This document shows, piece after piece, positions 1-64,000 of a stretch of 64,000 nucleotides of DNA. Origin of the DNA: Nitrosotalea devaniterrae. GTDB lineage: Archaea; Thermoproteota; Nitrososphaeria; Nitrososphaerales; Nitrosopumilaceae. The notes beneath the pieces were generated by a model, which did not search any database, was not told the origin of the DNA, and saw only the letters and a list, made by a program, of their open reading frames with translations. The stretch covers positions 860,451 through 924,450 of the forward strand of contig LN890280.1 in the NCBI GenBank assembly GCA_900065925.1, given 5' to 3'. Numbering within the stretch: position 1 is the stretch's first letter; each line of letters starts with the position of its first letter. A program made the translations under genes and the position numbers.

Positions 1-342
1 CAAACAGCCGTTACCGCAGCAAACTTTCAATCTCAGCTAACATACACTGGAACTACAGGTACTGGACTCATGAAGAGCTTTGCCTCGGGAGCACCAACTG
101 GATGTACAACTGCCACCACTCAATTCTATATCAACGAATTTGGTTTGGGTAGTAGCAATCCTACAGTGTGTTTCACGCAAGCATCTGGTCCAATTTCATT
201 GAAGCCAGGTGATAGAGCCATAGTGTATTTCCAAGTGCCAAATGGCATATTGAGTACAGTGGATGCAGGTTCCCAAAGTAGTGTTGCAGTATATGCTGGT
301 AGTGTAGGTGCACCGCAGTCTGTTACTGTAGAAAGCAAATAG
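1..342 (+). CDS. pilin-like surface protein, C-terminal part (5' end outside window)
   Basis: The frame is open from base 1 to the TAG at 340-342, so this is the end of a gene that begins upstream; an internal ATG at 70 is not needed as a start. The visible ~113 residues are rich in Thr, Ser, Gly, Val and Ala, with a Cys pair and an alternating beta pattern ending in VTVESK, like the C-terminal beta domain of archaeal type IV pilins or archaellin-like proteins. The next gene is a secretion ATPase followed by a TadC-like platform, which supports a pilin. The N-terminal class III signal cannot be seen, so the call rests on composition and context. Confidence 0.55.
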   Translation, partial: QTAVTAANFQSQLTYTGTTGTGLMKSFASGAPTGCTTATTQFYINEFGLGSSNPTVCFTQASGPISLKPGDRAIVYFQVPNGILSTVDAGSQSSVAVYAGSVGAPQSVTVESK

Positions 343-366
343 AGGGGGTTTAAAAAAATGCCCAAC

Positions 367-386
367 TTCTCTTCTTTTTTATTTTT
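367..386 (+). terminator. T-rich tract after the pilin-like gene
   Basis: A pyrimidine run (TTCTTTTTTATTTTT) follows the pilin-like stop codon. T tracts end transcription in archaea. It lies only ~13 bases before the next start, so it may only weaken read-through and make pilin mRNA more abundant than the assembly genes. A GGTGA ribosome site for the next gene sits immediately after it. Confidence 0.45.
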
Positions 387-398
387 GGTGACTAGCAA

Positions 399-1949
399 AT
401 GAAAGACAGATCAAAAAAATCTCAAGAAATTGAAACTTTTCTGGAACGTCAAATAATTGATGAAGGTCAAAGTCAGATTCCATTTGGTTATGAAATTGTA
501 AAAAAATATCCATTACAGCCTCCATTTAGTTATGCGAATATATTGTATAATAAAGAAAAATCCACATATCTTTATTTTGTAGATGAATTACGTCTAAACA
601 GGGAAGACACAACAATCTTTCAAACACTCTACAAACTCATTGAAGAAAGTCTTGAATCTCCATCAAAATCTGATGGCAGTCAAAATTTTGAAGATCATTT
701 GAATAAAATCCTCAAGGATAATGAAAAGATGTTTCTAAATCACTCTAGTATGAGTAGTATGGAGAAGGTGAAATATTATTTGAAACGCGATATTGTGGGA
801 TTTGGCCTGATAGATCCAATAATGCATGATGTAAATATTGAGGATGTAAGCTGCAGTGGAACTGACAAACCCATTTTCATATGGCATCGAAATTATGACA
901 GCATCCCAACAAATATCCAGTATGCATCAAATGAACAATTAAATTCATTTGTTTCTAGAATTGTGTTTCGAGCTGGAAAACATATCAGTACTGCATTTCC
1001 AATATCGGATTTGGCATTACAAGGAAATCATAGAATCTCAGTTCTATATCAAAAGGAAGTAACTCCCAAAGGAACTAGTTTTACAATACGAAAATTCAGA
1101 GAAGATCCTTATACTGTAATTGACCTGATAAAATTTGGAACAATAAGCATTTCAATTGCAGCATATTTGTGGATGCTGGTAGAAGCAAAACAGTCTTTTA
1201 TAATAATAGGCTCAACTGGAAGTGGAAAGACTACAATACTTAACGCAATCACGGGTCTTGTTCACCCTGACTATAAAATTTTCTCAGTAGAAGATGTTGC
1301 AGAAATCAACATCAATCATGAAAACTGGTTCACTCTGGTTTCAAGAAGTGGGTTTGGTTTGAGTGGGGAAGGTGAAATAGGAATGTATGATTTGATAAAG
1401 GCCGGAGTACGACATAGGCCTGACTATATTGTAGTGGGAGAAATCAGAGGCTCTGAGGCGTATGTCATGTTTCAAGCCATGGCTACAGGTCACGGTGGTT
1501 TGTGTACCATGCACGCAGATGGTCTTGAATCTGCAATAAAGAGATTGCAACAAAAACCAATGGATATTCCGCCTGCATATATTTCTCTAATGAACTGCGC
1601 CGTAGTCATAAAGAGAGTAAAAGAAAGTTCTACGGGCCAGAGCAGCAGAAGAGCAATTGCGGTATCAGAAATAATATCTTCCAGTAATTCACATGCAGCT
1701 TTTTCATGGAACCCAAAAACTGATAATTTTGATGATAATCTAAAAGATAGCAATCTGTTCAAAAAAATGGCAGATGCGTCAGGTCGTGATCTAAACGAAC
1801 TGCTTGAGGAACATGAAAAAAGAATCATGATTCTCAAATGGATGCTTGAAAATGATATTAGAAATTATAGAAAAGTAGCTGAAGTGGTTGGAAAATATTA
1901 TCGAGATCCCGAATCATTATTACAAAAAATAGAATTAGGAAATGTCTAA
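399..1949 (+). CDS. type IV pilus assembly ATPase (GspE/VirB11/TadA-like)
   Basis: Cytoplasmic secretion ATPase that would power pilin polymerisation. Of 516 residues, the N-terminal ~200 form a variable domain. Walker A GSTGSGKT is at 271-278, the acidic Asp-box/Walker B region DYIVVGEIRG at 342-351, and the His-box TGHGGLCTMHAD at 363-374, all diagnostic of the PilT/VirB11 superfamily. The ATG follows a GGTGA ribosome site. The TadC-like gene begins directly after its stop codon, giving the usual ATPase-platform pair. It is a distant relative of the ArlI encoded at 10907-12577 but lies in its own pilus locus, so an adhesion pilus rather than the archaellum is inferred. Confidence 0.9.
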   Translation: MKDRSKKSQEIETFLERQIIDEGQSQIPFGYEIVKKYPLQPPFSYANILYNKEKSTYLYFVDELRLNREDTTIFQTLYKLIEESLESPSKSDGSQNFEDHLNKILKDNEKMFLNHSSMSSMEKVKYYLKRDIVGFGLIDPIMHDVNIEDVSCSGTDKPIFIWHRNYDSIPTNIQYASNEQLNSFVSRIVFRAGKHISTAFPISDLALQGNHRISVLYQKEVTPKGTSFTIRKFREDPYTVIDLIKFGTISISIAAYLWMLVEAKQSFIIIGSTGSGKTTILNAITGLVHPDYKIFSVEDVAEININHENWFTLVSRSGFGLSGEGEIGMYDLIKAGVRHRPDYIVVGEIRGSEAYVMFQAMATGHGGLCTMHADGLESAIKRLQQKPMDIPPAYISLMNCAVVIKRVKESSTGQSSRRAIAVSEIISSSNSHAAFSWNPKTDNFDDNLKDSNLFKKMADASGRDLNELLEEHEKRIMILKWMLENDIRNYRKVAEVVGKYYRDPESLLQKIELGNV

Positions 1950-3416
1950 ATGATTTCACTAAAAAAACTTGATCAGGCAGATTACGAAAAAAAACAAAAT
2001 AAAAAGATAGACAGAGAGTTACCATATTTTATTACCATAATGTCGCTTCTTGCTTCCAGTGGACTTGGTCCTTATACTATGTTGCAGAAAATAAAAGAAA
2101 TCAATCTTTTACCTATCATCCAGGGAGAAATAGTTAAAATTCTAAAAAGAATTGATTTGCTAGGAATAGACCCGCTTACTGCCCTAGACCAAGCAAAGGA
2201 CAGGCCATCTTCCAAGGCATTAGGTGAATTTCTGAGTGGATATGTTTCTGCCATCCAAAGTGGTGGTAATGTGGTCAATTATTTAAAAAGCAAAATGACT
2301 GGTTCATACGATAGACTTGAAAATGTAGAAAAACAATCTGTTGAAAAACTCAGCGGTGTAGTTCATGGATGGCTTACCATGCAAATAGTCATACTGGCAG
2401 TCTTTATACTGGTAGCAGCAATGGGTTCAAATCCTCTTAGTAGTTCAGGTGATAATGCTCCTTCACAACCACCTTATGCGTTGCTGTTCTTTTCACCTGT
2501 AGTTTCTATTGGATTTATGAAAATGGTGCAAAAAATGAACTATTCTAATATTCCAGAACTTGAAGTAAAAAAAATTCTAAAGTTTGCATTACCACCTGTT
2601 CTAATTGGAATAATTCTTGTCGCAACTGGTTTGTTCTCTAACATGCATGCTAATGCCTATATTTTGGGAATATCTCTGGTGATTGCATCCATCTGGCCTT
2701 CTATAACATTTAAAAAAATCTATATCACAAATCTTCATGCCGAAGAGGCAACACCTCAAATTTTACGAGATATCACTGAAGCAAGAAAGGCTGGAATGGG
2801 ACCTGAAAAATGTATAGTTCATGCATGTAAAAGAAAAGACTTCAAATCGTTTAATGTTATAGCAAATACTATTGCAAACAAACTTGAATGGGGTATTCCA
2901 CTGTTCAATATTTTTGAAACACTTGAAAAAGAAATCAAAAATTTTCAAGTATTGGTGAGCTTTAGAATATTGTTTGAAATAATATCTTCTGGAGGGGGGA
3001 ATGTGAATACTCTTGACTCTTTGACTGATGCAAGTGAAAAAATTCGTAATATTACAAAAAATAAACGTGACATGTTACAGCCATATGTTATAGTTGGTTT
3101 TATGCTGATAATTATTACTGGATTTACTACACTACTTACGATAGATTCTTTTTCTGAAATTGATAAAGGAAAAAATATTGTTCATAATGGTATTGAGCAG
3201 TCAGGACAATCAAACTCGTTACTTGAAGTAGTCTCAATCGCTGTTGTAGTTCAAGCCTGGCTTGCCGGTCTTTTTATTGGTAAAATCACTAAAGGAGCTT
3301 ATTCTGGAGGATTTGTGTTTTCCATGTTGCTTACCATTGTGACTCTGATCTCAATTGGCATGATACAGTTACACGTGATCAACATTGGGTCTATACTCTC
3401 CAAACCCTCATCATAG
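1950..3416 (+). CDS. pilus platform membrane protein, TadC/PilC/ArlJ-like
   Basis: Polytopic inner platform protein of 488 residues with two T2SSF-type helical domains (about 22-140 and 268-375). Each is followed by membrane helices, near 143-160, 175-190, 212-228 and 236-253, then 378-396, 426-443 and 453-472. The family anchors the pilus rod and couples to the ATPase. The ATG starts on the base after the ATPase stop, so the two genes are almost certainly cotranscribed. It is a separate paralogue of ArlJ at 9396-10910. Confidence 0.85.
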   Translation: MISLKKLDQADYEKKQNKKIDRELPYFITIMSLLASSGLGPYTMLQKIKEINLLPIIQGEIVKILKRIDLLGIDPLTALDQAKDRPSSKALGEFLSGYVSAIQSGGNVVNYLKSKMTGSYDRLENVEKQSVEKLSGVVHGWLTMQIVILAVFILVAAMGSNPLSSSGDNAPSQPPYALLFFSPVVSIGFMKMVQKMNYSNIPELEVKKILKFALPPVLIGIILVATGLFSNMHANAYILGISLVIASIWPSITFKKIYITNLHAEEATPQILRDITEARKAGMGPEKCIVHACKRKDFKSFNVIANTIANKLEWGIPLFNIFETLEKEIKNFQVLVSFRILFEIISSGGGNVNTLDSLTDASEKIRNITKNKRDMLQPYVIVGFMLIIITGFTTLLTIDSFSEIDKGKNIVHNGIEQSGQSNSLLEVVSIAVVVQAWLAGLFIGKITKGAYSGGFVFSMLLTIVTLISIGMIQLHVINIGSILSKPSS

Positions 3417-3476
3417 TATGTCATAAAAAAAGTCATACCTGATCTTATATTGAATTTTAAGTCAGGTACTGATAAT

Positions 3477-5882
3477 TTGAAATACCTATTATTGCTGGTG
3501 TTTATGTCATTCATACTAATTCCGGCATATGCCGATGTCTCTGCTCCTGCAAATCTGGGGATGAAGATAATTCCTGGAAAAATTGTAGAAAATTCAGAAG
3601 GTGTTATAGAGGTTTATTCAACAACTGGTGATATTCCAGTTGACAAATTAATTGCAACATCGTCTGATCCTTCAATAGTGCAAGTATTGGGTATTGAGCA
3701 AGATGAAACTCATATGATATCTAATGTAAAAATAAAGGCTTTTGCTGCAGGTGATGTCAAGATTGCACTTGCAGCACCCGGATTTGCTTCAAATGAGTTT
3801 GATCTAACTATCTACACCAATTCTAATATGGCAACAAAATTAATGATAAAAGCAACTCCATCTATATACGCAACAAATGGTCCGGTATATGGTTACATTG
3901 CAGTAGAAAGTACCAATAACAATGATGTTCCAACCCCTGTGACATCTGATATGGTTGTATCAATATCCACATCTGATAATAACATTGTAACACCAAAAGA
4001 TGATGCTCTTATAATAAAGAAAGGCGAATATTATGCCACTGGATCAATTGTGGTAACCGGTGCAGGTACTGCACAGATATCTGCCTCCTCAACTTCTATG
4101 CAATCAGTATCAACATCAGTTGTTGTTAATAATATTAATTCTCAAAATACTATACAGCTCTATGTTTATCCAAAAACAATTAATGCTTATGCAGCTTCAT
4201 CTGCGTATGCTGTTGTACAACTACATGACGAATCTGGAAATCCAGTTCTAGCAAAAAATGACATTCCTGTAAAGGTGCAAATAACAAATGCTAGCGGTAT
4301 TAGTACCATTAACACTAGTCGAGAAAGTCCGCTATTTCAAATTGGAGAGCAAGCAGTGATAAAAAAAGGGACTTATTGGGCATATGTACCAATTGAAGTT
4401 ACTGCTGGAACTAGTGGAACTTTTAATGTGGTGGCTTCTGCAACTGGAAGTCTAATTTCACCTCCTGTACAATTGACTAGTAATACTAACAACACCTTAC
4501 TTGATACCAAATCTGCTAGACTGGACTCTCTTCCAATTCTTGCCACTGGTCAAAAAGAACTTGTAGGTGTCATACATCTTGAAGATCCATCCGGTCAAAT
4601 GCTTATCGCAAAGGATAATCTGAAAATTGAAATTGACTCTTCTGATCCATCCGTTGTTTCAATCTCTGATGTACCGATGGATAGAGGTTCACAATCTGCA
4701 CTAGTATTTGCACAAGTTGGCAAAACCGCAAATCCTGTAACTCTTGATGTTGTTACCGATAATCCACAAATTGTAACCCAGTCAATAAGCTCAGTTCCAA
4801 TAGATTCCATTTCCTTAAAGGCAGAATCATTACTTCCAAAAGTTCTAACACATACAAAAATTCCGATTGCTTACTATCTTACAAAGGCCGACGCTCTTAG
4901 TTTTTCTACTGATGAATTACAATTAATGGTCTCACCATCTGACTCTATCCAGACAGGAACACTGTCCATACACAAAGATGTACCAATTCTGATATCTAAT
5001 GGCGTTCTACTAAAAGACGGTACACAGAATCTATCTGTAATATCTCCAGTTTTTTCCTCCACTTTTTCAATAGAGGGCATATCTGATAATCCTAAATCAA
5101 TAGAGTTTGATTATCCTGAAAAAATCACAGCTGGACTTCAAAATACGTTTTCAATTGAATTGTTGGACGGTCAACAAATACCGGCATATGCTGATCATGA
5201 CATAACAATAAAACTTGTCTCAAATGACCCAACAATCATTGAAATGCCAGACAGTGTGAAAATTAACAGCGGATCGTATTTTACTACATTTAATGTTCAT
5301 GCAAAAAGTGAAGGTACATCAGAAATTGCACTTCTTGCAAATGAAATCCCATTATCAAAATTTGATGTCAGTGTGATAAGTATCACACCTGATGTAAATA
5401 TTCAAGCAGCAGATTTTGGAGAGTCAGGTGTTCCAATATCTGCTGAAATAACTGCTACATACAAACAAGTTCCACTAAAAGATCTTAAAGTTGACTGGAC
5501 AGTTGATGGTGCAAAAATTCAAAGTATGGATTCTGATGTACATTCTGATGGAACTGCAAAAATGACTTTCATTGCTGATAGTCCTGGACAGGTTCACATT
5601 GGAGCAAGTGTCTCAGGTGGATTATACCAGGTGACCACGTCTTCAAAAGATATCACAATTAATGCTCCCCTTGCAAGTACCCCATCTGAAAATGTTCCAA
5701 AAAATAATCTATCGATATTAGGCAGTATTGATCCATTGATGCTAGTTATACCATTGGTTGCAGGAATTGGAATACTGATCTTTAAGAAAAGAGAAATGTT
5801 TGAAGAAATATCTGAAAAAATTAATCTATCAGAAATGATTACGGGATTAAAAGATAAAGTATCACGTGTAAAGGAAAATTAG
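3477..5882 (+). CDS. large Ig-like secreted surface protein with C-terminal membrane anchor (copy 1)
   Basis: About 801 residues. The signal peptide is a run of Leu/Val/Phe ending PAYADV. A series of beta-rich Ig-like modules follows, with recurring 'KKGxYYATG / KKGTYWAY' motifs, then a single membrane helix near the C-terminus (MLVIPLVAGIGILIF) and a charged cytoplasmic tail. I chose the TTG at 3477 because it aligns with the TTG start of the paralogue at 43136-45550 and follows an AGGTA-like ribosome site; an in-frame TTG at 3450 would add nine residues. It lies between the pilus platform gene and a prepilin peptidase, so a cell-surface role linked to pili is plausible. It is neither a pilin nor an enzyme. 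Confidence 0.75.
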   Translation: MKYLLLLVFMSFILIPAYADVSAPANLGMKIIPGKIVENSEGVIEVYSTTGDIPVDKLIATSSDPSIVQVLGIEQDETHMISNVKIKAFAAGDVKIALAAPGFASNEFDLTIYTNSNMATKLMIKATPSIYATNGPVYGYIAVESTNNNDVPTPVTSDMVVSISTSDNNIVTPKDDALIIKKGEYYATGSIVVTGAGTAQISASSTSMQSVSTSVVVNNINSQNTIQLYVYPKTINAYAASSAYAVVQLHDESGNPVLAKNDIPVKVQITNASGISTINTSRESPLFQIGEQAVIKKGTYWAYVPIEVTAGTSGTFNVVASATGSLISPPVQLTSNTNNTLLDTKSARLDSLPILATGQKELVGVIHLEDPSGQMLIAKDNLKIEIDSSDPSVVSISDVPMDRGSQSALVFAQVGKTANPVTLDVVTDNPQIVTQSISSVPIDSISLKAESLLPKVLTHTKIPIAYYLTKADALSFSTDELQLMVSPSDSIQTGTLSIHKDVPILISNGVLLKDGTQNLSVISPVFSSTFSIEGISDNPKSIEFDYPEKITAGLQNTFSIELLDGQQIPAYADHDITIKLVSNDPTIIEMPDSVKINSGSYFTTFNVHAKSEGTSEIALLANEIPLSKFDVSVISITPDVNIQAADFGESGVPISAEITATYKQVPLKDLKVDWTVDGAKIQSMDSDVHSDGTAKMTFIADSPGQVHIGASVSGGLYQVTTSSKDITINAPLASTPSENVPKNNLSILGSIDPLMLVIPLVAGIGILIFKKREMFEEISEKINLSEMITGLKDKVSRVKEN

Positions 5883-6127
5883 GATGCCGTGAGTGACTTG
5901 ACATATGTAACATGTCTTAAAAATCCGTTACCAGTTTTCTCATTGCGGATTAGCATGAATAACGAAAAATATCCTTCAAAGAATGTCATCGAGTTTTGGA
6001 TGATGTTTTGATGTATTACTTGAAATGTGGTCAAAATTACCACACTTGTTACTACCGCCAGAATTATGGTATAGTATGTGGTATATCCTCGAATCTTTGG
6101 ATTGTGAAAAGATGGCAAAAATTTCAT
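5879..6127 (-). CDS. possible small single-span membrane protein
   Basis: An 82-codon frame with an ATG start, a basic N-terminus (KIRGYTTYY) and a good hydrophobic helix (IILAVVTSVVILTTF). It converges on the surface-protein gene with a 4-base overlap of the stops. The positive-inside pattern is the only support; I recognise no family. The opposite strand has a competing 76-codon frame (5996-6226) of unlikely composition. The rest of the ~340-base gap to the peptidase gene shows nothing else. Confidence 0.35.
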   Translation of the reverse strand: MKFLPSFHNPKIRGYTTYYTIILAVVTSVVILTTFQVIHQNIIQNSMTFFEGYFSLFMLIRNEKTGNGFLRHVTYVKSLTAS

Positions 6128-6219
6128 GTTCTTTTTTCTCGATCTCTTGGATATAAGATTGGTCTTCCAATTTTGGAAATTGCATTATACATCTATTATG
6201 TGCCTGGAGAGAAAGCGAA

Positions 6220-6921
6220 TTGTTAGACGGTTTTTTTGATCTCAATGTTGTGAGAATTCTAGTATCCTTGGTCATGCTTGGATTGGCATCTGTAATAGAT
6301 CTTAAAAAAAGAGAAATTAATGACAAGTTGTGGATTGGTTTCTCAGGGGTGGCAGTGTTATTGTTGTTTATCAATCCTAATTTCTGGTTTGATCTAAAAA
6401 CTATGGGCTTGTCACTGATCGTAGCTCCTGTTGCTCTGATACTGTGGAGATTTGGAATCTTTGGAGGGGCAGATGCATTGTGCTTGATAGTCCTTGCCGG
6501 TCTTGCTCCTCTGTCTAGCTTGACTTCATCTCCGATATCTCCCTTTACCACGCTTGAAAATGCTGCAATTCTTACTGTAATTCCACTTTTTATCAATTTG
6601 GCAAGAAATGTGGTATCTGTCATTCGTGGTAATGACATATTCAATGGTATTGAAGAATCAAGTTTGAAAAAAATAGTAGCAATGTTTGTTGGATATAGAA
6701 CAAAGGATCCAAGACACAGCTTTTGCATTGAACAGATAATAGATGGAAAACGACACCTTGATTTTTCACTAAAACATGCAGAGAAAACATCATTCTGTCA
6801 TGAGTCAGATGTATGGGTTACACCAGGTTTACCTTATGTGTTGTACATAACAGGAGGTTTCATAATTCAGATTATATATGGCGATTTAATTTTGAGGCTA
6901 ATACACTCTCCGGTACTTTAG
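6220..6921 (+). CDS. prepilin/pre-archaellin peptidase, A24 family (copy 1)
   Basis: Membrane aspartic peptidase that cleaves class III signal peptides of pilins and archaellins. The 233 residues are mostly hydrophobic, with the two expected aspartates: D27 in ASVIDLKKREI and D85 in FGGAD, the archaeal form of the GxGD motif. A C-terminal soluble stretch carries WVTPGLPYV, then a last membrane helix. The TTG start is supported by alignment with the paralogue at 47359-48051, which has the same layout and tail motif. Its place at the end of the pilus genes suggests pilin processing; either copy could serve the archaellins. Confidence 0.85.
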   Translation: MLDGFFDLNVVRILVSLVMLGLASVIDLKKREINDKLWIGFSGVAVLLLFINPNFWFDLKTMGLSLIVAPVALILWRFGIFGGADALCLIVLAGLAPLSSLTSSPISPFTTLENAAILTVIPLFINLARNVVSVIRGNDIFNGIEESSLKKIVAMFVGYRTKDPRHSFCIEQIIDGKRHLDFSLKHAEKTSFCHESDVWVTPGLPYVLYITGGFIIQIIYGDLILRLIHSPVL

Positions 6922-6960
6922 ATCTGATTATTTTTTTATTGTGCTGAAAACTTAGTTTTG

Positions 6961-7830
6961 TTACTTGTTATTTTTTGATTTAAAATATCGAGAATTTGAC
7001 CAAATGTAGCCAAATAATAATTTCAACGTATATGTCATGGAATAAGAGTTTGTCCACATGGCTAACATGTTCTGTGAAGTTTCATTAGTTTTCTTTATGA
7101 ATAATATTACTTCATCATCATCTTTTATGATGAAACACAAATCCTCTTTAATTTTTTGTGGCATTCTTTTTACTTTATTTCTCAGAGAATCTGAAAAAAT
7201 GTACTCTGTTTTACTTGAAGATGATGAAACGAGTTGCACATCTACTTTGGAGTCTTTCAATAGCTCTAGAAGGCCTGCATGATAGAATTTCATCAAGTCT
7301 TTTTCTGTAGCAAGCATTAGGATGGATTTTTTTGCATTTGTAACAACTTCACTTATTTTACCAGACATCTGGTTTAGACCTTGTAAAATTTGGAATTTTC
7401 CATCACTTACTTCTTCTTTGTTTATTCCAAAATGAGGTAAAGTTTTCCAGAGTGCTACTATGTCTCGCTCTTTATTTTCTAGATTCTTGACTCGTTCCTT
7501 CTCTGTATTGATCAAAATATTTATGGCAGTATCAAGCGGTGACGCAATGAATTTAATTGGATGCTGAAAAGATGCCGACACCAAGCCCCTGTTTTGTAAG
7601 TTTGTCAATAAGTGATAGGTTTCAGTTCTTGGCACTTTGAGGGCGTTGCTCACTTGGGTGGCTGTGCTTGAACCATTCTTTTCTAAAAACAGAAAAACTT
7701 TTGATTGGTTTGAAGTTAATCCAAATTTTGACAATTCATTTTTAATTTTATCATATAATACTTCGTGTTCACTTGGCTGTATGTTTAACATGGCCTCTGA
7801 AATTGAAATGTTTGTTGTATCCATTGTCAT
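6961..7830 (-). CDS. TrmB-family transcription regulator (copy 1)
   Basis: 289 residues. A winged helix-turn-helix at about 30-95 (LTSNQSKVFLFL, STATQVSNALKVPRTETY, LLTNLQNRGLV) is of the TrmB type. A coiled linker follows (about 105-135), then a phospholipase-D-like effector domain (ILMLATEKDLMKFYHAGLLELL). TrmB proteins usually sense sugars or other small molecules; no ligand can be deduced here. The gene is convergent with the prepilin peptidase. A second TrmB gene (45675-46487) also sits beside a surface-protein and peptidase pair, suggesting control of surface structures. The second codon group MDTTN is an alternative start. Confidence 0.8.
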   Translation of the reverse strand: MTMDTTNISISEAMLNIQPSEHEVLYDKIKNELSKFGLTSNQSKVFLFLEKNGSSTATQVSNALKVPRTETYHLLTNLQNRGLVSASFQHPIKFIASPLDTAINILINTEKERVKNLENKERDIVALWKTLPHFGINKEEVSDGKFQILQGLNQMSGKISEVVTNAKKSILMLATEKDLMKFYHAGLLELLKDSKVDVQLVSSSSSKTEYIFSDSLRNKVKRMPQKIKEDLCFIIKDDDEVILFIKKTNETSQNMLAMWTNSYSMTYTLKLLFGYIWSNSRYFKSKNNK

Positions 7831-7930
7831 GTTACTCTAATACAATTAGCACTCTTTAGGGATCTGTGTGTAATGGGATATTACACATGTAAAACACCAT
7901 TATCGTATTGTCATGTGAAAAATTTGATAA

Positions 7931-8563
7931 TCATGGAACATGAGTTATTAAGTTTTGAAAATGCAAACTAAAGATACTGCTGTTATCAAGATATTCTTTT
8001 GTTAGTTGAACTTGCACTAGGACTTTGTTCTTTTTTACATGAATCTGAATATTGTCAAACACTGGGCGGTATTTGTTTATGGTTCTTCCATCTTCTGTAG
8101 ACTCGTATCCATTAATTATTAATAGTCCGTTTTGGATGAGGCTGTTGACTTTTCGATATCCTGACGTCTGGGGGATTTTGCAAATCTCCAAGATCTCTGA
8201 AATTATTCTTGGTTTGTCTAGAACTGCATTCAAAATATTCTTTTTATCATCATCGCCTATTGCTTCAAGTATTATTCTGTTGATGTATGAATCTTCAATG
8301 GTTATCAGTTCCTTATCTCCTACTTTGCTTTGCTGGACTGATATTATGTGTTGTAGTAACTGTCTTTCCATTCCTTTTGCTCCGTCACCAAAACATTCTT
8401 TGAAGATCAGATCTAATTTTGGAAAATCACTGGATACTTGAGTCAAATTTATACCAAATTTTTCAGATATTCTATCTTCAATTTTTTCTAATGTACTCTG
8501 ACCGAGATTTTTCTTTATTATGTGTACTAGGGCTTTCCCTATGAGGGAGTCAAATCCGGACAT
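7931..8563 (-). CDS. winged-helix regulator with N-terminal helical domain
   Basis: 210 residues. The N-terminal ~90 residues are helical (LVHIIKKNLGQSTLEKIEDRI, then FKECFGDGAKGMERQLLQHI) and recall the small helical output domain found in thaumarchaeal signalling proteins (NitrOD5-like); that match is from memory and tentative. Residues ~105-165 form a winged helix (DDDKKNILNAVLDKPRIISEI, IPQTSGYRKVNSLIQNGLL), followed by a beta-rich tail. Probably a DNA-binding regulator, perhaps for the archaellum or chemotaxis genes nearby; the target is unknown. It is monocistronic on the minus strand. Confidence 0.6.
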   Translation of the reverse strand: MSGFDSLIGKALVHIIKKNLGQSTLEKIEDRISEKFGINLTQVSSDFPKLDLIFKECFGDGAKGMERQLLQHIISVQQSKVGDKELITIEDSYINRIILEAIGDDDKKNILNAVLDKPRIISEILEICKIPQTSGYRKVNSLIQNGLLIINGYESTEDGRTINKYRPVFDNIQIHVKKNKVLVQVQLTKEYLDNSSIFSLHFQNLITHVP

Positions 8564-8917
8564 GCCTTATTTGCAGGTAATTTATTAAAATCAACTTGCA
8601 TGTAATTTTTCTATATGACATCATTACTGGGCTTGTTAGCAGTTGTAAGGTGCAGAATCCGAAAATCTTGTGATTAATGGATACCTGCAATGTAAAATCG
8701 ATTTTAGATGTGGTTTGGAGTCGGATTTTGATGTTAGAGACGTCCATCTTACATATTCTGGTGGTGAAATTTACCGAAAATCTGTCTGTATGTTTGATTA
8801 TATAGTATTAATTTATCTGTGTGATTGACTCATTTTTCATAAACTGGTTTCTAATCTGTTTGTCTGATCTTGACACACTGATTAATATTAGATCATGGAT
8901 GTTCACGATAATGATAT
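8564..8917. other. 354-base intergenic region, divergent promoters
   Basis: It separates the minus-strand winged-helix regulator from the plus-strand response regulator, so it should hold both promoters. An AT-rich TATATAGTATTA stretch near 8799-8811 is a possible TATA element. A 65-codon minus frame here (8550-8747) has no protein-like pattern and is not annotated. Confidence 0.4.
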
Positions 8918-9334
8918 ATGTCTGATGAGGCAAATAGGGAAAAACATACCTATACTGCACTTGTAGTTGATGATGATGAAGATACAGTTAATCTTTTTAC
9001 TGAATTTTTAGAAATCTATGATGTTGCGGTGGTAGGCAAGGCATTTGATGGAAGGCAAGCTGCTCAGATATTCCAAGACATGTCTCCTGATATTATCTTC
9101 TCTGATGTGATGATGCCAGAATATGATGGATTTTATGCACTTGAAAACATCAAGAAAATAAAACCACAAGCAATAATGGTGATGATTACAGGCGATGTGA
9201 GAGCAGATACTATACACAAGCTAGAAAAGTTGGGTGCAGATGCAATAATCTACAAACCATTTGATATGCAATCAGTAATGAAGACAGTCAATAATCTGCT
9301 TGCAAAGACTGTGTGCCCGACATCAAATACATAG
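8918..9334 (+). CDS. stand-alone response regulator receiver (CheY-like)
   Basis: A single receiver domain of 138 residues. The acidic pocket is in VVDDDED (18-22), the phospho-acceptor is D63 (IIFSDVMMPEYDG), the switch Thr is in MITGD (T91), and the conserved Lys is K113 (IYKPF). There is no output domain, so it signals by protein contact. It lies between the regulator pair and the archaellum operon, away from the main che cluster, and might connect another kinase to the motor or a regulator. Confidence 0.85.
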   Translation: MSDEANREKHTYTALVVDDDEDTVNLFTEFLEIYDVAVVGKAFDGRQAAQIFQDMSPDIIFSDVMMPEYDGFYALENIKKIKPQAIMVMITGDVRADTIHKLEKLGADAIIYKPFDMQSVMKTVNNLLAKTVCPTSNT

Positions 9335-9395
9335 ACTCGTAATTATTTTTTACTTGTTACTGTCATTTGTTTGTAATTTCTTTTTTTGAATCTAC

Positions 9396-10910
9396 TCAGG
9401 TTCCAGAACCTATTCCTGGAAGAGTACCCGCTGCAACACCTGGAGAATATGTATCCAAGATGTGGTTTGTGAGAAATTGTGATAGTGCGGCAGTAGTACC
9501 ATACATTGTCAATCCTCCTAATACTGTTAACATTGCGATATTGAAACACACTGTCTTGAACATACCTCCCTGACCCACTTTTACTGCTAACGCATTGATG
9601 GTTGAAGTGACAAGTATGACTAGTGGTAACATCATGTGGATGAAATTTGGATCAATTGGACTGAGTGTAAATGCCTGGTTTGATACTGGCACTGTTGATA
9701 ACAATGTGTGAAATACTTCGATTAGTGTACTCATCAGGCCAAAGATTGCCATTGTAAGTCCATGTAGTACTATTATGATTGTCTCAAAAGTTCTTGATGT
9801 CTGCATCCTTTTTGATCTGAGCTCATTTAATTTGGATGAAATCTCTGCAACCTTGTTGCCCACCTGGTTCATATCTGCTCCCTTGAGGAGTGCCCTTGAC
9901 ATTATGGTATTGCCAGATTCAATTACTGAGGTTCCTGCCTCCATTGAAAATATCTCAAAACAAATTTCTGGATTTATCCTGTTTTTTACTCTATTCTTAA
10001 AGGCAATAATTTGTTTTTGTAATGGCCCGAAATTACTTCTAAGTACTGCATCAAGTGCCTGCCCCATGGAGCCTACCATGGTGTAAATCTCTCCAAAATG
10101 TCTGATAAATGGAGGATACCACTCGTCATGTTCTCGTAATTCTGTTTCCATTCTTTTGGCTATGAATCCGGGAATGAATAATGGTGATACTGCAATGACT
10201 ACGACAAGTGTGAGTGGTACTAGATTGGTCAAGGCAAGGACTATTCCAATAGAAGTGCCTGCACCAAGTGCTGCAAATAACGCCATTCGAAATTTTGGTG
10301 TGGTATCGTGTTTCGTGGATGCTAGTTTGTCTTTTGGAAATAGCATGTACATGATTACTATGAATGAACCCATGCTTACTATGACACCAACAAAAGACAT
10401 GACAAATATTGATTCAGAGTTGGAATTTCCCATGAGCATTGCCATGATAGAGTTGGCTGCAATCATGAAAGACGCAGTTGATGAAATTGTATAAAACATT
10501 TCAAGGAATAGTTTTTGGGTTTCCAAATTACGTTCGTATCTTATTGTATATGTGTGGATGGCAAAATTCATCTCATCTGTGAAGAATATTCTCAACTCAT
10601 CTCCAAGTCTTATCACTTGCGATAATTTTACTAGTAATTGTTTTAATGGGTCTGTATTATCCTTTAATTTTGCAGCAATCATTTCACAAGACCTTGCCAG
10701 ACCGTACCCCCACCCTACCCCCAGCCGGAATACTTCTTTGAATGAATTTGAATATCTTCCATATCCTGATGATTGCCCACTTTTTATCATGTCAACAGAG
10801 CCGACTTCGCCTGTAGACAATGCATACAGAAATGCAATAAAGTATAACAAATCTTCGTCTGATCGTCGAAGTTCTGCAAGTTTCTCCTTGATGGCAAGTT
10901 TTTCCATCAT
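9396..10910 (-). CDS. arlJ: archaellum platform protein ArlJ (FlaJ)
   Basis: Membrane platform of the archaellum, 504 residues. Two T2SSF-type domains are each followed by membrane helices (FMIAANSIMAMLM, GIVLALTNLVPLTLVVVIAV, then LPLVILVTSTINAL and the C-terminal hydrophobic segments). The charged cytoplasmic loop is the usual contact for ArlI. It starts inside the end of arlI with a 4-base overlap and is the last gene of the operon, matching the archaeal order H-I-J. Confidence 0.92.
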   Translation of the reverse strand: MMEKLAIKEKLAELRRSDEDLLYFIAFLYALSTGEVGSVDMIKSGQSSGYGRYSNSFKEVFRLGVGWGYGLARSCEMIAAKLKDNTDPLKQLLVKLSQVIRLGDELRIFFTDEMNFAIHTYTIRYERNLETQKLFLEMFYTISSTASFMIAANSIMAMLMGNSNSESIFVMSFVGVIVSMGSFIVIMYMLFPKDKLASTKHDTTPKFRMALFAALGAGTSIGIVLALTNLVPLTLVVVIAVSPLFIPGFIAKRMETELREHDEWYPPFIRHFGEIYTMVGSMGQALDAVLRSNFGPLQKQIIAFKNRVKNRINPEICFEIFSMEAGTSVIESGNTIMSRALLKGADMNQVGNKVAEISSKLNELRSKRMQTSRTFETIIIVLHGLTMAIFGLMSTLIEVFHTLLSTVPVSNQAFTLSPIDPNFIHMMLPLVILVTSTINALAVKVGQGGMFKTVCFNIAMLTVLGGLTMYGTTAALSQFLTNHILDTYSPGVAAGTLPGIGSGT

Positions 10911-12577
10911 AATGCATTAAGCTCCTTCATAAATTGCTCAAGGCCAATTTCCCTGCATCGAGATATTGAATCATAAACATCGTAAAAATTGAAAATTTTC
11001 TTTTCAATCATCTTATCTAAAATCTTTGTTCGCAGTGCAAGCTCCTCATATAGCAGGCCTTCGTCTTTTCTTGACATTCCCCTCTTTTCTAAAACTTTTG
11101 AAATGAATAGTGCACTACTTCCCTTACCTCTGAACTTGACTGTATCACTACCTGGGTCCCAATTGAATACTGGGATAAACATTACATTGTTCCCTTCCTG
11201 ATTGTATCCAATTACTTCATTTATGGATAGCACTCTTCTTACTCTCTTTCCATCTGGACCTGTAACAGCTGCCTGGAACATTGCAATGTTTAGATTTTCA
11301 ACATTTGTTTTTGGTATGTTCATTGGAGGGTTAGTGAGTCTCTGAATCAATGCAGTCATGTTTGCAGCGTGAAATGAACTAACTACCGGGTGACCTGTCT
11401 GCATTGCACCAAATGCAATGTTTGCCTCTGCACCTCTGATTTCTCCTACAAATATGTAATTTGGTCTCTGTCTTAACGCTGCTTTCAAAAGATCAAACAT
11501 TGTCACACTTGAATTTGCATTTCCAGTATCTCTTGTGACCTCACTTATCCAGTTGGCATGTGGTAAGGTGAGCTCAGGTGTATCTTCAATGGTTACAATT
11601 TTCCAGTTGGATGGAATAAATGCGGTAATTGCCATCATGGTGGTAGTCTTTCCTGATGCAGTTTCTCCATTGACGAATACACTCATTCCCTCTGCAAGCA
11701 TCATCCACAAGTAGGCAGCTTCGATTGAAAGCAGGGATTTGCTTGGGATGATTTGGGTTATGGATAGAGGTGTACTTGCAAATCTTCTGATTGTTGCATT
11801 CGTTCCTTTTCTGCTTATGTCTTTTCCAAACACAATGTTAATTCTAGATCCTTCTGGAAGTGTGGCGTCTATGACTGGTTTTGCATGAGATACTGTCTTA
11901 CCAAATTGTTCTGCCATGCTGACAATTAGATCATCAATTTCTTCAACACTCAAAAAGACTGGGCATTTTAGTGCTCCAAACATTTTGTGTATGACATACA
12001 TGTTACCTGCACCAACTATTGAAATGTCTTCCAAATGTGGATCGGTTAGGAATGGATCAAGTAGACCCATGCCAGCACGCTTGCGCAAAAAATGATATTT
12101 TAGACTAGGTATGTCCTTATCAAACACTGCCAAGTTTTTGGCCTTGAATATATCCATCTTGGAATAATCTATTGCCGCATTTGTAGACATGATGGTTTTG
12201 TCAAGATATTGGTCTATCATGTTGAATCTTTCTGTGAGCTCAATAGGTGGATTCATGGTTCCTGCATGTAATGCAAATAACTTGTCTGCACTTTCCATCA
12301 GTGCACGGTCTGGTTCATCAGGTTCGATGACTGCATATTCTACATATCCATCCGCTGAATTGGAGTGTGGATTGATGTGAATGTACGTGTTCTCAGATAT
12401 TGGATATATCAGATTGGGGTCCTTGAGTTTTTTATGTTCGCCCTCAAGTTTTTCTGTAAATAATGGAATGGGATTTCCTCTTTCTACGTATGTTGACAAG
12501 TAGTTTAACAGATGCGCAGATTTCTTTAGCGCCTCTGAGAATTTTTTGTCACTGACTAGAGATAGACTTAGAACCAT
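10907..12577 (-). CDS. arlI: archaellum motor ATPase ArlI (FlaI)
   Basis: 556-residue ATPase that drives archaellum assembly and rotation. Walker A GETASGKT is at 304-311, the Asp-box/Walker B segment NYIFVGEIRG at 373-382, and the His-box TGHPVVSSFHAA follows. The N-terminal ~280 residues form the usual two-part domain. Ala replaces the more common Gly in the P-loop (GETASGKT), which is typical of ArlI. It overlaps arlJ by four bases and lies 41 bases after arlH. Confidence 0.93.
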   Translation of the reverse strand: MVLSLSLVSDKKFSEALKKSAHLLNYLSTYVERGNPIPLFTEKLEGEHKKLKDPNLIYPISENTYIHINPHSNSADGYVEYAVIEPDEPDRALMESADKLFALHAGTMNPPIELTERFNMIDQYLDKTIMSTNAAIDYSKMDIFKAKNLAVFDKDIPSLKYHFLRKRAGMGLLDPFLTDPHLEDISIVGAGNMYVIHKMFGALKCPVFLSVEEIDDLIVSMAEQFGKTVSHAKPVIDATLPEGSRINIVFGKDISRKGTNATIRRFASTPLSITQIIPSKSLLSIEAAYLWMMLAEGMSVFVNGETASGKTTTMMAITAFIPSNWKIVTIEDTPELTLPHANWISEVTRDTGNANSSVTMFDLLKAALRQRPNYIFVGEIRGAEANIAFGAMQTGHPVVSSFHAANMTALIQRLTNPPMNIPKTNVENLNIAMFQAAVTGPDGKRVRRVLSINEVIGYNQEGNNVMFIPVFNWDPGSDTVKFRGKGSSALFISKVLEKRGMSRKDEGLLYEELALRTKILDKMIEKKIFNFYDVYDSISRCREIGLEQFMKELNAL

Positions 12578-12618
12578 TTCATTTTACCTTGATTTGTTGT
12601 TCTCATGTCTTCATCCTA

Positions 12619-13320
12619 TTATGCATTAGCTGTGGATATTGGTACAATCTTAATTCCAAAGTTAGTGTCAATCTCAAAAGCAAATGATGACTCTGACGCT
12701 TCGCTTGAGCCTATCAATTTTATCACTTTCATCACCTTGACTGCTTTTCCACCTATGCTTGCAGTACTAAGTGAAAAGTAAACATCGCATGCGGATTTTA
12801 TCCTCATGGAAATGTCTTCTGGAATTGATGTTTCATGCATCGTAAGGATTACGGTCATGCCTGTTGATACAAGATATTTGCACCTGGTTAGAAAATCAAG
12901 TATCTGTCCTGCATCTGCATACATTGTCAAAAGAGATATTGAATCTATTACTACACAATCAAAATTTTTGGAGTTGCTACTAATGTATCTGCCAATTACT
13001 GGCAATAGAAATGATGATTGCTTTTGTGACCATACTGCTCCGTATACGTGCAGTGGAAGTATTGAAAATCGATTTTGTAAAAATGCTGTTGTAAAGTTGA
13101 ATGTAATTGTCTTCATTTTTTCGATATAATCTTTGACAGTATTTTCTGTAACACACAATACTTTCATTTTTGACGATAACATGCCTTGTATAAATTGGGC
13201 TGCAAGTGCACTCTTTCCTGTACCATGCTCTCCTTCTATCATCATCAAGCATGGTGTTGGAATTCCACCTGCTAACTGCCTATCTACCTCTTCATTACCC
13301 GTTGGAATTGTCTTTATCAT
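12619..13320 (-). CDS. arlH: archaellum motor protein ArlH (FlaH)
   Basis: RecA/KaiC-fold nucleotide-binding protein of 233 residues that sits on ArlI and acts as a regulatory ring component. Walker A GEHGTGKS is at 30-37 and Walker B ends in CVVIDS (D126). As in other ArlH proteins, the strong catalytic Glu of KaiC is not obvious, fitting ATP binding with little turnover. The start overlaps the end of arlF by four bases, indicating translational coupling. Confidence 0.92.
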   Translation of the reverse strand: MIKTIPTGNEEVDRQLAGGIPTPCLMMIEGEHGTGKSALAAQFIQGMLSSKMKVLCVTENTVKDYIEKMKTITFNFTTAFLQNRFSILPLHVYGAVWSQKQSSFLLPVIGRYISSNSKNFDCVVIDSISLLTMYADAGQILDFLTRCKYLVSTGMTVILTMHETSIPEDISMRIKSACDVYFSLSTASIGGKAVKVMKVIKLIGSSEASESSFAFEIDTNFGIKIVPISTANA

Positions 13321-13841
13321 GTTATTCTCACCGAACTTGTAGAAAGAACTCCATTGTCTGTTCCAATGTTGACTGTAATGATGCCTCCTAGGCTTGTCGG
13401 ATTTTGCAGATTTGCCTCAATGTTGAGTGTTTCCTTAGGATCTAGTATGCCTGGATGTTCAAGATCATTTGTTATGCTTTGAATGCACCACTTGTCAGAT
13501 GGTAATGCTACACAACTTTTTGCATATTGTAAAACCTCTGTAAGCGTTGGCATGCTTCCTGTGTCTGTCTGATATGTAACTATGGCATCAAACTTGTTGT
13601 AATTCCATAAAATGGTATTTCCAGTATTATCTACTGAGAAATTAACAATAGTAGAATTATGAATACTTTGTAAGTTCGAAACACTGATGTTTGTGTGTAA
13701 AATTGAATTTAAGGTGCTTGACATCTGTGCTGAAGATGTACTGACCTTTGTGGTATCATCAAGTATTGCAGGAAATGACATCATTGCATACACTATGGTA
13801 AAGGTAACAATACCGCCCGAAATTGCGATGCTTAATCCCAC
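13317..13841 (-). CDS. arlF: archaellum stator-type protein ArlF (FlaF)
   Basis: 174 residues: one N-terminal membrane helix (IAISGGIVTFTIVYAMMSF) and an extracellular beta-sandwich domain. ArlF and ArlG form the complex that ties the motor to the S-layer. The helix is class-III-signal-like but lacks a basic-Gly cleavage site, as expected for a retained subunit. Assignment as F rather than G rests mainly on operon order (G-F-H-I-J as in Crenarchaeota) and could be swapped. It lies 10 bases after arlG and overlaps arlH. Confidence 0.75.
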   Translation of the reverse strand: MGLSIAISGGIVTFTIVYAMMSFPAILDDTTKVSTSSAQMSSTLNSILHTNISVSNLQSIHNSTIVNFSVDNTGNTILWNYNKFDAIVTYQTDTGSMPTLTEVLQYAKSCVALPSDKWCIQSITNDLEHPGILDPKETLNIEANLQNPTSLGGIITVNIGTDNGVLSTSSVRIT

Positions 13842-13851
13842 GGAATATCAC

Positions 13852-14319
13852 CTAGCAGAACGTAGCGAAGTATTCATCGCTAACTCCGTTGGGTGTTGTT
13901 ACTTGTAATTCGTATACACTACTACATTGAATGGCCGATAAATCTGAAAGGTTGATTTGTACCGTATTTGCTTTGTCCCAACTAGTTACTGGACTAGAAA
14001 ATGTCCATGATGGAGATCCTGCGTTGTATGGGATTCTCTGCATTGCACCCGTTTGACCAAAATACACATCAATATTTTGCGTATTTGTAATCGAATACGT
14101 TCCAATATTTTTCACCCAGGCACTTACACTTGTAGATGTTGGATTTTGTGCGTATAGGATTTTGATGTTTGTTAATATGGTCTGTTTCTGATTCTCAGTT
14201 GTTTGAGTAAAAGTAGATTGGAATGTGCCAACTTTTGTCATTACTACACCCGCAAGACCTCCAGCTATTATGACTGAAGCTACAATGAGAATTGCTTCTG
14301 TAAAAACGGCTGATCCCAT
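13852..14319 (-). CDS. arlG: archaellum stator-type protein ArlG (FlaG)
   Basis: 155 residues: an N-terminal helix (EAILIVASVIIAGGLAGVVM) followed by a beta-rich exterior domain with aromatic and Asn/Ser/Thr residues and a Cys near the C-terminus. The ETILLIAS-like N-terminus and the position just before arlF fit ArlG, the filament-like partner that ArlF caps at the S-layer. It begins one base after the stop of the preceding 405-residue gene. Confidence 0.75.
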   Translation of the reverse strand: MGSAVFTEAILIVASVIIAGGLAGVVMTKVGTFQSTFTQTTENQKQTILTNIKILYAQNPTSTSVSAWVKNIGTYSITNTQNIDVYFGQTGAMQRIPYNAGSPSWTFSSPVTSWDKANTVQINLSDLSAIQCSSVYELQVTTPNGVSDEYFATFC

Positions 14320-14320
14320 A

Positions 14321-15538
14321 CTAATTCTCCTTTGACTCCACTGTCATTAGTGGGCCATGTGATTTTCCTTGATTCATTATTATTTTGGCATATGTCAAAT
14401 CAGCTTCCTTGTCTGCTATTCCCATGACTTTGCCAAATTTGTATAACATGATGAGTATCTCCTTGACTGATAGCCCTGACTGGTCCATCAGATTGATTAT
14501 GTTGTATATGACGTGCTCGTCTTCTTGTCTTAGCCCCATCATTTTACACTGTTCTATTAGGATGTCAATTGAGCTCCTGTCTACAGTTTGGAGGATCTCT
14601 TCCAAAATTGTTGTTGTACTCATGAGTTTACCAAGTGTAAGACTACCATTGAATAATTGATTGAATGGGAGAGATTCTTGAAATTCTTGTTTGGATTGGA
14701 CGTCCTCAATCTGTTTTGATGTTGATGTTGTGGGCAAACTGTTTGTTGTTACAATGCTAGTCTCTGCTTGTTGCTCTGCATTATTTGGCATCGAATTTTC
14801 TGGAGAGTTGTTTATGTGATGCATTGGTGATTGTTCTGTATGTAACGGAAGTGTTGGGTCTGAGAGTCCCTTGATGTCCATTGAATCAAAATACTTGCGC
14901 ATGAAATTAAGTGGATTTGCAATCTCTGCTTGAAATGCCTTGAGATCAGTCAGTGATGTTTCAAATGTAAGTGTCAGATCCTGAATCGTACTTCGAATCG
15001 AGTTGATTTCATTTCTAACATCACTTACAGTATCTTGCATTCTTACTAGTTCCCTTTGAAATGGGTCTACAGCACGTGTAACCATATCATTGAGAACATT
15101 TTCATCTACTACTGGTTGTTGTACCATTGTTGGAGCATAAGTTGTCTCACCTGGCATTGATACAGGTGATGGCATGATGATATCTGACATTCCGCCAGGA
15201 TTATTTGTCATTATCATACCGCTTTCTTGTTTTGGTGCTTCAAAAGAGATATTTTCTATTGGTGCTTCTGTTTGCATGATACCTTGGTCGATGCCTTGAC
15301 TGGGTTGATTTAGTGATTTTTTTGCCATGAATTTAGGGATGCCAATAAGAACTCCTGCAATGGCAACAACTGGCAGTACAAAATAATATAGTGATGTGGG
15401 AAAACTAAACAGGTATTCTGGCAAGAGTTCGTAGAGAAATAGACCATGACATGCAATTACACTTACTGCTACAAATGTTCGTGTTTTACTAGATAGTTTT
15501 GTAATTAGAAAAAGTGGATTGGAGGCAATGATCTTCAA
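14321..15538 (-). CDS. two-TM coiled-coil protein in the ArlX/ArlCDE position
   Basis: 405 residues not matching a family I can name. Two membrane helices (about 20-37 and 48-66) are followed by a Met/Pro/Gln-rich linker (70-145), a coiled coil (about 155-205, heptad-like LVRMQDTVSDVRNEINSI) and an ANPLNFM segment at 207-213. A second disordered linker leads to a helical C-terminal domain (about 300-395). It lies between an archaellin and arlG with gaps of 13 and 1 bases, where Crenarchaeota have ArlX (one TM plus coiled coil) and Euryarchaeota have ArlC/D/E. The ANPLNF segment recalls the NPF after the ArlC coiled coil. I infer a thaumarchaeal motor-scaffold or CheF-contact protein. Confidence 0.6.
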   Translation of the reverse strand: MKIIASNPLFLITKLSSKTRTFVAVSVIACHGLFLYELLPEYLFSFPTSLYYFVLPVVAIAGVLIGIPKFMAKKSLNQPSQGIDQGIMQTEAPIENISFEAPKQESGMIMTNNPGGMSDIIMPSPVSMPGETTYAPTMVQQPVVDENVLNDMVTRAVDPFQRELVRMQDTVSDVRNEINSIRSTIQDLTLTFETSLTDLKAFQAEIANPLNFMRKYFDSMDIKGLSDPTLPLHTEQSPMHHINNSPENSMPNNAEQQAETSIVTTNSLPTTSTSKQIEDVQSKQEFQESLPFNQLFNGSLTLGKLMSTTTILEEILQTVDRSSIDILIEQCKMMGLRQEDEHVIYNIINLMDQSGLSVKEILIMLYKFGKVMGIADKEADLTYAKIIMNQGKSHGPLMTVESKEN

Positions 15539-15551
15539 ATCATATCCTCCT

Positions 15552-16247
15552 CTATCCCAAGTCCACAGTTGTTTCTGTAACTGCTGGCACTTGTCTTTCT
15601 ATAGTCAACGCAGAGCCAGTTGGAACTATGATTTCAGCCTTGACTGTATCTAGCTGTTTTGGCTGGTCACCGTTCTTGTAAACAATTACCAAATCTGCAT
15701 GTTCACCTACGTCAAGTATGTTGTTGTTGTTCTTGTTGACATCCCAGTAAACCATTGCCTTTGTGCCGTTTGGATATTGGTTATCTCCAAGATTGGTGAT
15801 TGGATCATGGTCTATGCATGCCTTGCCAGTTGCACCAATTTTTATTGCATAGGATGCATTGATTACATTTCCACTACTTCCTAGTGCGCAACCTACTCCA
15901 AAGATGTTGTCATATCTTACTGAATTGCTGTAATACTTGATGTCAGTCAAAGTAGGATCAAGACTTACTGCGTCTCCTCCACCTGCTACCTTGAGAGGTA
16001 TCATTGTGGCGTTTAGCTGAGATTTAGCTACATCTCCAAATCCTGTTACTTTACCTGCAATCTCAAGTGCACTGCTTGACTCTGTGACAGATGATGAAAT
16101 TGCTGTCTTTGCCTTTTGTGTTGTTGAAAAACCCATGTTGAGAACGACAAAGGCTAAAGCTGCAGCAACGATTACGAATGCTATCATAACTATTGCAGAC
16201 TCTATACCGATGACTCCTCTACGATTTCTCCGTAGTCGGTATTTCAT
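15552..16247 (-). CDS. arlB: archaellin ArlB, copy 1 (operon-linked)
   Basis: Archaellum filament subunit of 231 residues. The short basic leader ends RRGVIG and cleavage is expected before IESAIVMIAFVIVAAALAF, the helix forming the filament core; the rest is the outer beta domain with several N-x-S/T sequons. It is only 13 bases upstream of the motor operon and has no T-rich terminator, unlike the other three copies, so it is likely cotranscribed with the motor genes. From 15556 to 16224 it is base-for-base identical to archaellin 4 (19330-19998). Only the first ~10 codons differ (MKYRLRRN here). Confidence 0.93.
   Translation of the reverse strand: MKYRLRRNRRGVIGIESAIVMIAFVIVAAALAFVVLNMGFSTTQKAKTAISSSVTESSSALEIAGKVTGFGDVAKSQLNATMIPLKVAGGGDAVSLDPTLTDIKYYSNSVRYDNIFGVGCALGSSGNVINASYAIKIGATGKACIDHDPITNLGDNQYPNGTKAMVYWDVNKNNNNILDVGEHADLVIVYKNGDQPKQLDTVKAEIIVPTGSALTIERQVPAVTETTVDLG
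15556..16224 (-). repeat. 669-bp identical tract, archaellin copy 1 side
   Basis: Direct repeat, same orientation as 19330-19998. I compared the two by eye and found no mismatch. The tract stops just inside the stop codon and at the RRGVIG leader, so only the mature-protein part is shared. Confidence 0.9.
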
Positions 16248-16295
16248 TATTTATGATAAGATATGTCCGGGTTTAATCCTCAAGTATGTTTATTA

Positions 16296-16306
16296 TGATC
16301 AAACAT
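16296..16306 (-). promoter_or_regulatory. ATGTTTGATCA box upstream of archaellin 1
   Basis: In gene orientation ATGTTTGATCA is followed by an AT-rich TAATAAA. The same box occurs upstream of the other archaellins about 50 bases before the start codon, so it may be a shared activator or promoter element. Confidence 0.4.
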
Positions 16307-16329
16307 GGGGTTTGATTTTTAAAATTCTA

Positions 16330-17337
16330 TCATGTCTGAATTATTCTGTGACTTATCAAATATGAAATGCTTGAAGCAAATTCATCATCAGATGATGTAC
16401 CATCTGACCATTCTGTTATAGTGTTTTTGATCCATATTGGGATTATGCCTGGGTTGATTTTTGACATATCTGATGCATGTATTGACATGTATCCTTTCTC
16501 TATAGAAAACTGGATTCCGTTGACAAATTCATTATCATTTATTTCGTTATCTTTCCATATCTTTACATTGTTTTTCATCCAATGTGGTATGTGATCTATA
16601 TTTGATGTTATGCCTGAATTCTGTGAACCGTTGAAACTTATGTTGACATCTGTAACGGTGGATGGAAACCCATACAATGATTTTATCTTATAGTCACCAC
16701 TTGTCTTAAAAACTGAACTTGAAGCCTTTAACTCGTAAAAAAAACTATGGTCTGAAAGTGTATTGGTTTTGTCCAGGTATACCAAATTGCGTTTATTATC
16801 AAATATCTGTATTATAACAGGCGTGATCTGGTATGTATTGTTAACAATGCCTGAAATTCTAATACTGTCTCCTTCTGCATAGTATTTTCTATCTGTTTCA
16901 ATGTTAAAATCAGGTGAGATTCCCAAATATGCTGGCCCAACGTCAATTTTTCCTGTCATCCACGGATGAATCTTACAGAAATAGTAATATCCTGACCACA
17001 TCTGCTCGCTAATTTTTAAAGAATAACTTTTTCCTGGGTTTATTATGCCACTATCAAATATTTTGCCAACATACGTTGGATGATCTAAAACACCGCTTGT
17101 AACTGTGTGAGTTGTAGTGTCATTATTTATCCATTGTATAGTCTCATTTTGTCTTGCATGTAATTCTGGAGGCCAAAATGATGTACTGTTTATTCCAGGA
17201 CTGGTTTTTATTGTAACCGTCCATGGTATAGTAGAATTGTCTGCAAATGCATATGATATTGGTATTATGGTGAATATTACAAAGAGTACTAAAATACCAT
17301 ATTGTAGACCCACAAAAAATATGATTGAAAATGACAA
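16330..17337 (-). CDS. cupredoxin-domain surface protein with C-terminal W-rich repeats
   Basis: 335 residues from a TTG start. The signal peptide ends near YAFA. A blue-copper domain (about 35-135) carries a full type 1 ligand set: H77, C121, H124 and M127 in THTVTS and YYFCKIHPWMTG. An Ig-like domain (about 140-240) follows, then two copies of a repeat of the form IPxWIKNxxxxWxDxxxxDxEFxxxIxYLI. That repeat is common in thaumarchaeal exported proteins and probably binds the envelope. Ammonia oxidisers use many copper redox proteins, so electron transfer or copper handling at the surface is plausible. Its place between archaellin genes is unusual. Confidence 0.8.
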   Translation of the reverse strand: MSFSIIFFVGLQYGILVLFVIFTIIPISYAFADNSTIPWTVTIKTSPGINSTSFWPPELHARQNETIQWINNDTTTHTVTSGVLDHPTYVGKIFDSGIINPGKSYSLKISEQMWSGYYYFCKIHPWMTGKIDVGPAYLGISPDFNIETDRKYYAEGDSIRISGIVNNTYQITPVIIQIFDNKRNLVYLDKTNTLSDHSFFYELKASSSVFKTSGDYKIKSLYGFPSTVTDVNISFNGSQNSGITSNIDHIPHWMKNNVKIWKDNEINDNEFVNGIQFSIEKGYMSIHASDMSKINPGIIPIWIKNTITEWSDGTSSDDEFASSISYLISHRIIQT

Positions 17338-17441
17338 AATAGACTAGCGCTTATTCAAATTAGACCAATGGGATAATTTTTTGAACCTGAAAATTCTGAC
17401 CATACGCGGGTTTACAATTATTTGGGATCGTGTATCATTTC

Positions 17442-17462
17442 TAATTAAAAATAAAAAAGAAA
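17442..17462 (-). terminator. T-rich terminator of archaellin 2
   Basis: On the minus strand this reads as a TTTTTCTTTTTTATTTTTAA-type tract about 25-45 bases after the stop codon. The same tract follows copies 3 and 4. Confidence 0.6.
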
Positions 17463-17484
17463 AAGTTGTGGAATAAGTTTTTGC

Positions 17485-18177
17485 TTATCCTAGGTCAACT
17501 ATCTGAGTTGTAACTGCTGGCACTTGTCTTTCTACAGTCAATGCAGAACCGGTTGGTAGTACAACTTCAGCTTTGATGTTGTCTAACTGTGCTGGTCTGT
17601 CCGCACTCTTGTATTGAATTACCAAGTTTGCATGTTCACCTTGATCAAGTATGCTGTTGTTGTTCTTGTTAACATCCCAGTATACGATTGCCTGTGTGGT
17701 TGTTGGTGCATGAGCTGTTGTTCCGTTTACTGCATCTTTATCAGTACATCCTGCTGTAACTGCAGCATCAACTGCTGATGATACAGTAGTATATGCTGTA
17801 GATGTTAGAACACATGCGCTCTTGTAGATGTTGTCGTATCTTACAGTATTGCTGTAATACTTGATGTCTGCAAGAGCTGGATCAAGACTTACTGCGTCTC
17901 CTCCACCTGCTACCTTGAGAGGTATCACTGTTGCATTAAGTACACTACCTGAGACGTATCCTATGCCGGTTACTTTACCTGCAATCTCAAGTGCACTGCT
18001 TGACTCTGTGACAGATGATGAAATTGCTGTCTTTGCCTTTTGTGTTGTTGAAAAACCCATGTTGAGAACGACAAAGGCTAAAGCTGCAGCAACGATTACG
18101 AATGCTATCATAACTATTGCAGACTCTATACCGATGACTCCTCTACGAGTCTTTCTACTTCTTGTTGTAGAATTCAT
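17485..18177 (-). CDS. arlB: archaellin ArlB, copy 2
   Basis: 230 residues with the class III signal RKTRRGVIG followed by the hydrophobic filament helix IESAIVMIAFVIV. It is nearly identical to copy 3: 13 substitutions, all between residues 128 and 188, with the rest of the protein unchanged. A T-rich terminator follows, so it is probably a monocistronic filament gene. The gene and its flanks belong to a ~0.94-kb tandem duplication with copy 3. Confidence 0.92.
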   Translation of the reverse strand: MNSTTRSRKTRRGVIGIESAIVMIAFVIVAAALAFVVLNMGFSTTQKAKTAISSSVTESSSALEIAGKVTGIGYVSGSVLNATVIPLKVAGGGDAVSLDPALADIKYYSNTVRYDNIYKSACVLTSTAYTTVSSAVDAAVTAGCTDKDAVNGTTAHAPTTTQAIVYWDVNKNNNSILDQGEHANLVIQYKSADRPAQLDNIKAEVVLPTGSALTVERQVPAVTTQIVDLG

Positions 18178-18225
18178 TAGTTGTAGTATGATGTGCCTGC
18201 TACATATCCAACAGTGTGTATAGAA

Positions 18226-18236
18226 TGATCAAACAT
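18226..18236 (-). promoter_or_regulatory. ATGTTTGATCA box upstream of archaellin 2
   Basis: Same 11 bases as at archaellin 1, followed by TTCTATA, a possible TATA element. Confidence 0.4.
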
Positions 18237-18381
18237 TGAATCTACATTCTATAAGGTGAGATACTTGATTATGCTAATAATAAAAACTTGGCGAGTTAAT
18301 AAAATCATACCTGATTTCCGTTTCTACTCTCTTGGCATTTTTCTACTTTAAAATTATTTTTTAAAACAAGTTATACTTTTT

Positions 18382-18402
18382 TAATTAAAAATAAAAAAGA
18401 AA
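18382..18402 (-). terminator. T-rich terminator of archaellin 3
   Basis: Same sequence as the tract after archaellin 2; poly-T tracts end archaeal transcription. Confidence 0.6.
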
Positions 18403-18424
18403 AAGTTGTGGAATAAGTTTTTGC

Positions 18425-19117
18425 TTATCCTAGGTCAACTATCTGAGTTGTAACTGCTGGCACTTGTCTTTCTACAGTCAATGCAGAACCGGTTGGTAGT
18501 ACAACTTCAGCTTTGATGTTGTCTAATTGTGCTGGTCTGTCTGCACTCTTGTATGCAATTACCAAGTTTGCATGTTCACCTTGATCAAGTATGCTGTTGG
18601 TGTTCTTGCTGACATCCCAGTATACGATTGCTTGTGTAGTGGATGGCGCTGATGCTGTTGTTCCATTTGTTGGGTTCTGTGTGACACACCCTGCTGTAAC
18701 TGCAGCAGAAACTGCTGATGATACAGTAGTATATGTTGTTGATGTTAGAACACATGCGCTCTTGTAGATGTTGTCGTATCTTACAGTATTGCTGTAATAC
18801 TTGATGTCTGCAAGAGCTGGATCAAGACTTACTGCGTCTCCTCCACCTGCTACCTTGAGAGGTATCACTGTTGCATTAAGTACACTACCTGAGACGTATC
18901 CTATGCCGGTTACTTTACCTGCAATCTCAAGTGCACTGCTTGACTCTGTGACAGATGATGAAATTGCTGTCTTTGCCTTTTGTGTTGTTGAAAAACCCAT
19001 GTTGAGAACGACAAAGGCTAAAGCTGCAGCAACGATTACGAATGCTATCATAACTATTGCAGACTCTATACCGATGACTCCTCTACGAGTCTTTCTACTT
19101 CTTGTTGTAGAATTCAT
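18425..19117 (-). CDS. arlB: archaellin ArlB, copy 3
   Basis: 230 residues; same leader and core helix as copy 2. The central region differs from copy 2 (for instance CVTQNPTNG in place of CTDKDAVNG, residues 144-152), which should lie on the filament exterior. Leader, core and the C-terminal ~40 residues are the same. Own upstream element and own T-rich terminator. Confidence 0.92.
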   Translation of the reverse strand: MNSTTRSRKTRRGVIGIESAIVMIAFVIVAAALAFVVLNMGFSTTQKAKTAISSSVTESSSALEIAGKVTGIGYVSGSVLNATVIPLKVAGGGDAVSLDPALADIKYYSNTVRYDNIYKSACVLTSTTYTTVSSAVSAAVTAGCVTQNPTNGTTASAPSTTQAIVYWDVSKNTNSILDQGEHANLVIAYKSADRPAQLDNIKAEVVLPTGSALTVERQVPAVTTQIVDLG

Positions 19118-19164
19118 TAGTTGTAGTATGATGTGCCTGCTACATATCCAACAGTGTGCGACAA

Positions 19165-19176
19165 CCGAACAAACAT
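19165..19176 (-). promoter_or_regulatory. ATGTTTGTTCGG box upstream of archaellin 3
   Basis: Variant of the archaellin box, sharing TGTTTG and TC. It lies beyond the end of the copy 2/copy 3 duplication, so the box is not simply carried along by it. Confidence 0.35.
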
Positions 19177-19281
19177 TGTACGGGACAATAAATGGTATAT
19201 TGTACTGTCTTTAAATATGATGTCACTTAAAATGATAAAATAATTAGATGATTTTTTATCAGTAAAATATAACTCTAGAAA

Positions 19282-19302
19282 TTAATTAAAAATAAAAAAG
19301 AA
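19282..19302 (-). terminator. T-rich terminator of archaellin 4
   Basis: Closely similar T-rich tract after the stop codon. Archaellin 1 lacks such a tract and runs into the motor operon. Confidence 0.55.
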
Positions 19303-19325
19303 GAGTTGTTGAGTAAGTTTTTTGC

Positions 19326-20027
19326 TTACCCCAAGTCCACAGTTGTTTCTGTAACTGCTGGCACTTGTCTTTCTATAGTCAACGCAGAGCCAGTTGGAAC
19401 TATGATTTCAGCCTTGACTGTATCTAGCTGTTTTGGCTGGTCACCGTTCTTGTAAACAATTACCAAATCTGCATGTTCACCTACGTCAAGTATGTTGTTG
19501 TTGTTCTTGTTGACATCCCAGTAAACCATTGCCTTTGTGCCGTTTGGATATTGGTTATCTCCAAGATTGGTGATTGGATCATGGTCTATGCATGCCTTGC
19601 CAGTTGCACCAATTTTTATTGCATAGGATGCATTGATTACATTTCCACTACTTCCTAGTGCGCAACCTACTCCAAAGATGTTGTCATATCTTACTGAATT
19701 GCTGTAATACTTGATGTCAGTCAAAGTAGGATCAAGACTTACTGCGTCTCCTCCACCTGCTACCTTGAGAGGTATCATTGTGGCGTTTAGCTGAGATTTA
19801 GCTACATCTCCAAATCCTGTTACTTTACCTGCAATCTCAAGTGCACTGCTTGACTCTGTGACAGATGATGAAATTGCTGTCTTTGCCTTTTGTGTTGTTG
19901 AAAAACCCATGTTGAGAACGACAAAGGCTAAAGCTGCAGCAACGATTACGAATGCTATCATAACTATTGCAGACTCTATACCGATGACTCCTCTACGAGT
20001 CTTTCTGCTTCTTACTGCCGAGTTCAT
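19326..20027 (-). CDS. arlB: archaellin ArlB, copy 4 (first in the array)
   Basis: 233 residues with leader MNSAVRSRKTRRGVIG. The body is identical in DNA to archaellin 1 over 669 bases, although two other archaellins and a cupredoxin gene lie between them. That points to recent gene conversion or duplication rather than old divergence. It has its own upstream element and a T-rich terminator, so expression is probably independent of the motor operon. Confidence 0.92.
   Translation of the reverse strand: MNSAVRSRKTRRGVIGIESAIVMIAFVIVAAALAFVVLNMGFSTTQKAKTAISSSVTESSSALEIAGKVTGFGDVAKSQLNATMIPLKVAGGGDAVSLDPTLTDIKYYSNSVRYDNIFGVGCALGSSGNVINASYAIKIGATGKACIDHDPITNLGDNQYPNGTKAMVYWDVNKNNNNILDVGEHADLVIVYKNGDQPKQLDTVKAEIIVPTGSALTIERQVPAVTETTVDLG
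19330..19998 (-). repeat. 669-bp identical tract, archaellin copy 4 side
   Basis: Partner of 15556-16224 at a distance of 3774 bases. Promoter, leader codons and terminator regions differ between the two genes. Confidence 0.9.
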
Positions 20028-20073
20028 TGTTTTTGGGTTGTGTTAGGTGGTATTATCCACAAGTCTGTATAGA

Positions 20074-20086
20074 TTGAACAAACAAT
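20074..20086 (-). promoter_or_regulatory. TTGTTTGTTCAA box upstream of archaellin 4
   Basis: Variant of the archaellin box, followed by TCTATACA as at archaellin 2. Confidence 0.35.
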
Positions 20087-20265
20087 GACTATATTCCAAT
20101 GAAAATTGACACATGTTTTGTGATTATGACAATTTATTTTTCATGTGTGTTTATTCTGTACAAACGCTATCCTATATGATGGAAATAAGGCTAAAAAGAT
20201 GACAAAAATGTGTTATTTTGCTTATGGTGTATTGTCTGATGTTTTCTCTCATGGAGTAAATTACA

Positions 20266-21375
20266 ATGAGTAATACTTTATCACGACCCGAAGAGTCTTC
20301 TCTAAAACAAGGTGCCAAAGAAAAAGGTGGTAGTTTTACACTTGAAAGAGTGGCAGAATTGTCTGAAATCCTTGCAAGTAAGGTAGAGGCCGCAATAAAT
20401 GAAATTGAAAGACTCAACGGTCAGACGCATATGATTGCAATCAATGCAAGAATAGAAGCAAGCAGAGCTGGTATGGCAGGAAAGGCATTTTCTGTTGTAG
20501 CTGAACAAATGAATGATCTCTCAGGTAAAATTGGTATAGTAAGTAAGAAGATGAGAAATGAAAGCCGTGGTTCTATTGATGAATTAGGAAATTTAATAAA
20601 AACACAAGCAACAATTGTTCGGGGTACACGACTCTCTGATCTTGCATTGACTAACATTGATCTAATTGACAGGAACTTGTATGAACGATCATGTGATGTG
20701 CGTTGGTGGGCAACAGATGATACTATTGTTAATGCGCTACATAAAAAATCAAAGGAAAGTTTTGATCTTGTATCAAAACGACTTGGCATCATACTGAATT
20801 CTTATACTGTATATTTTGATCTAGTACTGTGTGATCTTGATGGAAATGTAGTGGCAAATGGAAGGCCTGAAAATTATAAGTCGGTTGGCATGAATGTAAA
20901 AAACACTGGATGGTTTTCAAGTGCGATGAAAACTAGCAGTGGAAAAGAATTTGGTTTTCAAACAGTCAGCAAGTGCCCCATGGTGAATAATGAACTAAGT
21001 CTTGTATTTTCTTGTACCGTTAGAGAACACGGTGAGCAAAACGGTCCTATTATTGGTGTGCTTGGAGTTATATTTCGTTGGGAAGACTTGGCACAAAAAA
21101 TTGTAAAGGGCGTACCAATTGCCGACGAGGAAAAAGACAAAACAAGAATTTGCATTGTGGATGGAAATGGTCTTCTTCTTGCAGATTCAAAGGATTTGGT
21201 ACTTGATGATAAAATAGAATTCCTAGGTAAAAATGAACTTTTCAAGGAGAAAAAGGGCTTTACAATATCTGATTATGATGATGAAAAATGCTGTGTTGCA
21301 CATGCTTTCTCTACTGGCTATGAGACGTATGCTTCTGGATGGCATTCTGTAATTGTTCAAAGGTTAAAGACCTAG
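20266..21375 (+). CDS. soluble chemoreceptor-like protein: degenerate MCP tip plus C-terminal Cache-like domain
   Basis: 369 residues, no membrane helix. Residues ~25-100 form a helical hairpin whose tip resembles the MCP signalling tip but has drifted (GQTHMIAINARIEASRAGM where MCPs have [19 protein letters not shown]). Residues ~110-365 resemble a Cache/PAS-like ligand-binding domain (VLCDLDGNVVANGRP, GWFSSAMKTSSGKEFGFQ, GVLGVIFRWEDLAQKI, CIVDGNGLLLADS). This inverted order, signalling part first and sensor last, is known from bacterial cytoplasmic MCP-like proteins. It begins the chemotaxis region. I infer an intracellular sensor feeding CheA or acting as a decoy; the weakened tip leaves CheA contact uncertain. 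Confidence 0.7.
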   Translation: MSNTLSRPEESSLKQGAKEKGGSFTLERVAELSEILASKVEAAINEIERLNGQTHMIAINARIEASRAGMAGKAFSVVAEQMNDLSGKIGIVSKKMRNESRGSIDELGNLIKTQATIVRGTRLSDLALTNIDLIDRNLYERSCDVRWWATDDTIVNALHKKSKESFDLVSKRLGIILNSYTVYFDLVLCDLDGNVVANGRPENYKSVGMNVKNTGWFSSAMKTSSGKEFGFQTVSKCPMVNNELSLVFSCTVREHGEQNGPIIGVLGVIFRWEDLAQKIVKGVPIADEEKDKTRICIVDGNGLLLADSKDLVLDDKIEFLGKNELFKEKKGFTISDYDDEKCCVAHAFSTGYETYASGWHSVIVQRLKT

Positions 21376-21494
21376 TAGACAAAACTTTGTAGTGCCGTCT
21401 TGGATGCGATCTATCGTATTTAGAACCGAAATGGTCTAAAATAAGGTCAAAACATGCGTAATTGTTTTAATTCCTTGGTGGAGATTTTCCAGTA

Positions 21495-21779
21495 ATGAAC
21501 AATGCTTCCGATGGTTACCCATTTGATGGCATATGGGATGCCATGGGAACACAAGATCTGGAACCTCTGAGCAAAGAAGACGGATATCGTTGGGGTCTAT
21601 CTCACCTGGGGTATGTCAAAAGGGAATTGCTAAAACTTGAGGAACGTGCACTAGCAAGACGTGATGCTGAATTGCTTCACGATATTGTTTCATCAAAACT
21701 ACGAGCAATAGAGGCAGAAGAAGAACTACAAAAGAAACTTGAAGATATACAAAAACAAAATTCTGATTCAGAATTTTAA
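21495..21779 (+). CDS. small charged helical protein between chemoreceptor genes
   Basis: 94 residues that I do not recognise. An N-terminal stretch with aromatic residues (YPFDGIWDAMG) precedes a long charged helix (KRELLKLEERALARRDAELLHDIVSSK) that looks coiled-coil forming. No Cys, no membrane segment. It lies between the soluble receptor and the MCP on the same strand, so a role in the chemotaxis array or archaellum switch is possible. This is inference from position only. Confidence 0.55.
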   Translation: MNNASDGYPFDGIWDAMGTQDLEPLSKEDGYRWGLSHLGYVKRELLKLEERALARRDAELLHDIVSSKLRAIEAEEELQKKLEDIQKQNSDSEF

Positions 21780-21827
21780 ATTATTTTAACGCAAAAAATT
21801 TGTGTCAAAATAATATAGTAATTCTCA

Positions 21828-21845
21828 TGTATGATCAATTCAAAC
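21828..21845 (+). promoter_or_regulatory. TGTATGATCAAWTCRAAC element upstream of the MCP gene
   Basis: 18 bases matching 16 of 18 positions of the element at 28318-28335 upstream of the second cheY. The core TGATCAA is also related to the archaellin boxes. Its position 46 bases before the MCP start suits a promoter or activator site. Confidence 0.4.
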
Positions 21846-21890
21846 ACACGTGTACATATTATGGTTCCATCATGATGAATTTACATTAGA

Positions 21891-23237
21891 ATGAACCTCA
21901 AGTCAATTTTCCAAAAAAGTCTTAAAACAAAAATCATTGCAATGGTCAATGTAGCCTCGGCCATATCTATCGCAACTATCTCTGTTGCAAGTTACTCTGC
22001 TGCCGGTCATACTTCTGGTAGTGATGATACTCTGAGATATGTTGTTACTGGCATCATAATGCAAGGGGTTGTAGGTATTTCTGCATATTTTATGGCACGC
22101 TCTATTACAAAACCTATACTACATATGGCATCTGTTGCAGAAAAAATTAGTCATGGAGATCTTACCGTGGAATTATCGACATCAAAATCAAATGATGAGC
22201 TTGGAAAACTAACTAATGAGTTTAGCAATATGGTTGTTAGTCTGCGTCAATTGGTATCTCAGGTAAGGGATGGCTCATCTCTTGTTGCATCAAATTCTGA
22301 ACAAGTTGTATCTTCAACAGAACAAATGAATTCGTCTGTACAGCAAATCTCTTCAACTATAGAGCAGATATCAAAAGGTTCACAGACTCAGGCCCAAGAG
22401 CTAGAAGAAACAAGCAAAGTAGTGGTTAAGCTTACAAATGAAATGAAAAAACTTGCTTCAAAAGCTGGAATCACTGCAGATCTCACAAAAGAAGTGGGGT
22501 TGATATCTGCAACAGGCTCTAAATCTGCAGCCGAAGCAGACTTTAGAATGTCAAAGATAATTAGTGTCACAAATGAATCTGCAAAGAAGATAAAAGAGCT
22601 CGCAGAGCGAAGTGGGGAAATTACCGCAGTTGTTGACGTGATACGCAAAATTGCAGACCAGACTAACTTACTTGCTCTCAATGCTGCAATAGAAGCAGCT
22701 CGTGCAGGTGAGGCAGGAAGAGGATTTGCAGTAGTTGCAGATGAGGTCAAAAGACTTGCAGAAGGTTCTGCAAAATCATCTGAAGAGATAGATGGCTTGA
22801 TAAAACAGATACAAGAAGATGCCAAGGCTACAGTATTGAGCATAGAGGGTGGCACAAAGGAAGTATCTGAAGGCAGAATTGTAATAGACAAGGCGTTAAA
22901 GGCACTAAATGAAATAGCTTCTAAAGTAACAGAAGTATCAGTAAACGTACTGGATGTGGCAAACATCACACAAGTTCAAGTGGGTGAAATCGAACAATTG
23001 TCAAAGGCCGCCTCTGAGATTGCAGCTGTCTCGGAACAAAATGCTTCAGCAACTGAAGAAGCATCAGCTGCCACTGAACAACAAACTGCTGGAACTCAGG
23101 AGATTGCAGCATCGGTACAAAAAATGGCAATAATGGCAGATGATCTGACAAAGATTACTGCGGGTTTCAAACTTCCCGAAGTTTCTAATTCTAAAATAAG
23201 AAAATCTGGAGAAATAAAAGAAGAGGTAATGATATAA
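21891..23237 (+). CDS. methyl-accepting chemotaxis protein without an external sensor domain
   Basis: 448 residues. Two membrane helices (about 13-36 and 49-69) are joined by only ~12 residues, so there is no extracellular sensing domain. A HAMP domain (about 70-122) and a long signalling hairpin follow; its canonical tip [19 protein letters not shown] lies near residues 256-274. Gln/Glu-rich helices flank the tip and offer methylation sites for CheR/CheB. It may sense membrane state or energy, or pass signals from partner proteins. Its stop overlaps the cheW start (TAATG), making it the first gene of the che operon. Confidence 0.9.
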
Positions 23238-23719
23238 TGAGTGAAACAATAATTGAAGGAAATCTACAGATTGTTGTTTTTAGTCTACTTGACTCCAAGT
23301 TACACAAAAGAGAAGAATATGGCGTCTTGATAGAGCAAGTCAGAGAGATACGCCCTCTTGAATCTATCACTAAAGTGCCTAATGCGAAAAGCTATGTTCT
23401 TGGAGTGATGAACCTGAGAGGTATGATTGTTCCAGTGATTGACGTAAAAGAAAAACTTGGTTTTTCAAGTGATGGTATTCCTAGTCCCAAGGCACGTGTT
23501 CTTGTGGCAGATGTTGAAGGACAACTCACTGGTCTTCTGATTGATGAAGTTGATCAAGTGATGCGAATCACACCAAAAGAAGTAGAGACTAGTCTTTCTG
23601 GAGGCCTTGAATCATTAGAATATGTCAAGGGCGTAGCAAAAATTTCAGGCAGGCTTGTTGTGCTCTTGGACATGGAAAAACTCTTGAAAGATACTACATC
23701 TTCTGTGCAGGGAGCATAA
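23237..23719 (+). CDS. cheW: chemotaxis coupling protein CheW
   Basis: 160 residues of the CheW SH3-like fold, linking receptors to CheA. Typical features are YGVLIEQVREIRPLESITKVPNA near the N-terminus, VLGVMNLRGMIVPVIDV in the middle, and VAKISGRLVVLLDMEKLL at the end. Overlaps the MCP stop by one base; the first cheY begins two bases after its stop. Confidence 0.92.
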   Translation: MSETIIEGNLQIVVFSLLDSKLHKREEYGVLIEQVREIRPLESITKVPNAKSYVLGVMNLRGMIVPVIDVKEKLGFSSDGIPSPKARVLVADVEGQLTGLLIDEVDQVMRITPKEVETSLSGGLESLEYVKGVAKISGRLVVLLDMEKLLKDTTSSVQGA

Positions 23720-24115
23720 ACATGTCCACAACTAGTGCAGTCAAAGTACTGATTGTAGACGATGCGTCATTTATGAGAGTTGTACTAAAAGACATTCTAG
23801 TATCACATGGACTAGTATCACAAATCTATGAGGCAGGAGATGGTGTTGCAGCAGTAGATGCATACAAGCAATTCAAGCCTGATGTTGTTACAATGGATGT
23901 AAACATGCCAAAGGCAGATGGAATCCAGGCCCTCAAGGCAATCATCCAGTTCAATCCTCGAGCAAAGGTAATCATGGTTACATCAGTTGAGCAAAAGCAT
24001 ATCGTACAGGATGCAATAAAATCTGGTGCACGTGATTATGTCATAAAGCCGTTTGATAGATCAAATGTTGCAATGGTAATGAGCAAGGTTATCAGGTCGA
24101 AATAACATGATGACA
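23716..24115 (+). repeat. 400-bp identical cheY repeat, copy A
   Basis: Identical to 28474-28873 including six bases before the ATG and ten after the stop; those ten include the start of cheB. I found no mismatch on reading both. Confidence 0.92.
23722..24105 (+). CDS. cheY: chemotaxis response regulator CheY, copy A
   Basis: 127-residue receiver: acidic pair in IVDDAS (13-14), phospho-acceptor D59 (VVTMDVNMP), switch Thr T87, Lys K109 (VIKPFD). It carries the CheA signal to the archaellum, in archaea through CheF-type adaptors; none was recognised in this window. It lies in the che operon between cheW and cheB. The protein is identical to that of the second cheY at 28480-28863. Confidence 0.92.
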   Translation: MSTTSAVKVLIVDDASFMRVVLKDILVSHGLVSQIYEAGDGVAAVDAYKQFKPDVVTMDVNMPKADGIQALKAIIQFNPRAKVIMVTSVEQKHIVQDAIKSGARDYVIKPFDRSNVAMVMSKVIRSK

Positions 24116-25174
24116 GCATCTGAGAAAAATCAGATAAGTGTGATGATAGTAAACGATTCGCCTTACATGGTATCGCTTCTAAGTGATTTGCTGTCTTCGG
24201 AAAATCATATCAAAATAGTAGAGACTGCACGAGATGGATTAGAGGCATTACGAAAACTGCGACATCTTTCACCAGATATCATACTTTTAGACATGGAAAT
24301 GCCAAACATGGATGGACTGTCCTTTATTGAAAATGTAAATCTCTTACCAGAAAAAGATTTGCGTATTATTGTAGTTAGCAATTATAGTCCCTCTAACGCC
24401 AAATTAATTCTAGACTCACTTGAGCTTGGGGCAGTTGATTTTATCTCTATACCACCTGATGACCCACATGTAGTTGAAAAACTAAAAGGTGCACTATTGT
24501 CAAAGATTGAAGTTGCATCTCACTCTAATAGGGATGCTCTTATTCCAAAGGCAATTTCAAAACTGAAACCATCTAAAAATGCAAATACTATATCTGAAGG
24601 AGTGGCATCTACCGTTGTAGTAATTGGAGCATCAACCGGGGCCCCTCGCATAATAAATAATATACTAAAAGATATACCAAGTGATATTCCTGCCGGATTC
24701 TTGATTGTACAACACATGAATAAGGAATTCATTTCAACTTTTGCACAAAGACTTGATACAATTTCCAAATTACATGTAAAAGAAGCAGTAGAAGGTGACA
24801 AAATAATGGAAGGAACTGTACTACTTGCTCCTGGGGATATGCACATGATGGTATTACCTTCTCGTCAAATCAAACTAGATCATGGACCAAAAAGATTTGG
24901 CGTAAGACCTGCTGTAAATGTCACAATGGTCTCTGCCTCTGAAGTGTTTGGCGCAAGCACTATAGGAGTATTATTATCTGGAATGGGACAAGATGGAGCT
25001 TTTGGAATGAAGATGGTAAAGAAAAGATGTGGCCTTACACTGGCTCAAAATGAATCATCTTCGGTAGTATTTGGCATGGCAAAAGCTGCAAATGATCTAC
25101 ATGCTGTTGACAAAATGGTTGATGCTGATGACTTGGCACATGAAATTATCAAGGTGGTAAAACAGAGTGTCTGA
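24107..25174 (+). CDS. cheB: chemotaxis methylesterase/deamidase CheB
   Basis: 355 residues. The receiver domain (1-125) has phospho-acceptor D62 (ILLDMEMP); the usual first acidic residue of the pocket is Asn (VNDS), leaving one fewer Mg-binding carboxylate. The C-terminal esterase domain (about 165-350) has the catalytic set S176 (GASTGAP), H203 (IVQHM) and D296 (GMGQDG). It removes methyl groups from receptor glutamates to reset sensitivity. It begins one base after cheY and overlaps cheA by eight bases. Confidence 0.93.
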   Translation: MMTASEKNQISVMIVNDSPYMVSLLSDLLSSENHIKIVETARDGLEALRKLRHLSPDIILLDMEMPNMDGLSFIENVNLLPEKDLRIIVVSNYSPSNAKLILDSLELGAVDFISIPPDDPHVVEKLKGALLSKIEVASHSNRDALIPKAISKLKPSKNANTISEGVASTVVVIGASTGAPRIINNILKDIPSDIPAGFLIVQHMNKEFISTFAQRLDTISKLHVKEAVEGDKIMEGTVLLAPGDMHMMVLPSRQIKLDHGPKRFGVRPAVNVTMVSASEVFGASTIGVLLSGMGQDGAFGMKMVKKRCGLTLAQNESSSVVFGMAKAANDLHAVDKMVDADDLAHEIIKVVKQSV

Positions 25175-26732
25175 TAATAGTAAATACCGCGAGATGTTTG
25201 TGCAGGAAGCATTAGAACATGTTGAAAGTCTAAACCAACATCTACTAAAATTTGAAGAAGAACCAAATGTTCGGGAACACGTAGATGTGTTATTCCGATC
25301 TGCTCACACTCTAAAAGGTATGGCTGCAACTATGAGCTATGACCAGATTCGTGAGATTTGCAGAACAATAGAAGAAATTTTTGATACATTCAGAAAAGGT
25401 GAAGAGACCATAACCACAGAACTTGGCAACGTGATCTTTTATGGAATCGACCTCTTAAAACAATTAATCCAGGATGAAACAAAAAAAATTAATCTTGACG
25501 AATTCCAAAACTATGTAAAAAATCCGTCAGATCTAAAACAAAATAATGATGAATCAGATACTACATTGACCCAACAAGTAAAATCGCCTACTGTTAGAGT
25601 GAAAATGCAAGATCTGGACTCACTTGTGAATTTGGTGGGTGAAATGATGATATCAAAAATGAGACTAGAGCAGATATTGCACACTCATGATTCTGACGAA
25701 GGCCGCGAGATATTGATGACTCTTGGCAGGTTGATAACTGATATCCAATATCAGACAATGAAAATTAGACTAGTTCCAATTGACCAAGTCTTCAATAGGT
25801 TTTCACGAATGATACGAGATGTTTCAACTTCGCTTGGAAAAGAAGTAAAACTTGATGTGGATGATTCTGGTATCGAACTTGACCGTACTGTATTGGATGC
25901 CATCACTGATCCTCTTCTCCACATGTTGCGAAATGCGGTAGATCATGGACTCGAAACCCCCTCTGAAAGAAAGGAAACAGGAAAACCGAAAACAGGTACA
26001 ATACGTCTTCGTGCAAGTAGGATGGGAGACCGTGTGGAAATCCATGTGGAAGATGATGGAAAGGGAATTGACCTTGAGGCCATCAAAACAAAAGCGCTAG
26101 AAAAACAAATCATGACTGCAGAGGATCTTGCACGCATGTCTGATGAAGAGATTGTCGGTTTGGTTGGAACTCCTGGGCTTTCGACTGCAAAGACTGTTAC
26201 CGATATTTCTGGCAGGGGTGTAGGAATGGATGTGGTCATGACACAGGTAAAAAATGTAGGTGGACAGGTAAAGATTATCACGAAAAAAGGAAAGGGTACC
26301 AATATCATACTGACAATACCTATGAGTTTGGCCATAATTGGTGGCTTACTTGTAAATATATCTAATCAAAAATACGTACTCCCTCTTTCTAGCATATCAA
26401 CCACTGTTACAGTAGACAAGGATGAAATAAAAAATGTACATGGCAAAGAAATGATAACGCTTCGAGATAAAGTTGTACCAATAATTCGGGCTGCAAAAAT
26501 TTTGGGTCTGGTTTCTACTCTTGACGAGGCATCTAATTCTCAGATAAATATTGTTGTAGTTGAGAAGGATGGCAAGTCTTATGGTTTGATTGTAGATTCG
26601 CTTGAACGAGAACAAGAAGTCGTAATAAAACGTCTTGATGGATTGTCAAACTCACTAAATACCTTTTCTGATGCTACAATACTGCCTGATGGAAAAGTTG
26701 CATTAATTCTAGAGCCGTCATTGTTGGTGTAA
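25167..26732 (+). CDS. cheA: chemotaxis histidine kinase CheA (no P2 domain)
   Basis: 521 residues. P1 phosphotransfer domain with H47 (RSAHTLKG), a short linker, P3 dimerisation (about 140-200), P4 ATPase with N box LRNAVDHGLETP, G1 DDGKGID and G2 GRGVGMDVV, and a P5 CheW-like domain to the end. CheA proteins are often near 650 residues. The deficit is explained by the missing P2 CheY-binding domain, replaced by about 30 residues, so CheY probably docks directly on P1/P4. The start lies within the end of cheB. Confidence 0.93.
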   Translation: MSDNSKYREMFVQEALEHVESLNQHLLKFEEEPNVREHVDVLFRSAHTLKGMAATMSYDQIREICRTIEEIFDTFRKGEETITTELGNVIFYGIDLLKQLIQDETKKINLDEFQNYVKNPSDLKQNNDESDTTLTQQVKSPTVRVKMQDLDSLVNLVGEMMISKMRLEQILHTHDSDEGREILMTLGRLITDIQYQTMKIRLVPIDQVFNRFSRMIRDVSTSLGKEVKLDVDDSGIELDRTVLDAITDPLLHMLRNAVDHGLETPSERKETGKPKTGTIRLRASRMGDRVEIHVEDDGKGIDLEAIKTKALEKQIMTAEDLARMSDEEIVGLVGTPGLSTAKTVTDISGRGVGMDVVMTQVKNVGGQVKIITKKGKGTNIILTIPMSLAIIGGLLVNISNQKYVLPLSSISTTVTVDKDEIKNVHGKEMITLRDKVVPIIRAAKILGLVSTLDEASNSQINIVVVEKDGKSYGLIVDSLEREQEVVIKRLDGLSNSLNTFSDATILPDGKVALILEPSLLV

Positions 26733-26735
26733 AAT

Positions 26736-27341
26736 ATGAAAATGTCAACTAATGCGTTAAACCAAGTTGAATTGAATGCCCTCGAGGGAGTTCTTGATTC
26801 ATACATAACTCAAAAAACATCTGTTGCACTATCATCGCTTCTTGGAGAGTCAATCAGTCATGTTGTTAAACAAACACATTTGGAAGTTTCACAAATTGGA
26901 AATATGGGTACAGTAATTAAAGAAATTGTAGCGTGTTCTGTATTTTTGCACGGTGGTGGAGATATTCGCCTAGGGATCTTGTATACGATACCTGAGCAAG
27001 ATGCAAAACAAATTGCTGCAAAATTAATGTGCACGGATAAAATTGATTCACTTGACGATCTATCAAAATCCGCAATATCTGAGGTAGGGAATATCATGTC
27101 AGGCTCATTTTTTAATGCACTATCTGATCACACTGGGCTGAAAGTGGAACTTTCTACGCCTGATTTTGCAATGACGTCAATTTCTGCATTATTGGAGCCT
27201 CACGCATCAGAATTTGTGTGTCCTACTAGCGATATGGTAACAGAAGTTGAATTTACTGGAAAAGATAGCGGTCTGAGATTACACATGTTGATAATCCAGG
27301 ATTATGATAATGCCAGAAAGCTAATGAATCCTAACAGGTGA
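26736..27341 (+). CDS. cheC: CheC-family CheY-P phosphatase, copy 1
   Basis: 201 residues. The catalytic helix motif S-x3-E-x2-N is present once (SAISEVGNIMSGSFFNAL, about residue 115); the equivalent first-half helix (LNALEGVLDSYITQ) lacks the Glu and Asn. Usual CheC has two such sites, so this is a single-site form. CheC removes phosphate from CheY-P and often partners CheD, which is encoded nearby. Begins three bases after cheA. Confidence 0.8.
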   Translation: MKMSTNALNQVELNALEGVLDSYITQKTSVALSSLLGESISHVVKQTHLEVSQIGNMGTVIKEIVACSVFLHGGGDIRLGILYTIPEQDAKQIAAKLMCTDKIDSLDDLSKSAISEVGNIMSGSFFNALSDHTGLKVELSTPDFAMTSISALLEPHASEFVCPTSDMVTEVEFTGKDSGLRLHMLIIQDYDNARKLMNPNR

Positions 27342-27430
27342 TACAGGTTGGAAAAACTCTACACTTTCTACTCCATAATGACAAGTTGTGACTCTGATAT
27401 TTTAAGCACAAATGATCTTGGTGAGAATGA

Positions 27431-28279
27431 TTGAGTCTCAACGATCTGACATTAAATGCTGACATTGTGGCTGAATTTAACAAAATTTTTGCAGGCTATG
27501 GTCTAGACCTTGCCAGATACAAGCCTGCCTTTATAAAAAGACGATTGGATCGAAGAATGAGAATACTGAATATTTCTGACTATTCTCAATACATACTTGC
27601 CCTAAAAAATAACCGCAAAGAATTTGAGGAAATATTTACATCTCTATCAATTAATGTTACAAATTTTTTTAGGGATTCGACCGTATTTGACAGGTTTCAG
27701 CTGTCTATACTCCCAAAAATATTATCAAGTCTTGGTGATGGAAATAAAATACGTGTATGGAGTGCAGGATGTGCTTCAGGTGAAGAACCCTATTCTATTG
27801 CCATGATGTTCAAGCAAGCAATTGGAAAATTATCAAATCTTGAGGTAGAAATTATTGCAAATGATGTCAACAAGTTTGCAATTCAATTTGCAGAACGTGG
27901 AAGATATCCTGCAAAAGGTGTTGAAAGTTTACCACCTAGTATCATATTAAATAATTTTCAAAAAATAAGAGATGATAACAATAACATAGAATATGAAATT
28001 ATCTCAGAAATAAAAAACATGGTGACCTTCAAAGTAGGCGATATATTGTCTGACACAATGCAGTCTTTTGATGTCATTTTTTGCCGAAATGTATTAATAT
28101 ATTATGAAAAAGAAGCACAGGAGTTGATCTTTACGAAGTTTCACAGAGGTTTGAAAAATTCTGGTTATCTGGTGCTTGGCATGGATGAAACAATGTTTGG
28201 ACGACGATGTCAAAAATTATTCAATCCATTAATGGCACGAGAAAGAATCTATCAAAAAATGTTACAACAAGATAACTAG
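27431..28279 (+). CDS. cheR: chemotaxis receptor methyltransferase CheR
   Basis: 282 residues. An N-terminal helical domain (with SINVTNFFRD) is joined to an SAM-dependent methyltransferase domain with VWSAGCASGEEPYSIA as motif I and VIFCRNVLIYYEKE further on. It methylates receptor glutamates, opposing CheB. The start is TTG at 27431; the nearby ATG at 27427 is in another frame and hits a stop after 11 codons. Confidence 0.92.
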   Translation: MSLNDLTLNADIVAEFNKIFAGYGLDLARYKPAFIKRRLDRRMRILNISDYSQYILALKNNRKEFEEIFTSLSINVTNFFRDSTVFDRFQLSILPKILSSLGDGNKIRVWSAGCASGEEPYSIAMMFKQAIGKLSNLEVEIIANDVNKFAIQFAERGRYPAKGVESLPPSIILNNFQKIRDDNNNIEYEIISEIKNMVTFKVGDILSDTMQSFDVIFCRNVLIYYEKEAQELIFTKFHRGLKNSGYLVLGMDETMFGRRCQKLFNPLMARERIYQKMLQQDN

Positions 28280-28317
28280 AAAATATTATTTTTGTAAATT
28301 AACATATTCTTTATTAC

Positions 28318-28335
28318 TGTATGATCAAATCGAAC
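28318..28335 (+). promoter_or_regulatory. TGTATGATCAAWTCRAAC element upstream of the second cheY
   Basis: Matches the element before the MCP gene at 16 of 18 bases. It lies 145 bases before the cheY start, in a 200-base gap that ends the first che operon and should hold a new promoter. Confidence 0.4.
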
Positions 28336-28473
28336 AAGCGTACTAATATTACAATCTTTTATAGAGAATCTCTTGATGGGGTTTACCTTTTTTGTATCCT
28401 GAAATAATTACTATGGACAAGTCGTATTACTGTCAAAATGTGAAAAGTATCTCAAGGCAAACTATGTGGGGTT

Positions 28474-28873
28474 ATAAACATGTCCACAACTAGTGCAGTC
28501 AAAGTACTGATTGTAGACGATGCGTCATTTATGAGAGTTGTACTAAAAGACATTCTAGTATCACATGGACTAGTATCACAAATCTATGAGGCAGGAGATG
28601 GTGTTGCAGCAGTAGATGCATACAAGCAATTCAAGCCTGATGTTGTTACAATGGATGTAAACATGCCAAAGGCAGATGGAATCCAGGCCCTCAAGGCAAT
28701 CATCCAGTTCAATCCTCGAGCAAAGGTAATCATGGTTACATCAGTTGAGCAAAAGCATATCGTACAGGATGCAATAAAATCTGGTGCACGTGATTATGTC
28801 ATAAAGCCGTTTGATAGATCAAATGTTGCAATGGTAATGAGCAAGGTTATCAGGTCGAAATAACATGATGACA
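28474..28873 (+). repeat. 400-bp identical cheY repeat, copy B
   Basis: Carries the first nine coding bases of cheB (ATGATGACA) after the cheY stop, out of context. This shows that copy A is the donor and B the derived copy. Confidence 0.9.
28480..28863 (+). CDS. cheY: chemotaxis response regulator CheY, copy B (identical)
   Basis: Same 127-residue receiver as copy A, with D59 and K109, and the same DNA. It is separated from cheR by 200 bases and followed by a second cheC and by cheD. Being identical, it cannot have a different biochemical role; it may change CheY dose or put CheY under a second promoter. Confidence 0.92.
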   Translation: MSTTSAVKVLIVDDASFMRVVLKDILVSHGLVSQIYEAGDGVAAVDAYKQFKPDVVTMDVNMPKADGIQALKAIIQFNPRAKVIMVTSVEQKHIVQDAIKSGARDYVIKPFDRSNVAMVMSKVIRSK

Positions 28874-28938
28874 AACTATAACATGTCTGATGTGCAATCA
28901 CTGTTTCTTTGTGTGGCATATGGTGAGTTGTAGAAATC

Positions 28939-29529
28939 TTGAGTACTAGTTGCAATGACCTGCAAAAATTAAATTCGGTCCTAGACTCTTTTATTGTTCG
29001 TAAAACAATTCCATCATTGAGTTCTATTCTGGAAGAGCCAATAACACACTTTCTTCGAAACACACAAGAAATACCGATAATTAATCTCGATTTGATAATA
29101 TCAGATCTTGAAGAAATGAATGTCATGTCTGCTGTATATGTAAAATGTGCTGGAGATATTCACATGGGTATGTTGTTATATCTGCCAGAGAAAGAGTCAA
29201 AAACACTGGCAGCAAAATTACTTGGCAAGCCAATATCCAACGAACTGACAGGAATTGCCACATCGTCCATATCTGAAATTGGAAATATACTTACCGCGTC
29301 TCTTATTAATGCAATATCGATTGATACGGGATACAAAATTTGTTCCTCAGTTCCGGGATATGCGGTTGAATTTTTTAGAACATTAGTAGAAGCAGTGGTA
29401 TCGGACTTTGGGAATGAATCGGATACCTTGGTTGTTTCAAATATAGAACTCTGTGGAGTCAACTCTGGTATGGATATACACATGCTCTTGATTCAAGATC
29501 CTTCTGAAGTGAAAAAACTTGTGATATAG
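28939..29529 (+). CDS. cheC: CheC-family CheY-P phosphatase, copy 2
   Basis: 196 residues from a TTG start. One catalytic motif is visible (TSSISEIGNILTASLINAI). The N-terminal half keeps the fold pattern (VLDSFIVRKTIPSLSSIL) without the Glu/Asn pair. It is a diverged paralogue of the 26736-27341 protein, so the two may form a heterodimer or act on different CheY pools. CheD follows after 13 bases, a common CheC-CheD pairing. Confidence 0.8.
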   Translation: MSTSCNDLQKLNSVLDSFIVRKTIPSLSSILEEPITHFLRNTQEIPIINLDLIISDLEEMNVMSAVYVKCAGDIHMGMLLYLPEKESKTLAAKLLGKPISNELTGIATSSISEIGNILTASLINAISIDTGYKICSSVPGYAVEFFRTLVEAVVSDFGNESDTLVVSNIELCGVNSGMDIHMLLIQDPSEVKKLVI

Positions 29530-29542
29530 AGTTTGATTTTTA

Positions 29543-30040
29543 ATGAATCGTGTAATTGAGATAAAAATGGGAGGCTTGGAAATAATAACTGACGAAACAG
29601 AAGAATTGAAAACATTTGTTGGCTCATGCGTTGCAATCTGTTTATTTGATTTTGTATCTAAGGTTGCAGGTATGGCACATGTCATGCTGCCAAAAAAATC
29701 TGATGGTACAAAATTTGCAGGAAAAAATGATGTTGGAAAATATGCCGATGAGGCACTCTCATACATGGTGAATGATATGGTAAAAAAAGGCGCAGACCCA
29801 AAGAGAATTAAGGCAAAAATGGCAGGGGGAGCTACAATATTTGCTCATGAATCAGAAACTAGCTTGTTTAATGTGGGGCCACGAAACATTGCATTTTTGA
29901 AGCAGATCTTACAAGAAAACAACATACCTCTTGTCTCTGAAGATACGGGTGAAAATTTTGGGAGATGGGTTAGATTTAACTTGCAGTCAGGGGAAATGCT
30001 TGTTACATCAAATCTCAAAAAATTTGAGAAAATAATCTAA
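29543..30040 (+). CDS. cheD: chemoreceptor glutamine deamidase CheD
   Basis: 165 residues. The catalytic set is T24, C29 (FVGSCVAICLFD) and H46 (AGMAHVMLP). CheD converts receptor Gln to Glu and is held by CheC when CheY-P is high. Later conserved parts AKMAGGATIF and NIPLVSEDTGENFGRWVRF are present. Last gene of the chemotaxis region. Confidence 0.93.
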   Translation: MNRVIEIKMGGLEIITDETEELKTFVGSCVAICLFDFVSKVAGMAHVMLPKKSDGTKFAGKNDVGKYADEALSYMVNDMVKKGADPKRIKAKMAGGATIFAHESETSLFNVGPRNIAFLKQILQENNIPLVSEDTGENFGRWVRFNLQSGEMLVTSNLKKFEKII

Positions 30041-30240
30041 TTTTATAATGATTAGAAATTATAATTTTTCTAGTATTCTAGTGCCAGATGAATTGGAAGT
30101 GTTGATATATTTTGATGAGTAAATTTTTCAAATATTAGTAAATCTGATAATTTCTCAGATAGATAAATATCAAACCTTGACCCAATAATACTTGGGAATG
30201 ACAGGCACTGAGGGACAGATTATCTGATCTTAAAGAAAAG

Positions 30241-30831
30241 TTGATTGTATTTGGAGTAATTGCAGGCATATTCTTACCTGTACGAATGATTTTTTATGCT
30301 TATTTTTCAGCACATTGGATTGGGAGCCTGGGTCTTGTTTCATCACTAATGTTTGTATTGATATTTCTTGCACACAAGAAAAAGCTTGGACGCTTTGGTG
30401 TTTTGTTTTTGCACCAGTTGACAAAAACAATAAAAGGCAAGTCTGGAAAAATTGCAATTGTTTTTTCTTTAGTGATGATCGCATATTTTGCAAGCACACT
30501 TGTATGGATTGAACGAGGAAATACGATATATTTGGATGAAAAACATTTGGTGTCACAAATTCTATTCTCAAATTATGATACAAATAAAATGAATCCTGAC
30601 GACATTCATAAAATTATGAACCTCAAACAAGCCAATACAGTCCTTGATGGATCAAATGTTAATTATGCAGACCGAATCATATCGATGACATATGCAATAA
30701 TGAATGACATGATGGGTGGGTGGATGGTTAATCTTGACATGATACTTCTTGTAGAACAATTTGAATTCTTGGGGTTTGTTATATTATACCGGAAAATCTA
30801 CAGTCCGTCAAAGACATTGCTGACAAACTAG
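30241..30831 (+). CDS. multi-span membrane protein, 5' end probably frameshifted
   Basis: 196 residues from a TTG, with hydrophobic segments near 3-22, 28-43 and 71-90, then a soluble stretch and a last hydrophobic segment. I do not recognise the family. The frame stays open upstream as QALRDRLSDLKEKL, which looks like real protein, but meets a TGA at 30199-30201 without a good start. An ATG at 30198 in another frame would give MTGTE then DRLSDLKEKLIVFG if one G of the GGG at 30212-30214 were absent. Either the start is the TTG, or there is a one-base change or sequencing error here. Confidence 0.55.
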   Translation: MIVFGVIAGIFLPVRMIFYAYFSAHWIGSLGLVSSLMFVLIFLAHKKKLGRFGVLFLHQLTKTIKGKSGKIAIVFSLVMIAYFASTLVWIERGNTIYLDEKHLVSQILFSNYDTNKMNPDDIHKIMNLKQANTVLDGSNVNYADRIISMTYAIMNDMMGGWMVNLDMILLVEQFEFLGFVILYRKIYSPSKTLLTN

Positions 30832-30857
30832 TACTGACTCATCATGTCAATTAAAAA

Positions 30858-31268
30858 TCATTTTACAAGCAGTATGGGACATGAGGCATATTGTGACACG
30901 CCAACTGATACGCTTCCTAAGAGTAATGGTTTGAATCCAGTTCTCCCTCTAGTTCCCATGACTATGAGATCGACTTTATTTGCATTGGCAAAAGTTGTCA
31001 ATGTATCCACTACTGAATTGCAAGACATCACACGCGCTTCTATTGAAATCTTTTTTGTAACTGCAATCTTTTGCAATTTAGCAAGTTCTGTTATTGCATT
31101 ATTTTTTAATTCATCTACTATTTTTGCGTGTTCTGAAATGTAAAACGGTTCTTCTTCAGGGGGCCTAAACAAACAAGTAGCAATTGTGATCTTGGATTCA
31201 AATTTTATTGCAATTGCAAGTGCTGCTTGAAATGCATTGTTTGAATAATTGGAGCCATCATATGGCAC
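30858..31268 (-). CDS. universal stress protein (UspA family), start region disrupted
   Basis: 136 residues from a GTG. The C-terminal nucleotide-binding motif is clear: VDLIVMGTRGRTGFKPLLLGSVSVGVSQYASCPILLVK (G-x2-G-x9-G-S type), so ATP binding is expected. The annotated start begins at the end of the first strand. Upstream in frame lies KHIFNHIF, the expected beta-1 before VPYDGS, which then meets a TGA. A GTG a few codons further up would read MKHIFNHIFVPYDGS if the AAAA near 31290-31293 had one base fewer. This is the second such case within 1.1 kb. Confidence 0.75.
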   Translation of the reverse strand: MPYDGSNYSNNAFQAALAIAIKFESKITIATCLFRPPEEEPFYISEHAKIVDELKNNAITELAKLQKIAVTKKISIEARVMSCNSVVDTLTTFANANKVDLIVMGTRGRTGFKPLLLGSVSVGVSQYASCPILLVK

Positions 31269-31496
31269 GAAGATGTGATTGAATATGTGTTTTCACCAGG
31301 TTGTCTTATTTTGGTAACTCGATGTGCAAATAACTTAGCTTGTTTGTACTAAAAACCTGAAACCGTACTTGCATGGCTTGTTTGCCTTATAGTTGTCTGT
31401 TCTACCGATAATACAAGGTATTTTGTTGTACCACGTGTTTGTTTGAAATACACAACCATAAGGGTTAATGTATCTGTTGGATGAATAAAAATTGGA

Positions 31497-32591
31497 TTGT
31501 CCCAGTCTCAACCGGAACCGCAAAAAAAGTCCCTAGTAGAAGATCTGAGTGTACTTACAGGCAAAGCCTTCAAAGAGTTGGATGCTACACGAAGTGAACT
31601 TCAGGAAAAAGAGCGACTCTTAACGAATATTGCAAACGAATCTATGGAAAAAATCAAGGAATTATCTACCATTAACCATGATCTACAGGACAAGGTGGGA
31701 TTTTTACTTGACATTAGTGCTTCACTGAACAAGAAAAATGACGAATTGATAAAATCCAACATGGATCTTGAAAAACAAAAATTCCACTATGACCAGATGA
31801 CTAGAGATTTAAAATCCAAGTTGGATACTGTGCTATCAAAAGAAAAAGAACTATCCATGCAAAGAGACTTTCTTGCAAAACAGGTGGATGAAAAGACCCA
31901 GGACTTGATAAAAGCTGAAAAGTTTACGGTTATAGGCGAATTGGCAGCAAGACTTGCCCACGATCTACGAAATCCACTATCTATTGTCAAAAATACTATG
32001 GATATCATGAGGGCCAAACCAAACATGCGCATCGAAGAGAAATTACAACACTTTGGAAGATTTGATAGAGCCATTCAAAGGATGACACATCAGATAGATG
32101 ATGTACTAAATTTTGTAAAAAGATCAGATCTTATGCTGCAGCAAACCTCTTTGCTTTCTATGATTGATGGTGCAATTGGTAACACATTGGTTCCTCCAGA
32201 GGTCTTGTTGTCAAAACCATACATGGATGTATCCATAAATTGTGATTCTAGAAAACTTGAAGCTGTGTTTTCTAATTTACTAAATAATGCAATACAGGCA
32301 ATGGATGACAAGGGTGAGATAAAAATGAGAATAATGGATTTGGGTTATAATGTGCAAATTGAATTTGAAGATACCGGTCCTGGAATTCCATCTGAGATAC
32401 AATCAAAAGTGTTTGATCCTTTGTTTACCACAAAACAAACAGGTACTGGTCTTGGGCTTTCAATATGCAAAAACATTGTAGAACAACACGGAGGTACGTT
32501 GACAGTAAAATCACCTCCTACAATTTTTACAATACGATTACCCAAAAATATCGCACCAAAATACCAAGTAAATAATAATTATGCTGTTTAA
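31497..32591 (+). CDS. cytoplasmic histidine kinase with N-terminal coiled coil
   Basis: 364 residues, no membrane helix. Residues ~15-140 are a long heptad-like coiled coil. The H box LAHDLRNPLSIV (H about 160) is followed by the ATPase domain with N box LLNNAIQAM, G1 DTGPGIP and G2 GTGLGLSI. No recognisable sensor domain, so the coiled coil probably receives signals from partner proteins. The TTG start follows an AT-rich promoter region with TGTTTGTTTGAAAT at ~31437-31450. Orphan response regulators encoded nearby are likely targets. Confidence 0.85.
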   Translation: MSQSQPEPQKKSLVEDLSVLTGKAFKELDATRSELQEKERLLTNIANESMEKIKELSTINHDLQDKVGFLLDISASLNKKNDELIKSNMDLEKQKFHYDQMTRDLKSKLDTVLSKEKELSMQRDFLAKQVDEKTQDLIKAEKFTVIGELAARLAHDLRNPLSIVKNTMDIMRAKPNMRIEEKLQHFGRFDRAIQRMTHQIDDVLNFVKRSDLMLQQTSLLSMIDGAIGNTLVPPEVLLSKPYMDVSINCDSRKLEAVFSNLLNNAIQAMDDKGEIKMRIMDLGYNVQIEFEDTGPGIPSEIQSKVFDPLFTTKQTGTGLGLSICKNIVEQHGGTLTVKSPPTIFTIRLPKNIAPKYQVNNNYAV

Positions 32592-32612
32592 GTCGTTGGA
32601 AATAATTATGCA

Positions 32613-32963
32613 TTAAACTTGCTGTGATTTTTTTCCGCGCATTATGTGTATAATTTTTCCATCATCCAACGTATATCTTACTGCAATTATTCTTTCTAGT
32701 GGAATCTCATAACTACCATCAACTGAATCCTCACTTGGTCTTACACACATGTCTTTTGTAGTGAGTGTATTTGATTCTGGTGCAGGCTTGAACTGCTCAA
32801 AAAGCATCTTGGATATTGCAATTCGTATAAACTCCTGGTTTGTACATCCCTCTTTTTTGCTTGCCTTGTTGATACCTTGTATCATGGCATGTGGAAGGTC
32901 TAGAGTTATGGTATCAGTCAATATGATTAATTGCTGATTTTCTATAGATAAACGACTCTGCAA
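32613..32963 (-). CDS. ribbon-helix-helix DNA-binding protein
   Basis: 116 residues from a TTG (a TTG at 32921 would remove 14 residues). The segment DTITLDLPHAMIQGINKASK, then NQEFIRIAISKML, fits a ribbon-helix-helix fold: one strand and two helices. The C-terminal half (YEIPLERIIAVRYTLDDGKIIHIMRG) is beta-rich and may be a second small domain. Probably a local regulator; convergent with the kinase gene. Confidence 0.6.
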   Translation of the reverse strand: MQSRLSIENQQLIILTDTITLDLPHAMIQGINKASKKEGCTNQEFIRIAISKMLFEQFKPAPESNTLTTKDMCVRPSEDSVDGSYEIPLERIIAVRYTLDDGKIIHIMRGKKSQQV

Positions 32964-33005
32964 TTTTTTTGATTATTAGTATCCAAAATGGAAGAAATAT
33001 GTATT

Positions 33006-33410
33006 CTAACGCATATTTTTGAGTGCGTGGCTATTTTCTATCTTGTTAACCAAAAACTCCAAAGAGAATGGCTTTTGGATTATCTCTACATCATCTTTGA
33101 GAAATATTGCGGCATCATCTAAAATCCCATTTCCAAATGCAGATACAAAAATTATCTTTTGATGTGGTCGTAATTCAAGTATCTCCTTTGCTACACGTAC
33201 GCCATTTTTCTTTGGCATGACAAAATCAAGCAAGACAACATTAAATGGATTTGCATCTGAATGGCTTTCTTCTAATCTTTTCTTGTATGCTTCAACACAT
33301 GCTTCTCCATCTTTTGCTACGGTGATTTCATGTTGGTGTTTTTCAAAGACTTTTTTGTACTGTAGTCCGGCAAACTCATTGTCGTCTGCTGCTAAGATGT
33401 GTAACCCCAT
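33006..33410 (-). CDS. stand-alone response regulator receiver
   Basis: 134 residues; acidic pocket AADDNE, phospho-acceptor D62 (VVLLDFVMPKKNG), Lys K113 (IIQKPF). No output domain. The switch position is Ser (FVSAFGN). It stands between two histidine kinase genes and may serve either. A GATCGAACAC-type sequence lies in the upstream region. Confidence 0.85.
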   Translation of the reverse strand: MGLHILAADDNEFAGLQYKKVFEKHQHEITVAKDGEACVEAYKKRLEESHSDANPFNVVLLDFVMPKKNGVRVAKEILELRPHQKIIFVSAFGNGILDDAAIFLKDDVEIIQKPFSLEFLVNKIENSHALKNMR

Positions 33411-33473
33411 TGTGTTCTCATTTGATTTGATTTATTTGTTTGATTAAGATTCGTGTGTTCGATCTGAACATAC

Positions 33474-34949
33474 TCAATTCATCATTTTTTGGTGTAGTTC
33501 TTTGGCATTTAGATGCTTCATTATTGGAATTGTGAATTTGAATGTGGCTCCTACATCTTTGTTATTGTATGCGAAAATATGTCCCCCATGCACATTTATT
33601 ATTTCTCTGCTCAGATATAGGCCCAATCCATTCCCATTCCAAGATTCTGCCTTGGGACCTTTTGTTATGAACTTGTTGAACAAGTTTGGAAGTATGTCGG
33701 GGTGTATTCCATGACCATTGTCACTTATAGTGACTTCAACAAAATTTTTCTGCATGTTGTATTGCATGATAACTTTGATGTTTCCTTTTTCTGTAAACTT
33801 TAATGCATTATTTAACAAATTGCGAATCACTTGACCTATTCTTACCCTATCTGCTTCTATGTCAATTCCTTTTTCTAAAGCTGTCTCAATTTTTATTTTT
33901 TCATCCAAGTTAAATCGGTATGAAGATGTTATCTCAATCAACAAGTCGCTCAGACTAAATTTCTCATATGATAGGTGCAATATTCCATTGTCTATTCTGC
34001 TTACATCCAAAATTCTATTGGCTACTTCTTCTAACTGTCGAGCCTGTTTTGATATTCCTGCAAGTGCTTCTTCGCTTCCAATGTCTCCGTTTCGTGCAAG
34101 TTCTACAAAACCGTATATTGGATGAAGCGGACTCTTTAATTCATGTGATGCAATATTTATGAAATCGTCTTTTAAAACATTCATCCTCTCTAGTTTCCTG
34201 TTTGCTTTTTGAAGAGATCTTGTCTTTTTAATCACTTCTTGTACTAGATCCTTGTTTATCAAATTAAGGAAATATCCCAGGGCCAGTGACATGATTCCAG
34301 TTGATGTTATTATTATCATCTGCAAGGTAAATGATTTTTGTTTACTTTCCTCTACTCCTGCATTAAGACTGTCTGTTAATTTTTGAACCTCGTCATCTAG
34401 TAGAATTGTTTTCAAACTGATTTGATTCTGTTGGGCCTTGACTGCAGTCACAATGGGGGTCAAATCGTTTGTCTGCCCGTTATCATATGCATCAAAGATC
34501 TGGCTTGCTTTTTGTGTGTACTGTAGATGTGTTGATTCTATTTCATTTAGATTTGTGCTCATTATTCCAAGATCTCTTGCGGTATCATTATCTAAATCAT
34601 AGTTTGGAAATGTATCTGCTAGATTCTTTATCTTTTTCACTTCGTAATTCCACTCGTTGTTATATGATTCAAATTGGATCTTGGAAAGTTCATAATTTTT
34701 TTGACTATCTAGTTTTTGATATGTAATGGCATCCTCAAAGCTATTCTGTTGCATCTGTTGTATTACATATGCTCTAGTTATTCCCTGACCTACTGGCATG
34801 TTCAAATCTGATAAAATTTTCATCTGATTTGTAATCTCATATGTTGTAAATGCATTAAGAAATAATGCAAGACCTAACATCATTATTATCATTGATACTG
34901 ATATTCCAATTCTCAAGCTTGTACTTGTCTTACGATTTTCCAAGATCAC
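33474..34949 (-). CDS. membrane histidine kinase with four-helix-type external sensor
   Basis: 491 residues from a GTG (a TTG two codons on is possible). TM1 about 13-33 and TM2 about 208-228 enclose a ~170-residue helical outer region rich in Gln, Asn and Asp, like four-helix-bundle sensors. A short coiled linker leads to the H box IASHELKSPLHPIYGF and an ATPase domain with N box RNLLNNALKF, G1 DNGHGI and G2 NGLGLYLS. The nearby response regulator genes downstream and upstream are plausible partners. Confidence 0.88.
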   Translation of the reverse strand: MILENRKTSTSLRIGISVSMIIMMLGLALFLNAFTTYEITNQMKILSDLNMPVGQGITRAYVIQQMQQNSFEDAITYQKLDSQKNYELSKIQFESYNNEWNYEVKKIKNLADTFPNYDLDNDTARDLGIMSTNLNEIESTHLQYTQKASQIFDAYDNGQTNDLTPIVTAVKAQQNQISLKTILLDDEVQKLTDSLNAGVEESKQKSFTLQMIIITSTGIMSLALGYFLNLINKDLVQEVIKKTRSLQKANRKLERMNVLKDDFINIASHELKSPLHPIYGFVELARNGDIGSEEALAGISKQARQLEEVANRILDVSRIDNGILHLSYEKFSLSDLLIEITSSYRFNLDEKIKIETALEKGIDIEADRVRIGQVIRNLLNNALKFTEKGNIKVIMQYNMQKNFVEVTISDNGHGIHPDILPNLFNKFITKGPKAESWNGNGLGLYLSREIINVHGGHIFAYNNKDVGATFKFTIPIMKHLNAKELHQKMMN

Positions 34950-35072
34950 TCATCTCCAAAAATAATGTTTCTGGTTGTCATGAATAGTTGTCACTTGTGG
35001 AATGCCTGAAAATCGGTTTGTATGTTCTTGTATGTATCTTGCATGTAAACAATTGAGTTTTTCATTTTTACC

Positions 35073-35564
35073 TTAACCTGTTCTGCTTGGACCAACTGGA
35101 ACAGAAGTACCCTCATATCCATCCCAATCCTTGAATCCCTGCTTTGCTTTTTCTCGCCATAGATAAATTGGCCATCCTTCAATCTGGGTGATCAAAGCCT
35201 GCAGTGTGAATGGCTTGTTCATCACTTCAACAGTTTCACTTAGCTGTCTGAGTTTTTTTATCAGACTGTTGCCATAGCCTGTTATGAAAATTATCCTTTG
35301 CTTGAAATTTATTTTTTGTATCTCTTTTGCAACATCAATGCCGTCCATTCCAGGCATGTTTTGATCAAGTATGATGACATCAAAGTATGGCTTTTCGCTC
35401 TCTACGCCTTGCTTTACATAATCATTATACGTTTGCAGACACTCTATGCCATCTCTTGTTGTTATTACCAAATGTCCTCTTTCTTCTAGTGCCATTTTGT
35501 ATGAATCTGCAAGATCCTTGTAGTCTTCTGCTACCAGTATCCTCAAAGACCAGTCTTTCAACAA
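35073..35564 (-). CDS. response regulator with conserved C-terminal tail, copy 1
   Basis: 163 residues. Receiver domain with VAEDYKDLADSYKMALEERG, phospho-acceptor D67 (VIILDQNMPGMDG), switch Thr in FITGYGN and K117 (VMNKPF). After the receiver comes a ~35-residue tail (GWPIYLWREKAKQGFKDWDG) ending GTSVPVGPSRTG. The last 12 residues are identical to those of the paralogue at 35647-36126. The start is uncertain: TTG at 35564 or 35561, or at 35546 to align with the paralogue. Confidence 0.82.
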   Translation of the reverse strand: MLKDWSLRILVAEDYKDLADSYKMALEERGHLVITTRDGIECLQTYNDYVKQGVESEKPYFDVIILDQNMPGMDGIDVAKEIQKINFKQRIIFITGYGNSLIKKLRQLSETVEVMNKPFTLQALITQIEGWPIYLWREKAKQGFKDWDGYEGTSVPVGPSRTG

Positions 35565-35646
35565 TTTTAATAATGTGGTATAGTTGATTTAGTATCTTGT
35601 ATGTTCATAGTAAACAAATTAAGTGCATGTCTTGTATGGCTAATTT

Positions 35647-36126
35647 TTAGCCTGTCCTGCTTGGGCCGACTGGAACTGATGTTCCTGTATGTCCATCCCA
35701 TTCCTTGAATCCTTTTTTTAGCATTTCACGTAATTTGGAAACTGGCCATCCTTCAACCTCTGCAATCAATGCCTCAACTGTAAATGGCTTGTTCATGACT
35801 GATGCATTATTGGTCAACTGTTTGAGCTTTTGTATGACTTCATTACCATAGCCTGTTATGAAAATTATCTTTTGTTTTGAATTTACTTTTTGAATTTCTT
35901 TTGCGGTTTCGATTCCGTTCATTCCAGGCATATTTTGGTCAAGTATTACAAGATCAAAATGTGGTTTTATCTGTCCGTCTGGCAGTTTTGTGTATTGCTT
36001 GTATACTCTTTGGCACTCAATACCATCTTTTGTTATAATTACCTCGTGTCCTCTTTCTTCTAGTGCCATTTTGTATGAATCTGCAAGATCCTTGTAGTCT
36101 TCTGCTACCAATATCCTAAGAGTCAT
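35647..36126 (-). CDS. response regulator with conserved C-terminal tail, copy 2
   Basis: 159 residues, starting ATG ACT CTT. The receiver is nearly the same as in the 35073-35564 gene; phospho-acceptor D63, K113. The C-terminal tail GTSVPVGPSRTG is retained exactly while the region before it has diverged (GWPVSKLREMLKKGFKEWDG), so the tail is under selection, perhaps as a docking peptide. The pair arose by tandem duplication. Confidence 0.85.
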   Translation of the reverse strand: MTLRILVAEDYKDLADSYKMALEERGHEVIITKDGIECQRVYKQYTKLPDGQIKPHFDLVILDQNMPGMNGIETAKEIQKVNSKQKIIFITGYGNEVIQKLKQLTNNASVMNKPFTVEALIAEVEGWPVSKLREMLKKGFKEWDGHTGTSVPVGPSRTG

Positions 36127-36222
36127 GTACCTATAGATGCTATCTCAGATCAACTTATTTAGAAACTTGTGTGTTTGGATTGTACAACAAGTTTTCAACA
36201 TAGGATAAAACTAAATTCTTAT

Positions 36223-38670
36223 TTAAAATGCTTTTATGTATTTTTCAAAATCAATTTCACTTTCTAGGAGTTTGATGTATCTAGAATCCAATGAAATTAT
36301 ATGATCAATCAATGGGGCAAGCTCTTCATCTTTTCCTTGCTTGAATGTGCTAAATGATTTATAATATAACGCGCTTGTATTGTCTGGATTTGATTTTAAA
36401 ACCAGATCATAGTATTTTATGGCCTCGTCATGTCTTTCTAAAGATGCTAGGATTCTACCTGCCTGCAAGACCACTTCACCATATTGATAATTCTGATTTA
36501 TGATGCACTGGTAACACCATAATGCTTCCTCAAACCTTGACATGGATTCTAATGCGATGCCCTTGTGATACAATGCAGGCAGATATTTTGGGTTAGAGTC
36601 TAATATCTCATCAAAACATACGATTGCTTCTTCAAAATAACTTGTCTCAAATAAAGACATACCTTTGTGGTACAATTTTAATTTCTCAAATAATGATCTT
36701 TTGTGAAATAATGCAGATGCATGATCTGGTTTTATTTCTAATGCTGATTCATAGCACTCTACTGCCTCTTCAAACTTGGAAAGTTCTTCAAGTGCAATGC
36801 CCTTGTTGTATAACGCAGACAGGTGCTTTGGATTTATTTCAAGCACCTTGTCAAGGCATGTAATTGCATCCACAAATTGATTCATTTCCAGAAAAAGTAT
36901 ACCCTTGTCACACAATGCTACAATGTGGACAGGGTTTATTGTGACTAGTTTTTCTAGCGACATTATTGCCTGTTCGTGTTTTCCTGATCTTGCATCAAGA
37001 ACACTCTTGTTGTACAATGCAGACACATGGTCTGGCTTTATTCTCAATACTGACTCATAACATCGTATAGCTTCCTCAAACCTTGACAGTGATTCGAGTG
37101 CAATACCCTTGTTGTATAACGCAGACAGGTGCTTTGGATTTATTTCAAGCACCTTGTCAAGGCATGTAATTGCATCACTGAACTGCTTTTTTTCAAGCAA
37201 GATGATTGCTTTGTGATATGATGAAGTGATATTTCTTGGATTTAACATGATCAACTTGTCTAATGATGTGATTGCTTTTTCATGTCTTTTTAATTTTGTA
37301 TCAAGTATACTTTTATGGTATAATGCAGAAATATGGCTTGGTTTTATTTCTAATACTGATTCATAGCATTCCACTGCCTCTTCAAACTTGGATAATTCTT
37401 TCAGTGCGATACCCTTGCTGTACAACGCACACAAATGTCTTGGATTGTGATCAAGTACCTTGTTAAAACAGATAATTGCCTCTTCAAAACGGTTTGTCCC
37501 AAGTAGGGCCATGCCTTTATCCTGAACTGCCAATACGTGCTCTGGATTAATTCTGATTAATCCATTCAACAATTCTATTGCCTCATCATATTTTCCGACC
37601 ATTGCATCAAGAACACTCTTGTTGTACAATGCAGACACATGGTCTGGCTTTATTCTCAATACTGACTCATAACATCGTATAGCTTCCTCAAACCTTGACA
37701 GTGATTCGAGTGCAATACCCTTGTTGTATAACGCAGACAGGTGTTTTGGATTTATTTCAAGCACCTTGTCAAGGCATGTAATTGATTTTTCACACTGTTT
37801 TGTTTTATAAAGTAACATTCCCTTGTTGTACTGGGCCAATACGTGCTCTGGATTTATTGCAATTAACCTGTCTAATGACTCGATTGATTTACTCTGTTGA
37901 CATATTTTATCAAAGAGTGTTTTTTTATTATACAACGCAGACACATGGTCTGGCTTTATTCTCAATACTGATTCATAGCACTCTACTGCCTCTTCAAACT
38001 TGGAAAGTTCTTCAAGTGCAATGCCCTTGTTGTATAACGCAGACAGGTGCTTTGGATTTATTTCAAGAACTTTGTCAAGGCACATGTTTGCATCACTGAA
38101 CTGCTTTTTTTCAAGCAAGATGATTGCCTTGTCATATAATGCAGTGGTATTTCTTGAATCAAGCATGATGAGTATGTCCAGAGATTTTATCGCATCATCA
38201 TATTTTCCAGTCATGGAATCAAGCACACTCTTGTTGTACAACGCAGACACATGGTGTGGCTTTGTCTCAAGTACTAACTTGTAGCACTCTAGTGCTTTTT
38301 CTGGTTGTGCCATTAATTCATACAATTTTCCCCGGCTGTATTGGATCTTAAAATTACTTGGAACTGATGATAACATAAAATCTATCATTTCTAATGATTT
38401 TGAATATTCTTTTAAATTATAATGGAAATTTGCAAGACCAAAAACTATTATTCCAAGTTTTTGTTGTTTTTCTATTTCTTTGAATGATAGTTTTTTTATG
38501 ATTTGTTCATAGAGTACAATTGATGGCATGCATCGCTGTCTGGTATTTTCAGATATTTGCAATTGACGTAATTCAAAATCTGACAAGAGTCCAGCTGTTG
38601 ATAATTCATTTTCTAGTATTCTAGTTATAATGCTTAGTTGAATCTGTATTTTTTCATTATCTTGATTCAT
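36223..38670 (-). CDS. tetratricopeptide repeat protein with about 20 TPR units
   Basis: 815 residues. After ~85 helical residues, the protein is a run of 34-residue TPR units (consensus ALYNKGIALEELSKFEEA then ECYESVLRIKPDHVS). TPR arrays form a superhelical scaffold for protein binding. There is no signal peptide or membrane segment, so a cytoplasmic scaffold near the two-component genes is likely. Units are strikingly alike, and a ~190-base stretch recurs at 612-base spacing with one mismatch seen, showing recent internal expansion. Confidence 0.88.
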   Translation of the reverse strand: MNQDNEKIQIQLSIITRILENELSTAGLLSDFELRQLQISENTRQRCMPSIVLYEQIIKKLSFKEIEKQQKLGIIVFGLANFHYNLKEYSKSLEMIDFMLSSVPSNFKIQYSRGKLYELMAQPEKALECYKLVLETKPHHVSALYNKSVLDSMTGKYDDAIKSLDILIMLDSRNTTALYDKAIILLEKKQFSDANMCLDKVLEINPKHLSALYNKGIALEELSKFEEAVECYESVLRIKPDHVSALYNKKTLFDKICQQSKSIESLDRLIAINPEHVLAQYNKGMLLYKTKQCEKSITCLDKVLEINPKHLSALYNKGIALESLSRFEEAIRCYESVLRIKPDHVSALYNKSVLDAMVGKYDEAIELLNGLIRINPEHVLAVQDKGMALLGTNRFEEAIICFNKVLDHNPRHLCALYSKGIALKELSKFEEAVECYESVLEIKPSHISALYHKSILDTKLKRHEKAITSLDKLIMLNPRNITSSYHKAIILLEKKQFSDAITCLDKVLEINPKHLSALYNKGIALESLSRFEEAIRCYESVLRIKPDHVSALYNKSVLDARSGKHEQAIMSLEKLVTINPVHIVALCDKGILFLEMNQFVDAITCLDKVLEINPKHLSALYNKGIALEELSKFEEAVECYESALEIKPDHASALFHKRSLFEKLKLYHKGMSLFETSYFEEAIVCFDEILDSNPKYLPALYHKGIALESMSRFEEALWCYQCIINQNYQYGEVVLQAGRILASLERHDEAIKYYDLVLKSNPDNTSALYYKSFSTFKQGKDEELAPLIDHIISLDSRYIKLLESEIDFEKYIKAF
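36990..37180 (-). repeat. internal TPR DNA repeat, copy 1
   Basis: Almost identical to 37602-37792, 612 bases away (six TPR units). The one mismatch I saw is GCTTTGG against GTTTTGG. Confidence 0.75.
37602..37792 (-). repeat. internal TPR DNA repeat, copy 2
   Basis: Partner of 36990-37180. Exact ends are approximate because neighbouring units are also similar. Confidence 0.7.
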
Positions 38671-38797
38671 CTGGTCACCTGAGATGAATGATTACAAAAT
38701 AATTTATCATCCACTAGGAAATTGTATCAAAGTAGCTTAAAAACACGTGATTGTTTGGTTACAATGAGCTTTCTATTTGCAGATTTTGGTTGTCACT

Positions 38798-40264
38798 CTA
38801 TTCTCTAATCTGACAGCTTGATAGTGGTATTGCCATGCTTTCAAAAAGTTTGCTAAGTTCATCTGACTTGACTGTACATATTACATGTAATAGAATGCTA
38901 TTCAGACCCGTTTGATTTATGCCAGTAATGTTACCTTGATTGGCTTGGTTCAAAGATCTGGTAAGGTTTGCCAACTGGTCAGGAGAAAATGAAATGCTGG
39001 CATTAAAGTCACCTATTGTTTTATTGTCCAAAAATCCCTGTAGTTTGTCAGGGGTAAGGTCAAGTGTAGCATTATCTCCTAGGATCTTTGACAACTCTGC
39101 AGGACTCATGTTCAGGTTTGTGTTGTTTCCCATCATCTCAGATAACTGCTCTGGACTCATGTTCAGTTTTGTACCATTTCCAATCAGATTCGCCAATTGT
39201 TTTGGTGTTATTTTTATTGCATTGTTAGTCATGTTGGGATAGTTTGATATCTGATTGGTATCATTCAAAGAAGTATCTGGATTTGATTTTATCCCGGGAA
39301 CGTCAATTACTTCAAGATTATTTGAAAATAGACTTGAAACATAGAGTTTGTTTGTTATTGGGTTAATCGCTATATACTGGGCTGCAATGCCTGACTTGAA
39401 TTTGTTTATCACTGTATTTGTATTTCCATCTATCTCGAAAATTTCTCCGGTTTGCTCACTTGTCTGGAAAATCTTGTTGGTCAATGGGTTTGTGATAATT
39501 CCCCACGAACCTGCACTGGTAGGTATGTCGGCTATTATCTGATTGTTGGTTCCATTGATAACTGATACAGTACCTGTTCCCCAATGGCTGACATATATGA
39601 GGTTAGTCAATGGGTTTACTGCAATTCCCCACGGACCTCCATCTACATGTATTGTATCAATTATCATGTCCCTTGTACCATCAATGACTGAAACTGAATT
39701 TGAGAGACTATTTGCAACATAGATGCGATTAGTTGTTGGGTTTGCTACAACTCCCCACGGACCGCTTTGCACTTGGATGTTTGAGATCAGATTATTTGTT
39801 GCACCGTCAATTACTGATACTGAATCTGAAAGTAAATTTGTAACATAAATGGTATTAGTGGAAGGGTTTACCGAAACGCCCCAGGGATTATTTTGTACTG
39901 GTACATTTGCAATAATTTTATTTGTGCTTCCATCTATTACTGAAACTTGTCCGCCTAGTCTGTCGGTGATGTAAATATTGTTAGTTGTCGGGTTTACATC
40001 TATGCGTGCAGCGCCCGTGTTTGAAAATACTGAACCCTGATTTAGTGAAACATAATTTGATATCTTGTTTGTAGCACCGTCAATTACTGATATGACTCCT
40101 GTGACAGAGCCTGTGACGTATATCTTGTTTGTAGTTGGATTGACTCCTATGCCCCTACTTCCCCAGCCTGTATCAATGTCTGTCAGCGCATATGTGATAT
40201 GGGTTGAAAGGCTACATGCTACAATAATAGCTATAACTAGTGAATATTGCTGCCTATTCATCAT
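38798..40264 (-). CDS. exported YVTN beta-propeller protein with Asn/Ser-Pro repeat tail
   Basis: 488 residues. A signal peptide (LVIAIIVACSLSTHITYA) precedes about seven propeller blades of ~42 residues with NPTTNxIYVTNxxSxSVSVIDGxTNxII (about 30-325). The remaining part has three to four ~24-residue repeats of the form LNMSPEQLSEMMGNNT, with many N-x-T sequons, then a short Cys-containing end. YVTN proteins are common in archaeal envelopes; binding rather than catalysis is likely. Adjacent to the TPR gene on the same strand. Confidence 0.82.
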   Translation of the reverse strand: MMNRQQYSLVIAIIVACSLSTHITYALTDIDTGWGSRGIGVNPTTNKIYVTGSVTGVISVIDGATNKISNYVSLNQGSVFSNTGAARIDVNPTTNNIYITDRLGGQVSVIDGSTNKIIANVPVQNNPWGVSVNPSTNTIYVTNLLSDSVSVIDGATNNLISNIQVQSGPWGVVANPTTNRIYVANSLSNSVSVIDGTRDMIIDTIHVDGGPWGIAVNPLTNLIYVSHWGTGTVSVINGTNNQIIADIPTSAGSWGIITNPLTNKIFQTSEQTGEIFEIDGNTNTVINKFKSGIAAQYIAINPITNKLYVSSLFSNNLEVIDVPGIKSNPDTSLNDTNQISNYPNMTNNAIKITPKQLANLIGNGTKLNMSPEQLSEMMGNNTNLNMSPAELSKILGDNATLDLTPDKLQGFLDNKTIGDFNASISFSPDQLANLTRSLNQANQGNITGINQTGLNSILLHVICTVKSDELSKLFESMAIPLSSCQIRE

Positions 40265-40513
40265 CTTTTTATCTTGTTTTTCTTACTCATATAACAATCT
40301 GCAATTTTGTTAGTAAACCCAGTTCCAATTTGGTCATATCTTCAACTATGTGAAAAAACAAGAACTGAGAACTGCGGCGTGTCGGTGGGAATGATAGGCC
40401 TGTCCTCAGATCTTATGTTTCATACGTAATGGGTTTTAGATTAGTCTGTGTCTGTTTAAAATAAACAAGCTATTACGGTAAATTAGATATATGTACGATG
40501 TTCATGTCTATTC

Positions 40514-41026
40514 ATGCATGTGCTGATAGCTGAAGATGAAAAGGATCTCTTGGACCAGTACCAAGATATGCTAGAAGAAAAAGGTCACAAAGTAACTACA
40601 TCTGCAAATGGTGATGAGTGCATCAAGATCTACCGTATCGAGTCTGAAAATATCAAAAAATCTGATGATTTGTCTTCTCCGTTTGATGCCGTGATTTTGG
40701 ATTATCAAATGCCGCTAAAAAATGGGCTTGAAACTGCAAAAGAAATTCTGGAAATGAATTCACATCAGAGAATAATATTTGCATCAGGTTTTGTTCAAGA
40801 AACATTTTTTGAGTCAGTCAAGAGCCTCAAACAGATAACTGAGATAATGAAAAAACCATTTCATCTTCAGGCATTAGTAGATACGCTAGAAGACAAGGAG
40901 ATTTATCAAAAATTGGAAAAACTAAATGTGGATATTTCTGCAATCAAGGAATTGAATCCATCACATGCTCAGATACAGGCATATTTTGATGTCTTATGTC
41001 AACTACAAAAGGGACGAACATTCTAG
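40514..41026 (+). CDS. stand-alone response regulator with helical C-terminal extension
   Basis: 170 residues. Receiver with IAEDEKDLLDQYQDMLEEKG, phospho-acceptor D63 (VILDYQMPLKNG) and K114 (IMKKPF). A ~50-residue charged helical extension (IYQKLEKLNVDISAIKEL) follows. The switch residue is Ser (FASGFVQ). Related to the 35-36 kb regulators but lacks their GTSVPVGPSRTG tail. The region before it contains TCTGTTTAAAATAAACA, a partial palindrome. Confidence 0.85.
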   Translation: MHVLIAEDEKDLLDQYQDMLEEKGHKVTTSANGDECIKIYRIESENIKKSDDLSSPFDAVILDYQMPLKNGLETAKEILEMNSHQRIIFASGFVQETFFESVKSLKQITEIMKKPFHLQALVDTLEDKEIYQKLEKLNVDISAIKELNPSHAQIQAYFDVLCQLQKGRTF

Positions 41027-41059
41027 TTGTCTACGCCATAAAATTAATACATTAAAAAT

Positions 41060-42055
41060 TTATTCATTATTGCAAAAGTCGTCAGATGGTTTTACATCAT
41101 TGTATAATTTCTGAAGTGTATTGATATCACATGTTGATATGTATGAATGATCTGCAGCGATGGAATCGTGCATGAGATCGGATGTATTGCTTGTATGTGG
41201 CAAGCCTAGCGCATGTCCAAACTCATGTCTTACTATGGACTCTGTTTGAGTGTCGGTTAATTTTCCTGCATCATATATCGTAATGAACGCTTTTAGTATC
41301 TGATTTCCATCTACTATGGTCCTTGTTACACCGGAATACCCGTTGCTATCCTTGATTGTGGAGAGCGTTATCACTATCTGGCCTTCGCCACTTGGAGACT
41401 GGATTATGTTGAATTTTTCTGGGACATAGTGCTTTGTATCTGATATGGTCTTTACAGCCCCCTGCCATCCCTTGAAATACTTGCTTGGTGCGGAATCTGC
41501 TTGATACGTCTGAGAGTTGTCGTCTGTTATCATATCTGTTGACATTATGGCATTTTTCACGGCTTGAATATTTTGGTCGCTTGCACCTGCGTTGTTTTCT
41601 ATATTTACAACAAGTGGTGTATTATTGGCCACATTCCAATACTTGTAATCATCCGTAATACTTCCTCGTAGGTTTTCTGTCATGTATCGTGTTTTTATGG
41701 ATGAATTAATGTCTGCAGATGGCTGGATTGCGTAGTTTGTTGCTACAAAAAATAGTAAAACAATTACTATTGGTAGTATCAAAAGTTCTATCTTGAGTAT
41801 GGTCTTGGCGCTTAATTTTTGAATTCTTTTTTTAACTAGAATAATTTCATGTGAAATGGTATTTTGTTTTTGAAGTAATTCACTAATTTCATGCTCTGGT
41901 TCCGAGTCTAGATTATCTCTTTTTGTTTTTGATTCATCTTGTATCTCCAACAACTGGATGTATTCCGTAGTCTTGTTGAGCTCATTTGTTAGATGTCCAA
42001 GCTGGTCTCGCAGTTGTTTTATTGATTCTTCTTTATCTTGCATTCTTTGAGTCAT
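41060..42055 (-). CDS. membrane-anchored metzincin-type metalloprotease
   Basis: 331 residues. A coiled-coil N-terminus (about 1-85), one membrane helix (about 87-107) and an exported domain with the zinc-binding motif HEFGHALGLPH (H277, E278, H281, H287) and a Met-turn at DLM (M295). This fits the matrixin-like metzincins. Orientation suggests coiled coil inside and protease outside, so it could trim surface proteins in response to an internal partner. The pairing of an internal coiled coil with an external protease is unusual. Confidence 0.82.
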   Translation of the reverse strand: MTQRMQDKEESIKQLRDQLGHLTNELNKTTEYIQLLEIQDESKTKRDNLDSEPEHEISELLQKQNTISHEIILVKKRIQKLSAKTILKIELLILPIVIVLLFFVATNYAIQPSADINSSIKTRYMTENLRGSITDDYKYWNVANNTPLVVNIENNAGASDQNIQAVKNAIMSTDMITDDNSQTYQADSAPSKYFKGWQGAVKTISDTKHYVPEKFNIIQSPSGEGQIVITLSTIKDSNGYSGVTRTIVDGNQILKAFITIYDAGKLTDTQTESIVRHEFGHALGLPHTSNTSDLMHDSIAADHSYISTCDINTLQKLYNDVKPSDDFCNNE

Positions 42056-42070
42056 GTGTATTTTATTCTC

Positions 42071-42958
42071 CTATGCTAGGGTTGTAATCAAATCCCATGG
42101 TGTTAACACATTATTTTGAGTCATGACAAATGCATTTTTCATACCTAGCATGATCTTACACATCTCAGGCACTGTGATATTATCAGAAATTATGCGGCCA
42201 GTCTTTAGATTCAATGTACTTACCTTTGAGTCCAAAAAATTATCAATTTCACCCAAATAATTCAACTCTGATATTTTTTCAAATATTGTCTGTGGTGTCA
42301 CAAATAATGGCGTATGTTCTAAAATAACCACATCTGTGTTGTTTCTTAACATCTCTCCAATGAGGAATCCTAAACTGTCTTCCTTCTGGAATGTGACCAC
42401 TTTCTTGGAAGGCATATCTGAGACCTTGATTCTCGTATCGCAGAGTATTCCAACTTCTAACAAACGTCTTGCGGATATTGTTGAAAATTCACCATCAGTT
42501 GTTTGAACCAAGGCAAAGTCTCTGCCAATGTCGTTCATTTTCTTTAACAGATCATATACTCGCATTTTTGGAGAAGCCTTCTCCATGTTAACACTCATTA
42601 TATCATGAACTGACTGCTCTACAAAAAAATCATGAGTAGGATTTGAATACACGCCCTGTAAGACTTCTTTGCTTCCAATCATGCCCACTGGTGTATCTGA
42701 TTCCATTGCTACCAAATTGTTAGTGTGAGTTGCAAGAAAACGTACAAGCATAGATGTTGCCACCCAAACTTTTTCTTTGCTTTCGATTGTTGCCATTGAT
42801 GAATATACCAACAAGTGCGGCAAAATTTCCTCAATGGTACAATGATTAAGATCTTTTCCCAAAGTTGACGGAGAAAAGAGTATTGATTCTTTTTTATTGT
42901 GAATTTTTATTTTATCAAATATTTTGTTTTGTAAATCTAACAAAAAACTATTATTCAT
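42071..42958 (-). CDS. CBS-like domain protein
   Basis: 295 residues without membrane helices. Two regions resemble CBS modules: about 70-165 (VAMESDTPVGMIGSKEVLQG, DIMSVNMEKASPKMRVYDLLKKMND) and about 175-290 (VSDMPSKKVVTFQKEDSLGFLIGEMLRNNTDVVI). Such modules usually bind adenosine nucleotides. Upstream of the metzincin gene by 15 bases on the same strand, so cotranscription is likely. The family match is from pattern only. Confidence 0.6.
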   Translation of the reverse strand: MNNSFLLDLQNKIFDKIKIHNKKESILFSPSTLGKDLNHCTIEEILPHLLVYSSMATIESKEKVWVATSMLVRFLATHTNNLVAMESDTPVGMIGSKEVLQGVYSNPTHDFFVEQSVHDIMSVNMEKASPKMRVYDLLKKMNDIGRDFALVQTTDGEFSTISARRLLEVGILCDTRIKVSDMPSKKVVTFQKEDSLGFLIGEMLRNNTDVVILEHTPLFVTPQTIFEKISELNYLGEIDNFLDSKVSTLNLKTGRIISDNITVPEMCKIMLGMKNAFVMTQNNVLTPWDLITTLA

Positions 42959-43135
42959 TTCTACATGCTCCTATGATGAAGTGTTTGTTTATTGAAATGT
43001 CAGACTTCATGAATTTAATTTAAAACTTTTAAATGATATTTTCTAGTATGTTCGCATTGAACAGACTTGTGTTTGGTTTAATTATTGGAACACACTGTTT
43101 TTGAAAATTTAGCATGTGCACCATCTTGACTGGCA

Positions 43136-45550
43136 TCATTTGGACTGCATACTTGTACCGGGGGTGGTTTTCTTGAAAGACAATATGCTCTTCTTTTTGA
43201 TTAAAACTCCGGTTATTGCAATTGTTCCAAGTACAAGTATTGGTAAGGTATCAATCCCCCCCACCTTCAACGACTTCAAGTTTGATTGCACTCCTCCAAG
43301 TGTTGAGACTCTCGATGTTGTTGCATTTGAGCCTGAATCTGTTCCAGTCCCGTTGATTGTTACCATCTTGCTTACATGAGACGGAATGTACCCCAAACCC
43401 GTTGCATTAGTGGTAATGTTTACTGTACTTCCAGCGTTAGGTAATAGTATGATATTTGCTGTCCCGTTCTGATTTGTCACTGAATCGCTGTTTTGAATGA
43501 TGGCTCCGCCCACCTTCCATTGTACCTTCATGTTCCGCAATGGGTCTCCATGGTCTTGGGCAGTAACACTTGCCATGAATGTCTCACCTGGCAAAGCCGA
43601 GGTAGGAGTTACTAGATTTAATGTTGGAGACATGCTGTCCACCGTTATTTTGTAAGTGGAAAGTGGCATATCATCTGCAAGTATTGATACTTGGGATGTG
43701 CCTACGGCGTTTGGAGTTATGTCAAGTGGTATGTAGTACTGTCCTTTTGTTATTGTAATGTTCTCTGGAAGTGTCAGTACATTTTTGTTGTTTGAGACAA
43801 GTTTCAGAGTGATGTCTTTTTGTGCAAACACCGGATTTGAGCCTGAATCAAAGATCTGAGCTATCAGAGTATTTTTCATATTCAAAAATATCGGATTCAA
43901 ATAATCTAATACTACCTGTGAGGGTGAATTGTTGACTGTCTCAAGGCTCATTGAAGTCTGATAGTTGTCAGAGATTAGATTGATGGTTGATGTGCCAGTC
44001 TTTGAAGAACTTGCATTTGTCAAGATTATGGGATCGCCTCTATGAATTGCAACTTGTTGGATTGAAAAATAGCCGTCAGGTATAACCTTGAGGGCCGAAT
44101 CACTTGAAAAATAGACTGGTATATTTGATGAATCGGCCTGATATATGGCAACTGGGAAATTACTATTACTCAATATCTTTGGCACCAAGGGCTGAGCTAT
44201 AAGTTTGAATGAATTACTTACTGGTAAAGAAATTACGGGCGTAACTGTTTGATCATCATATGTTACAACATGTAGTGATATGGTAGATGGTATGCTGGTA
44301 CCAACCTTGGCAAATACTGGTGCCACACCTGATCCTTTGTTTAGTATGACCTTGTCAACTACCAATGAGTCTGTATCTGATGAGTCAATTTCTACCTGAA
44401 AGTCGTGGCTTGCTATTATTGGGTTTCCATCCTTATCCTCTAGATGTAAAACTCCTATCAGTTCTTCTTTTCCAGTTGCCAATATGGGTAATATGTCAAG
44501 TCGTGCTGACTTGTCATCATAAAACTTTGTTGTAAAAGCAGTTATCTGATTCTGTTCTGCATTGACATACCCATTTGGTGCTGATGCAAAAACATTGTAT
44601 GTTCCATTTGCTGCTGCCTTTACAGCAATGTTCGTGTATCCCCAGTAGGAACCTTTCTTTATTATTATTGGCGCGTTTGATTCCACGTTTTGTATTATTG
44701 GGCTCGAATTTGTCACATTTGCATTTGGATCATTTATCCTCACAGGAATTGTTATGTCCTCTTTTGCAGGAGTAAGAGCACCAGAAGAGTCTGTCAATTG
44801 TGCAACTGCGTATGATATGGATGACTGGTAGTTGTTTATCTTTTGTGGAAATACATACAAATGTATTGTTGGAGAGTCTGTCTGACTGACCGTGACGGTG
44901 GCACTTGCAGACTGGAGTGAATTTGTTGATGCAAATATCTGTGTAGCTCCTATTTGTTTTATTTCAAATTTGCCTGTTCCATAATATTCTCCTGTTTTTA
45001 TCACGACATGTGTATCGGTCAATGTTACAACTCTACTGTCTGCTGTTTCAAGGTTGACAAGAATGTCATCTTGTGCAATTGCAGGTGAACCATTGTTGTT
45101 TATCAGTTCTACTGTAAAATATCCTGTATGTGGACCATTGAGTGAAAAAGTTGACGGTGTGGATTGTACCAATAATTTAACTGGATAATTCTCATTTCCG
45201 TATACTGTTATTGGAATTTCTTGTGAAACAAAACCTGGTGCGCCCAACTCGATCTTTGCACTTCCCTGTCCCGATGTTTTTAACTTGATATTTGTGATAA
45301 AATTATCATCATTGTTTTCTATTCCATTTACTTGAACTATTGAGGAATCCGTTGAAGAAAATATCATATTTTCAATTTTTTGTGGGTAAATGTGGCCATT
45401 GTGCATGGCATAAACCTGTAAGACCCCGTCTGAGTTCTCGATTAGTTTCTGAGGTATTAGCCTGACTCCGAAACTATAATCATCATCAGCATATGATTTC
45501 ATTATTCCTATGCTAGAAATTATAATTAGAATTAGTAATATGGTCCTCAA
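43136..45550 (-). CDS. large Ig-like secreted surface protein with C-terminal membrane anchor (copy 2)
   Basis: 804 residues from a TTG. The signal peptide (ILLILIIISSIGIMKSYA) is followed by Ig-like modules matching copy 1 at 3477-5882 in order and length (SARLDILPILATGKEELIGVLHLED against SARLDSLPILATGQKELVGVIHLED). A single membrane helix near the end (TLPILVLGTIAITGVLI) and a short basic tail follow. Many N-x-S/T sequons. A TrmB gene lies upstream and a prepilin peptidase beyond it, as near copy 1. Confidence 0.8.
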   Translation of the reverse strand: MRTILLILIIISSIGIMKSYADDDYSFGVRLIPQKLIENSDGVLQVYAMHNGHIYPQKIENMIFSSTDSSIVQVNGIENNDDNFITNIKLKTSGQGSAKIELGAPGFVSQEIPITVYGNENYPVKLLVQSTPSTFSLNGPHTGYFTVELINNNGSPAIAQDDILVNLETADSRVVTLTDTHVVIKTGEYYGTGKFEIKQIGATQIFASTNSLQSASATVTVSQTDSPTIHLYVFPQKINNYQSSISYAVAQLTDSSGALTPAKEDITIPVRINDPNANVTNSSPIIQNVESNAPIIIKKGSYWGYTNIAVKAAANGTYNVFASAPNGYVNAEQNQITAFTTKFYDDKSARLDILPILATGKEELIGVLHLEDKDGNPIIASHDFQVEIDSSDTDSLVVDKVILNKGSGVAPVFAKVGTSIPSTISLHVVTYDDQTVTPVISLPVSNSFKLIAQPLVPKILSNSNFPVAIYQADSSNIPVYFSSDSALKVIPDGYFSIQQVAIHRGDPIILTNASSSKTGTSTINLISDNYQTSMSLETVNNSPSQVVLDYLNPIFLNMKNTLIAQIFDSGSNPVFAQKDITLKLVSNNKNVLTLPENITITKGQYYIPLDITPNAVGTSQVSILADDMPLSTYKITVDSMSPTLNLVTPTSALPGETFMASVTAQDHGDPLRNMKVQWKVGGAIIQNSDSVTNQNGTANIILLPNAGSTVNITTNATGLGYIPSHVSKMVTINGTGTDSGSNATTSRVSTLGGVQSNLKSLKVGGIDTLPILVLGTIAITGVLIKKKSILSFKKTTPGTSMQSK

Positions 45551-45674
45551 TATAGGAAAAATACTCTAAAACCTGATATAAGATGGTGTATGGTTAATCT
45601 GAACGAAATTTAATATTCTATTTCAGATTGAACGGATTGATATAATAGTACATTTGTATGTGTTGGAATAAATC

Positions 45675-46487
45675 TTATGCTGATTGGTAGACGACTTCAA
45701 CAGGTTTTGATTTTTTCCACAAATGTTCACATAAACTAAAGATATTGTTTACAATCTCAGTTGAATTTGTATGAACTATTGAATCGGCATCATCGTTTAG
45801 ATCCATTGTTCCTTTCATGGAGCCAGACATTACAATTTGTTTATCTTTTTCTGCAACCATTCTTCCTTTGGAGGGAAGTTTTCCAAGTCTTGTTTCTGTT
45901 GCACCTAATTTTTGTACAAGATTTATCGCCTGTTTATTTTCAACTTCTGTAATTATCCTAACTTCGCCACCCCTTTTGATGCAGTCCTTTATCTTTTCAG
46001 GAATTGCAGTATGGTACATTCTCATTATGTCTTCCACCGTACTTACAACATACACTACATCGCTTGCCTCGTTTACCAGTTTTCCAATTCTTGCATAGAT
46101 GTTTGATCTGCCTTGTATTATTGAAAATGATGACATGGAATTGTCTGGAGTTGGTCGTTTTAGTTCCTCAAGATTTGCAACAACCTGCTTTGACAGCTTT
46201 TCCATTGTTGTAATTTCATCTTGTTTCTTTTGAATGATTCCTCGAAACGCTTCTTCCGGATTTACAGATTTACAAATCGTAGGATTTGAAAGTGTAGTTG
46301 TAATCAATCCTAGATTTCGTAACTTTGTAAGTGCTCTGTATGCCTTACCTCTATCGACATCTAGTTTTGCAGAAAGACTCCCCACTGTAACCTCTCCTGT
46401 TCGAAGCAGACCCAAGTAAATTTTGGCGTCATCTCCTTCTAGGCCAAAATATTTCAATGTTGAAAATAGATCTTCTTCGGTATTCAT
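45675..46487 (-). CDS. TrmB-family transcription regulator (copy 2)
   Basis: 270 residues. An N-terminal winged helix (about 8-75: LEGDDAKIYLGLLRTGEVTVGSLSAKLDVDRGKAYRALTKL), a coiled linker and a TrmB effector domain (DVVYVVSTVEDIMRMYHTAIPEKIKDCIKRGG). Its similarity to the 6961-7830 regulator is moderate and domain-wide. Same strand as the surface-protein gene downstream, which it may control. Confidence 0.83.
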   Translation of the reverse strand: MNTEEDLFSTLKYFGLEGDDAKIYLGLLRTGEVTVGSLSAKLDVDRGKAYRALTKLRNLGLITTTLSNPTICKSVNPEEAFRGIIQKKQDEITTMEKLSKQVVANLEELKRPTPDNSMSSFSIIQGRSNIYARIGKLVNEASDVVYVVSTVEDIMRMYHTAIPEKIKDCIKRGGEVRIITEVENKQAINLVQKLGATETRLGKLPSKGRMVAEKDKQIVMSGSMKGTMDLNDDADSIVHTNSTEIVNNIFSLCEHLWKKSKPVEVVYQSA

Positions 46488-47358
46488 GATAAGACACTCC
46501 TGAAACTAGAAAATTTCTGATCGAAATAACCTGTAAAATTAGAATATGAGATCGAAGTTTTGTCTACCTTGAGCACAGAAATGCTTCTTGCTTGATAGTA
46601 ATTGCATTCTGTGGCATAGATCATTGTAGATCGGATTCTATTGTTGTAAGTATATAAGCCGATTGATCTACGTGACTGCTTATTTTGTCTAATGCCGTTG
46701 ACAATTAAAGGATGTGCGTTTCTTTCTGTTAATGAGAGTGAATTCATCCTGTTGATGTAAATTCATACGATGATATGAGCAATTGTTTGTATAAAATAAA
46801 CAAACGCAAACTAGGTTCAATTTCATTATTCTGAGGTTCGTGCTGCCTGTAAACTGTATTTTAAAGCAAGATGCCCATTTGATGATATGATTGTTACAAC
46901 CTACCTCGTAATGATTTTTAAATTGTCATAACTCCACCACAAAAAATTTGTGTCTTATAAGATATAGTATCATGCGAATAGGCTGTTCATCTAATGATGG
47001 ATATGCAATCTCTATAGGTGCATCGCAGTATTGTATAGTCAATTAATTGGTATGATTAGATTACCAGATACAAGATCTATACATAACCCGCTCAATTCTT
47101 TACCATATCTAGTAAATTAAAATGGTAAAAAATTAATCCATATACACCATGATAACGATTTGAATATTTTCCAGAACTGATTTTACTTGATTTATTTTTA
47201 GAAGACGTATGTCATATTATTGTATTTGTGGCAGGATGAAATTATTTTGTTTCATACATACATGTAATCATCTTTAGAAATTGGGTCAAATAATTGAGGT
47301 ATATCAGCAAATAAATTTGAGAAATCTTGATTTATTTACGGATGGGAATTTGTAGTAA
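46488..47358. other. 870-base AT-rich intergenic region
   Basis: The longest gap of the window. An 87-codon minus frame (46484-46747) lacks protein-like pattern. A 24-codon frame, 46972-47046, has MRIGCSSNDGYAISIG but no other support. I see no tRNA-like cloverleaf. A GTTTGTATAAAATAAACAAAC partial palindrome at ~46790-46810 may be regulatory. The divergent TrmB and peptidase promoters should lie here. Confidence 0.4.
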
Positions 47359-48051
47359 TTGATGCCATTTGATGTAAATGCTGTTAGAATTTCCTTGGCA
47401 ATAATCATGCTCAGTGTTGCATCATATACGGATATCAAAAAGAGAGAGATCGATGACAGAATATGGATGATTTTTGGAGGCCTGTCTGTAGTAATGTTGT
47501 TTCTTACATCAGACATATCGCATTCTCTTGTAACAATCGGAGTTTCATTAATTGTTGCACCTATTGCTCTACTTGTGTGGCGTATTGGATTTTTTGGAGG
47601 CGCTGATGCTTTTGCATTGATTGTTTTGGCATCTCTTGCACCCGGGGCCACGCTTTCTGGTTATCAGATAAATCCATTTACGACCTTGATTAATGCAGTC
47701 TTACTTTCAATCATTCCTGTACTTGTAAATGTAATTAGAAATGTTGTATCAATATTAAGACATGAAGACATCTTTGAGGGATTTGAGAATGAAACACAAA
47801 AAAACAAGATAATTGCCATGTTTATAGGTCATCGCTCCAAAAATCCGAAATTTAGTTTTTCCATTGAGAAACGAGATGGAAATTCACGTAAGCTTGACTT
47901 TACACTAAAAAATGCCGATAATGCGGAATTTTGTTCATTATCTGATACGTGGGTTACTCCTGGAGTACCATACATGATCTACATCTTTGGCGGTTTTATC
48001 GTGCAACTAGTCTTTGGAGATATGATCTTTAACTTGATGGGCATGCTTTGA
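47359..48051 (+). CDS. prepilin/pre-archaellin peptidase, A24 family (copy 2)
   Basis: 230 residues; catalytic aspartates D25 (ASYTDIKKREI) and D83 (FFGGAD). Same layout as copy 1 at 6220-6921, with a WVTPGVPYM motif before the last helix. The first codon is TTG followed directly by ATG, so the ATG at 47362 is an equally good start. Two such enzymes in one cell suggest division of work between pilins and archaellins; which does which is not shown by the sequence. Confidence 0.85.
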   Translation: MMPFDVNAVRISLAIIMLSVASYTDIKKREIDDRIWMIFGGLSVVMLFLTSDISHSLVTIGVSLIVAPIALLVWRIGFFGGADAFALIVLASLAPGATLSGYQINPFTTLINAVLLSIIPVLVNVIRNVVSILRHEDIFEGFENETQKNKIIAMFIGHRSKNPKFSFSIEKRDGNSRKLDFTLKNADNAEFCSLSDTWVTPGVPYMIYIFGGFIVQLVFGDMIFNLMGML

Positions 48052-48133
48052 CATCTGTTTATTGTATTTCCTGGACCATATGATCGAATGAAAAAATTCA
48101 AGACTTATTAATTGTCAGACTCGAAATTGTATC

Positions 48134-48526
48134 ATGGTCCTAAAAGCAGGTATTGTATTATCCGTCATTTCCATAATCTTGCTTTCAATTTATGGTGTAG
48201 ATGCAATAATGACCATAACTGAGAATCTAGGTCCTCAAGATACTGCTTTTCTGCATACTGATGCCAAGACACGTGGCATGGTATTTGGTCTCATACCTGC
48301 AATTTTACTAATATTGTCATTTTTTATCACACGCAAGGAACCCTCAAAGGTTTTGGGCATTTTGATAATAATAGGCGGGGCATTGATGGTAGTCGGCGTT
48401 GGAATAATATTTGCTCTACCAAACAACAACATTCCATCTGCTGCCAAGGGAGAATTTGGTGGGGTGGTTGGAATAGGCATTGCTATCATGGCTCTTGGAG
48501 CTATCAAGATTAAAAAGTCCAGATAA
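48134..48526 (+). CDS. small four-span membrane protein
   Basis: 130 residues with hydrophobic segments near 5-25, 50-66, 73-95 and 105-123, joined by short loops, ending in a basic tail (KIKKSR). I do not recognise the family. Gly-rich helices (LIIIGGALMVVGVGIIF, GGVVGIGIAIMALGA) suggest tight packing. A TATGATCGAAT sequence lies ~55 bases upstream, resembling the che-region elements. Confidence 0.6.
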   Translation: MVLKAGIVLSVISIILLSIYGVDAIMTITENLGPQDTAFLHTDAKTRGMVFGLIPAILLILSFFITRKEPSKVLGILIIIGGALMVVGVGIIFALPNNNIPSAAKGEFGGVVGIGIAIMALGAIKIKKSR

Positions 48527-48540
48527 GACATTGTTGTACA

Positions 48541-48681
48541 ATGACTAGCTGTGTAAAATGCAGTCAAGATGCTAAAAAAACATACAATTGTGAACACACA
48601 AATGATGAAGAATATTGTGTGGAATGCTACACCGAATTACATTATTATCTTACTGAGAAAAAATCTAATGATGCCACTTGA
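48541..48681 (+). CDS. 46-residue cysteine-rich (zinc-ribbon-like) small protein
   Basis: ATG at 48541 to TGA at 48681. Two CxxC pairs (C4/C7 and C26/C29) plus C17 and H19, a pattern that could hold a zinc ion. It starts 15 bases after the membrane-protein stop on the same strand. The regular CxxC spacing and the charged end (YLTEKKSND) speak for a real gene despite its size. Confidence 0.55.
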   Translation: MTSCVKCSQDAKKTYNCEHTNDEEYCVECYTELHYYLTEKKSNDAT

Positions 48682-48723
48682 GTTTTCCAAATCTTTTAAT
48701 TCAAATTAAAGAACTCTAAATTT

Positions 48724-49413
48724 ATGAAAGTTATACTTCTTTCTGGAGGGTTTGGTAAAAGACTCAAACCTCTGACTGATTATTTACCAAAGCCTTTGAT
48801 ACCCGTTTGTAATTATCCCATCATCGAGTGGCAAATAAAATATTTTAAAAAGTTTGGAATTAAAGACGTCATAGTTTGTGCTGGTTATAGAGCAGATCAA
48901 GTGATAAAACATCTAGAGGGCAAAAATCTAGGGGTGAGATTAGAATATTCAATTGAAACTGAACCTCTGGGAACTGCGGGCGCCATAAAAAAAGCCAGTA
49001 AATATATTGATGCTGAGAATTTTTTTGTTGCAAACGGTGATGTTTTGACAAACCTGGATTTGAATAAACTACAGGTACATCCAAATTCTGTTGCTGTTAT
49101 ACCACTTAGAACCTCATTTGGAATTGTTCATCTTGATGGATCAAAAGTTGAGAGATTTGAAGAAAAACCTGAGATGTTTGATTATTGGATGAATGCTGGA
49201 ATCTATTATCTGAAAAAAGACATACTAAAACACTTGCCCAAAAATGGCAATCTGGAAGACACTACATTTCCGGGTCTTGCAAGAAATGGTAAACTACATG
49301 CTGTAAAATATGGAAAAGTTTTTTGGAAGTCCATTGATTCTTACAAGGACATGGAAGAATGTGAGTCTCTTATCAATGGTAACGGATATGAGAAATTCAT
49401 TTCTTCAAAGTGA
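48724..49413 (+). CDS. sugar-phosphate nucleotidyltransferase
   Basis: 229 residues of the NTP-transferase (glucose-1-phosphate thymidylyl / mannose-1-phosphate guanylyl) family, joining a sugar 1-phosphate to a nucleotide. The signature LSGGFGKRLKPLTDYLPKPL starts at residue 6; metal-binding ANGDVL and WMNAGIYYL follow. It lacks the left-handed beta-helix C-terminal domain of longer relatives. It overlaps the next gene by four bases and may supply activated sugar for surface glycans. Confidence 0.87.
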   Translation: MKVILLSGGFGKRLKPLTDYLPKPLIPVCNYPIIEWQIKYFKKFGIKDVIVCAGYRADQVIKHLEGKNLGVRLEYSIETEPLGTAGAIKKASKYIDAENFFVANGDVLTNLDLNKLQVHPNSVAVIPLRTSFGIVHLDGSKVERFEEKPEMFDYWMNAGIYYLKKDILKHLPKNGNLEDTTFPGLARNGKLHAVKYGKVFWKSIDSYKDMEECESLINGNGYEKFISSK

Positions 49414-50390
49414 GTAACATGAGACTCGGATTTAGTCTTGGCTCTCTTTTATCTGTCAAAGAGATTTTAGACTGTACAAAAGTGTTGGATAACTATTCGG
49501 TTGATTCCATATGGATTCCAGAAACATGGGGTATGGATTGCTGTTCCATTTTGTCACAGATATCAAACATTGCAAAAAAACCTAATCTTGGCTCCTCTAT
49601 TATCAATATCTACTCACGAAGTCCTGCATTGGTGGCCATGTCTTCTGTAACACTAGACATTTTGTCAAATGGGCGATTCGTATTAGGGCTTGGCACTAGC
49701 AGTAAAGCAATTGTCGAGGACTGGCATGGATCTGAATTTTCTAATCCCCTTGGAAGGATGAGAGAGTATGTTGATGTATTGCGCCTTGCCATGTCTGGAA
49801 AAAAGGTATCATATGATGGTAAATTCTTTCACCTGAAAAACTTTGGTCTTTTGATAAAACCATCAAGAACTAGAATTCCAATTTATCTTGCAGCCATAAA
49901 CCAAAAAATGGTGGACCTTACTTGGGAAATTGCCGACGGTGTAATATTTTACTTGAGGCCATTACCAGAATTAAAAACAACAATTGCAAAAATGCAATCA
50001 AAGAAAAAAATTGACGTTACATGTCAATTGATAACGTGTATCTCCCATGATTCGGAAAAAGCAATCAACCGTGCAAAGCAGACCATTGCATTTTATGTTT
50101 CAGTTGGAGCAATTTACCGTGAATTTCTGGCATCACATGGATTCAAAAAAGAAACAATGGCAATATTTGAAGAATATGGAAAAAATGGTTTAAAGAATAA
50201 CCATGTGTTTGTGACTGACGAAATGGTAAATTCTCTAGCTGTATGTGGAACTCCTGATGATGTAAGACAAAAAATACGTCAATTTGTAAATGCAGGCATA
50301 GACTTGCCAATACTCCAATTCAATCCGGTAGGAACAGTCAACGAATCCTTTGATCTTCTTGTTAAAACTCTTGCAGGAGATATGAAATGA
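49410..50390 (+). CDS. LLM-class flavin/F420-dependent oxidoreductase
   Basis: 326 residues, TIM-barrel of the luciferase-like family. Typical features: SVDSIWIPETWG near the start, GRFVLGLGTSSKAIVEDWHG, and the PLGRMREYVDVLRLAMSG segment; the end has CGTPDDVRQKIRQFVNAGID. Members use FMN or coenzyme F420; thaumarchaea make F420, so F420 is likely but not shown. It overlaps both neighbours by four bases, so the operon is tightly coupled. Confidence 0.85.
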   Translation: MSNMRLGFSLGSLLSVKEILDCTKVLDNYSVDSIWIPETWGMDCCSILSQISNIAKKPNLGSSIINIYSRSPALVAMSSVTLDILSNGRFVLGLGTSSKAIVEDWHGSEFSNPLGRMREYVDVLRLAMSGKKVSYDGKFFHLKNFGLLIKPSRTRIPIYLAAINQKMVDLTWEIADGVIFYLRPLPELKTTIAKMQSKKKIDVTCQLITCISHDSEKAINRAKQTIAFYVSVGAIYREFLASHGFKKETMAIFEEYGKNGLKNNHVFVTDEMVNSLAVCGTPDDVRQKIRQFVNAGIDLPILQFNPVGTVNESFDLLVKTLAGDMK

Positions 50391-51496
50391 AACGCGTAGC
50401 AATAGCCGCAGCAGGAATTACCAAGTTCAACAAGACTGAAAAACCACTGGATTCTTTGATGCTATCCTCAATTAGGCCCATATTTGAGAATGCCAAAGAT
50501 CTTGAACAAAATGATGTTGATGTAGTACTTACATCCACCAACGCAAATCGCAACTATCTTGCAAATATCATATCTGAACTGTCTGGAATAAAACCGAAGA
50601 TATCTCATTCTGTTGAAAGTTTGTGCAACTCTGGCACAAACTCCCTTGTCTCAGCTTATGCTTATGTTTCCTCTGGACTTGCAGATGTTGCACTTGTGGT
50701 GGGAGGGGACAAATCTGATAATCCTGGCCTTGTTCTTAATTGGGACATGGCAAGAGGGGAATACGTACACCCAATTTTCTGGTCATCCATGTTTACAAGT
50801 GCACATATGAGAAAATACGGTACAAGCCTCGAAGATCTTGCATATGTATCAGTAAAAAATCATAAAAACGCACTGGATAATCCGTATGCATATTTTGAAA
50901 AGTCATTTTCACTTGAAGATGTCATGGCGTCTAAAAATCTAACTGAAAATGTACGGTTACTTGATTGTTCCATGCCTTGTGACGGAGCCGCAGCTATTGT
51001 TGTTTGCTCTGAAGACCGGGCAAAAAAAATAACAGACACCCCAATTTGGATTTCAGGTATTGGTCAGAAGACTATTTCTGCAAGTTTTACCAAAAATAAT
51101 GATTTATCCTCCATGGAGTCAACAAAAAATGCAGTTGCTGATGCTTATCGTATGTCAAACAAGACTGTTGATGATATTGATGTAGTTGAGCTTCATGATG
51201 CATTTAGCATATGTGAAATTATAGAACTTGAAGATATGGGATTTTGTCAAAAGGGACAGGGTGCAAAATTTGTGAGAGACTTGTATGACACAAGTGATAA
51301 AATGATAAACCCCCGTGGAGGTTTGATTGGAGCTGGACACCCACTAGGGGCAACAGGCATTGCACAAGTCGTTGAGATTTATCAACAATTGACAGGAAAT
51401 GCAGAGAAAAGACAAGTAAGTGATGCAAAAACAGGTCTTGTACACAACATGTCAGCAGGTTCTACATCATCTACTGTTCTGGTGCTAGAATCATGA
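50387..51496 (+). CDS. thiolase-family protein (archaeal acetyl-CoA acetyltransferase/SCPx-like)
   Basis: 369 residues with the thiolase set: nucleophile C80 (VESLCNSGTNSLV), a VELHDAFS His and the GHPLGATG loop. Archaeal thiolases of this group work with a DUF35 partner, encoded directly after it with a four-base overlap. The usual HMG-CoA synthase neighbour is absent; instead an LLM oxidoreductase and a nucleotidyltransferase precede it. So a second, non-mevalonate acyl-CoA role is possible. Confidence 0.87.
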   Translation: MKRVAIAAAGITKFNKTEKPLDSLMLSSIRPIFENAKDLEQNDVDVVLTSTNANRNYLANIISELSGIKPKISHSVESLCNSGTNSLVSAYAYVSSGLADVALVVGGDKSDNPGLVLNWDMARGEYVHPIFWSSMFTSAHMRKYGTSLEDLAYVSVKNHKNALDNPYAYFEKSFSLEDVMASKNLTENVRLLDCSMPCDGAAAIVVCSEDRAKKITDTPIWISGIGQKTISASFTKNNDLSSMESTKNAVADAYRMSNKTVDDIDVVELHDAFSICEIIELEDMGFCQKGQGAKFVRDLYDTSDKMINPRGGLIGAGHPLGATGIAQVVEIYQQLTGNAEKRQVSDAKTGLVHNMSAGSTSSTVLVLES

Positions 51497-51813
51497 CTCG
51501 ATTTGAAGACGAATTGAAAAACAATAACTTTGTATGCAGCAAGTGTACAAAATGTCAACATTTTGTATGGCCTCCAAGTGAGTTTTGTAACAAATGTCTA
51601 GGAGATACGGTATGGGAACCCGTGTCAAAGAGTGCAAAACTCGTAGAGATCTCAAGTAAAGATGGAAAGAGTTTCTGTATCGCAGAGTTTGAAGGAAATA
51701 TCAGGGTATTTGGAACCATATCAGATTCATTGCGTCCAAATCCTGGTCACGGCCTAGTCTTGGAATACTGTAGTTATGATGACACTCCAAAATTTGTTTT
51801 TAGTGTAGAGTGA
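51493..51813 (+). CDS. DUF35 zinc-ribbon/OB-fold acyl-CoA-binding partner
   Basis: 106 residues. A rubredoxin-like zinc knuckle with C18, C21, C32 and C35 (CTKCQHFVWPPSEFCNKC), then an OB fold (AKLVEISSKDGKSFCIAEFEG). DUF35 proteins bridge thiolase with its partner enzymes and channel acyl-CoA. It overlaps the thiolase by four bases and ends the operon. Confidence 0.87.
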   Translation: MTRFEDELKNNNFVCSKCTKCQHFVWPPSEFCNKCLGDTVWEPVSKSAKLVEISSKDGKSFCIAEFEGNIRVFGTISDSLRPNPGHGLVLEYCSYDDTPKFVFSVE

Positions 51814-51822
51814 CTTGCAATC

Positions 51823-52158
51823 TCAAGGAAATTTGAGGTTTGATTTTTCCAATTCTAAAATTGGGATGTAAAGTGACATTCCATCAGTTCCAATTTTTTC
51901 TACAAATGTATAATCACCAGTGAGTCTTTTTAGCTCGATGAATTTCTTTGTTGGAGGACCATTACTTGTCAAATAGTGTATTACGTTTCCGCCTATGGCT
52001 CCCGTTTGTATAAAGATGACATTCTGGCCGTTTGCGTTCACATGATACACCAAAGGCACTGCGCCAAGAACAGACTGGGAGGAATATAGTATTACTTTTA
52101 GAAGATCTCCATACTCTTTGTATTTTAGATATGTTATTTGATTGTCATTTACAGACAT
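51823..52158 (-). CDS. uncharacterised 111-residue protein
   Basis: No family recognised. Alternating hydrophobic/polar strands (LLKVILYSS, NGQNVIFIQTG, IHYLTSNG) suggest a small all-beta or alpha/beta fold. No membrane helix. Convergent with the DUF35 gene with 9 bases between the stops. The ATG and even codon use support a real gene. Confidence 0.5.
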   Translation of the reverse strand: MSVNDNQITYLKYKEYGDLLKVILYSSQSVLGAVPLVYHVNANGQNVIFIQTGAIGGNVIHYLTSNGPPTKKFIELKRLTGDYTFVEKIGTDGMSLYIPILELEKSNLKFP

Positions 52159-52321
52159 GATGTCGTTATTGGTATTATGACATATTAATGCTGAGGCAGA
52201 GTTTTACTAGTTTTGAAATATTATCAGTAATACACGGTGTTGTAAAAAATAGGCACCTAGGTGTTAGTATAATTACCACCTAGTCTATATCGACAATTTC
52301 GCTTCTGAACTCAGAAGTAAA

Positions 52322-52891
52322 GTGGCATCTATTGAACAAACAGAATCTGATAATGTAAAAACAGTACAACGTAAAAAAAATAGTAAAAAAATGAATCAGC
52401 GCATAGCACGAACCAGAAGACAACGAGGTTACAACTGGGAAGATACACTTGTTAAAAGATTCAATGCCGTTGAAGACTGGAAAGCATTCAGGCTTGGGTC
52501 TCCAAGTGTAGGATTGCCGGACATTTTGGCGGTAAGCACTAGGGAAAATGTCATTTATACAATAGAGGCAAAATCTGGCACAAATACTACCTTGAGGGTC
52601 CCATTTGATCAGATCCAACGTTGCCTCAAGTGGATACATACGTTTGAACTATATCAGACAAGAAAAATGATTGTTGCATTCAAATTTTCATCTAAGAAGA
52701 GAATTGGCACTGGAAAGTATGAGCATCGTGAGTTAAGAGAATACTTCAAAATTTGGGATGAAAAATATCCTGTAACTGATTTTATTTGTACATATGATGG
52801 GGATACCTATGCCATGTTAGAGGGCAAGAGGTACCCCTTAACACTAGAATCTGGAGTAATGCCTTTTATTAAAAAACATGGTAGGAAATAG
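52322..52891 (+). CDS. Hjc-like PD-(D/E)XK nuclease (archaeal Holliday-junction resolvase family)
   Basis: 189 residues from a GTG. After a basic leader, RGYNWEDTLVKRF contains the conserved E40; LGSPSVGLPDILAV gives D67, and YTIEAKSGT gives E82 and K84, the ExK pair. This matches archaeal Hjc in order and spacing. A C-terminal extension of ~70 residues is longer than in typical Hjc (~135 residues), so Hjc or a close relative. An imperfect palindrome CTTCTGAACTCAGAAG lies just before the GTG. Confidence 0.75.
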   Translation: MASIEQTESDNVKTVQRKKNSKKMNQRIARTRRQRGYNWEDTLVKRFNAVEDWKAFRLGSPSVGLPDILAVSTRENVIYTIEAKSGTNTTLRVPFDQIQRCLKWIHTFELYQTRKMIVAFKFSSKKRIGTGKYEHRELREYFKIWDEKYPVTDFICTYDGDTYAMLEGKRYPLTLESGVMPFIKKHGRK

Positions 52892-52931
52892 ATCGAATAC
52901 TTCTTTAATGTGATATTATAAACATCAGATA

Positions 52932-53291
52932 ATGAGCTTTGAAGATTTTGTAGATGAACGTAGTCTAGTAAGCAGAGATGCACTAGGTACAAAGGAAATA
53001 AAACTAAAACTACTCGAAGTAGAAGATGATACATCGGATCACATTTGGAGATTCGGAGTGCGAGTAAAAGTCAAGAAGATACTCATTACAATAAAACACA
53101 TCAACACGCAGCAAATTGAGGAAGGAGAATGCGACCTACATGATATTGAAAAAGAGATGAAGGAAAAACGACATTATAGTTCTACAAATAGATGGGTTCC
53201 AACTACTGACATTAAAAATGGCTACATCATAAACTCAAGACATGCATCACTGTTAGCTGATGCAGTGGCATTAGATTATATCACAATCTAA
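52932..53291 (+). CDS. uncharacterised 119-residue protein
   Basis: Mixed alpha/beta, charged protein (DERSLVSRDALGTKEIKLKLLEVED, KVKKILITIKHINTQQ). No motif, Cys or membrane segment I can name. It follows the Hjc-like gene by 40 bases on the same strand, and its last four bases overlap the convergent flavin-reductase gene. Confidence 0.5.
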   Translation: MSFEDFVDERSLVSRDALGTKEIKLKLLEVEDDTSDHIWRFGVRVKVKKILITIKHINTQQIEEGECDLHDIEKEMKEKRHYSSTNRWVPTTDIKNGYIINSRHASLLADAVALDYITI

Positions 53292-54178
53292 ACCAGGTTT
53301 GAAATAATTTCATCTGATTTTGATTTCCAGAAATTATCTGGTACCAATTTTGTACTCTTTCCTTTAAACAAAATAAAATTTATTCGCTGAATTTCTGCTC
53401 CATTTTTTAAAACAAACCTCTTCATAATTGGCTCTTTTTCCACTTTGATGTGTAATCTCATATCTGCAAGGTATCTTGCGAGGTAGTCTCGATGATTCTT
53501 TCCTTGCGGAGGCATGACTAACGGAATGGTTTCAAATCCAGTCTTGGGCCATTTCATGACTAGAATTTTATTTTTTGATTCCACCAGTACTCCAACACAT
53601 TTTAAAACAAATTTTCCTTCTGCAAGATTTTTGAAAAAGTCTAATGTTGTACCATTTACTATGACCTCTTTTCTTCCAGGCTCCATCGTACCACCAATAC
53701 CAAAGTATCTTCCTTTGTGATACATTAGCGGACTCTTGGTATCATCATGTTTGATGTGTATCACTTTTCCTACCATCATTACATGGTCTCCAAGATTTTC
53801 TGTTTTGATTAATTTACACTCTGCATTTATTGTACAGCCTGCAATCATGGGTGTTTTGATCTTGTGAGGTTTTGATATGTGGAAAACATTTTTGAGACTT
53901 AGCTTGTCTATTTCAGAACCGGAATATCCGCCAGCTACACTTGCTTCCGTTGTCTGCTCTTGTGATGCCACATTTACTCCAAACTCTTTTGTTTTTTTGA
54001 TATTTTTGATTGTATGAGATCCTTTGTGGATGAAAACTGCAATTAGCATCGGACTGTATGAGATTTGCATTGTCCATTCGGCAGTCATAACATTTGGGCC
54101 TTGTGGACCTCTTGATGTTATCATGCTAATACCTGTGGAAAAATATCGCTCTGCCTTGCTTGGAACTTTCCTAATCAA
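53288..54178 (-). CDS. flavin-reductase-like FMN-binding protein with extra C-terminal domain
   Basis: 296 residues. The first ~175 match the FMN-binding split-barrel flavin reductase group (STGISMITSRGPQGPNVMTAEW, SYSPMLIAVFIHKGSHTIKNI, EFGVNVASQEQ). The last ~115 residues (FVLKCVGVLVESKNKILVMKW, then charged helices) look like a second alpha/beta domain, possibly Nudix-like but without a clear Nudix box. A fused oxidoreductase is inferred; substrate unknown. Confidence 0.7.
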   Translation of the reverse strand: MIRKVPSKAERYFSTGISMITSRGPQGPNVMTAEWTMQISYSPMLIAVFIHKGSHTIKNIKKTKEFGVNVASQEQTTEASVAGGYSGSEIDKLSLKNVFHISKPHKIKTPMIAGCTINAECKLIKTENLGDHVMMVGKVIHIKHDDTKSPLMYHKGRYFGIGGTMEPGRKEVIVNGTTLDFFKNLAEGKFVLKCVGVLVESKNKILVMKWPKTGFETIPLVMPPQGKNHRDYLARYLADMRLHIKVEKEPIMKRFVLKNGAEIQRINFILFKGKSTKLVPDNFWKSKSDEIISNLV

Positions 54179-54286
54179 TGCCTTATTCGTTATTTCTCTG
54201 GTAATTGTTCTTTTTATCCTGTGTTCTTTACCATTAAAATCTATTAATTTGACATTAAATTAGGTGTAATTACCTACTTTCTTGGA

Positions 54287-54297
54287 TTTCCTAGGTT
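54287..54297 (-). repeat. AACCTAGGAAA motif, inverted copy
   Basis: Reads TTTCCTAGGTT on the plus strand. It faces an 11-base copy at 54364-54374. The pair brackets the start of the accessory island and may be operator halves or a scar. Confidence 0.35.
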
Positions 54298-54363
54298 ACA
54301 TCCAATATGATCTGTGTTGATTACAAAATGCTAGAAAGTCGCAGTTTCATACTAATTAATTTA

Positions 54364-54374
54364 AACCTAGGAAA
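54364..54374 (+). repeat. AACCTAGGAAA motif, direct copy
   Basis: Partner of the inverted motif 66 bases away. The 234-base gap between the two minus-strand genes also has a GTAATTAC palindrome at ~54266-54273. Confidence 0.35.
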
Positions 54375-54412
54375 AATCATACTAAATCATAATAAGCATT
54401 TTGTATAAAAGC

Positions 54413-55147
54413 TTAAGATGGATTCTCTATTTTATTTTGTATTTCAGTCATAAATTTTAAAAATTCTTCCATATCTTTGAAATTTCTGTTATAGTCCTCA
54501 AATGGTGATAATGATAGTATTTTCCACATGTTTGTTAATAACTCATCTTTTGCCATTACGACATTTGTTATTATCTCACTGTGTACTTTGGCAAGGTCTA
54601 ACACTTGTTTAACCTGTTTATTGGTCAATAATTGATTCGGATCAATTATTTTACCATCACGAATATCAACGTAGAGAGAATCAAGTTTCTTTCTATGCAA
54701 TTGTTTTAATGTATTTTCTATTCCGTCCCTAAACAATTCGAATGCGTCTTTATCAAACCGATTTGTAAAATTGTCAAGTTGTTGTTTGTCTTTTGTTCCT
54801 TTCAGCATTATCTCCGTAAGTTCAAAAAGGAATTGAGCCATTTTAAAGGAAAAGGATAGAATCGCTTCAGATTGATATAATTTCTTTTCATGATCACGAA
54901 TTAATCTAAGCGTTTTATCTTCATCATGGGGATTCAGAGAAATATATCTGAAAAGAAATGCTTTCGATGATTCTTCCAAACTCAAAACACATAACGCAAA
55001 ACCTCTTGCAAAATGATCAACATCAATCAAAAGACTCGCTTCATCATGAAGAAGATTAGCATTATTTAGAGATGTTTTTGCAGCTTTTAGATATAAATTA
55101 TATTTTTTTGTCTTGTCACCTTTTTTCATAATTGGATTGTTTAGCAT
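54413..55147 (-). CDS. AbiV-family HEPN protein (candidate abortive-infection effector)
   Basis: 244 residues. The helix KTSLNNANLLHDEASLLI, then FALCVLSLEESSKAFLFR, matches the HEPN fold of bacterial AbiV proteins (an Ala-rich helix with SLEE-S-K). An H-x-KK segment (RDHEKKLY) and the late SLYVDIRDGKIIDP are also AbiV-like. AbiV in Lactococcus blocks phage protein synthesis; HEPN proteins are often RNases. The typical HEPN Rx4-6H motif is not clear, so catalytic activity is uncertain. First of a minus-strand island. Confidence 0.75.
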   Translation of the reverse strand: MLNNPIMKKGDKTKKYNLYLKAAKTSLNNANLLHDEASLLIDVDHFARGFALCVLSLEESSKAFLFRYISLNPHDEDKTLRLIRDHEKKLYQSEAILSFSFKMAQFLFELTEIMLKGTKDKQQLDNFTNRFDKDAFELFRDGIENTLKQLHRKKLDSLYVDIRDGKIIDPNQLLTNKQVKQVLDLAKVHSEIITNVVMAKDELLTNMWKILSLSPFEDYNRNFKDMEEFLKFMTEIQNKIENPS

Positions 55148-55222
55148 TATGAATTAAAGTAATCTGTTTGTTAGAACATTCTAGGTTATGCTCAAAAATT
55201 AGTGGATAGATTGACTATTGGT

Positions 55223-55825
55223 TCATCCATTCATGCCACGGCCAAAGGAAGATACTTTCTTTCCACAACTATCGCAAATAAAATCCCGGAAGCTAGCACT
55301 TCCAGATTCAGATTCAATATTTTCATGTTTACCAGTCATACTCAAACGGCCGATCTTACAATGAGGGCATACATCTCCGCTCTCATATGGAAGCGTAGCG
55401 CCCTCCAAGAAATGAGAGTCACGAGATGCCAAATAATTCTGAACCTTTTGGAAAAGGCCATCCGTTCTGTCATAAAACAATTCAATTATTTCTAGAGGGA
55501 CCATACTTATATGACAACTTGTCGAATCACCAGATTTTTCAAACCAGGTTCTATTTTTCTTTCCTAAACCATACCCCTCAATAATTTCATATTGAATCTC
55601 ATTTGTAGAGATTACTTGATACTGTACTTTCACTTTTACATGAGCAAGTTCTCCTATTGACAAATTCCAAATCTCTTCTGTAACTATTGTTTTTCCTTCT
55701 ACTTTCAATATATCTAGCCTAGCACAATAAAGTGGATATCTTTCACCATATTTTTCAAATTCAGAATAATATTGTGATAATTGTTGGATTTCAACACGTC
55801 TACTAGTATCATAATGATGTGTCAT
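55223..55825 (-). CDS. SRPBCC-like protein with C-terminal zinc ribbon
   Basis: 200 residues. The first ~140 (YCARLDILKVEGKTIVTEEIW, HVKVKVQYQVI, IQYEIIEGYGLGKKNRTWF) alternate like a START/SRPBCC hydrophobic-pocket fold. The end holds a zinc ribbon, CPHC and CDSC (CPHCKIGRLS and ICDSCGKKVS). It starts four bases inside the end of the AAA/DUF4143 ATPase gene, so it is translated with it. I cannot name the family; ligand binding and control of the ATPase are inferred. Confidence 0.5.
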   Translation of the reverse strand: MTHHYDTSRRVEIQQLSQYYSEFEKYGERYPLYCARLDILKVEGKTIVTEEIWNLSIGELAHVKVKVQYQVISTNEIQYEIIEGYGLGKKNRTWFEKSGDSTSCHISMVPLEIIELFYDRTDGLFQKVQNYLASRDSHFLEGATLPYESGDVCPHCKIGRLSMTGKHENIESESGSASFRDFICDSCGKKVSSFGRGMNG

Positions 55826-57324
55826 ATCAACAATAGAAATAGTGATAATGGTATGTTTGTCGCTTCAGCACTAACTGAAAGTTCATCTTTTGTAATCAAG
55901 AGAGCTTCTTTTTCACCCGACGCTTTCTTAAAATCAATTAATCCGTAATAGTCTTCTCTGTTAATCTTGTTTTGATACTTAAGTTCTATCGGAATCGCTG
56001 AATGTTCTTCTTTTATTACAAAATCTACTTCACGTTCTTCTTTTCCTCTCCAATAGAATACAGAATTATGGTAATCAAAGGTCATTTTGGTTGGTGAACG
56101 GTTGAAGGCAAATCTTATGAGATGATCTGACAAGATATTCTCCATAAGATGGCTTTGCATCTCAGTATCCTTTAGAAGGCTCAGACTAAGCTTGAACGGT
56201 TCTTTCTGTGTTATTCTACCATTAATAGCATGCAAAAAGAACATGTCATGAAAGTATACCTTTTTGAGGCTGTCAAACTTGGGCCTTTTTTCAGCTGTAT
56301 TATATCTATAGAAAAATGACAGTGTGAACATATCAGTTAGCGTCTTCACATATTCCTCTACAGTGTGATGACTTCCAATATCTGTATTATCCTTGAGATT
56401 TTTCCATGAAACAGGATTGCTGATATTTTGTATTATGTTTGGCATAAGTTGATCCATGTAAGAATCATCTTTTCTAGCTCTCTTTAGATCTCCTATCATT
56501 GCTTGAAGGTAAATATCGTATGTACCTTCTTGAATTGTTCCAGTTCTTAGAAATTCATCTATTGCCAAAGGAATCCCTCCTGTAATCATATAGTTTGAAA
56601 GTTGTGCATCAAGTTCTTTTTGATATGACCACATCTCGTTAAGTTGTTTGTCAATCTTGCCTTTCAATAATTGATTTATTATCATAGTTCTCTTGATTGA
56701 TGAAAGTAAACGATTTTCATCAACAGCTTTTCGTATATCTTCATCTATGGAATAAACATATTCTGCGAATTTCATTGGCGGCATGATTTTGTTAAGGGGT
56801 TCTTTTACAGCATTTCCACGTCTACCAGGTAATAATTCAGTAGCATGTTTTAGATCAATAGAATGTGAGCCTGTAGCAATTATTGTACAATTCTTTAATT
56901 TTCCCATGTCTACAAGTTTTTTAATTCCATGTTGCCAGTTATTCACATTTGAGATTTCATCCAAGAAAATAAAGCATCTAGATGATTTTCTTCTAAGTTT
57001 TTTTGTTCTTTCAAGATATTCATTAATTACAGTAATTACGTCACGTGCACTATTTTCAATTTCAAATGAATAATACATTACATTCCACTTTGAAATTTTG
57101 TGTTTGAGAAGTAGATCTCTTATCTCCAATTTAATGAGAGTAGTTTTACCAACTTGTCTTGGCCCACGAAGTGAGTAAATGAAATCATCTGGTTGAAATG
57201 TTTGCCGTAGTCTAGGATTCCATTTTAGAATGGATGCGTCCCATTTCTGAATCTGAGGATCATCGTTAATTGCATCCTCGTTTTTCCACCATTGATTGTA
57301 TTCTAGCAGGTCTGCATATGACAC
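55822..57324 (-). CDS. AAA/DUF4143 ATPase with C-terminal PD-(D/E)XK-like domain
   Basis: 500 residues. Walker A GPRQVGKT is at 54-61, Walker B CFIFLDEIS at 117-125 (D122, E123), and an ATGSHS sensor at about 151-156. A DUF4143-type middle region follows, then VDFVIKE (D434) and PIELKYQ (E447, K449), a PD-(D/E)XK signature. Such proteins are common in archaea and often single-copy accessory genes; DNA-handling or conflict roles are proposed, none proven here. Forms an operon with the SRPBCC/zinc-ribbon protein. Confidence 0.82.
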   Translation of the reverse strand: MSYADLLEYNQWWKNEDAINDDPQIQKWDASILKWNPRLRQTFQPDDFIYSLRGPRQVGKTTLIKLEIRDLLLKHKISKWNVMYYSFEIENSARDVITVINEYLERTKKLRRKSSRCFIFLDEISNVNNWQHGIKKLVDMGKLKNCTIIATGSHSIDLKHATELLPGRRGNAVKEPLNKIMPPMKFAEYVYSIDEDIRKAVDENRLLSSIKRTMIINQLLKGKIDKQLNEMWSYQKELDAQLSNYMITGGIPLAIDEFLRTGTIQEGTYDIYLQAMIGDLKRARKDDSYMDQLMPNIIQNISNPVSWKNLKDNTDIGSHHTVEEYVKTLTDMFTLSFFYRYNTAEKRPKFDSLKKVYFHDMFFLHAINGRITQKEPFKLSLSLLKDTEMQSHLMENILSDHLIRFAFNRSPTKMTFDYHNSVFYWRGKEEREVDFVIKEEHSAIPIELKYQNKINREDYYGLIDFKKASGEKEALLITKDELSVSAEATNIPLSLFLLLI

Positions 57325-57472
57325 ATGAAATTGTACTGCCCAGTCATTTATAAAGAGAAATTAGATCGACTGCCCGTGTCTTTATAATTAACGCGGATGC
57401 CCTCTGCCCAGAAGATCAGATGTAGCGATTCACATATTTTTTAATATTTGACTGAGCGAAAATTTAGTTTAT

Positions 57473-58276
57473 CTAACCATATTTGGATCTATTTTCATAC
57501 ATAAATTTTGAAAAAGATTTTATTTCAAAAATTATGTTATATGCTATCTTCAAACTTGTTTCATATTTTGTAGATTGGACATATTGATACACATCATCCA
57601 ATTCTTTCCATATAGGATCATTTGGCATAATATTGATCTCTTTGGGTACTGTGTAGAAATATTGAGAATATTTGTGGTTTAATGAAATTAGTAGATATTG
57701 TAGTTTAGCAAAATGAAAAAGAAAACTTGTAAGATGTCCAATCCTATCTGGTATCATGTCCTCTAAAACAAGAGAACGGTTTTCTCTCCAATCAAAGTAT
57801 AACGCTAATTTTTTTATCTCATTAAAACTTGTCAGATTACTAATAGCATTATCTGCTTTTTTAATCAAATCCTTAGAATCTTCTTTCTTTTCAATTGTAA
57901 ATGCGGGAAATGCTAAATTCGTTAACAACTGTTGTAATTCAATTCGTTTTGATTCACTCATTTTTTCACACCCTTGTTTAGCTCTATCATAGATCTGAGT
58001 TAATTTTTTGATATGACTCTTAGGTCTTGTAAGCTCTAGCCATTCGGATTTGACTATGTTCGTATTTTCATTCCTATGGTGTAAAATTAAATCCATTTTT
58101 GCAATTTCTTCGAATATTATAATAATGCTCGGAATTGCGCCAATATACCTTTCATTATCGAATAGTATTTCAGCATCTTTAAAGAGTCTATGAATATGTT
58201 TTTCTAGTTTCTTGGCCGCATTTTCTAATTCCTCTTTTTTTATTATTATGTCGTGGTTCATCATATCAGGCGTCAT
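57473..58276 (-). CDS. second AbiV-like HEPN protein
   Basis: 267 residues. HIHRLFKDAEILFDNERYIG, then AIPSIIIIFEEIAKMDLIL, carries the HEPN/AbiV pattern (helix, IFEE-x2-K) and a later SHIKKL. It is distantly related to the 54413-55147 protein, but longer, with a helical C-terminal part. The start codon shares one base with the stop of the membrane coiled-coil gene (TAATG), so the two are translated as a unit. A membrane sensor plus HEPN effector pair is inferred. Confidence 0.65.
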   Translation of the reverse strand: MTPDMMNHDIIIKKEELENAAKKLEKHIHRLFKDAEILFDNERYIGAIPSIIIIFEEIAKMDLILHHRNENTNIVKSEWLELTRPKSHIKKLTQIYDRAKQGCEKMSESKRIELQQLLTNLAFPAFTIEKKEDSKDLIKKADNAISNLTSFNEIKKLALYFDWRENRSLVLEDMIPDRIGHLTSFLFHFAKLQYLLISLNHKYSQYFYTVPKEINIMPNDPIWKELDDVYQYVQSTKYETSLKIAYNIIFEIKSFSKFMYENRSKYG

Positions 58277-58971
58277 TATTTCTGAATTTCTGGCAATTTC
58301 TTACGAATTTCAATCATTTTTTGTATTAACTCAGAACAATGAGTCATATCAACATCATATTCACTTTTGTATTTAGGATGATGTTTAGCATTATCAAGAA
58401 TTCTATTAATCTCAGACAATAATTCATCTGGAATCATAGCAGGATATTGCAGTAATGTTCTTTCCAGATCTCTAATGAAATAATCTTTAAGCTCAAGATG
58501 ATTCTTTATCTCAGCCGATGCCGCTCTTACTTCTGTATCTTTCAATATACGTTCCACTGCCATGATCATTCCTTGTATATTCATGAGTGACGAATGAATC
58601 TTATTTACTACATTCTGATATCTTTTAGCTTTTTCTTCTTCTTGTTTTTGGATTATGTCCTCTACTTTAGTGGTAACAGATTTTATGTCATTAACCAAGT
58701 TTGAAATTGCAGTTTGCTGATCAGCAATATTTTTAACAATACTGCCAAGTTCTTTTTGATCATATTTGGAATCTCTCCATATAGCTATTACTATTGCAGT
58801 AGGAATGATTAATGCAACTACCAACGAAACCCAATTCCTTACATCTACTACAGGGGAAGGGTTTAGCGTATCAACCTTAAATCCATAATATACAATACCG
58901 ATTACTATTAGAGTAAAAACATAAGCTAATCCGAAGATTTGAACAATTTCTTTTTCTCTTTTACTCAGCAT
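58276..58971 (-). CDS. two-span membrane protein with cytoplasmic coiled coil
   Basis: 231 residues. TM segments near 10-29 and 47-65, then a long coiled coil (about 75-125: NIADQQTAISNLVNDIKSVTTKV) and a helical end. No enzymatic motif. It is translationally coupled to the AbiV-like gene. Membrane partners of this kind are frequent in toxin/effector pairs; inference only. Confidence 0.6.
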   Translation of the reverse strand: MLSKREKEIVQIFGLAYVFTLIVIGIVYYGFKVDTLNPSPVVDVRNWVSLVVALIIPTAIVIAIWRDSKYDQKELGSIVKNIADQQTAISNLVNDIKSVTTKVEDIIQKQEEEKAKRYQNVVNKIHSSLMNIQGMIMAVERILKDTEVRAASAEIKNHLELKDYFIRDLERTLLQYPAMIPDELLSEINRILDNAKHHPKYKSEYDVDMTHCSELIQKMIEIRKKLPEIQK

Positions 58972-59015
58972 ACAGAATAGAATAACCAGTTGCTATATAA
59001 GAGCAAAAACAACAT

Positions 59016-60083
59016 CTACTCAAAAAATATGTTAGTTATCACGTCATTTTTCATGGAATTATTCAGTTGTTCATGGTTACTAGTATGATCGTACTGTATA
59101 CCTTTCTTCTCATGATTCATGTTAGGTACAATATCACGAATTAATCGGTCAATTACTCGTTGTTCATTTTCAGAGTATTTCAGACCTGGAAAGATGCCGA
59201 ATTCTTTGATTCCAGCATCATCTTTGTATGGAAGATAATCTTCGCCACAATTTTTGGCATACAGTAAATGATTTCGTGAGATATACGTACCATAATCTTT
59301 AAGCTCAGTTAGAACGGCTTTCATTTGAGAAAACAATTCTGGTAGAAATTTCATAAAACTTTGTGTTTTAAACCATGTAGAATCCAACTTCTTTACATCT
59401 TTGGAAGGTATGAAAAATGTTCTTGGTGGCATTTTATTTTGCGTTAAGCTAGTAAATGCAACAAGATGTGATTTGCTAAATTCAGGCACTTGTTTGTCAG
59501 CATTAACACCTCCTCCTGTCATTAACGCCAAACCATGTTTGGATTTATTGTATATAATTCTGAAATTTTCATAAAAATCCATCCAGTGCATAAGTACTTC
59601 AGAAAATGTTCCAGTTGTTTCCTTGTAACATGATTGTAGGATATTTTGTTCATCTACAGACAGGTTCAGATATTGAAGTTTTGGTAACCCAAGAATTTTC
59701 TCCAAATCGTATTTTTTATTCTTAATATTTTTAAAAATTTCATCAACTAAGTTAGTTCTATAATACGTCATGGTTTGTGGTACTTCAACATAATTTTTTG
59801 ATAATGCATGACATAGTACAACTGTAGTTTCAATAACAATCATGATATGAAATAAAATATCTAACGAGATGTGTTGCTTTACTTGAAGCAGATTCTTCTG
59901 ATCACATTTCAGTTTGATTGTGTTGTTTTCAAGTCCTTCCAACATTATGAAATATGCTTCAATTGTGTTTATTACACTGTATAAATTTCTCCCATAGACA
60001 ATAAGAGACAAATATGTATCATTACCAAATTGAGCACTTTGTTTGAAGTTGTTCCATTTTAATAATTTATCAGATAACAACAT
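59016..60083 (-). CDS. uncharacterised 355-residue helical protein (possible HEPN-like)
   Basis: All-helical by pattern, no membrane helix. Residues ~165-185 hold WMDFYENFRIIYNKSKHGLAL; the N-K-x-KHG segment resembles a motif in helical, HEPN-like proteins of conflict systems but the spacing from the preceding Arg is seven residues, not 4-6. No other motif. It stands alone between the membrane-protein gene and a plus-strand small ORF. Function unknown. Confidence 0.5.
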   Translation of the reverse strand: MLLSDKLLKWNNFKQSAQFGNDTYLSLIVYGRNLYSVINTIEAYFIMLEGLENNTIKLKCDQKNLLQVKQHISLDILFHIMIVIETTVVLCHALSKNYVEVPQTMTYYRTNLVDEIFKNIKNKKYDLEKILGLPKLQYLNLSVDEQNILQSCYKETTGTFSEVLMHWMDFYENFRIIYNKSKHGLALMTGGGVNADKQVPEFSKSHLVAFTSLTQNKMPPRTFFIPSKDVKKLDSTWFKTQSFMKFLPELFSQMKAVLTELKDYGTYISRNHLLYAKNCGEDYLPYKDDAGIKEFGIFPGLKYSENEQRVIDRLIRDIVPNMNHEKKGIQYDHTSNHEQLNNSMKNDVITNIFFE

Positions 60084-60194
60084 GATGATATTCCAAGTAA
60101 CTATCTTTTATCTTTAAAGTGATTATCAGGAATGACTACATATTGATTGAAAACTTAAAGTTGTTTATCCAGACATGATTTGATCAAAAGTTAA

Positions 60195-60293
60195 ATGTCT
60201 GATCCTAATATTGAAGATCTAATGCAAAGATATGAAATTGTAGTTACGACCACGATGTTTTCAATTTTTATAAAAATTGGTGGATTGATTTGA
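60195..60293 (+). CDS. possible 32-residue peptide overlapping the next ORF
   Basis: ATG at 60195 to TGA at 60291-60293. The peptide has an acidic head (MSDPNIEDLMQRYE) and a hydrophobic end (VVTTTMFSIFIKIGGLI). The stop overlaps the TTG start of the next frame by four bases, a pattern of translational coupling. It may also be the first part of one gene broken by a frameshift. Too short for confidence. Confidence 0.3.
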   Translation: MSDPNIEDLMQRYEIVVTTTMFSIFIKIGGLI

Positions 60294-60604
60294 GTCGTAT
60301 AAGTTCAAAGAGTTTACGAGAACAACAAGATATTAGAGAAACTAAGAGACAGTGGCATAGAGCATATCATAACAATCCTGAAAGAAAAGCAAAGGATAGA
60401 GCATATCAGAAGGAATACCGTACAAGACCAGGTGTAAGCGACGCCCATAGAAAAGCCCAAGAGAAATATGCGAAGAGCAAAAAAGGCATTGCAACTAGAA
60501 TTAGTTACTGGCAAAGACTGAGTATTATCACAAGAGGATTAGACAATAACAACAGTATTACAACATCCTTACGTCATTCATTTCCAAGATACAGTTATTC
60601 CTAA
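60290..60604 (+). CDS. small basic protein
   Basis: 104 residues, Arg/Lys-rich (HRAYHNNPERKAKDRAYQKEYR). Such sequence is seen in phage- or transposon-associated DNA-binding proteins, but I find no named motif. It is the only plus-strand ORF in the island. A TTG start overlapping the short upstream ORF. Its composition differs from its neighbours, which may point to transfer. Confidence 0.4.
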   Translation: MSRISSKSLREQQDIRETKRQWHRAYHNNPERKAKDRAYQKEYRTRPGVSDAHRKAQEKYAKSKKGIATRISYWQRLSIITRGLDNNNSITTSLRHSFPRYSYS

Positions 60605-60713
60605 TTTTATCATCTAAATCTACAAAATTTGTCTTAAACAGTCAAAATTCTTCAAACCAAATGCGTCAATTTTGAAACAACAATAAAAAGAAATCAGATG
60701 GTAATGATTCTAT

Positions 60714-62963
60714 TCAGTCAGAAATTCTTGTAAATAACGTATCTTCGATTGTTTTTATAACAGAACGGCTCAAAGTCACCTTTGCGTGCATATTATTGAA
60801 AATCTTTCCTTCAGTCCTATATGTCAAATCATCATAAAGTTTTGTTTTATAACAAATAACCGCACTTATCAAATCTGTATTAGATTCTCTAGAATGCATT
60901 GATTCTGATTCATCTCGGTGTGTAGTTGTACCAACAGTTTTTCCAGTACCATTATCCAAATACATTGTAAATTTCAATGTTCCAAAAAGATAATCTTCTA
61001 CAAAATCATAATTTACCTCGGAACGACCTATATCAATAGCTACAATGACGGGTTGATTCATTGAAGTGAGTTCTTTTAATTGACTCTTGAATTCATCATA
61101 AATTTTTCCTTTGATTCTATTTGGTATACCATGTACACCATGCAATCGTTCAAGAGGCTTGAATGTGTTAGGACTAATAATTTCAACATAGAGAGATTGA
61201 GAATCAATGTCAATTTGGGCATCTAATTTTTTTGAGTTAATCTTAGGCTCTAAAACCACTGGAAATTTTGGAATAAATGGTACAACAAAATCAATTTCAC
61301 TCAAAGTTGAATCAAATTGCTGTTCATTTTTCAGATTATCCGAATAACTTCTGAGTGGATACTTATTGGTTTTTAATGTGTAAATATTATTGTCCAAGTT
61401 ATTTAGAAAGAGTGCAGTACTCATCAGATTTTTCAATCTAAATACACCGTTGAATTTTTCTCGTTCGTTTTGTGCAGTAACAATAGATTCTATAAATTTT
61501 TCATATTCTTCTTTTTTAGGCAGTTTTTGTTCTAACATTTTAAGAAGAGGATGTGTACGATTTTGTTCTTGCTGTTTCTGTTCAAACCATTTTAAACCAA
61601 ATAATTCCCGTATGTTAGGAAACTCATTTAGATTATCTAGTATTATAGCATAATCAATATCTTTAGAATAGTATTTGAGCATATGAATAAGATCTGCGCA
61701 AAGCAGAGTTGGGTTTGGTTCATTCTTAATAACAGAATCCACATCAATTCTGTTTGCAGTAGCTAATGATTTTAGAAAATCCAAAGATTGACTAACAAAT
61801 TCAGAATCGTTGGATTTTTCAAAAGAATTGGACATAATCTCAAGTAAAATATCCAATCCTTTTCCGGCAAATTTTGTATTAGATTTAATCAATTGAAATA
61901 TTGGTGTCAATACAAGTTTTTTATCAGATTTAGAAACAAGTTGTCCAATCATTATAGGTATATGGAAATTCAGTCTTGCATCGCGATTACTTGTTAACCA
62001 ACTAATAATGATCTCTGCAGATTTTTCAGCGTTAACTTTTCCTAATTCCTCAAGAACATATCCAATCGATTCATAACCAAATCCATCTCTAATTACATAT
62101 TTTGCCAGAATATCTAAAATTTTTTCATATTGGTTTTTTACAAAATGAGTTAGCGCATAACATACATGTTGTCTTACATTAATGTTTGATTCCTCAGAAC
62201 AGATTTCGAGAAATTTCATACTGGTAGATTCGTCGAATGGAGATCTAATCCAAATTCTATGTGCTAATGAAAATTTACATTCTAGCGAGTCTTTGGTGAG
62301 AATTTCAATATTTTTTTCCGATAATTTTTTGTCAAAGCTATGTAGATCTAAGAATGCCTCAAAGCACTCTACCTTTACTTCTTTAGAACTAGATTTAGAA
62401 GTGTTTTCTAATATTGAAAATATTTTTTCAATATTGTTCATCTTAGACTCTTTTGATATTACACGTAGTGTTCTGATTGCAGTTAGTTTATGATTAGGGT
62501 TATCAGATTGCAATAGTTCGTCAATCAAGATATTACAATCGGAAGGTAAAACATTCACAGCACTTCCAATTAAGAAACTTGCATATGATGCAACATCATC
62601 ATTTTTTAATAGTTTTCTAGCAATTTCCAGTCCCAATGTGGGATTTGACTTGCCTATGTTTAACAGTGCATCAATAATGGGTCCTTGTGCCATATCTTTT
62701 TTGATTTTATTTAACAGAAAAGTAAGAAATTCAATGAATTGTTCATCCGAAGAAGCTAAGTCTTGCATTAGATTCGACACTGCATATAGCATCAAGAATA
62801 GATCTCTTTCAACAATCCCTTTTGATAAATCGATTAATTCATCATTAGACAATTTAATTTGTTTTGCCGAAAGATAATCAGTTAGCTTATTACTTTTCCA
62901 GTAATCCCATTTTTCTTTTTTGATCTGATCAATGATTTCATCTATTTTTTCTTGATTTGTCAT
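60714..62963 (-). CDS. HEAT-like repeat protein with C-terminal nuclease-like domain
   Basis: 749 residues. The first ~450 are helical repeats of about 35-40 residues of HEAT/Armadillo kind. The C-terminal part (about 560-740) is alpha/beta: LDAQIDIDSQSLYVEIISP and RIKGKIYDEFKSQL resemble the core of the PD-(D/E)XK or related nuclease folds, but the Lys of ExK is replaced (VEI). No other motif. It overlaps the Ntn-hydrolase gene by four bases, so the two are made together; the HEAT part would be a scaffold or substrate receptor. Not recognised as a described system. Confidence 0.6.
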   Translation of the reverse strand: MTNQEKIDEIIDQIKKEKWDYWKSNKLTDYLSAKQIKLSNDELIDLSKGIVERDLFLMLYAVSNLMQDLASSDEQFIEFLTFLLNKIKKDMAQGPIIDALLNIGKSNPTLGLEIARKLLKNDDVASYASFLIGSAVNVLPSDCNILIDELLQSDNPNHKLTAIRTLRVISKESKMNNIEKIFSILENTSKSSSKEVKVECFEAFLDLHSFDKKLSEKNIEILTKDSLECKFSLAHRIWIRSPFDESTSMKFLEICSEESNINVRQHVCYALTHFVKNQYEKILDILAKYVIRDGFGYESIGYVLEELGKVNAEKSAEIIISWLTSNRDARLNFHIPIMIGQLVSKSDKKLVLTPIFQLIKSNTKFAGKGLDILLEIMSNSFEKSNDSEFVSQSLDFLKSLATANRIDVDSVIKNEPNPTLLCADLIHMLKYYSKDIDYAIILDNLNEFPNIRELFGLKWFEQKQQEQNRTHPLLKMLEQKLPKKEEYEKFIESIVTAQNEREKFNGVFRLKNLMSTALFLNNLDNNIYTLKTNKYPLRSYSDNLKNEQQFDSTLSEIDFVVPFIPKFPVVLEPKINSKKLDAQIDIDSQSLYVEIISPNTFKPLERLHGVHGIPNRIKGKIYDEFKSQLKELTSMNQPVIVAIDIGRSEVNYDFVEDYLFGTLKFTMYLDNGTGKTVGTTTHRDESESMHSRESNTDLISAVICYKTKLYDDLTYRTEGKIFNNMHAKVTLSRSVIKTIEDTLFTRISD

Positions 62964-63652
62964 GATGTACCAACTTCCTCACTATCAGAAAAAACTTTCT
63001 TATCAGAGTTAATATCAAATTTAATATCCAAGCTAGCGATATCAGAATCTGTAAATCTCATTCGTCGAGAAATTGTGCCAGAGTTTAAAAATCTTACAAT
63101 ATCATACCCAAGGGTTTCATCACTAATTGTCTTAATTGATTTAGATACTTCCATCATTGTTGCTACAATATACTTAGACGCATCCTCACATGCCATTTCT
63201 CTTAAATTGATGTTTTGTAGAAAATGTTTAGCAAATAGTTGTGCCTTCATATCACCAATATAAATAACAGGCACATAATCATTTTCACTAAATGTTGGTA
63301 CTTGACCAATTGCTTCGATCTCTTTTAACTTATAGACACCATCAGTTTTGACTACCAAAAAGCCATGTATGCTTGAATCTACAGCGATGTTATGAGATTC
63401 CACATTGAAATAATTATCTATGATAGACTTAATTTCTAATTCAATATTTTGTGAATTAATAGAATTTGAATTTAATCGATCTAACAATACTTTTGGCAGA
63501 TTATTAATTCCCGATAAAGCAATAAAGAAATCCCCATTACCAGACAACAAACATTTCGTGAACTCTGCGCCTAGATTCAAATCATAAGTTTGTTTCCTAT
63601 CAGATACAATTACAAACCCATCTGAACAACTAGCAAAAATAAGTAATGTCAA
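62960..63652 (-). CDS. proteasome-beta-like Ntn hydrolase
   Basis: 230 residues from TTG. After the first Met is removed, T1 starts TLLIFASCSDGFVIVSDRK, which lines up with the proteasome-beta start (T1, D10-G11, D17-R18). A Lys at 32-33 (FTKCLL) corresponds to catalytic K33. IALSGINNL and FVIVSDRK keep the beta-sandwich pattern. It lacks an obvious propeptide, so processing would be by Met aminopeptidase. It is far from the cell's proteasome in sequence. First gene of an operon with the HEAT-like protein; a dedicated protease or amidase is inferred. Confidence 0.65.
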   Translation of the reverse strand: MTLLIFASCSDGFVIVSDRKQTYDLNLGAEFTKCLLSGNGDFFIALSGINNLPKVLLDRLNSNSINSQNIELEIKSIIDNYFNVESHNIAVDSSIHGFLVVKTDGVYKLKEIEAIGQVPTFSENDYVPVIYIGDMKAQLFAKHFLQNINLREMACEDASKYIVATMMEVSKSIKTISDETLGYDIVRFLNSGTISRRMRFTDSDIASLDIKFDINSDKKVFSDSEEVGTS

Positions 63653-64000
63653 TAAATTGGACAGAAAGATGTTCGATAAATAGATGATCTAATAGACATC
63701 AGAGATCCTAGATCAAACACACCTTTACTTAGATTCCTCATCATGATTATAGAATACCCCTTAATGAGCAAAATAGTTTCGCTCTAATTTTTTTAGATAT
63801 TGAAGACTTTTCGCATTACCCAAAGTTAGATGCTATAACTTTCCACAGTTTACCACCATATTTGTCCGAAATGTTAAGAATGTCCTACATATGTCGGACA
63901 TTTTTTTCCATCGTTATTTCTATTTCATACGCATTAATTATCAGTCTTAAGATATACTATATTATATGATATAATACGAGGCCGTTGCGAACCATAAATC
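63653..64000. other. 348-base region upstream of the Ntn-hydrolase operon
   Basis: No convincing gene. It contains a 24-base near-palindrome and a T run (separate entry). The promoter of the minus-strand operon should be near 63670-63720. No tRNA-like or integrase site was recognised to mark an island edge. Confidence 0.4.
63879..63902. promoter_or_regulatory. 24-base near-perfect palindrome followed by T7
   Basis: AATGTCC and GGACATT arms enclose an ACATATGT core, with only one non-pairing position each side. A run of seven T starts at 63901. It could be an operator, or a hairpin terminator of a plus-strand transcript from beyond the window. The repeat of TTGTCCGA at 63862-63869 just upstream suggests a protein-binding site. 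Confidence 0.5.

Follow-up and report, generated by a model that had tools for sequence, protein, structure and literature searches.

In Euryarchaeota, CheF bridges CheY-P and ArlCDE, and the operon position of ArlC/D/E corresponds to that of ArlX in Crenarchaeota. On the bacterial side, the switch protein FliY is itself a CheC-type phosphatase. The sequence 'EIDALL', conserved in FliM and FliY, is the site by which these proteins bind CheY-P (PMC9126983). For the thaumarchaeal archaellum, Makarova, Koonin and Albers (2016) report that HHpred identified an 'unknown gene' as well as FlaX as diverged FlaC/D/E (PMC4858521). Nevertheless, the thaumarchaeal protein is 'yet to be identified' according to a 2022 review (PMC8978795), and the homology of ArlX and ArlCDE was left unsettled in a further 2022 review (PMC9087265). 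An earlier sequence-only reading of the locus described here held that no thaumarchaeal equivalent had been described, which agrees with the former review but not with the HHpred-based claim of 2016. The identification is not new in principle; what is added here is a decoy-controlled chain of profiles, an assignment of the domains and the layout of the protein as a membrane-anchored fusion, while the absence of CheF and the distribution of an EIDALL-type motif are new.

The stretch of DNA that was analysed (hereafter the window; 64,000 nucleotides of Nitrosotalea devaniterrae) is part of a genome that consists of a single contig of 1.805 Mb. Archaeal amoA is present in this genome, and the window therefore belongs to an ammonia-oxidizing archaeon. 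On the minus strand it carries the tightly packed gene order arlB-X-arlG-arlF-arlH-arlI-arlJ (Table 1), in which X stands for the protein under study. The open reading frame of X starts with TTG at 15538, which is 13 bases past the stop of the adjacent arlB copy and has a GGAGG seven bases upstream, and it ends 1 base before the start of arlG. The position between arlB and arlG, i.e. the slot of ArlX or ArlC/D/E, and the neighbours are as the sequence-only reading had given them; the match of the ArlF-like neighbour (E=6e-5) is below the cut-off. Four archaellin copies are found in 15552-20027 (-). Those at 15552-16247 and 19326-20027 show no difference over 669 nt, and the other two (17485-18177 and 18425-19117) are 95.7% identical; a cupredoxin-domain protein (16330-17337, -; PF00127, E=6e-6) is situated between archaellin copies.

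Table 1. Coordinates of the features discussed; positions refer to the window, except for the last row, which gives loci of other genomes.
Feature	Position	Strand	Evidence
X, 405-aa archaellum operon protein, predicted member of the ArlX/ArlC/D/E superfamily	14321..15538	-	ORF, slot conservation, profile homology
Shine-Dalgarno-like GGAGG ahead of the TTG start of X	15546..15550	-	read from sequence
First TM segment, residues about 21-39 of X	15422..15478	-	hydropathy; predicted helix 17-38
Second TM segment, residues about 46-72 of X	15323..15403	-	hydropathy; predicted helix 46-76
Residues 94-113 of X, IENISFEAPKQESGMIMTNN	15200..15259	-	conserved in part among members of the window's genus; rest of the linker variable
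Coiled-coil helix, residues 146-207 of X	14918..15103	-	predicted structure; subthreshold ArlX match at residues 146-221
NPLNF motif, residues 208-212, end of the coiled coil	14903..14917	-	[NSG]P[FLMY] here in 55/55 slot proteins compared
C-terminal five-helix domain, residues 302-393, ArlD/E-like	14360..14635	-	merged C-terminal profiles; helix correspondence with ArlE
arlB copy directly upstream of X	15552..16247	-	ORF; 669-nt identity with the copy at 19326-20027
arlG (stator)	13852..14319	-	PF01917 E=5e-10; NF052591 E=2e-10, below its cut-off
arlF (stator)	13317..13841	-	PF22201 and NF052590, both subthreshold
arlH	12619..13320	-	NF004723 E=5e-78
arlI (motor ATPase)	10907..12577	-	PF00437 (T2SSE) E=3e-31
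arlJ (platform protein)	9396..10910	-	position and length, conserved in loci compared; no Pfam match
Chemotaxis cluster: CheW, CheY, CheB, CheA, CheC, CheR, second CheY, CheC-like, CheD; no CheF	23237..30040	+	ORFs, profile matches
CheC; orthologue in other genera ends in an NSELDALL-type tail, absent here	26736..27341	+	PF04509 E=5e-10; tails compared
Slot proteins with CxCxxC	L064:4069-5013, L065:7054-7971, L076:6838-7752, L079:6027-6956, L080:6751-7668, L081:4484-5167		

From its N-terminus, X comprises two TM helices, a low-complexity linker, a coiled coil, the NPLNF motif, a further linker and, at the C-terminus, a domain of five helices. The open reading frame, the hydropathy (Kyte-Doolittle maxima near residues 21-40 and 43-73) and the predicted helices agree with the earlier description as a two-TM, coiled-coil protein, and the long helix 146-207 indeed ends at the ANPLNF segment that had been noticed behind the coiled coil. 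The AlphaFold model of X is weak (pLDDT 58, pTM 0.27), with the helices alone reaching about 60-84. Foldseek with this model gave no significant PDB match, and a PDB sequence search with X returned chance coiled coils only. In the loci L061, L062, L063 and L058, X contains short tandem repeats (EPVVQ, AAPAQD) in the second linker, which extends from the NP motif to the C-terminal region, and its C-terminal domain is shortened or divergent; the Nitpum2 and G068 proteins have a C-terminal domain of this kind.

Known families do not reach X directly. Against both ArlX models, PF24151 (curated cut-off 28.7) and NF058591 (cut-off 225), it scored 16.2 bits, PF04659 (ArlD/ArlE) matched nothing at E<=10 when the entire genome was searched, and direct HHalign comparisons of X with ArlC, ArlD and ArlE of Methanococcales and with the Sulfolobales-type ArlX were insignificant. 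Because of the latter result, intermediate profiles were used: the slot proteins were sorted into groups (X, T, A, B, Cren, F5 and Sulfolobales-type) and the group profiles were then compared. The group first labelled Nsph is the Sulfolobales-type ArlX: PF24151 matches of up to 2e-99 were obtained for some A5 members, which were assigned to this group by their size and single TM helix. With full-length profiles, a continuous chain was obtained that runs from X to T (98.9% probability), A (94.8%) and B (96.1%), from T to A and B (99% each) and to Cren (95.9%; A-Cren 97.4%), from Cren to F5 (97.3%) and finally from F5 to ArlE (90.7-95.6%) and ArlD (93.5-93.9%) of Methanococcales.

Since coiled coils can inflate profile scores, the comparison was rerun on the sequence C-terminal to the NP motif alone, with column-reversed profiles as decoys. 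In this C-terminal part, scores of 85.9 for X-T, 53.0 for X-B, 58.8 for Cren-F5, 54.2 for F5-ArlD and 48.2 for F5-ArlE were reached, compared to a top score of 25.2 among 110 single-group reversed decoys. A merged thaumarchaeal-side profile matched the merged crenarchaeal and ArlD/E profile with 95.3% probability (score 55.3, decoys at most 18) and the F5 and ArlD/E profile with 90.8%, whereas its match to the C-terminal part of the Sulfolobales-type proteins is a weak one (19.9%, score 26.1, decoys 11). Hence, the five-helix domain of X provides a homology signal that is independent of the coiled coil. The alignment pairs residues 305-392 of X with residues 27-125 of ArlE, for which a better model exists (pLDDT 82.5, pTM 0.76), and all five predicted helices (alpha1-5) coincide. 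As for the fold comparison with ArlX and ArlCDE that had been proposed as a check, the helix order agrees with that of ArlE, and the weak model of X gave no significant PDB match, as mentioned above. An extended NP-motif expression matched 51/55 slot proteins and only 3/2142 other ORFs. The resemblance of the NP segment to ArlC, which had also been pointed out, holds insofar as a coiled coil is followed by NPF in ArlC of Methanococcales; the register is shifted by about three residues, however, and the profile comparison is insignificant. Judged by these transitive profile links, X belongs to the ArlX/ArlC/D/E superfamily as a divergent member with a membrane anchor, and we regard it as probable that it serves as a cytosolic ring or scaffold subunit of the thaumarchaeal archaellum motor. 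The word 'replacement' used for it previously has to be given up, because by the profile chain X and the crenarchaeal slot proteins and ArlD/E are homologous, if strongly diverged.

The gene is more than a chance ORF, since full-length homologues fill the same operon slot in other genera; its presence in other motile thaumarchaea, which the sequence-only reading had called for as a check, is borne out. In the family-wide search, X was present in 45/250 genomes. Co-occurrence was analysed in 200 genomes of the phylum. In the window's family, the 12 genomes with ArlH are the same 12 that have CheW, and X was found in 10 of them; of the remaining two, G180 has only a fragment of X at a contig end, and in G174 the start of the arl contig falls within arlF. 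Neither X nor CheW occurs in the 18 ArlH-negative family genomes listed. In all ArlH-positive loci with the region covered and a readable slot gene, this gene directly precedes arlG or is flanked by arlB and arlG. Outside the family as well, nearly every readable arl locus, which leaves L101 aside, has a slot gene of about 190-460 aa; in L089 it is joined to the arlG frame. One genome, G318, contains two X copies on two contigs (L210, L211). Furthermore, slot proteins of several other lineages have an N-terminal CxCxxC segment (e.g. WPCNCWFCRLF) at the place of the TM helices of the window's X, which may be a different anchor or a metal site.

Archaellum and chemotaxis are thus always paired in the sampled genomes, yet CheF is undetectable, which exposes a gap. 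The chemotaxis cluster beside the arl operon is otherwise complete, but PF04283 found no CheF in the genome of the window and none over the cut-off in the 200 genomes of the phylum. A 94-aa protein of the chemotaxis cluster without Pfam family (21495-21779, +), which is shared with G003, G053, G061, G132 and G174, was considered as a CheF substitute and rejected, because it occurs in only 5/12 other genomes compared. The two cheY copies of the window (23722-24105 and 28480-28863, +) are identical over 384/384 nt. In G393, which belongs to the same genus, the two copies are likewise identical to each other but share only 338/384 positions with those of the window, a pattern that points to gene conversion and thus to concerted evolution of the copies. 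G423, by comparison, has a divergent second copy. The residues K92, Y106 and K109 of the alpha4-beta5-alpha5 face, to which FliM binds, are kept in nearly all CheY copies, including those of the window's genus.

In several genomes of other genera, the CheC tail reads GGxNSELDALL and the X linker ahead of the coiled coil GGxNAELDALL. The motif may also be repeated: X of one lineage contains NSEIDALL and variants of it three to four times, and two or three copies are present in some CheC tails. Among 696,593 residues in the open frames of all loci fetched, E[IL][DE]ALL occurs 36 times, 23 times in X, 13 times in CheC and never elsewhere. A looser expression matches 24/45 X linkers (mean of shuffled linkers 0.38, maximum 4). 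Outside the window's genus, an N(S/A)E(I/L)DALL-type motif is present in 26/27 X, a count that takes in G317 and G318 (SSDIDALI-type) and G430 (NTELDALL), which were read by eye, with G431 as the exception. For CheC outside this genus, the regular expression gives 18/26, and 24/26 are reached with the by-eye variants NDAIDDLL, NNSIDELI, NSAIDDLL, NSAIEELL and NLEINALL (exceptions G068 and G431). Within the window's genus the motif is found in 0/17 X, three of them with incomplete linkers, and in 0/14 CheC, and the window's own X and CheC are both without it. When a substitute was sought in the arl/che region of the window, the sole match was an MCP signalling domain. The linker that bears the motif in other genera is the one that holds residues 94-113 in the window's X, and this segment is a candidate CheY docking site in its genus.

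The motif co-occurs in X and CheC (Fisher p=4e-5, uncorrected for kinship). In the CheA tree, however, all motif-bearing genomes except G068 form one clade (support 99/97), and about three changes in all are needed to explain the distribution. Since the distribution follows the tree, there are few independent events behind the association, and the stronger argument is that the motif is specific to the two carriers. A covariation of CheY position 99 with the motif was perfect in 12 genomes and broke down with more genomes. When the motif linkers were searched against PDB and NCBIfam, FliM was not among the matches. A motif of this length is too short to be found in this way, and the link to FliM therefore rests on the published definition of EIDALL.

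From these data we lean slightly towards the following reading. In most chemotactic members of the family, the ring protein would be the CheY-P receptor by means of one to several EIDALL peptides in its linker, CheC would use the same peptide in a FliY-like manner, and CheF would be dispensed with, so that the bacterial switch-docking device was either reinvented or acquired; the window's genus, motif-less in both proteins, would use another docking site. For the gene of the window only the ring or scaffold role is supported, whereas direct docking of CheY-P on the X ring is suggested by the motif in its relatives. Accordingly, the link between motor and chemotaxis signal that the sequence-only reading ascribed to this protein gains support from the relatives, with their motif and lack of CheF, but not from the window's own X.

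Among the other explanations, it is rather unlikely that the motif in X and CheC serves to bind not CheY but some different partner, for instance CheD or another one that both share, with the likeness to FliM being a convergence of amphipathic helices. Short motifs converge easily, and the motif is missing in the window's genus even though its CheY keeps the three residues of the FliM-binding face. Against this, the two carriers are a motor ring protein and the CheY-P phosphatase, in parallel to FliM and FliY, the strict pattern is confined to them in all residues searched, and 'EIDALL' is given in the literature as the CheY-P site of FliM/FliY. We also consider it unlikely that X is an assembly scaffold only, as is ArlX in the chemotaxis-less Sulfolobales, and that the signal enters through ArlH, ArlI or another adaptor. 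The missing motif in the window's X would fit such a role, but in other genera it is X that bears the bacterial docking motif on the motor side, CheC shares the motif, and no CheF is there to serve as adaptor. Finally, that an unrelated coiled-coil membrane protein took over the slot of ArlX/ArlCDE by non-homologous replacement is very unlikely, for although direct family models do not recognise X over their cut-offs and coiled coils draw chance matches, as seen in its long list of weak Pfam matches, the domain outside the coiled coil links to the crenarchaeal and ArlD/E profiles well above the reversed decoys, the helix order agrees and the NP motif is at the same place.

For X as a superfamily member, a function can be proposed by analogy. 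The two N-terminal TM helices would tether the protein to the membrane, and a flexible linker would lead to the coiled coil, which probably oligomerises into a ring. The NP(L/F) turn and the second linker would then lead to the ArlD/E-like domain, which probably docks on ArlH/ArlI. By analogy with the family, such a membrane-tethered ring around ArlI/ArlH would act as an assembly scaffold; in these archaea, which are chemotactic, it would also be the switch on which CheY-P acts with no CheF in between. For most related genera, we assume that CheY-P probably docks on the EIDALL-type peptide of the linker and thereby changes the state of the ring, and the CheC of these relatives may be tethered to CheY-P by the same peptide. 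The motif on ring protein and CheC could explain how the archaellum is steered without the usual archaeal adaptor protein; if true, bacterial and archaeal motors would have the same docking device. Moreover, a concrete gene, its domain layout and a chain of intermediates now tie together X, ArlX and ArlCDE, whose thaumarchaeal counterpart and relationship the reviews leave unsettled.

Compared to the described systems, X combines features of several proteins. With ArlX (FlaX), whose cytosolic part forms 30-nm rings and binds ArlH/ArlI, it shares the arl2 gene order, in which the slot follows arlB and precedes arlG, the N-terminal membrane anchor and the cytosolic coiled coil with an [SN]P(F/L)N motif behind it. 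It differs from ArlX by having two TM helices instead of one and about 405 instead of 245-250 aa, with low-complexity linkers, and its C-terminal link to the Sulfolobales type is weak, albeit above the decoys; with scores below the PF24151 and NF058591 cut-offs and a second TM helix, X is not an ArlX sensu stricto. The five-helix C-terminal domain, with equal helix order and alignment, is shared with ArlD/ArlE, but in X it is fused behind a coiled coil and a membrane anchor, in a genome without PF04659 match. ArlC (PF05377) resembles X in its coiled coil with subsequent NP(F/L), and weak PF05377 matches were obtained for three sequences in the alignment that comprises X and its relatives (best E=0.0017); the shifted motif register, the insignificant profile comparison and the lack of a membrane anchor set it apart. 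ArlCDE sensu stricto are soluble proteins that couple to chemotaxis through CheF, whereas X is anchored by two predicted TM helices in a genome without CheF. FliM and FliY belong to a different protein family with another position of the motif, which the window's X and CheC do not have. Like FliM and FliY, however, X of most related genera carries the docking peptide as NSEIDALL or NAELDALL in its linker, in up to four copies, and the combination of EIDALL with a CheC-like phosphatase that characterises FliY recurs in the CheC tails of the same relatives.
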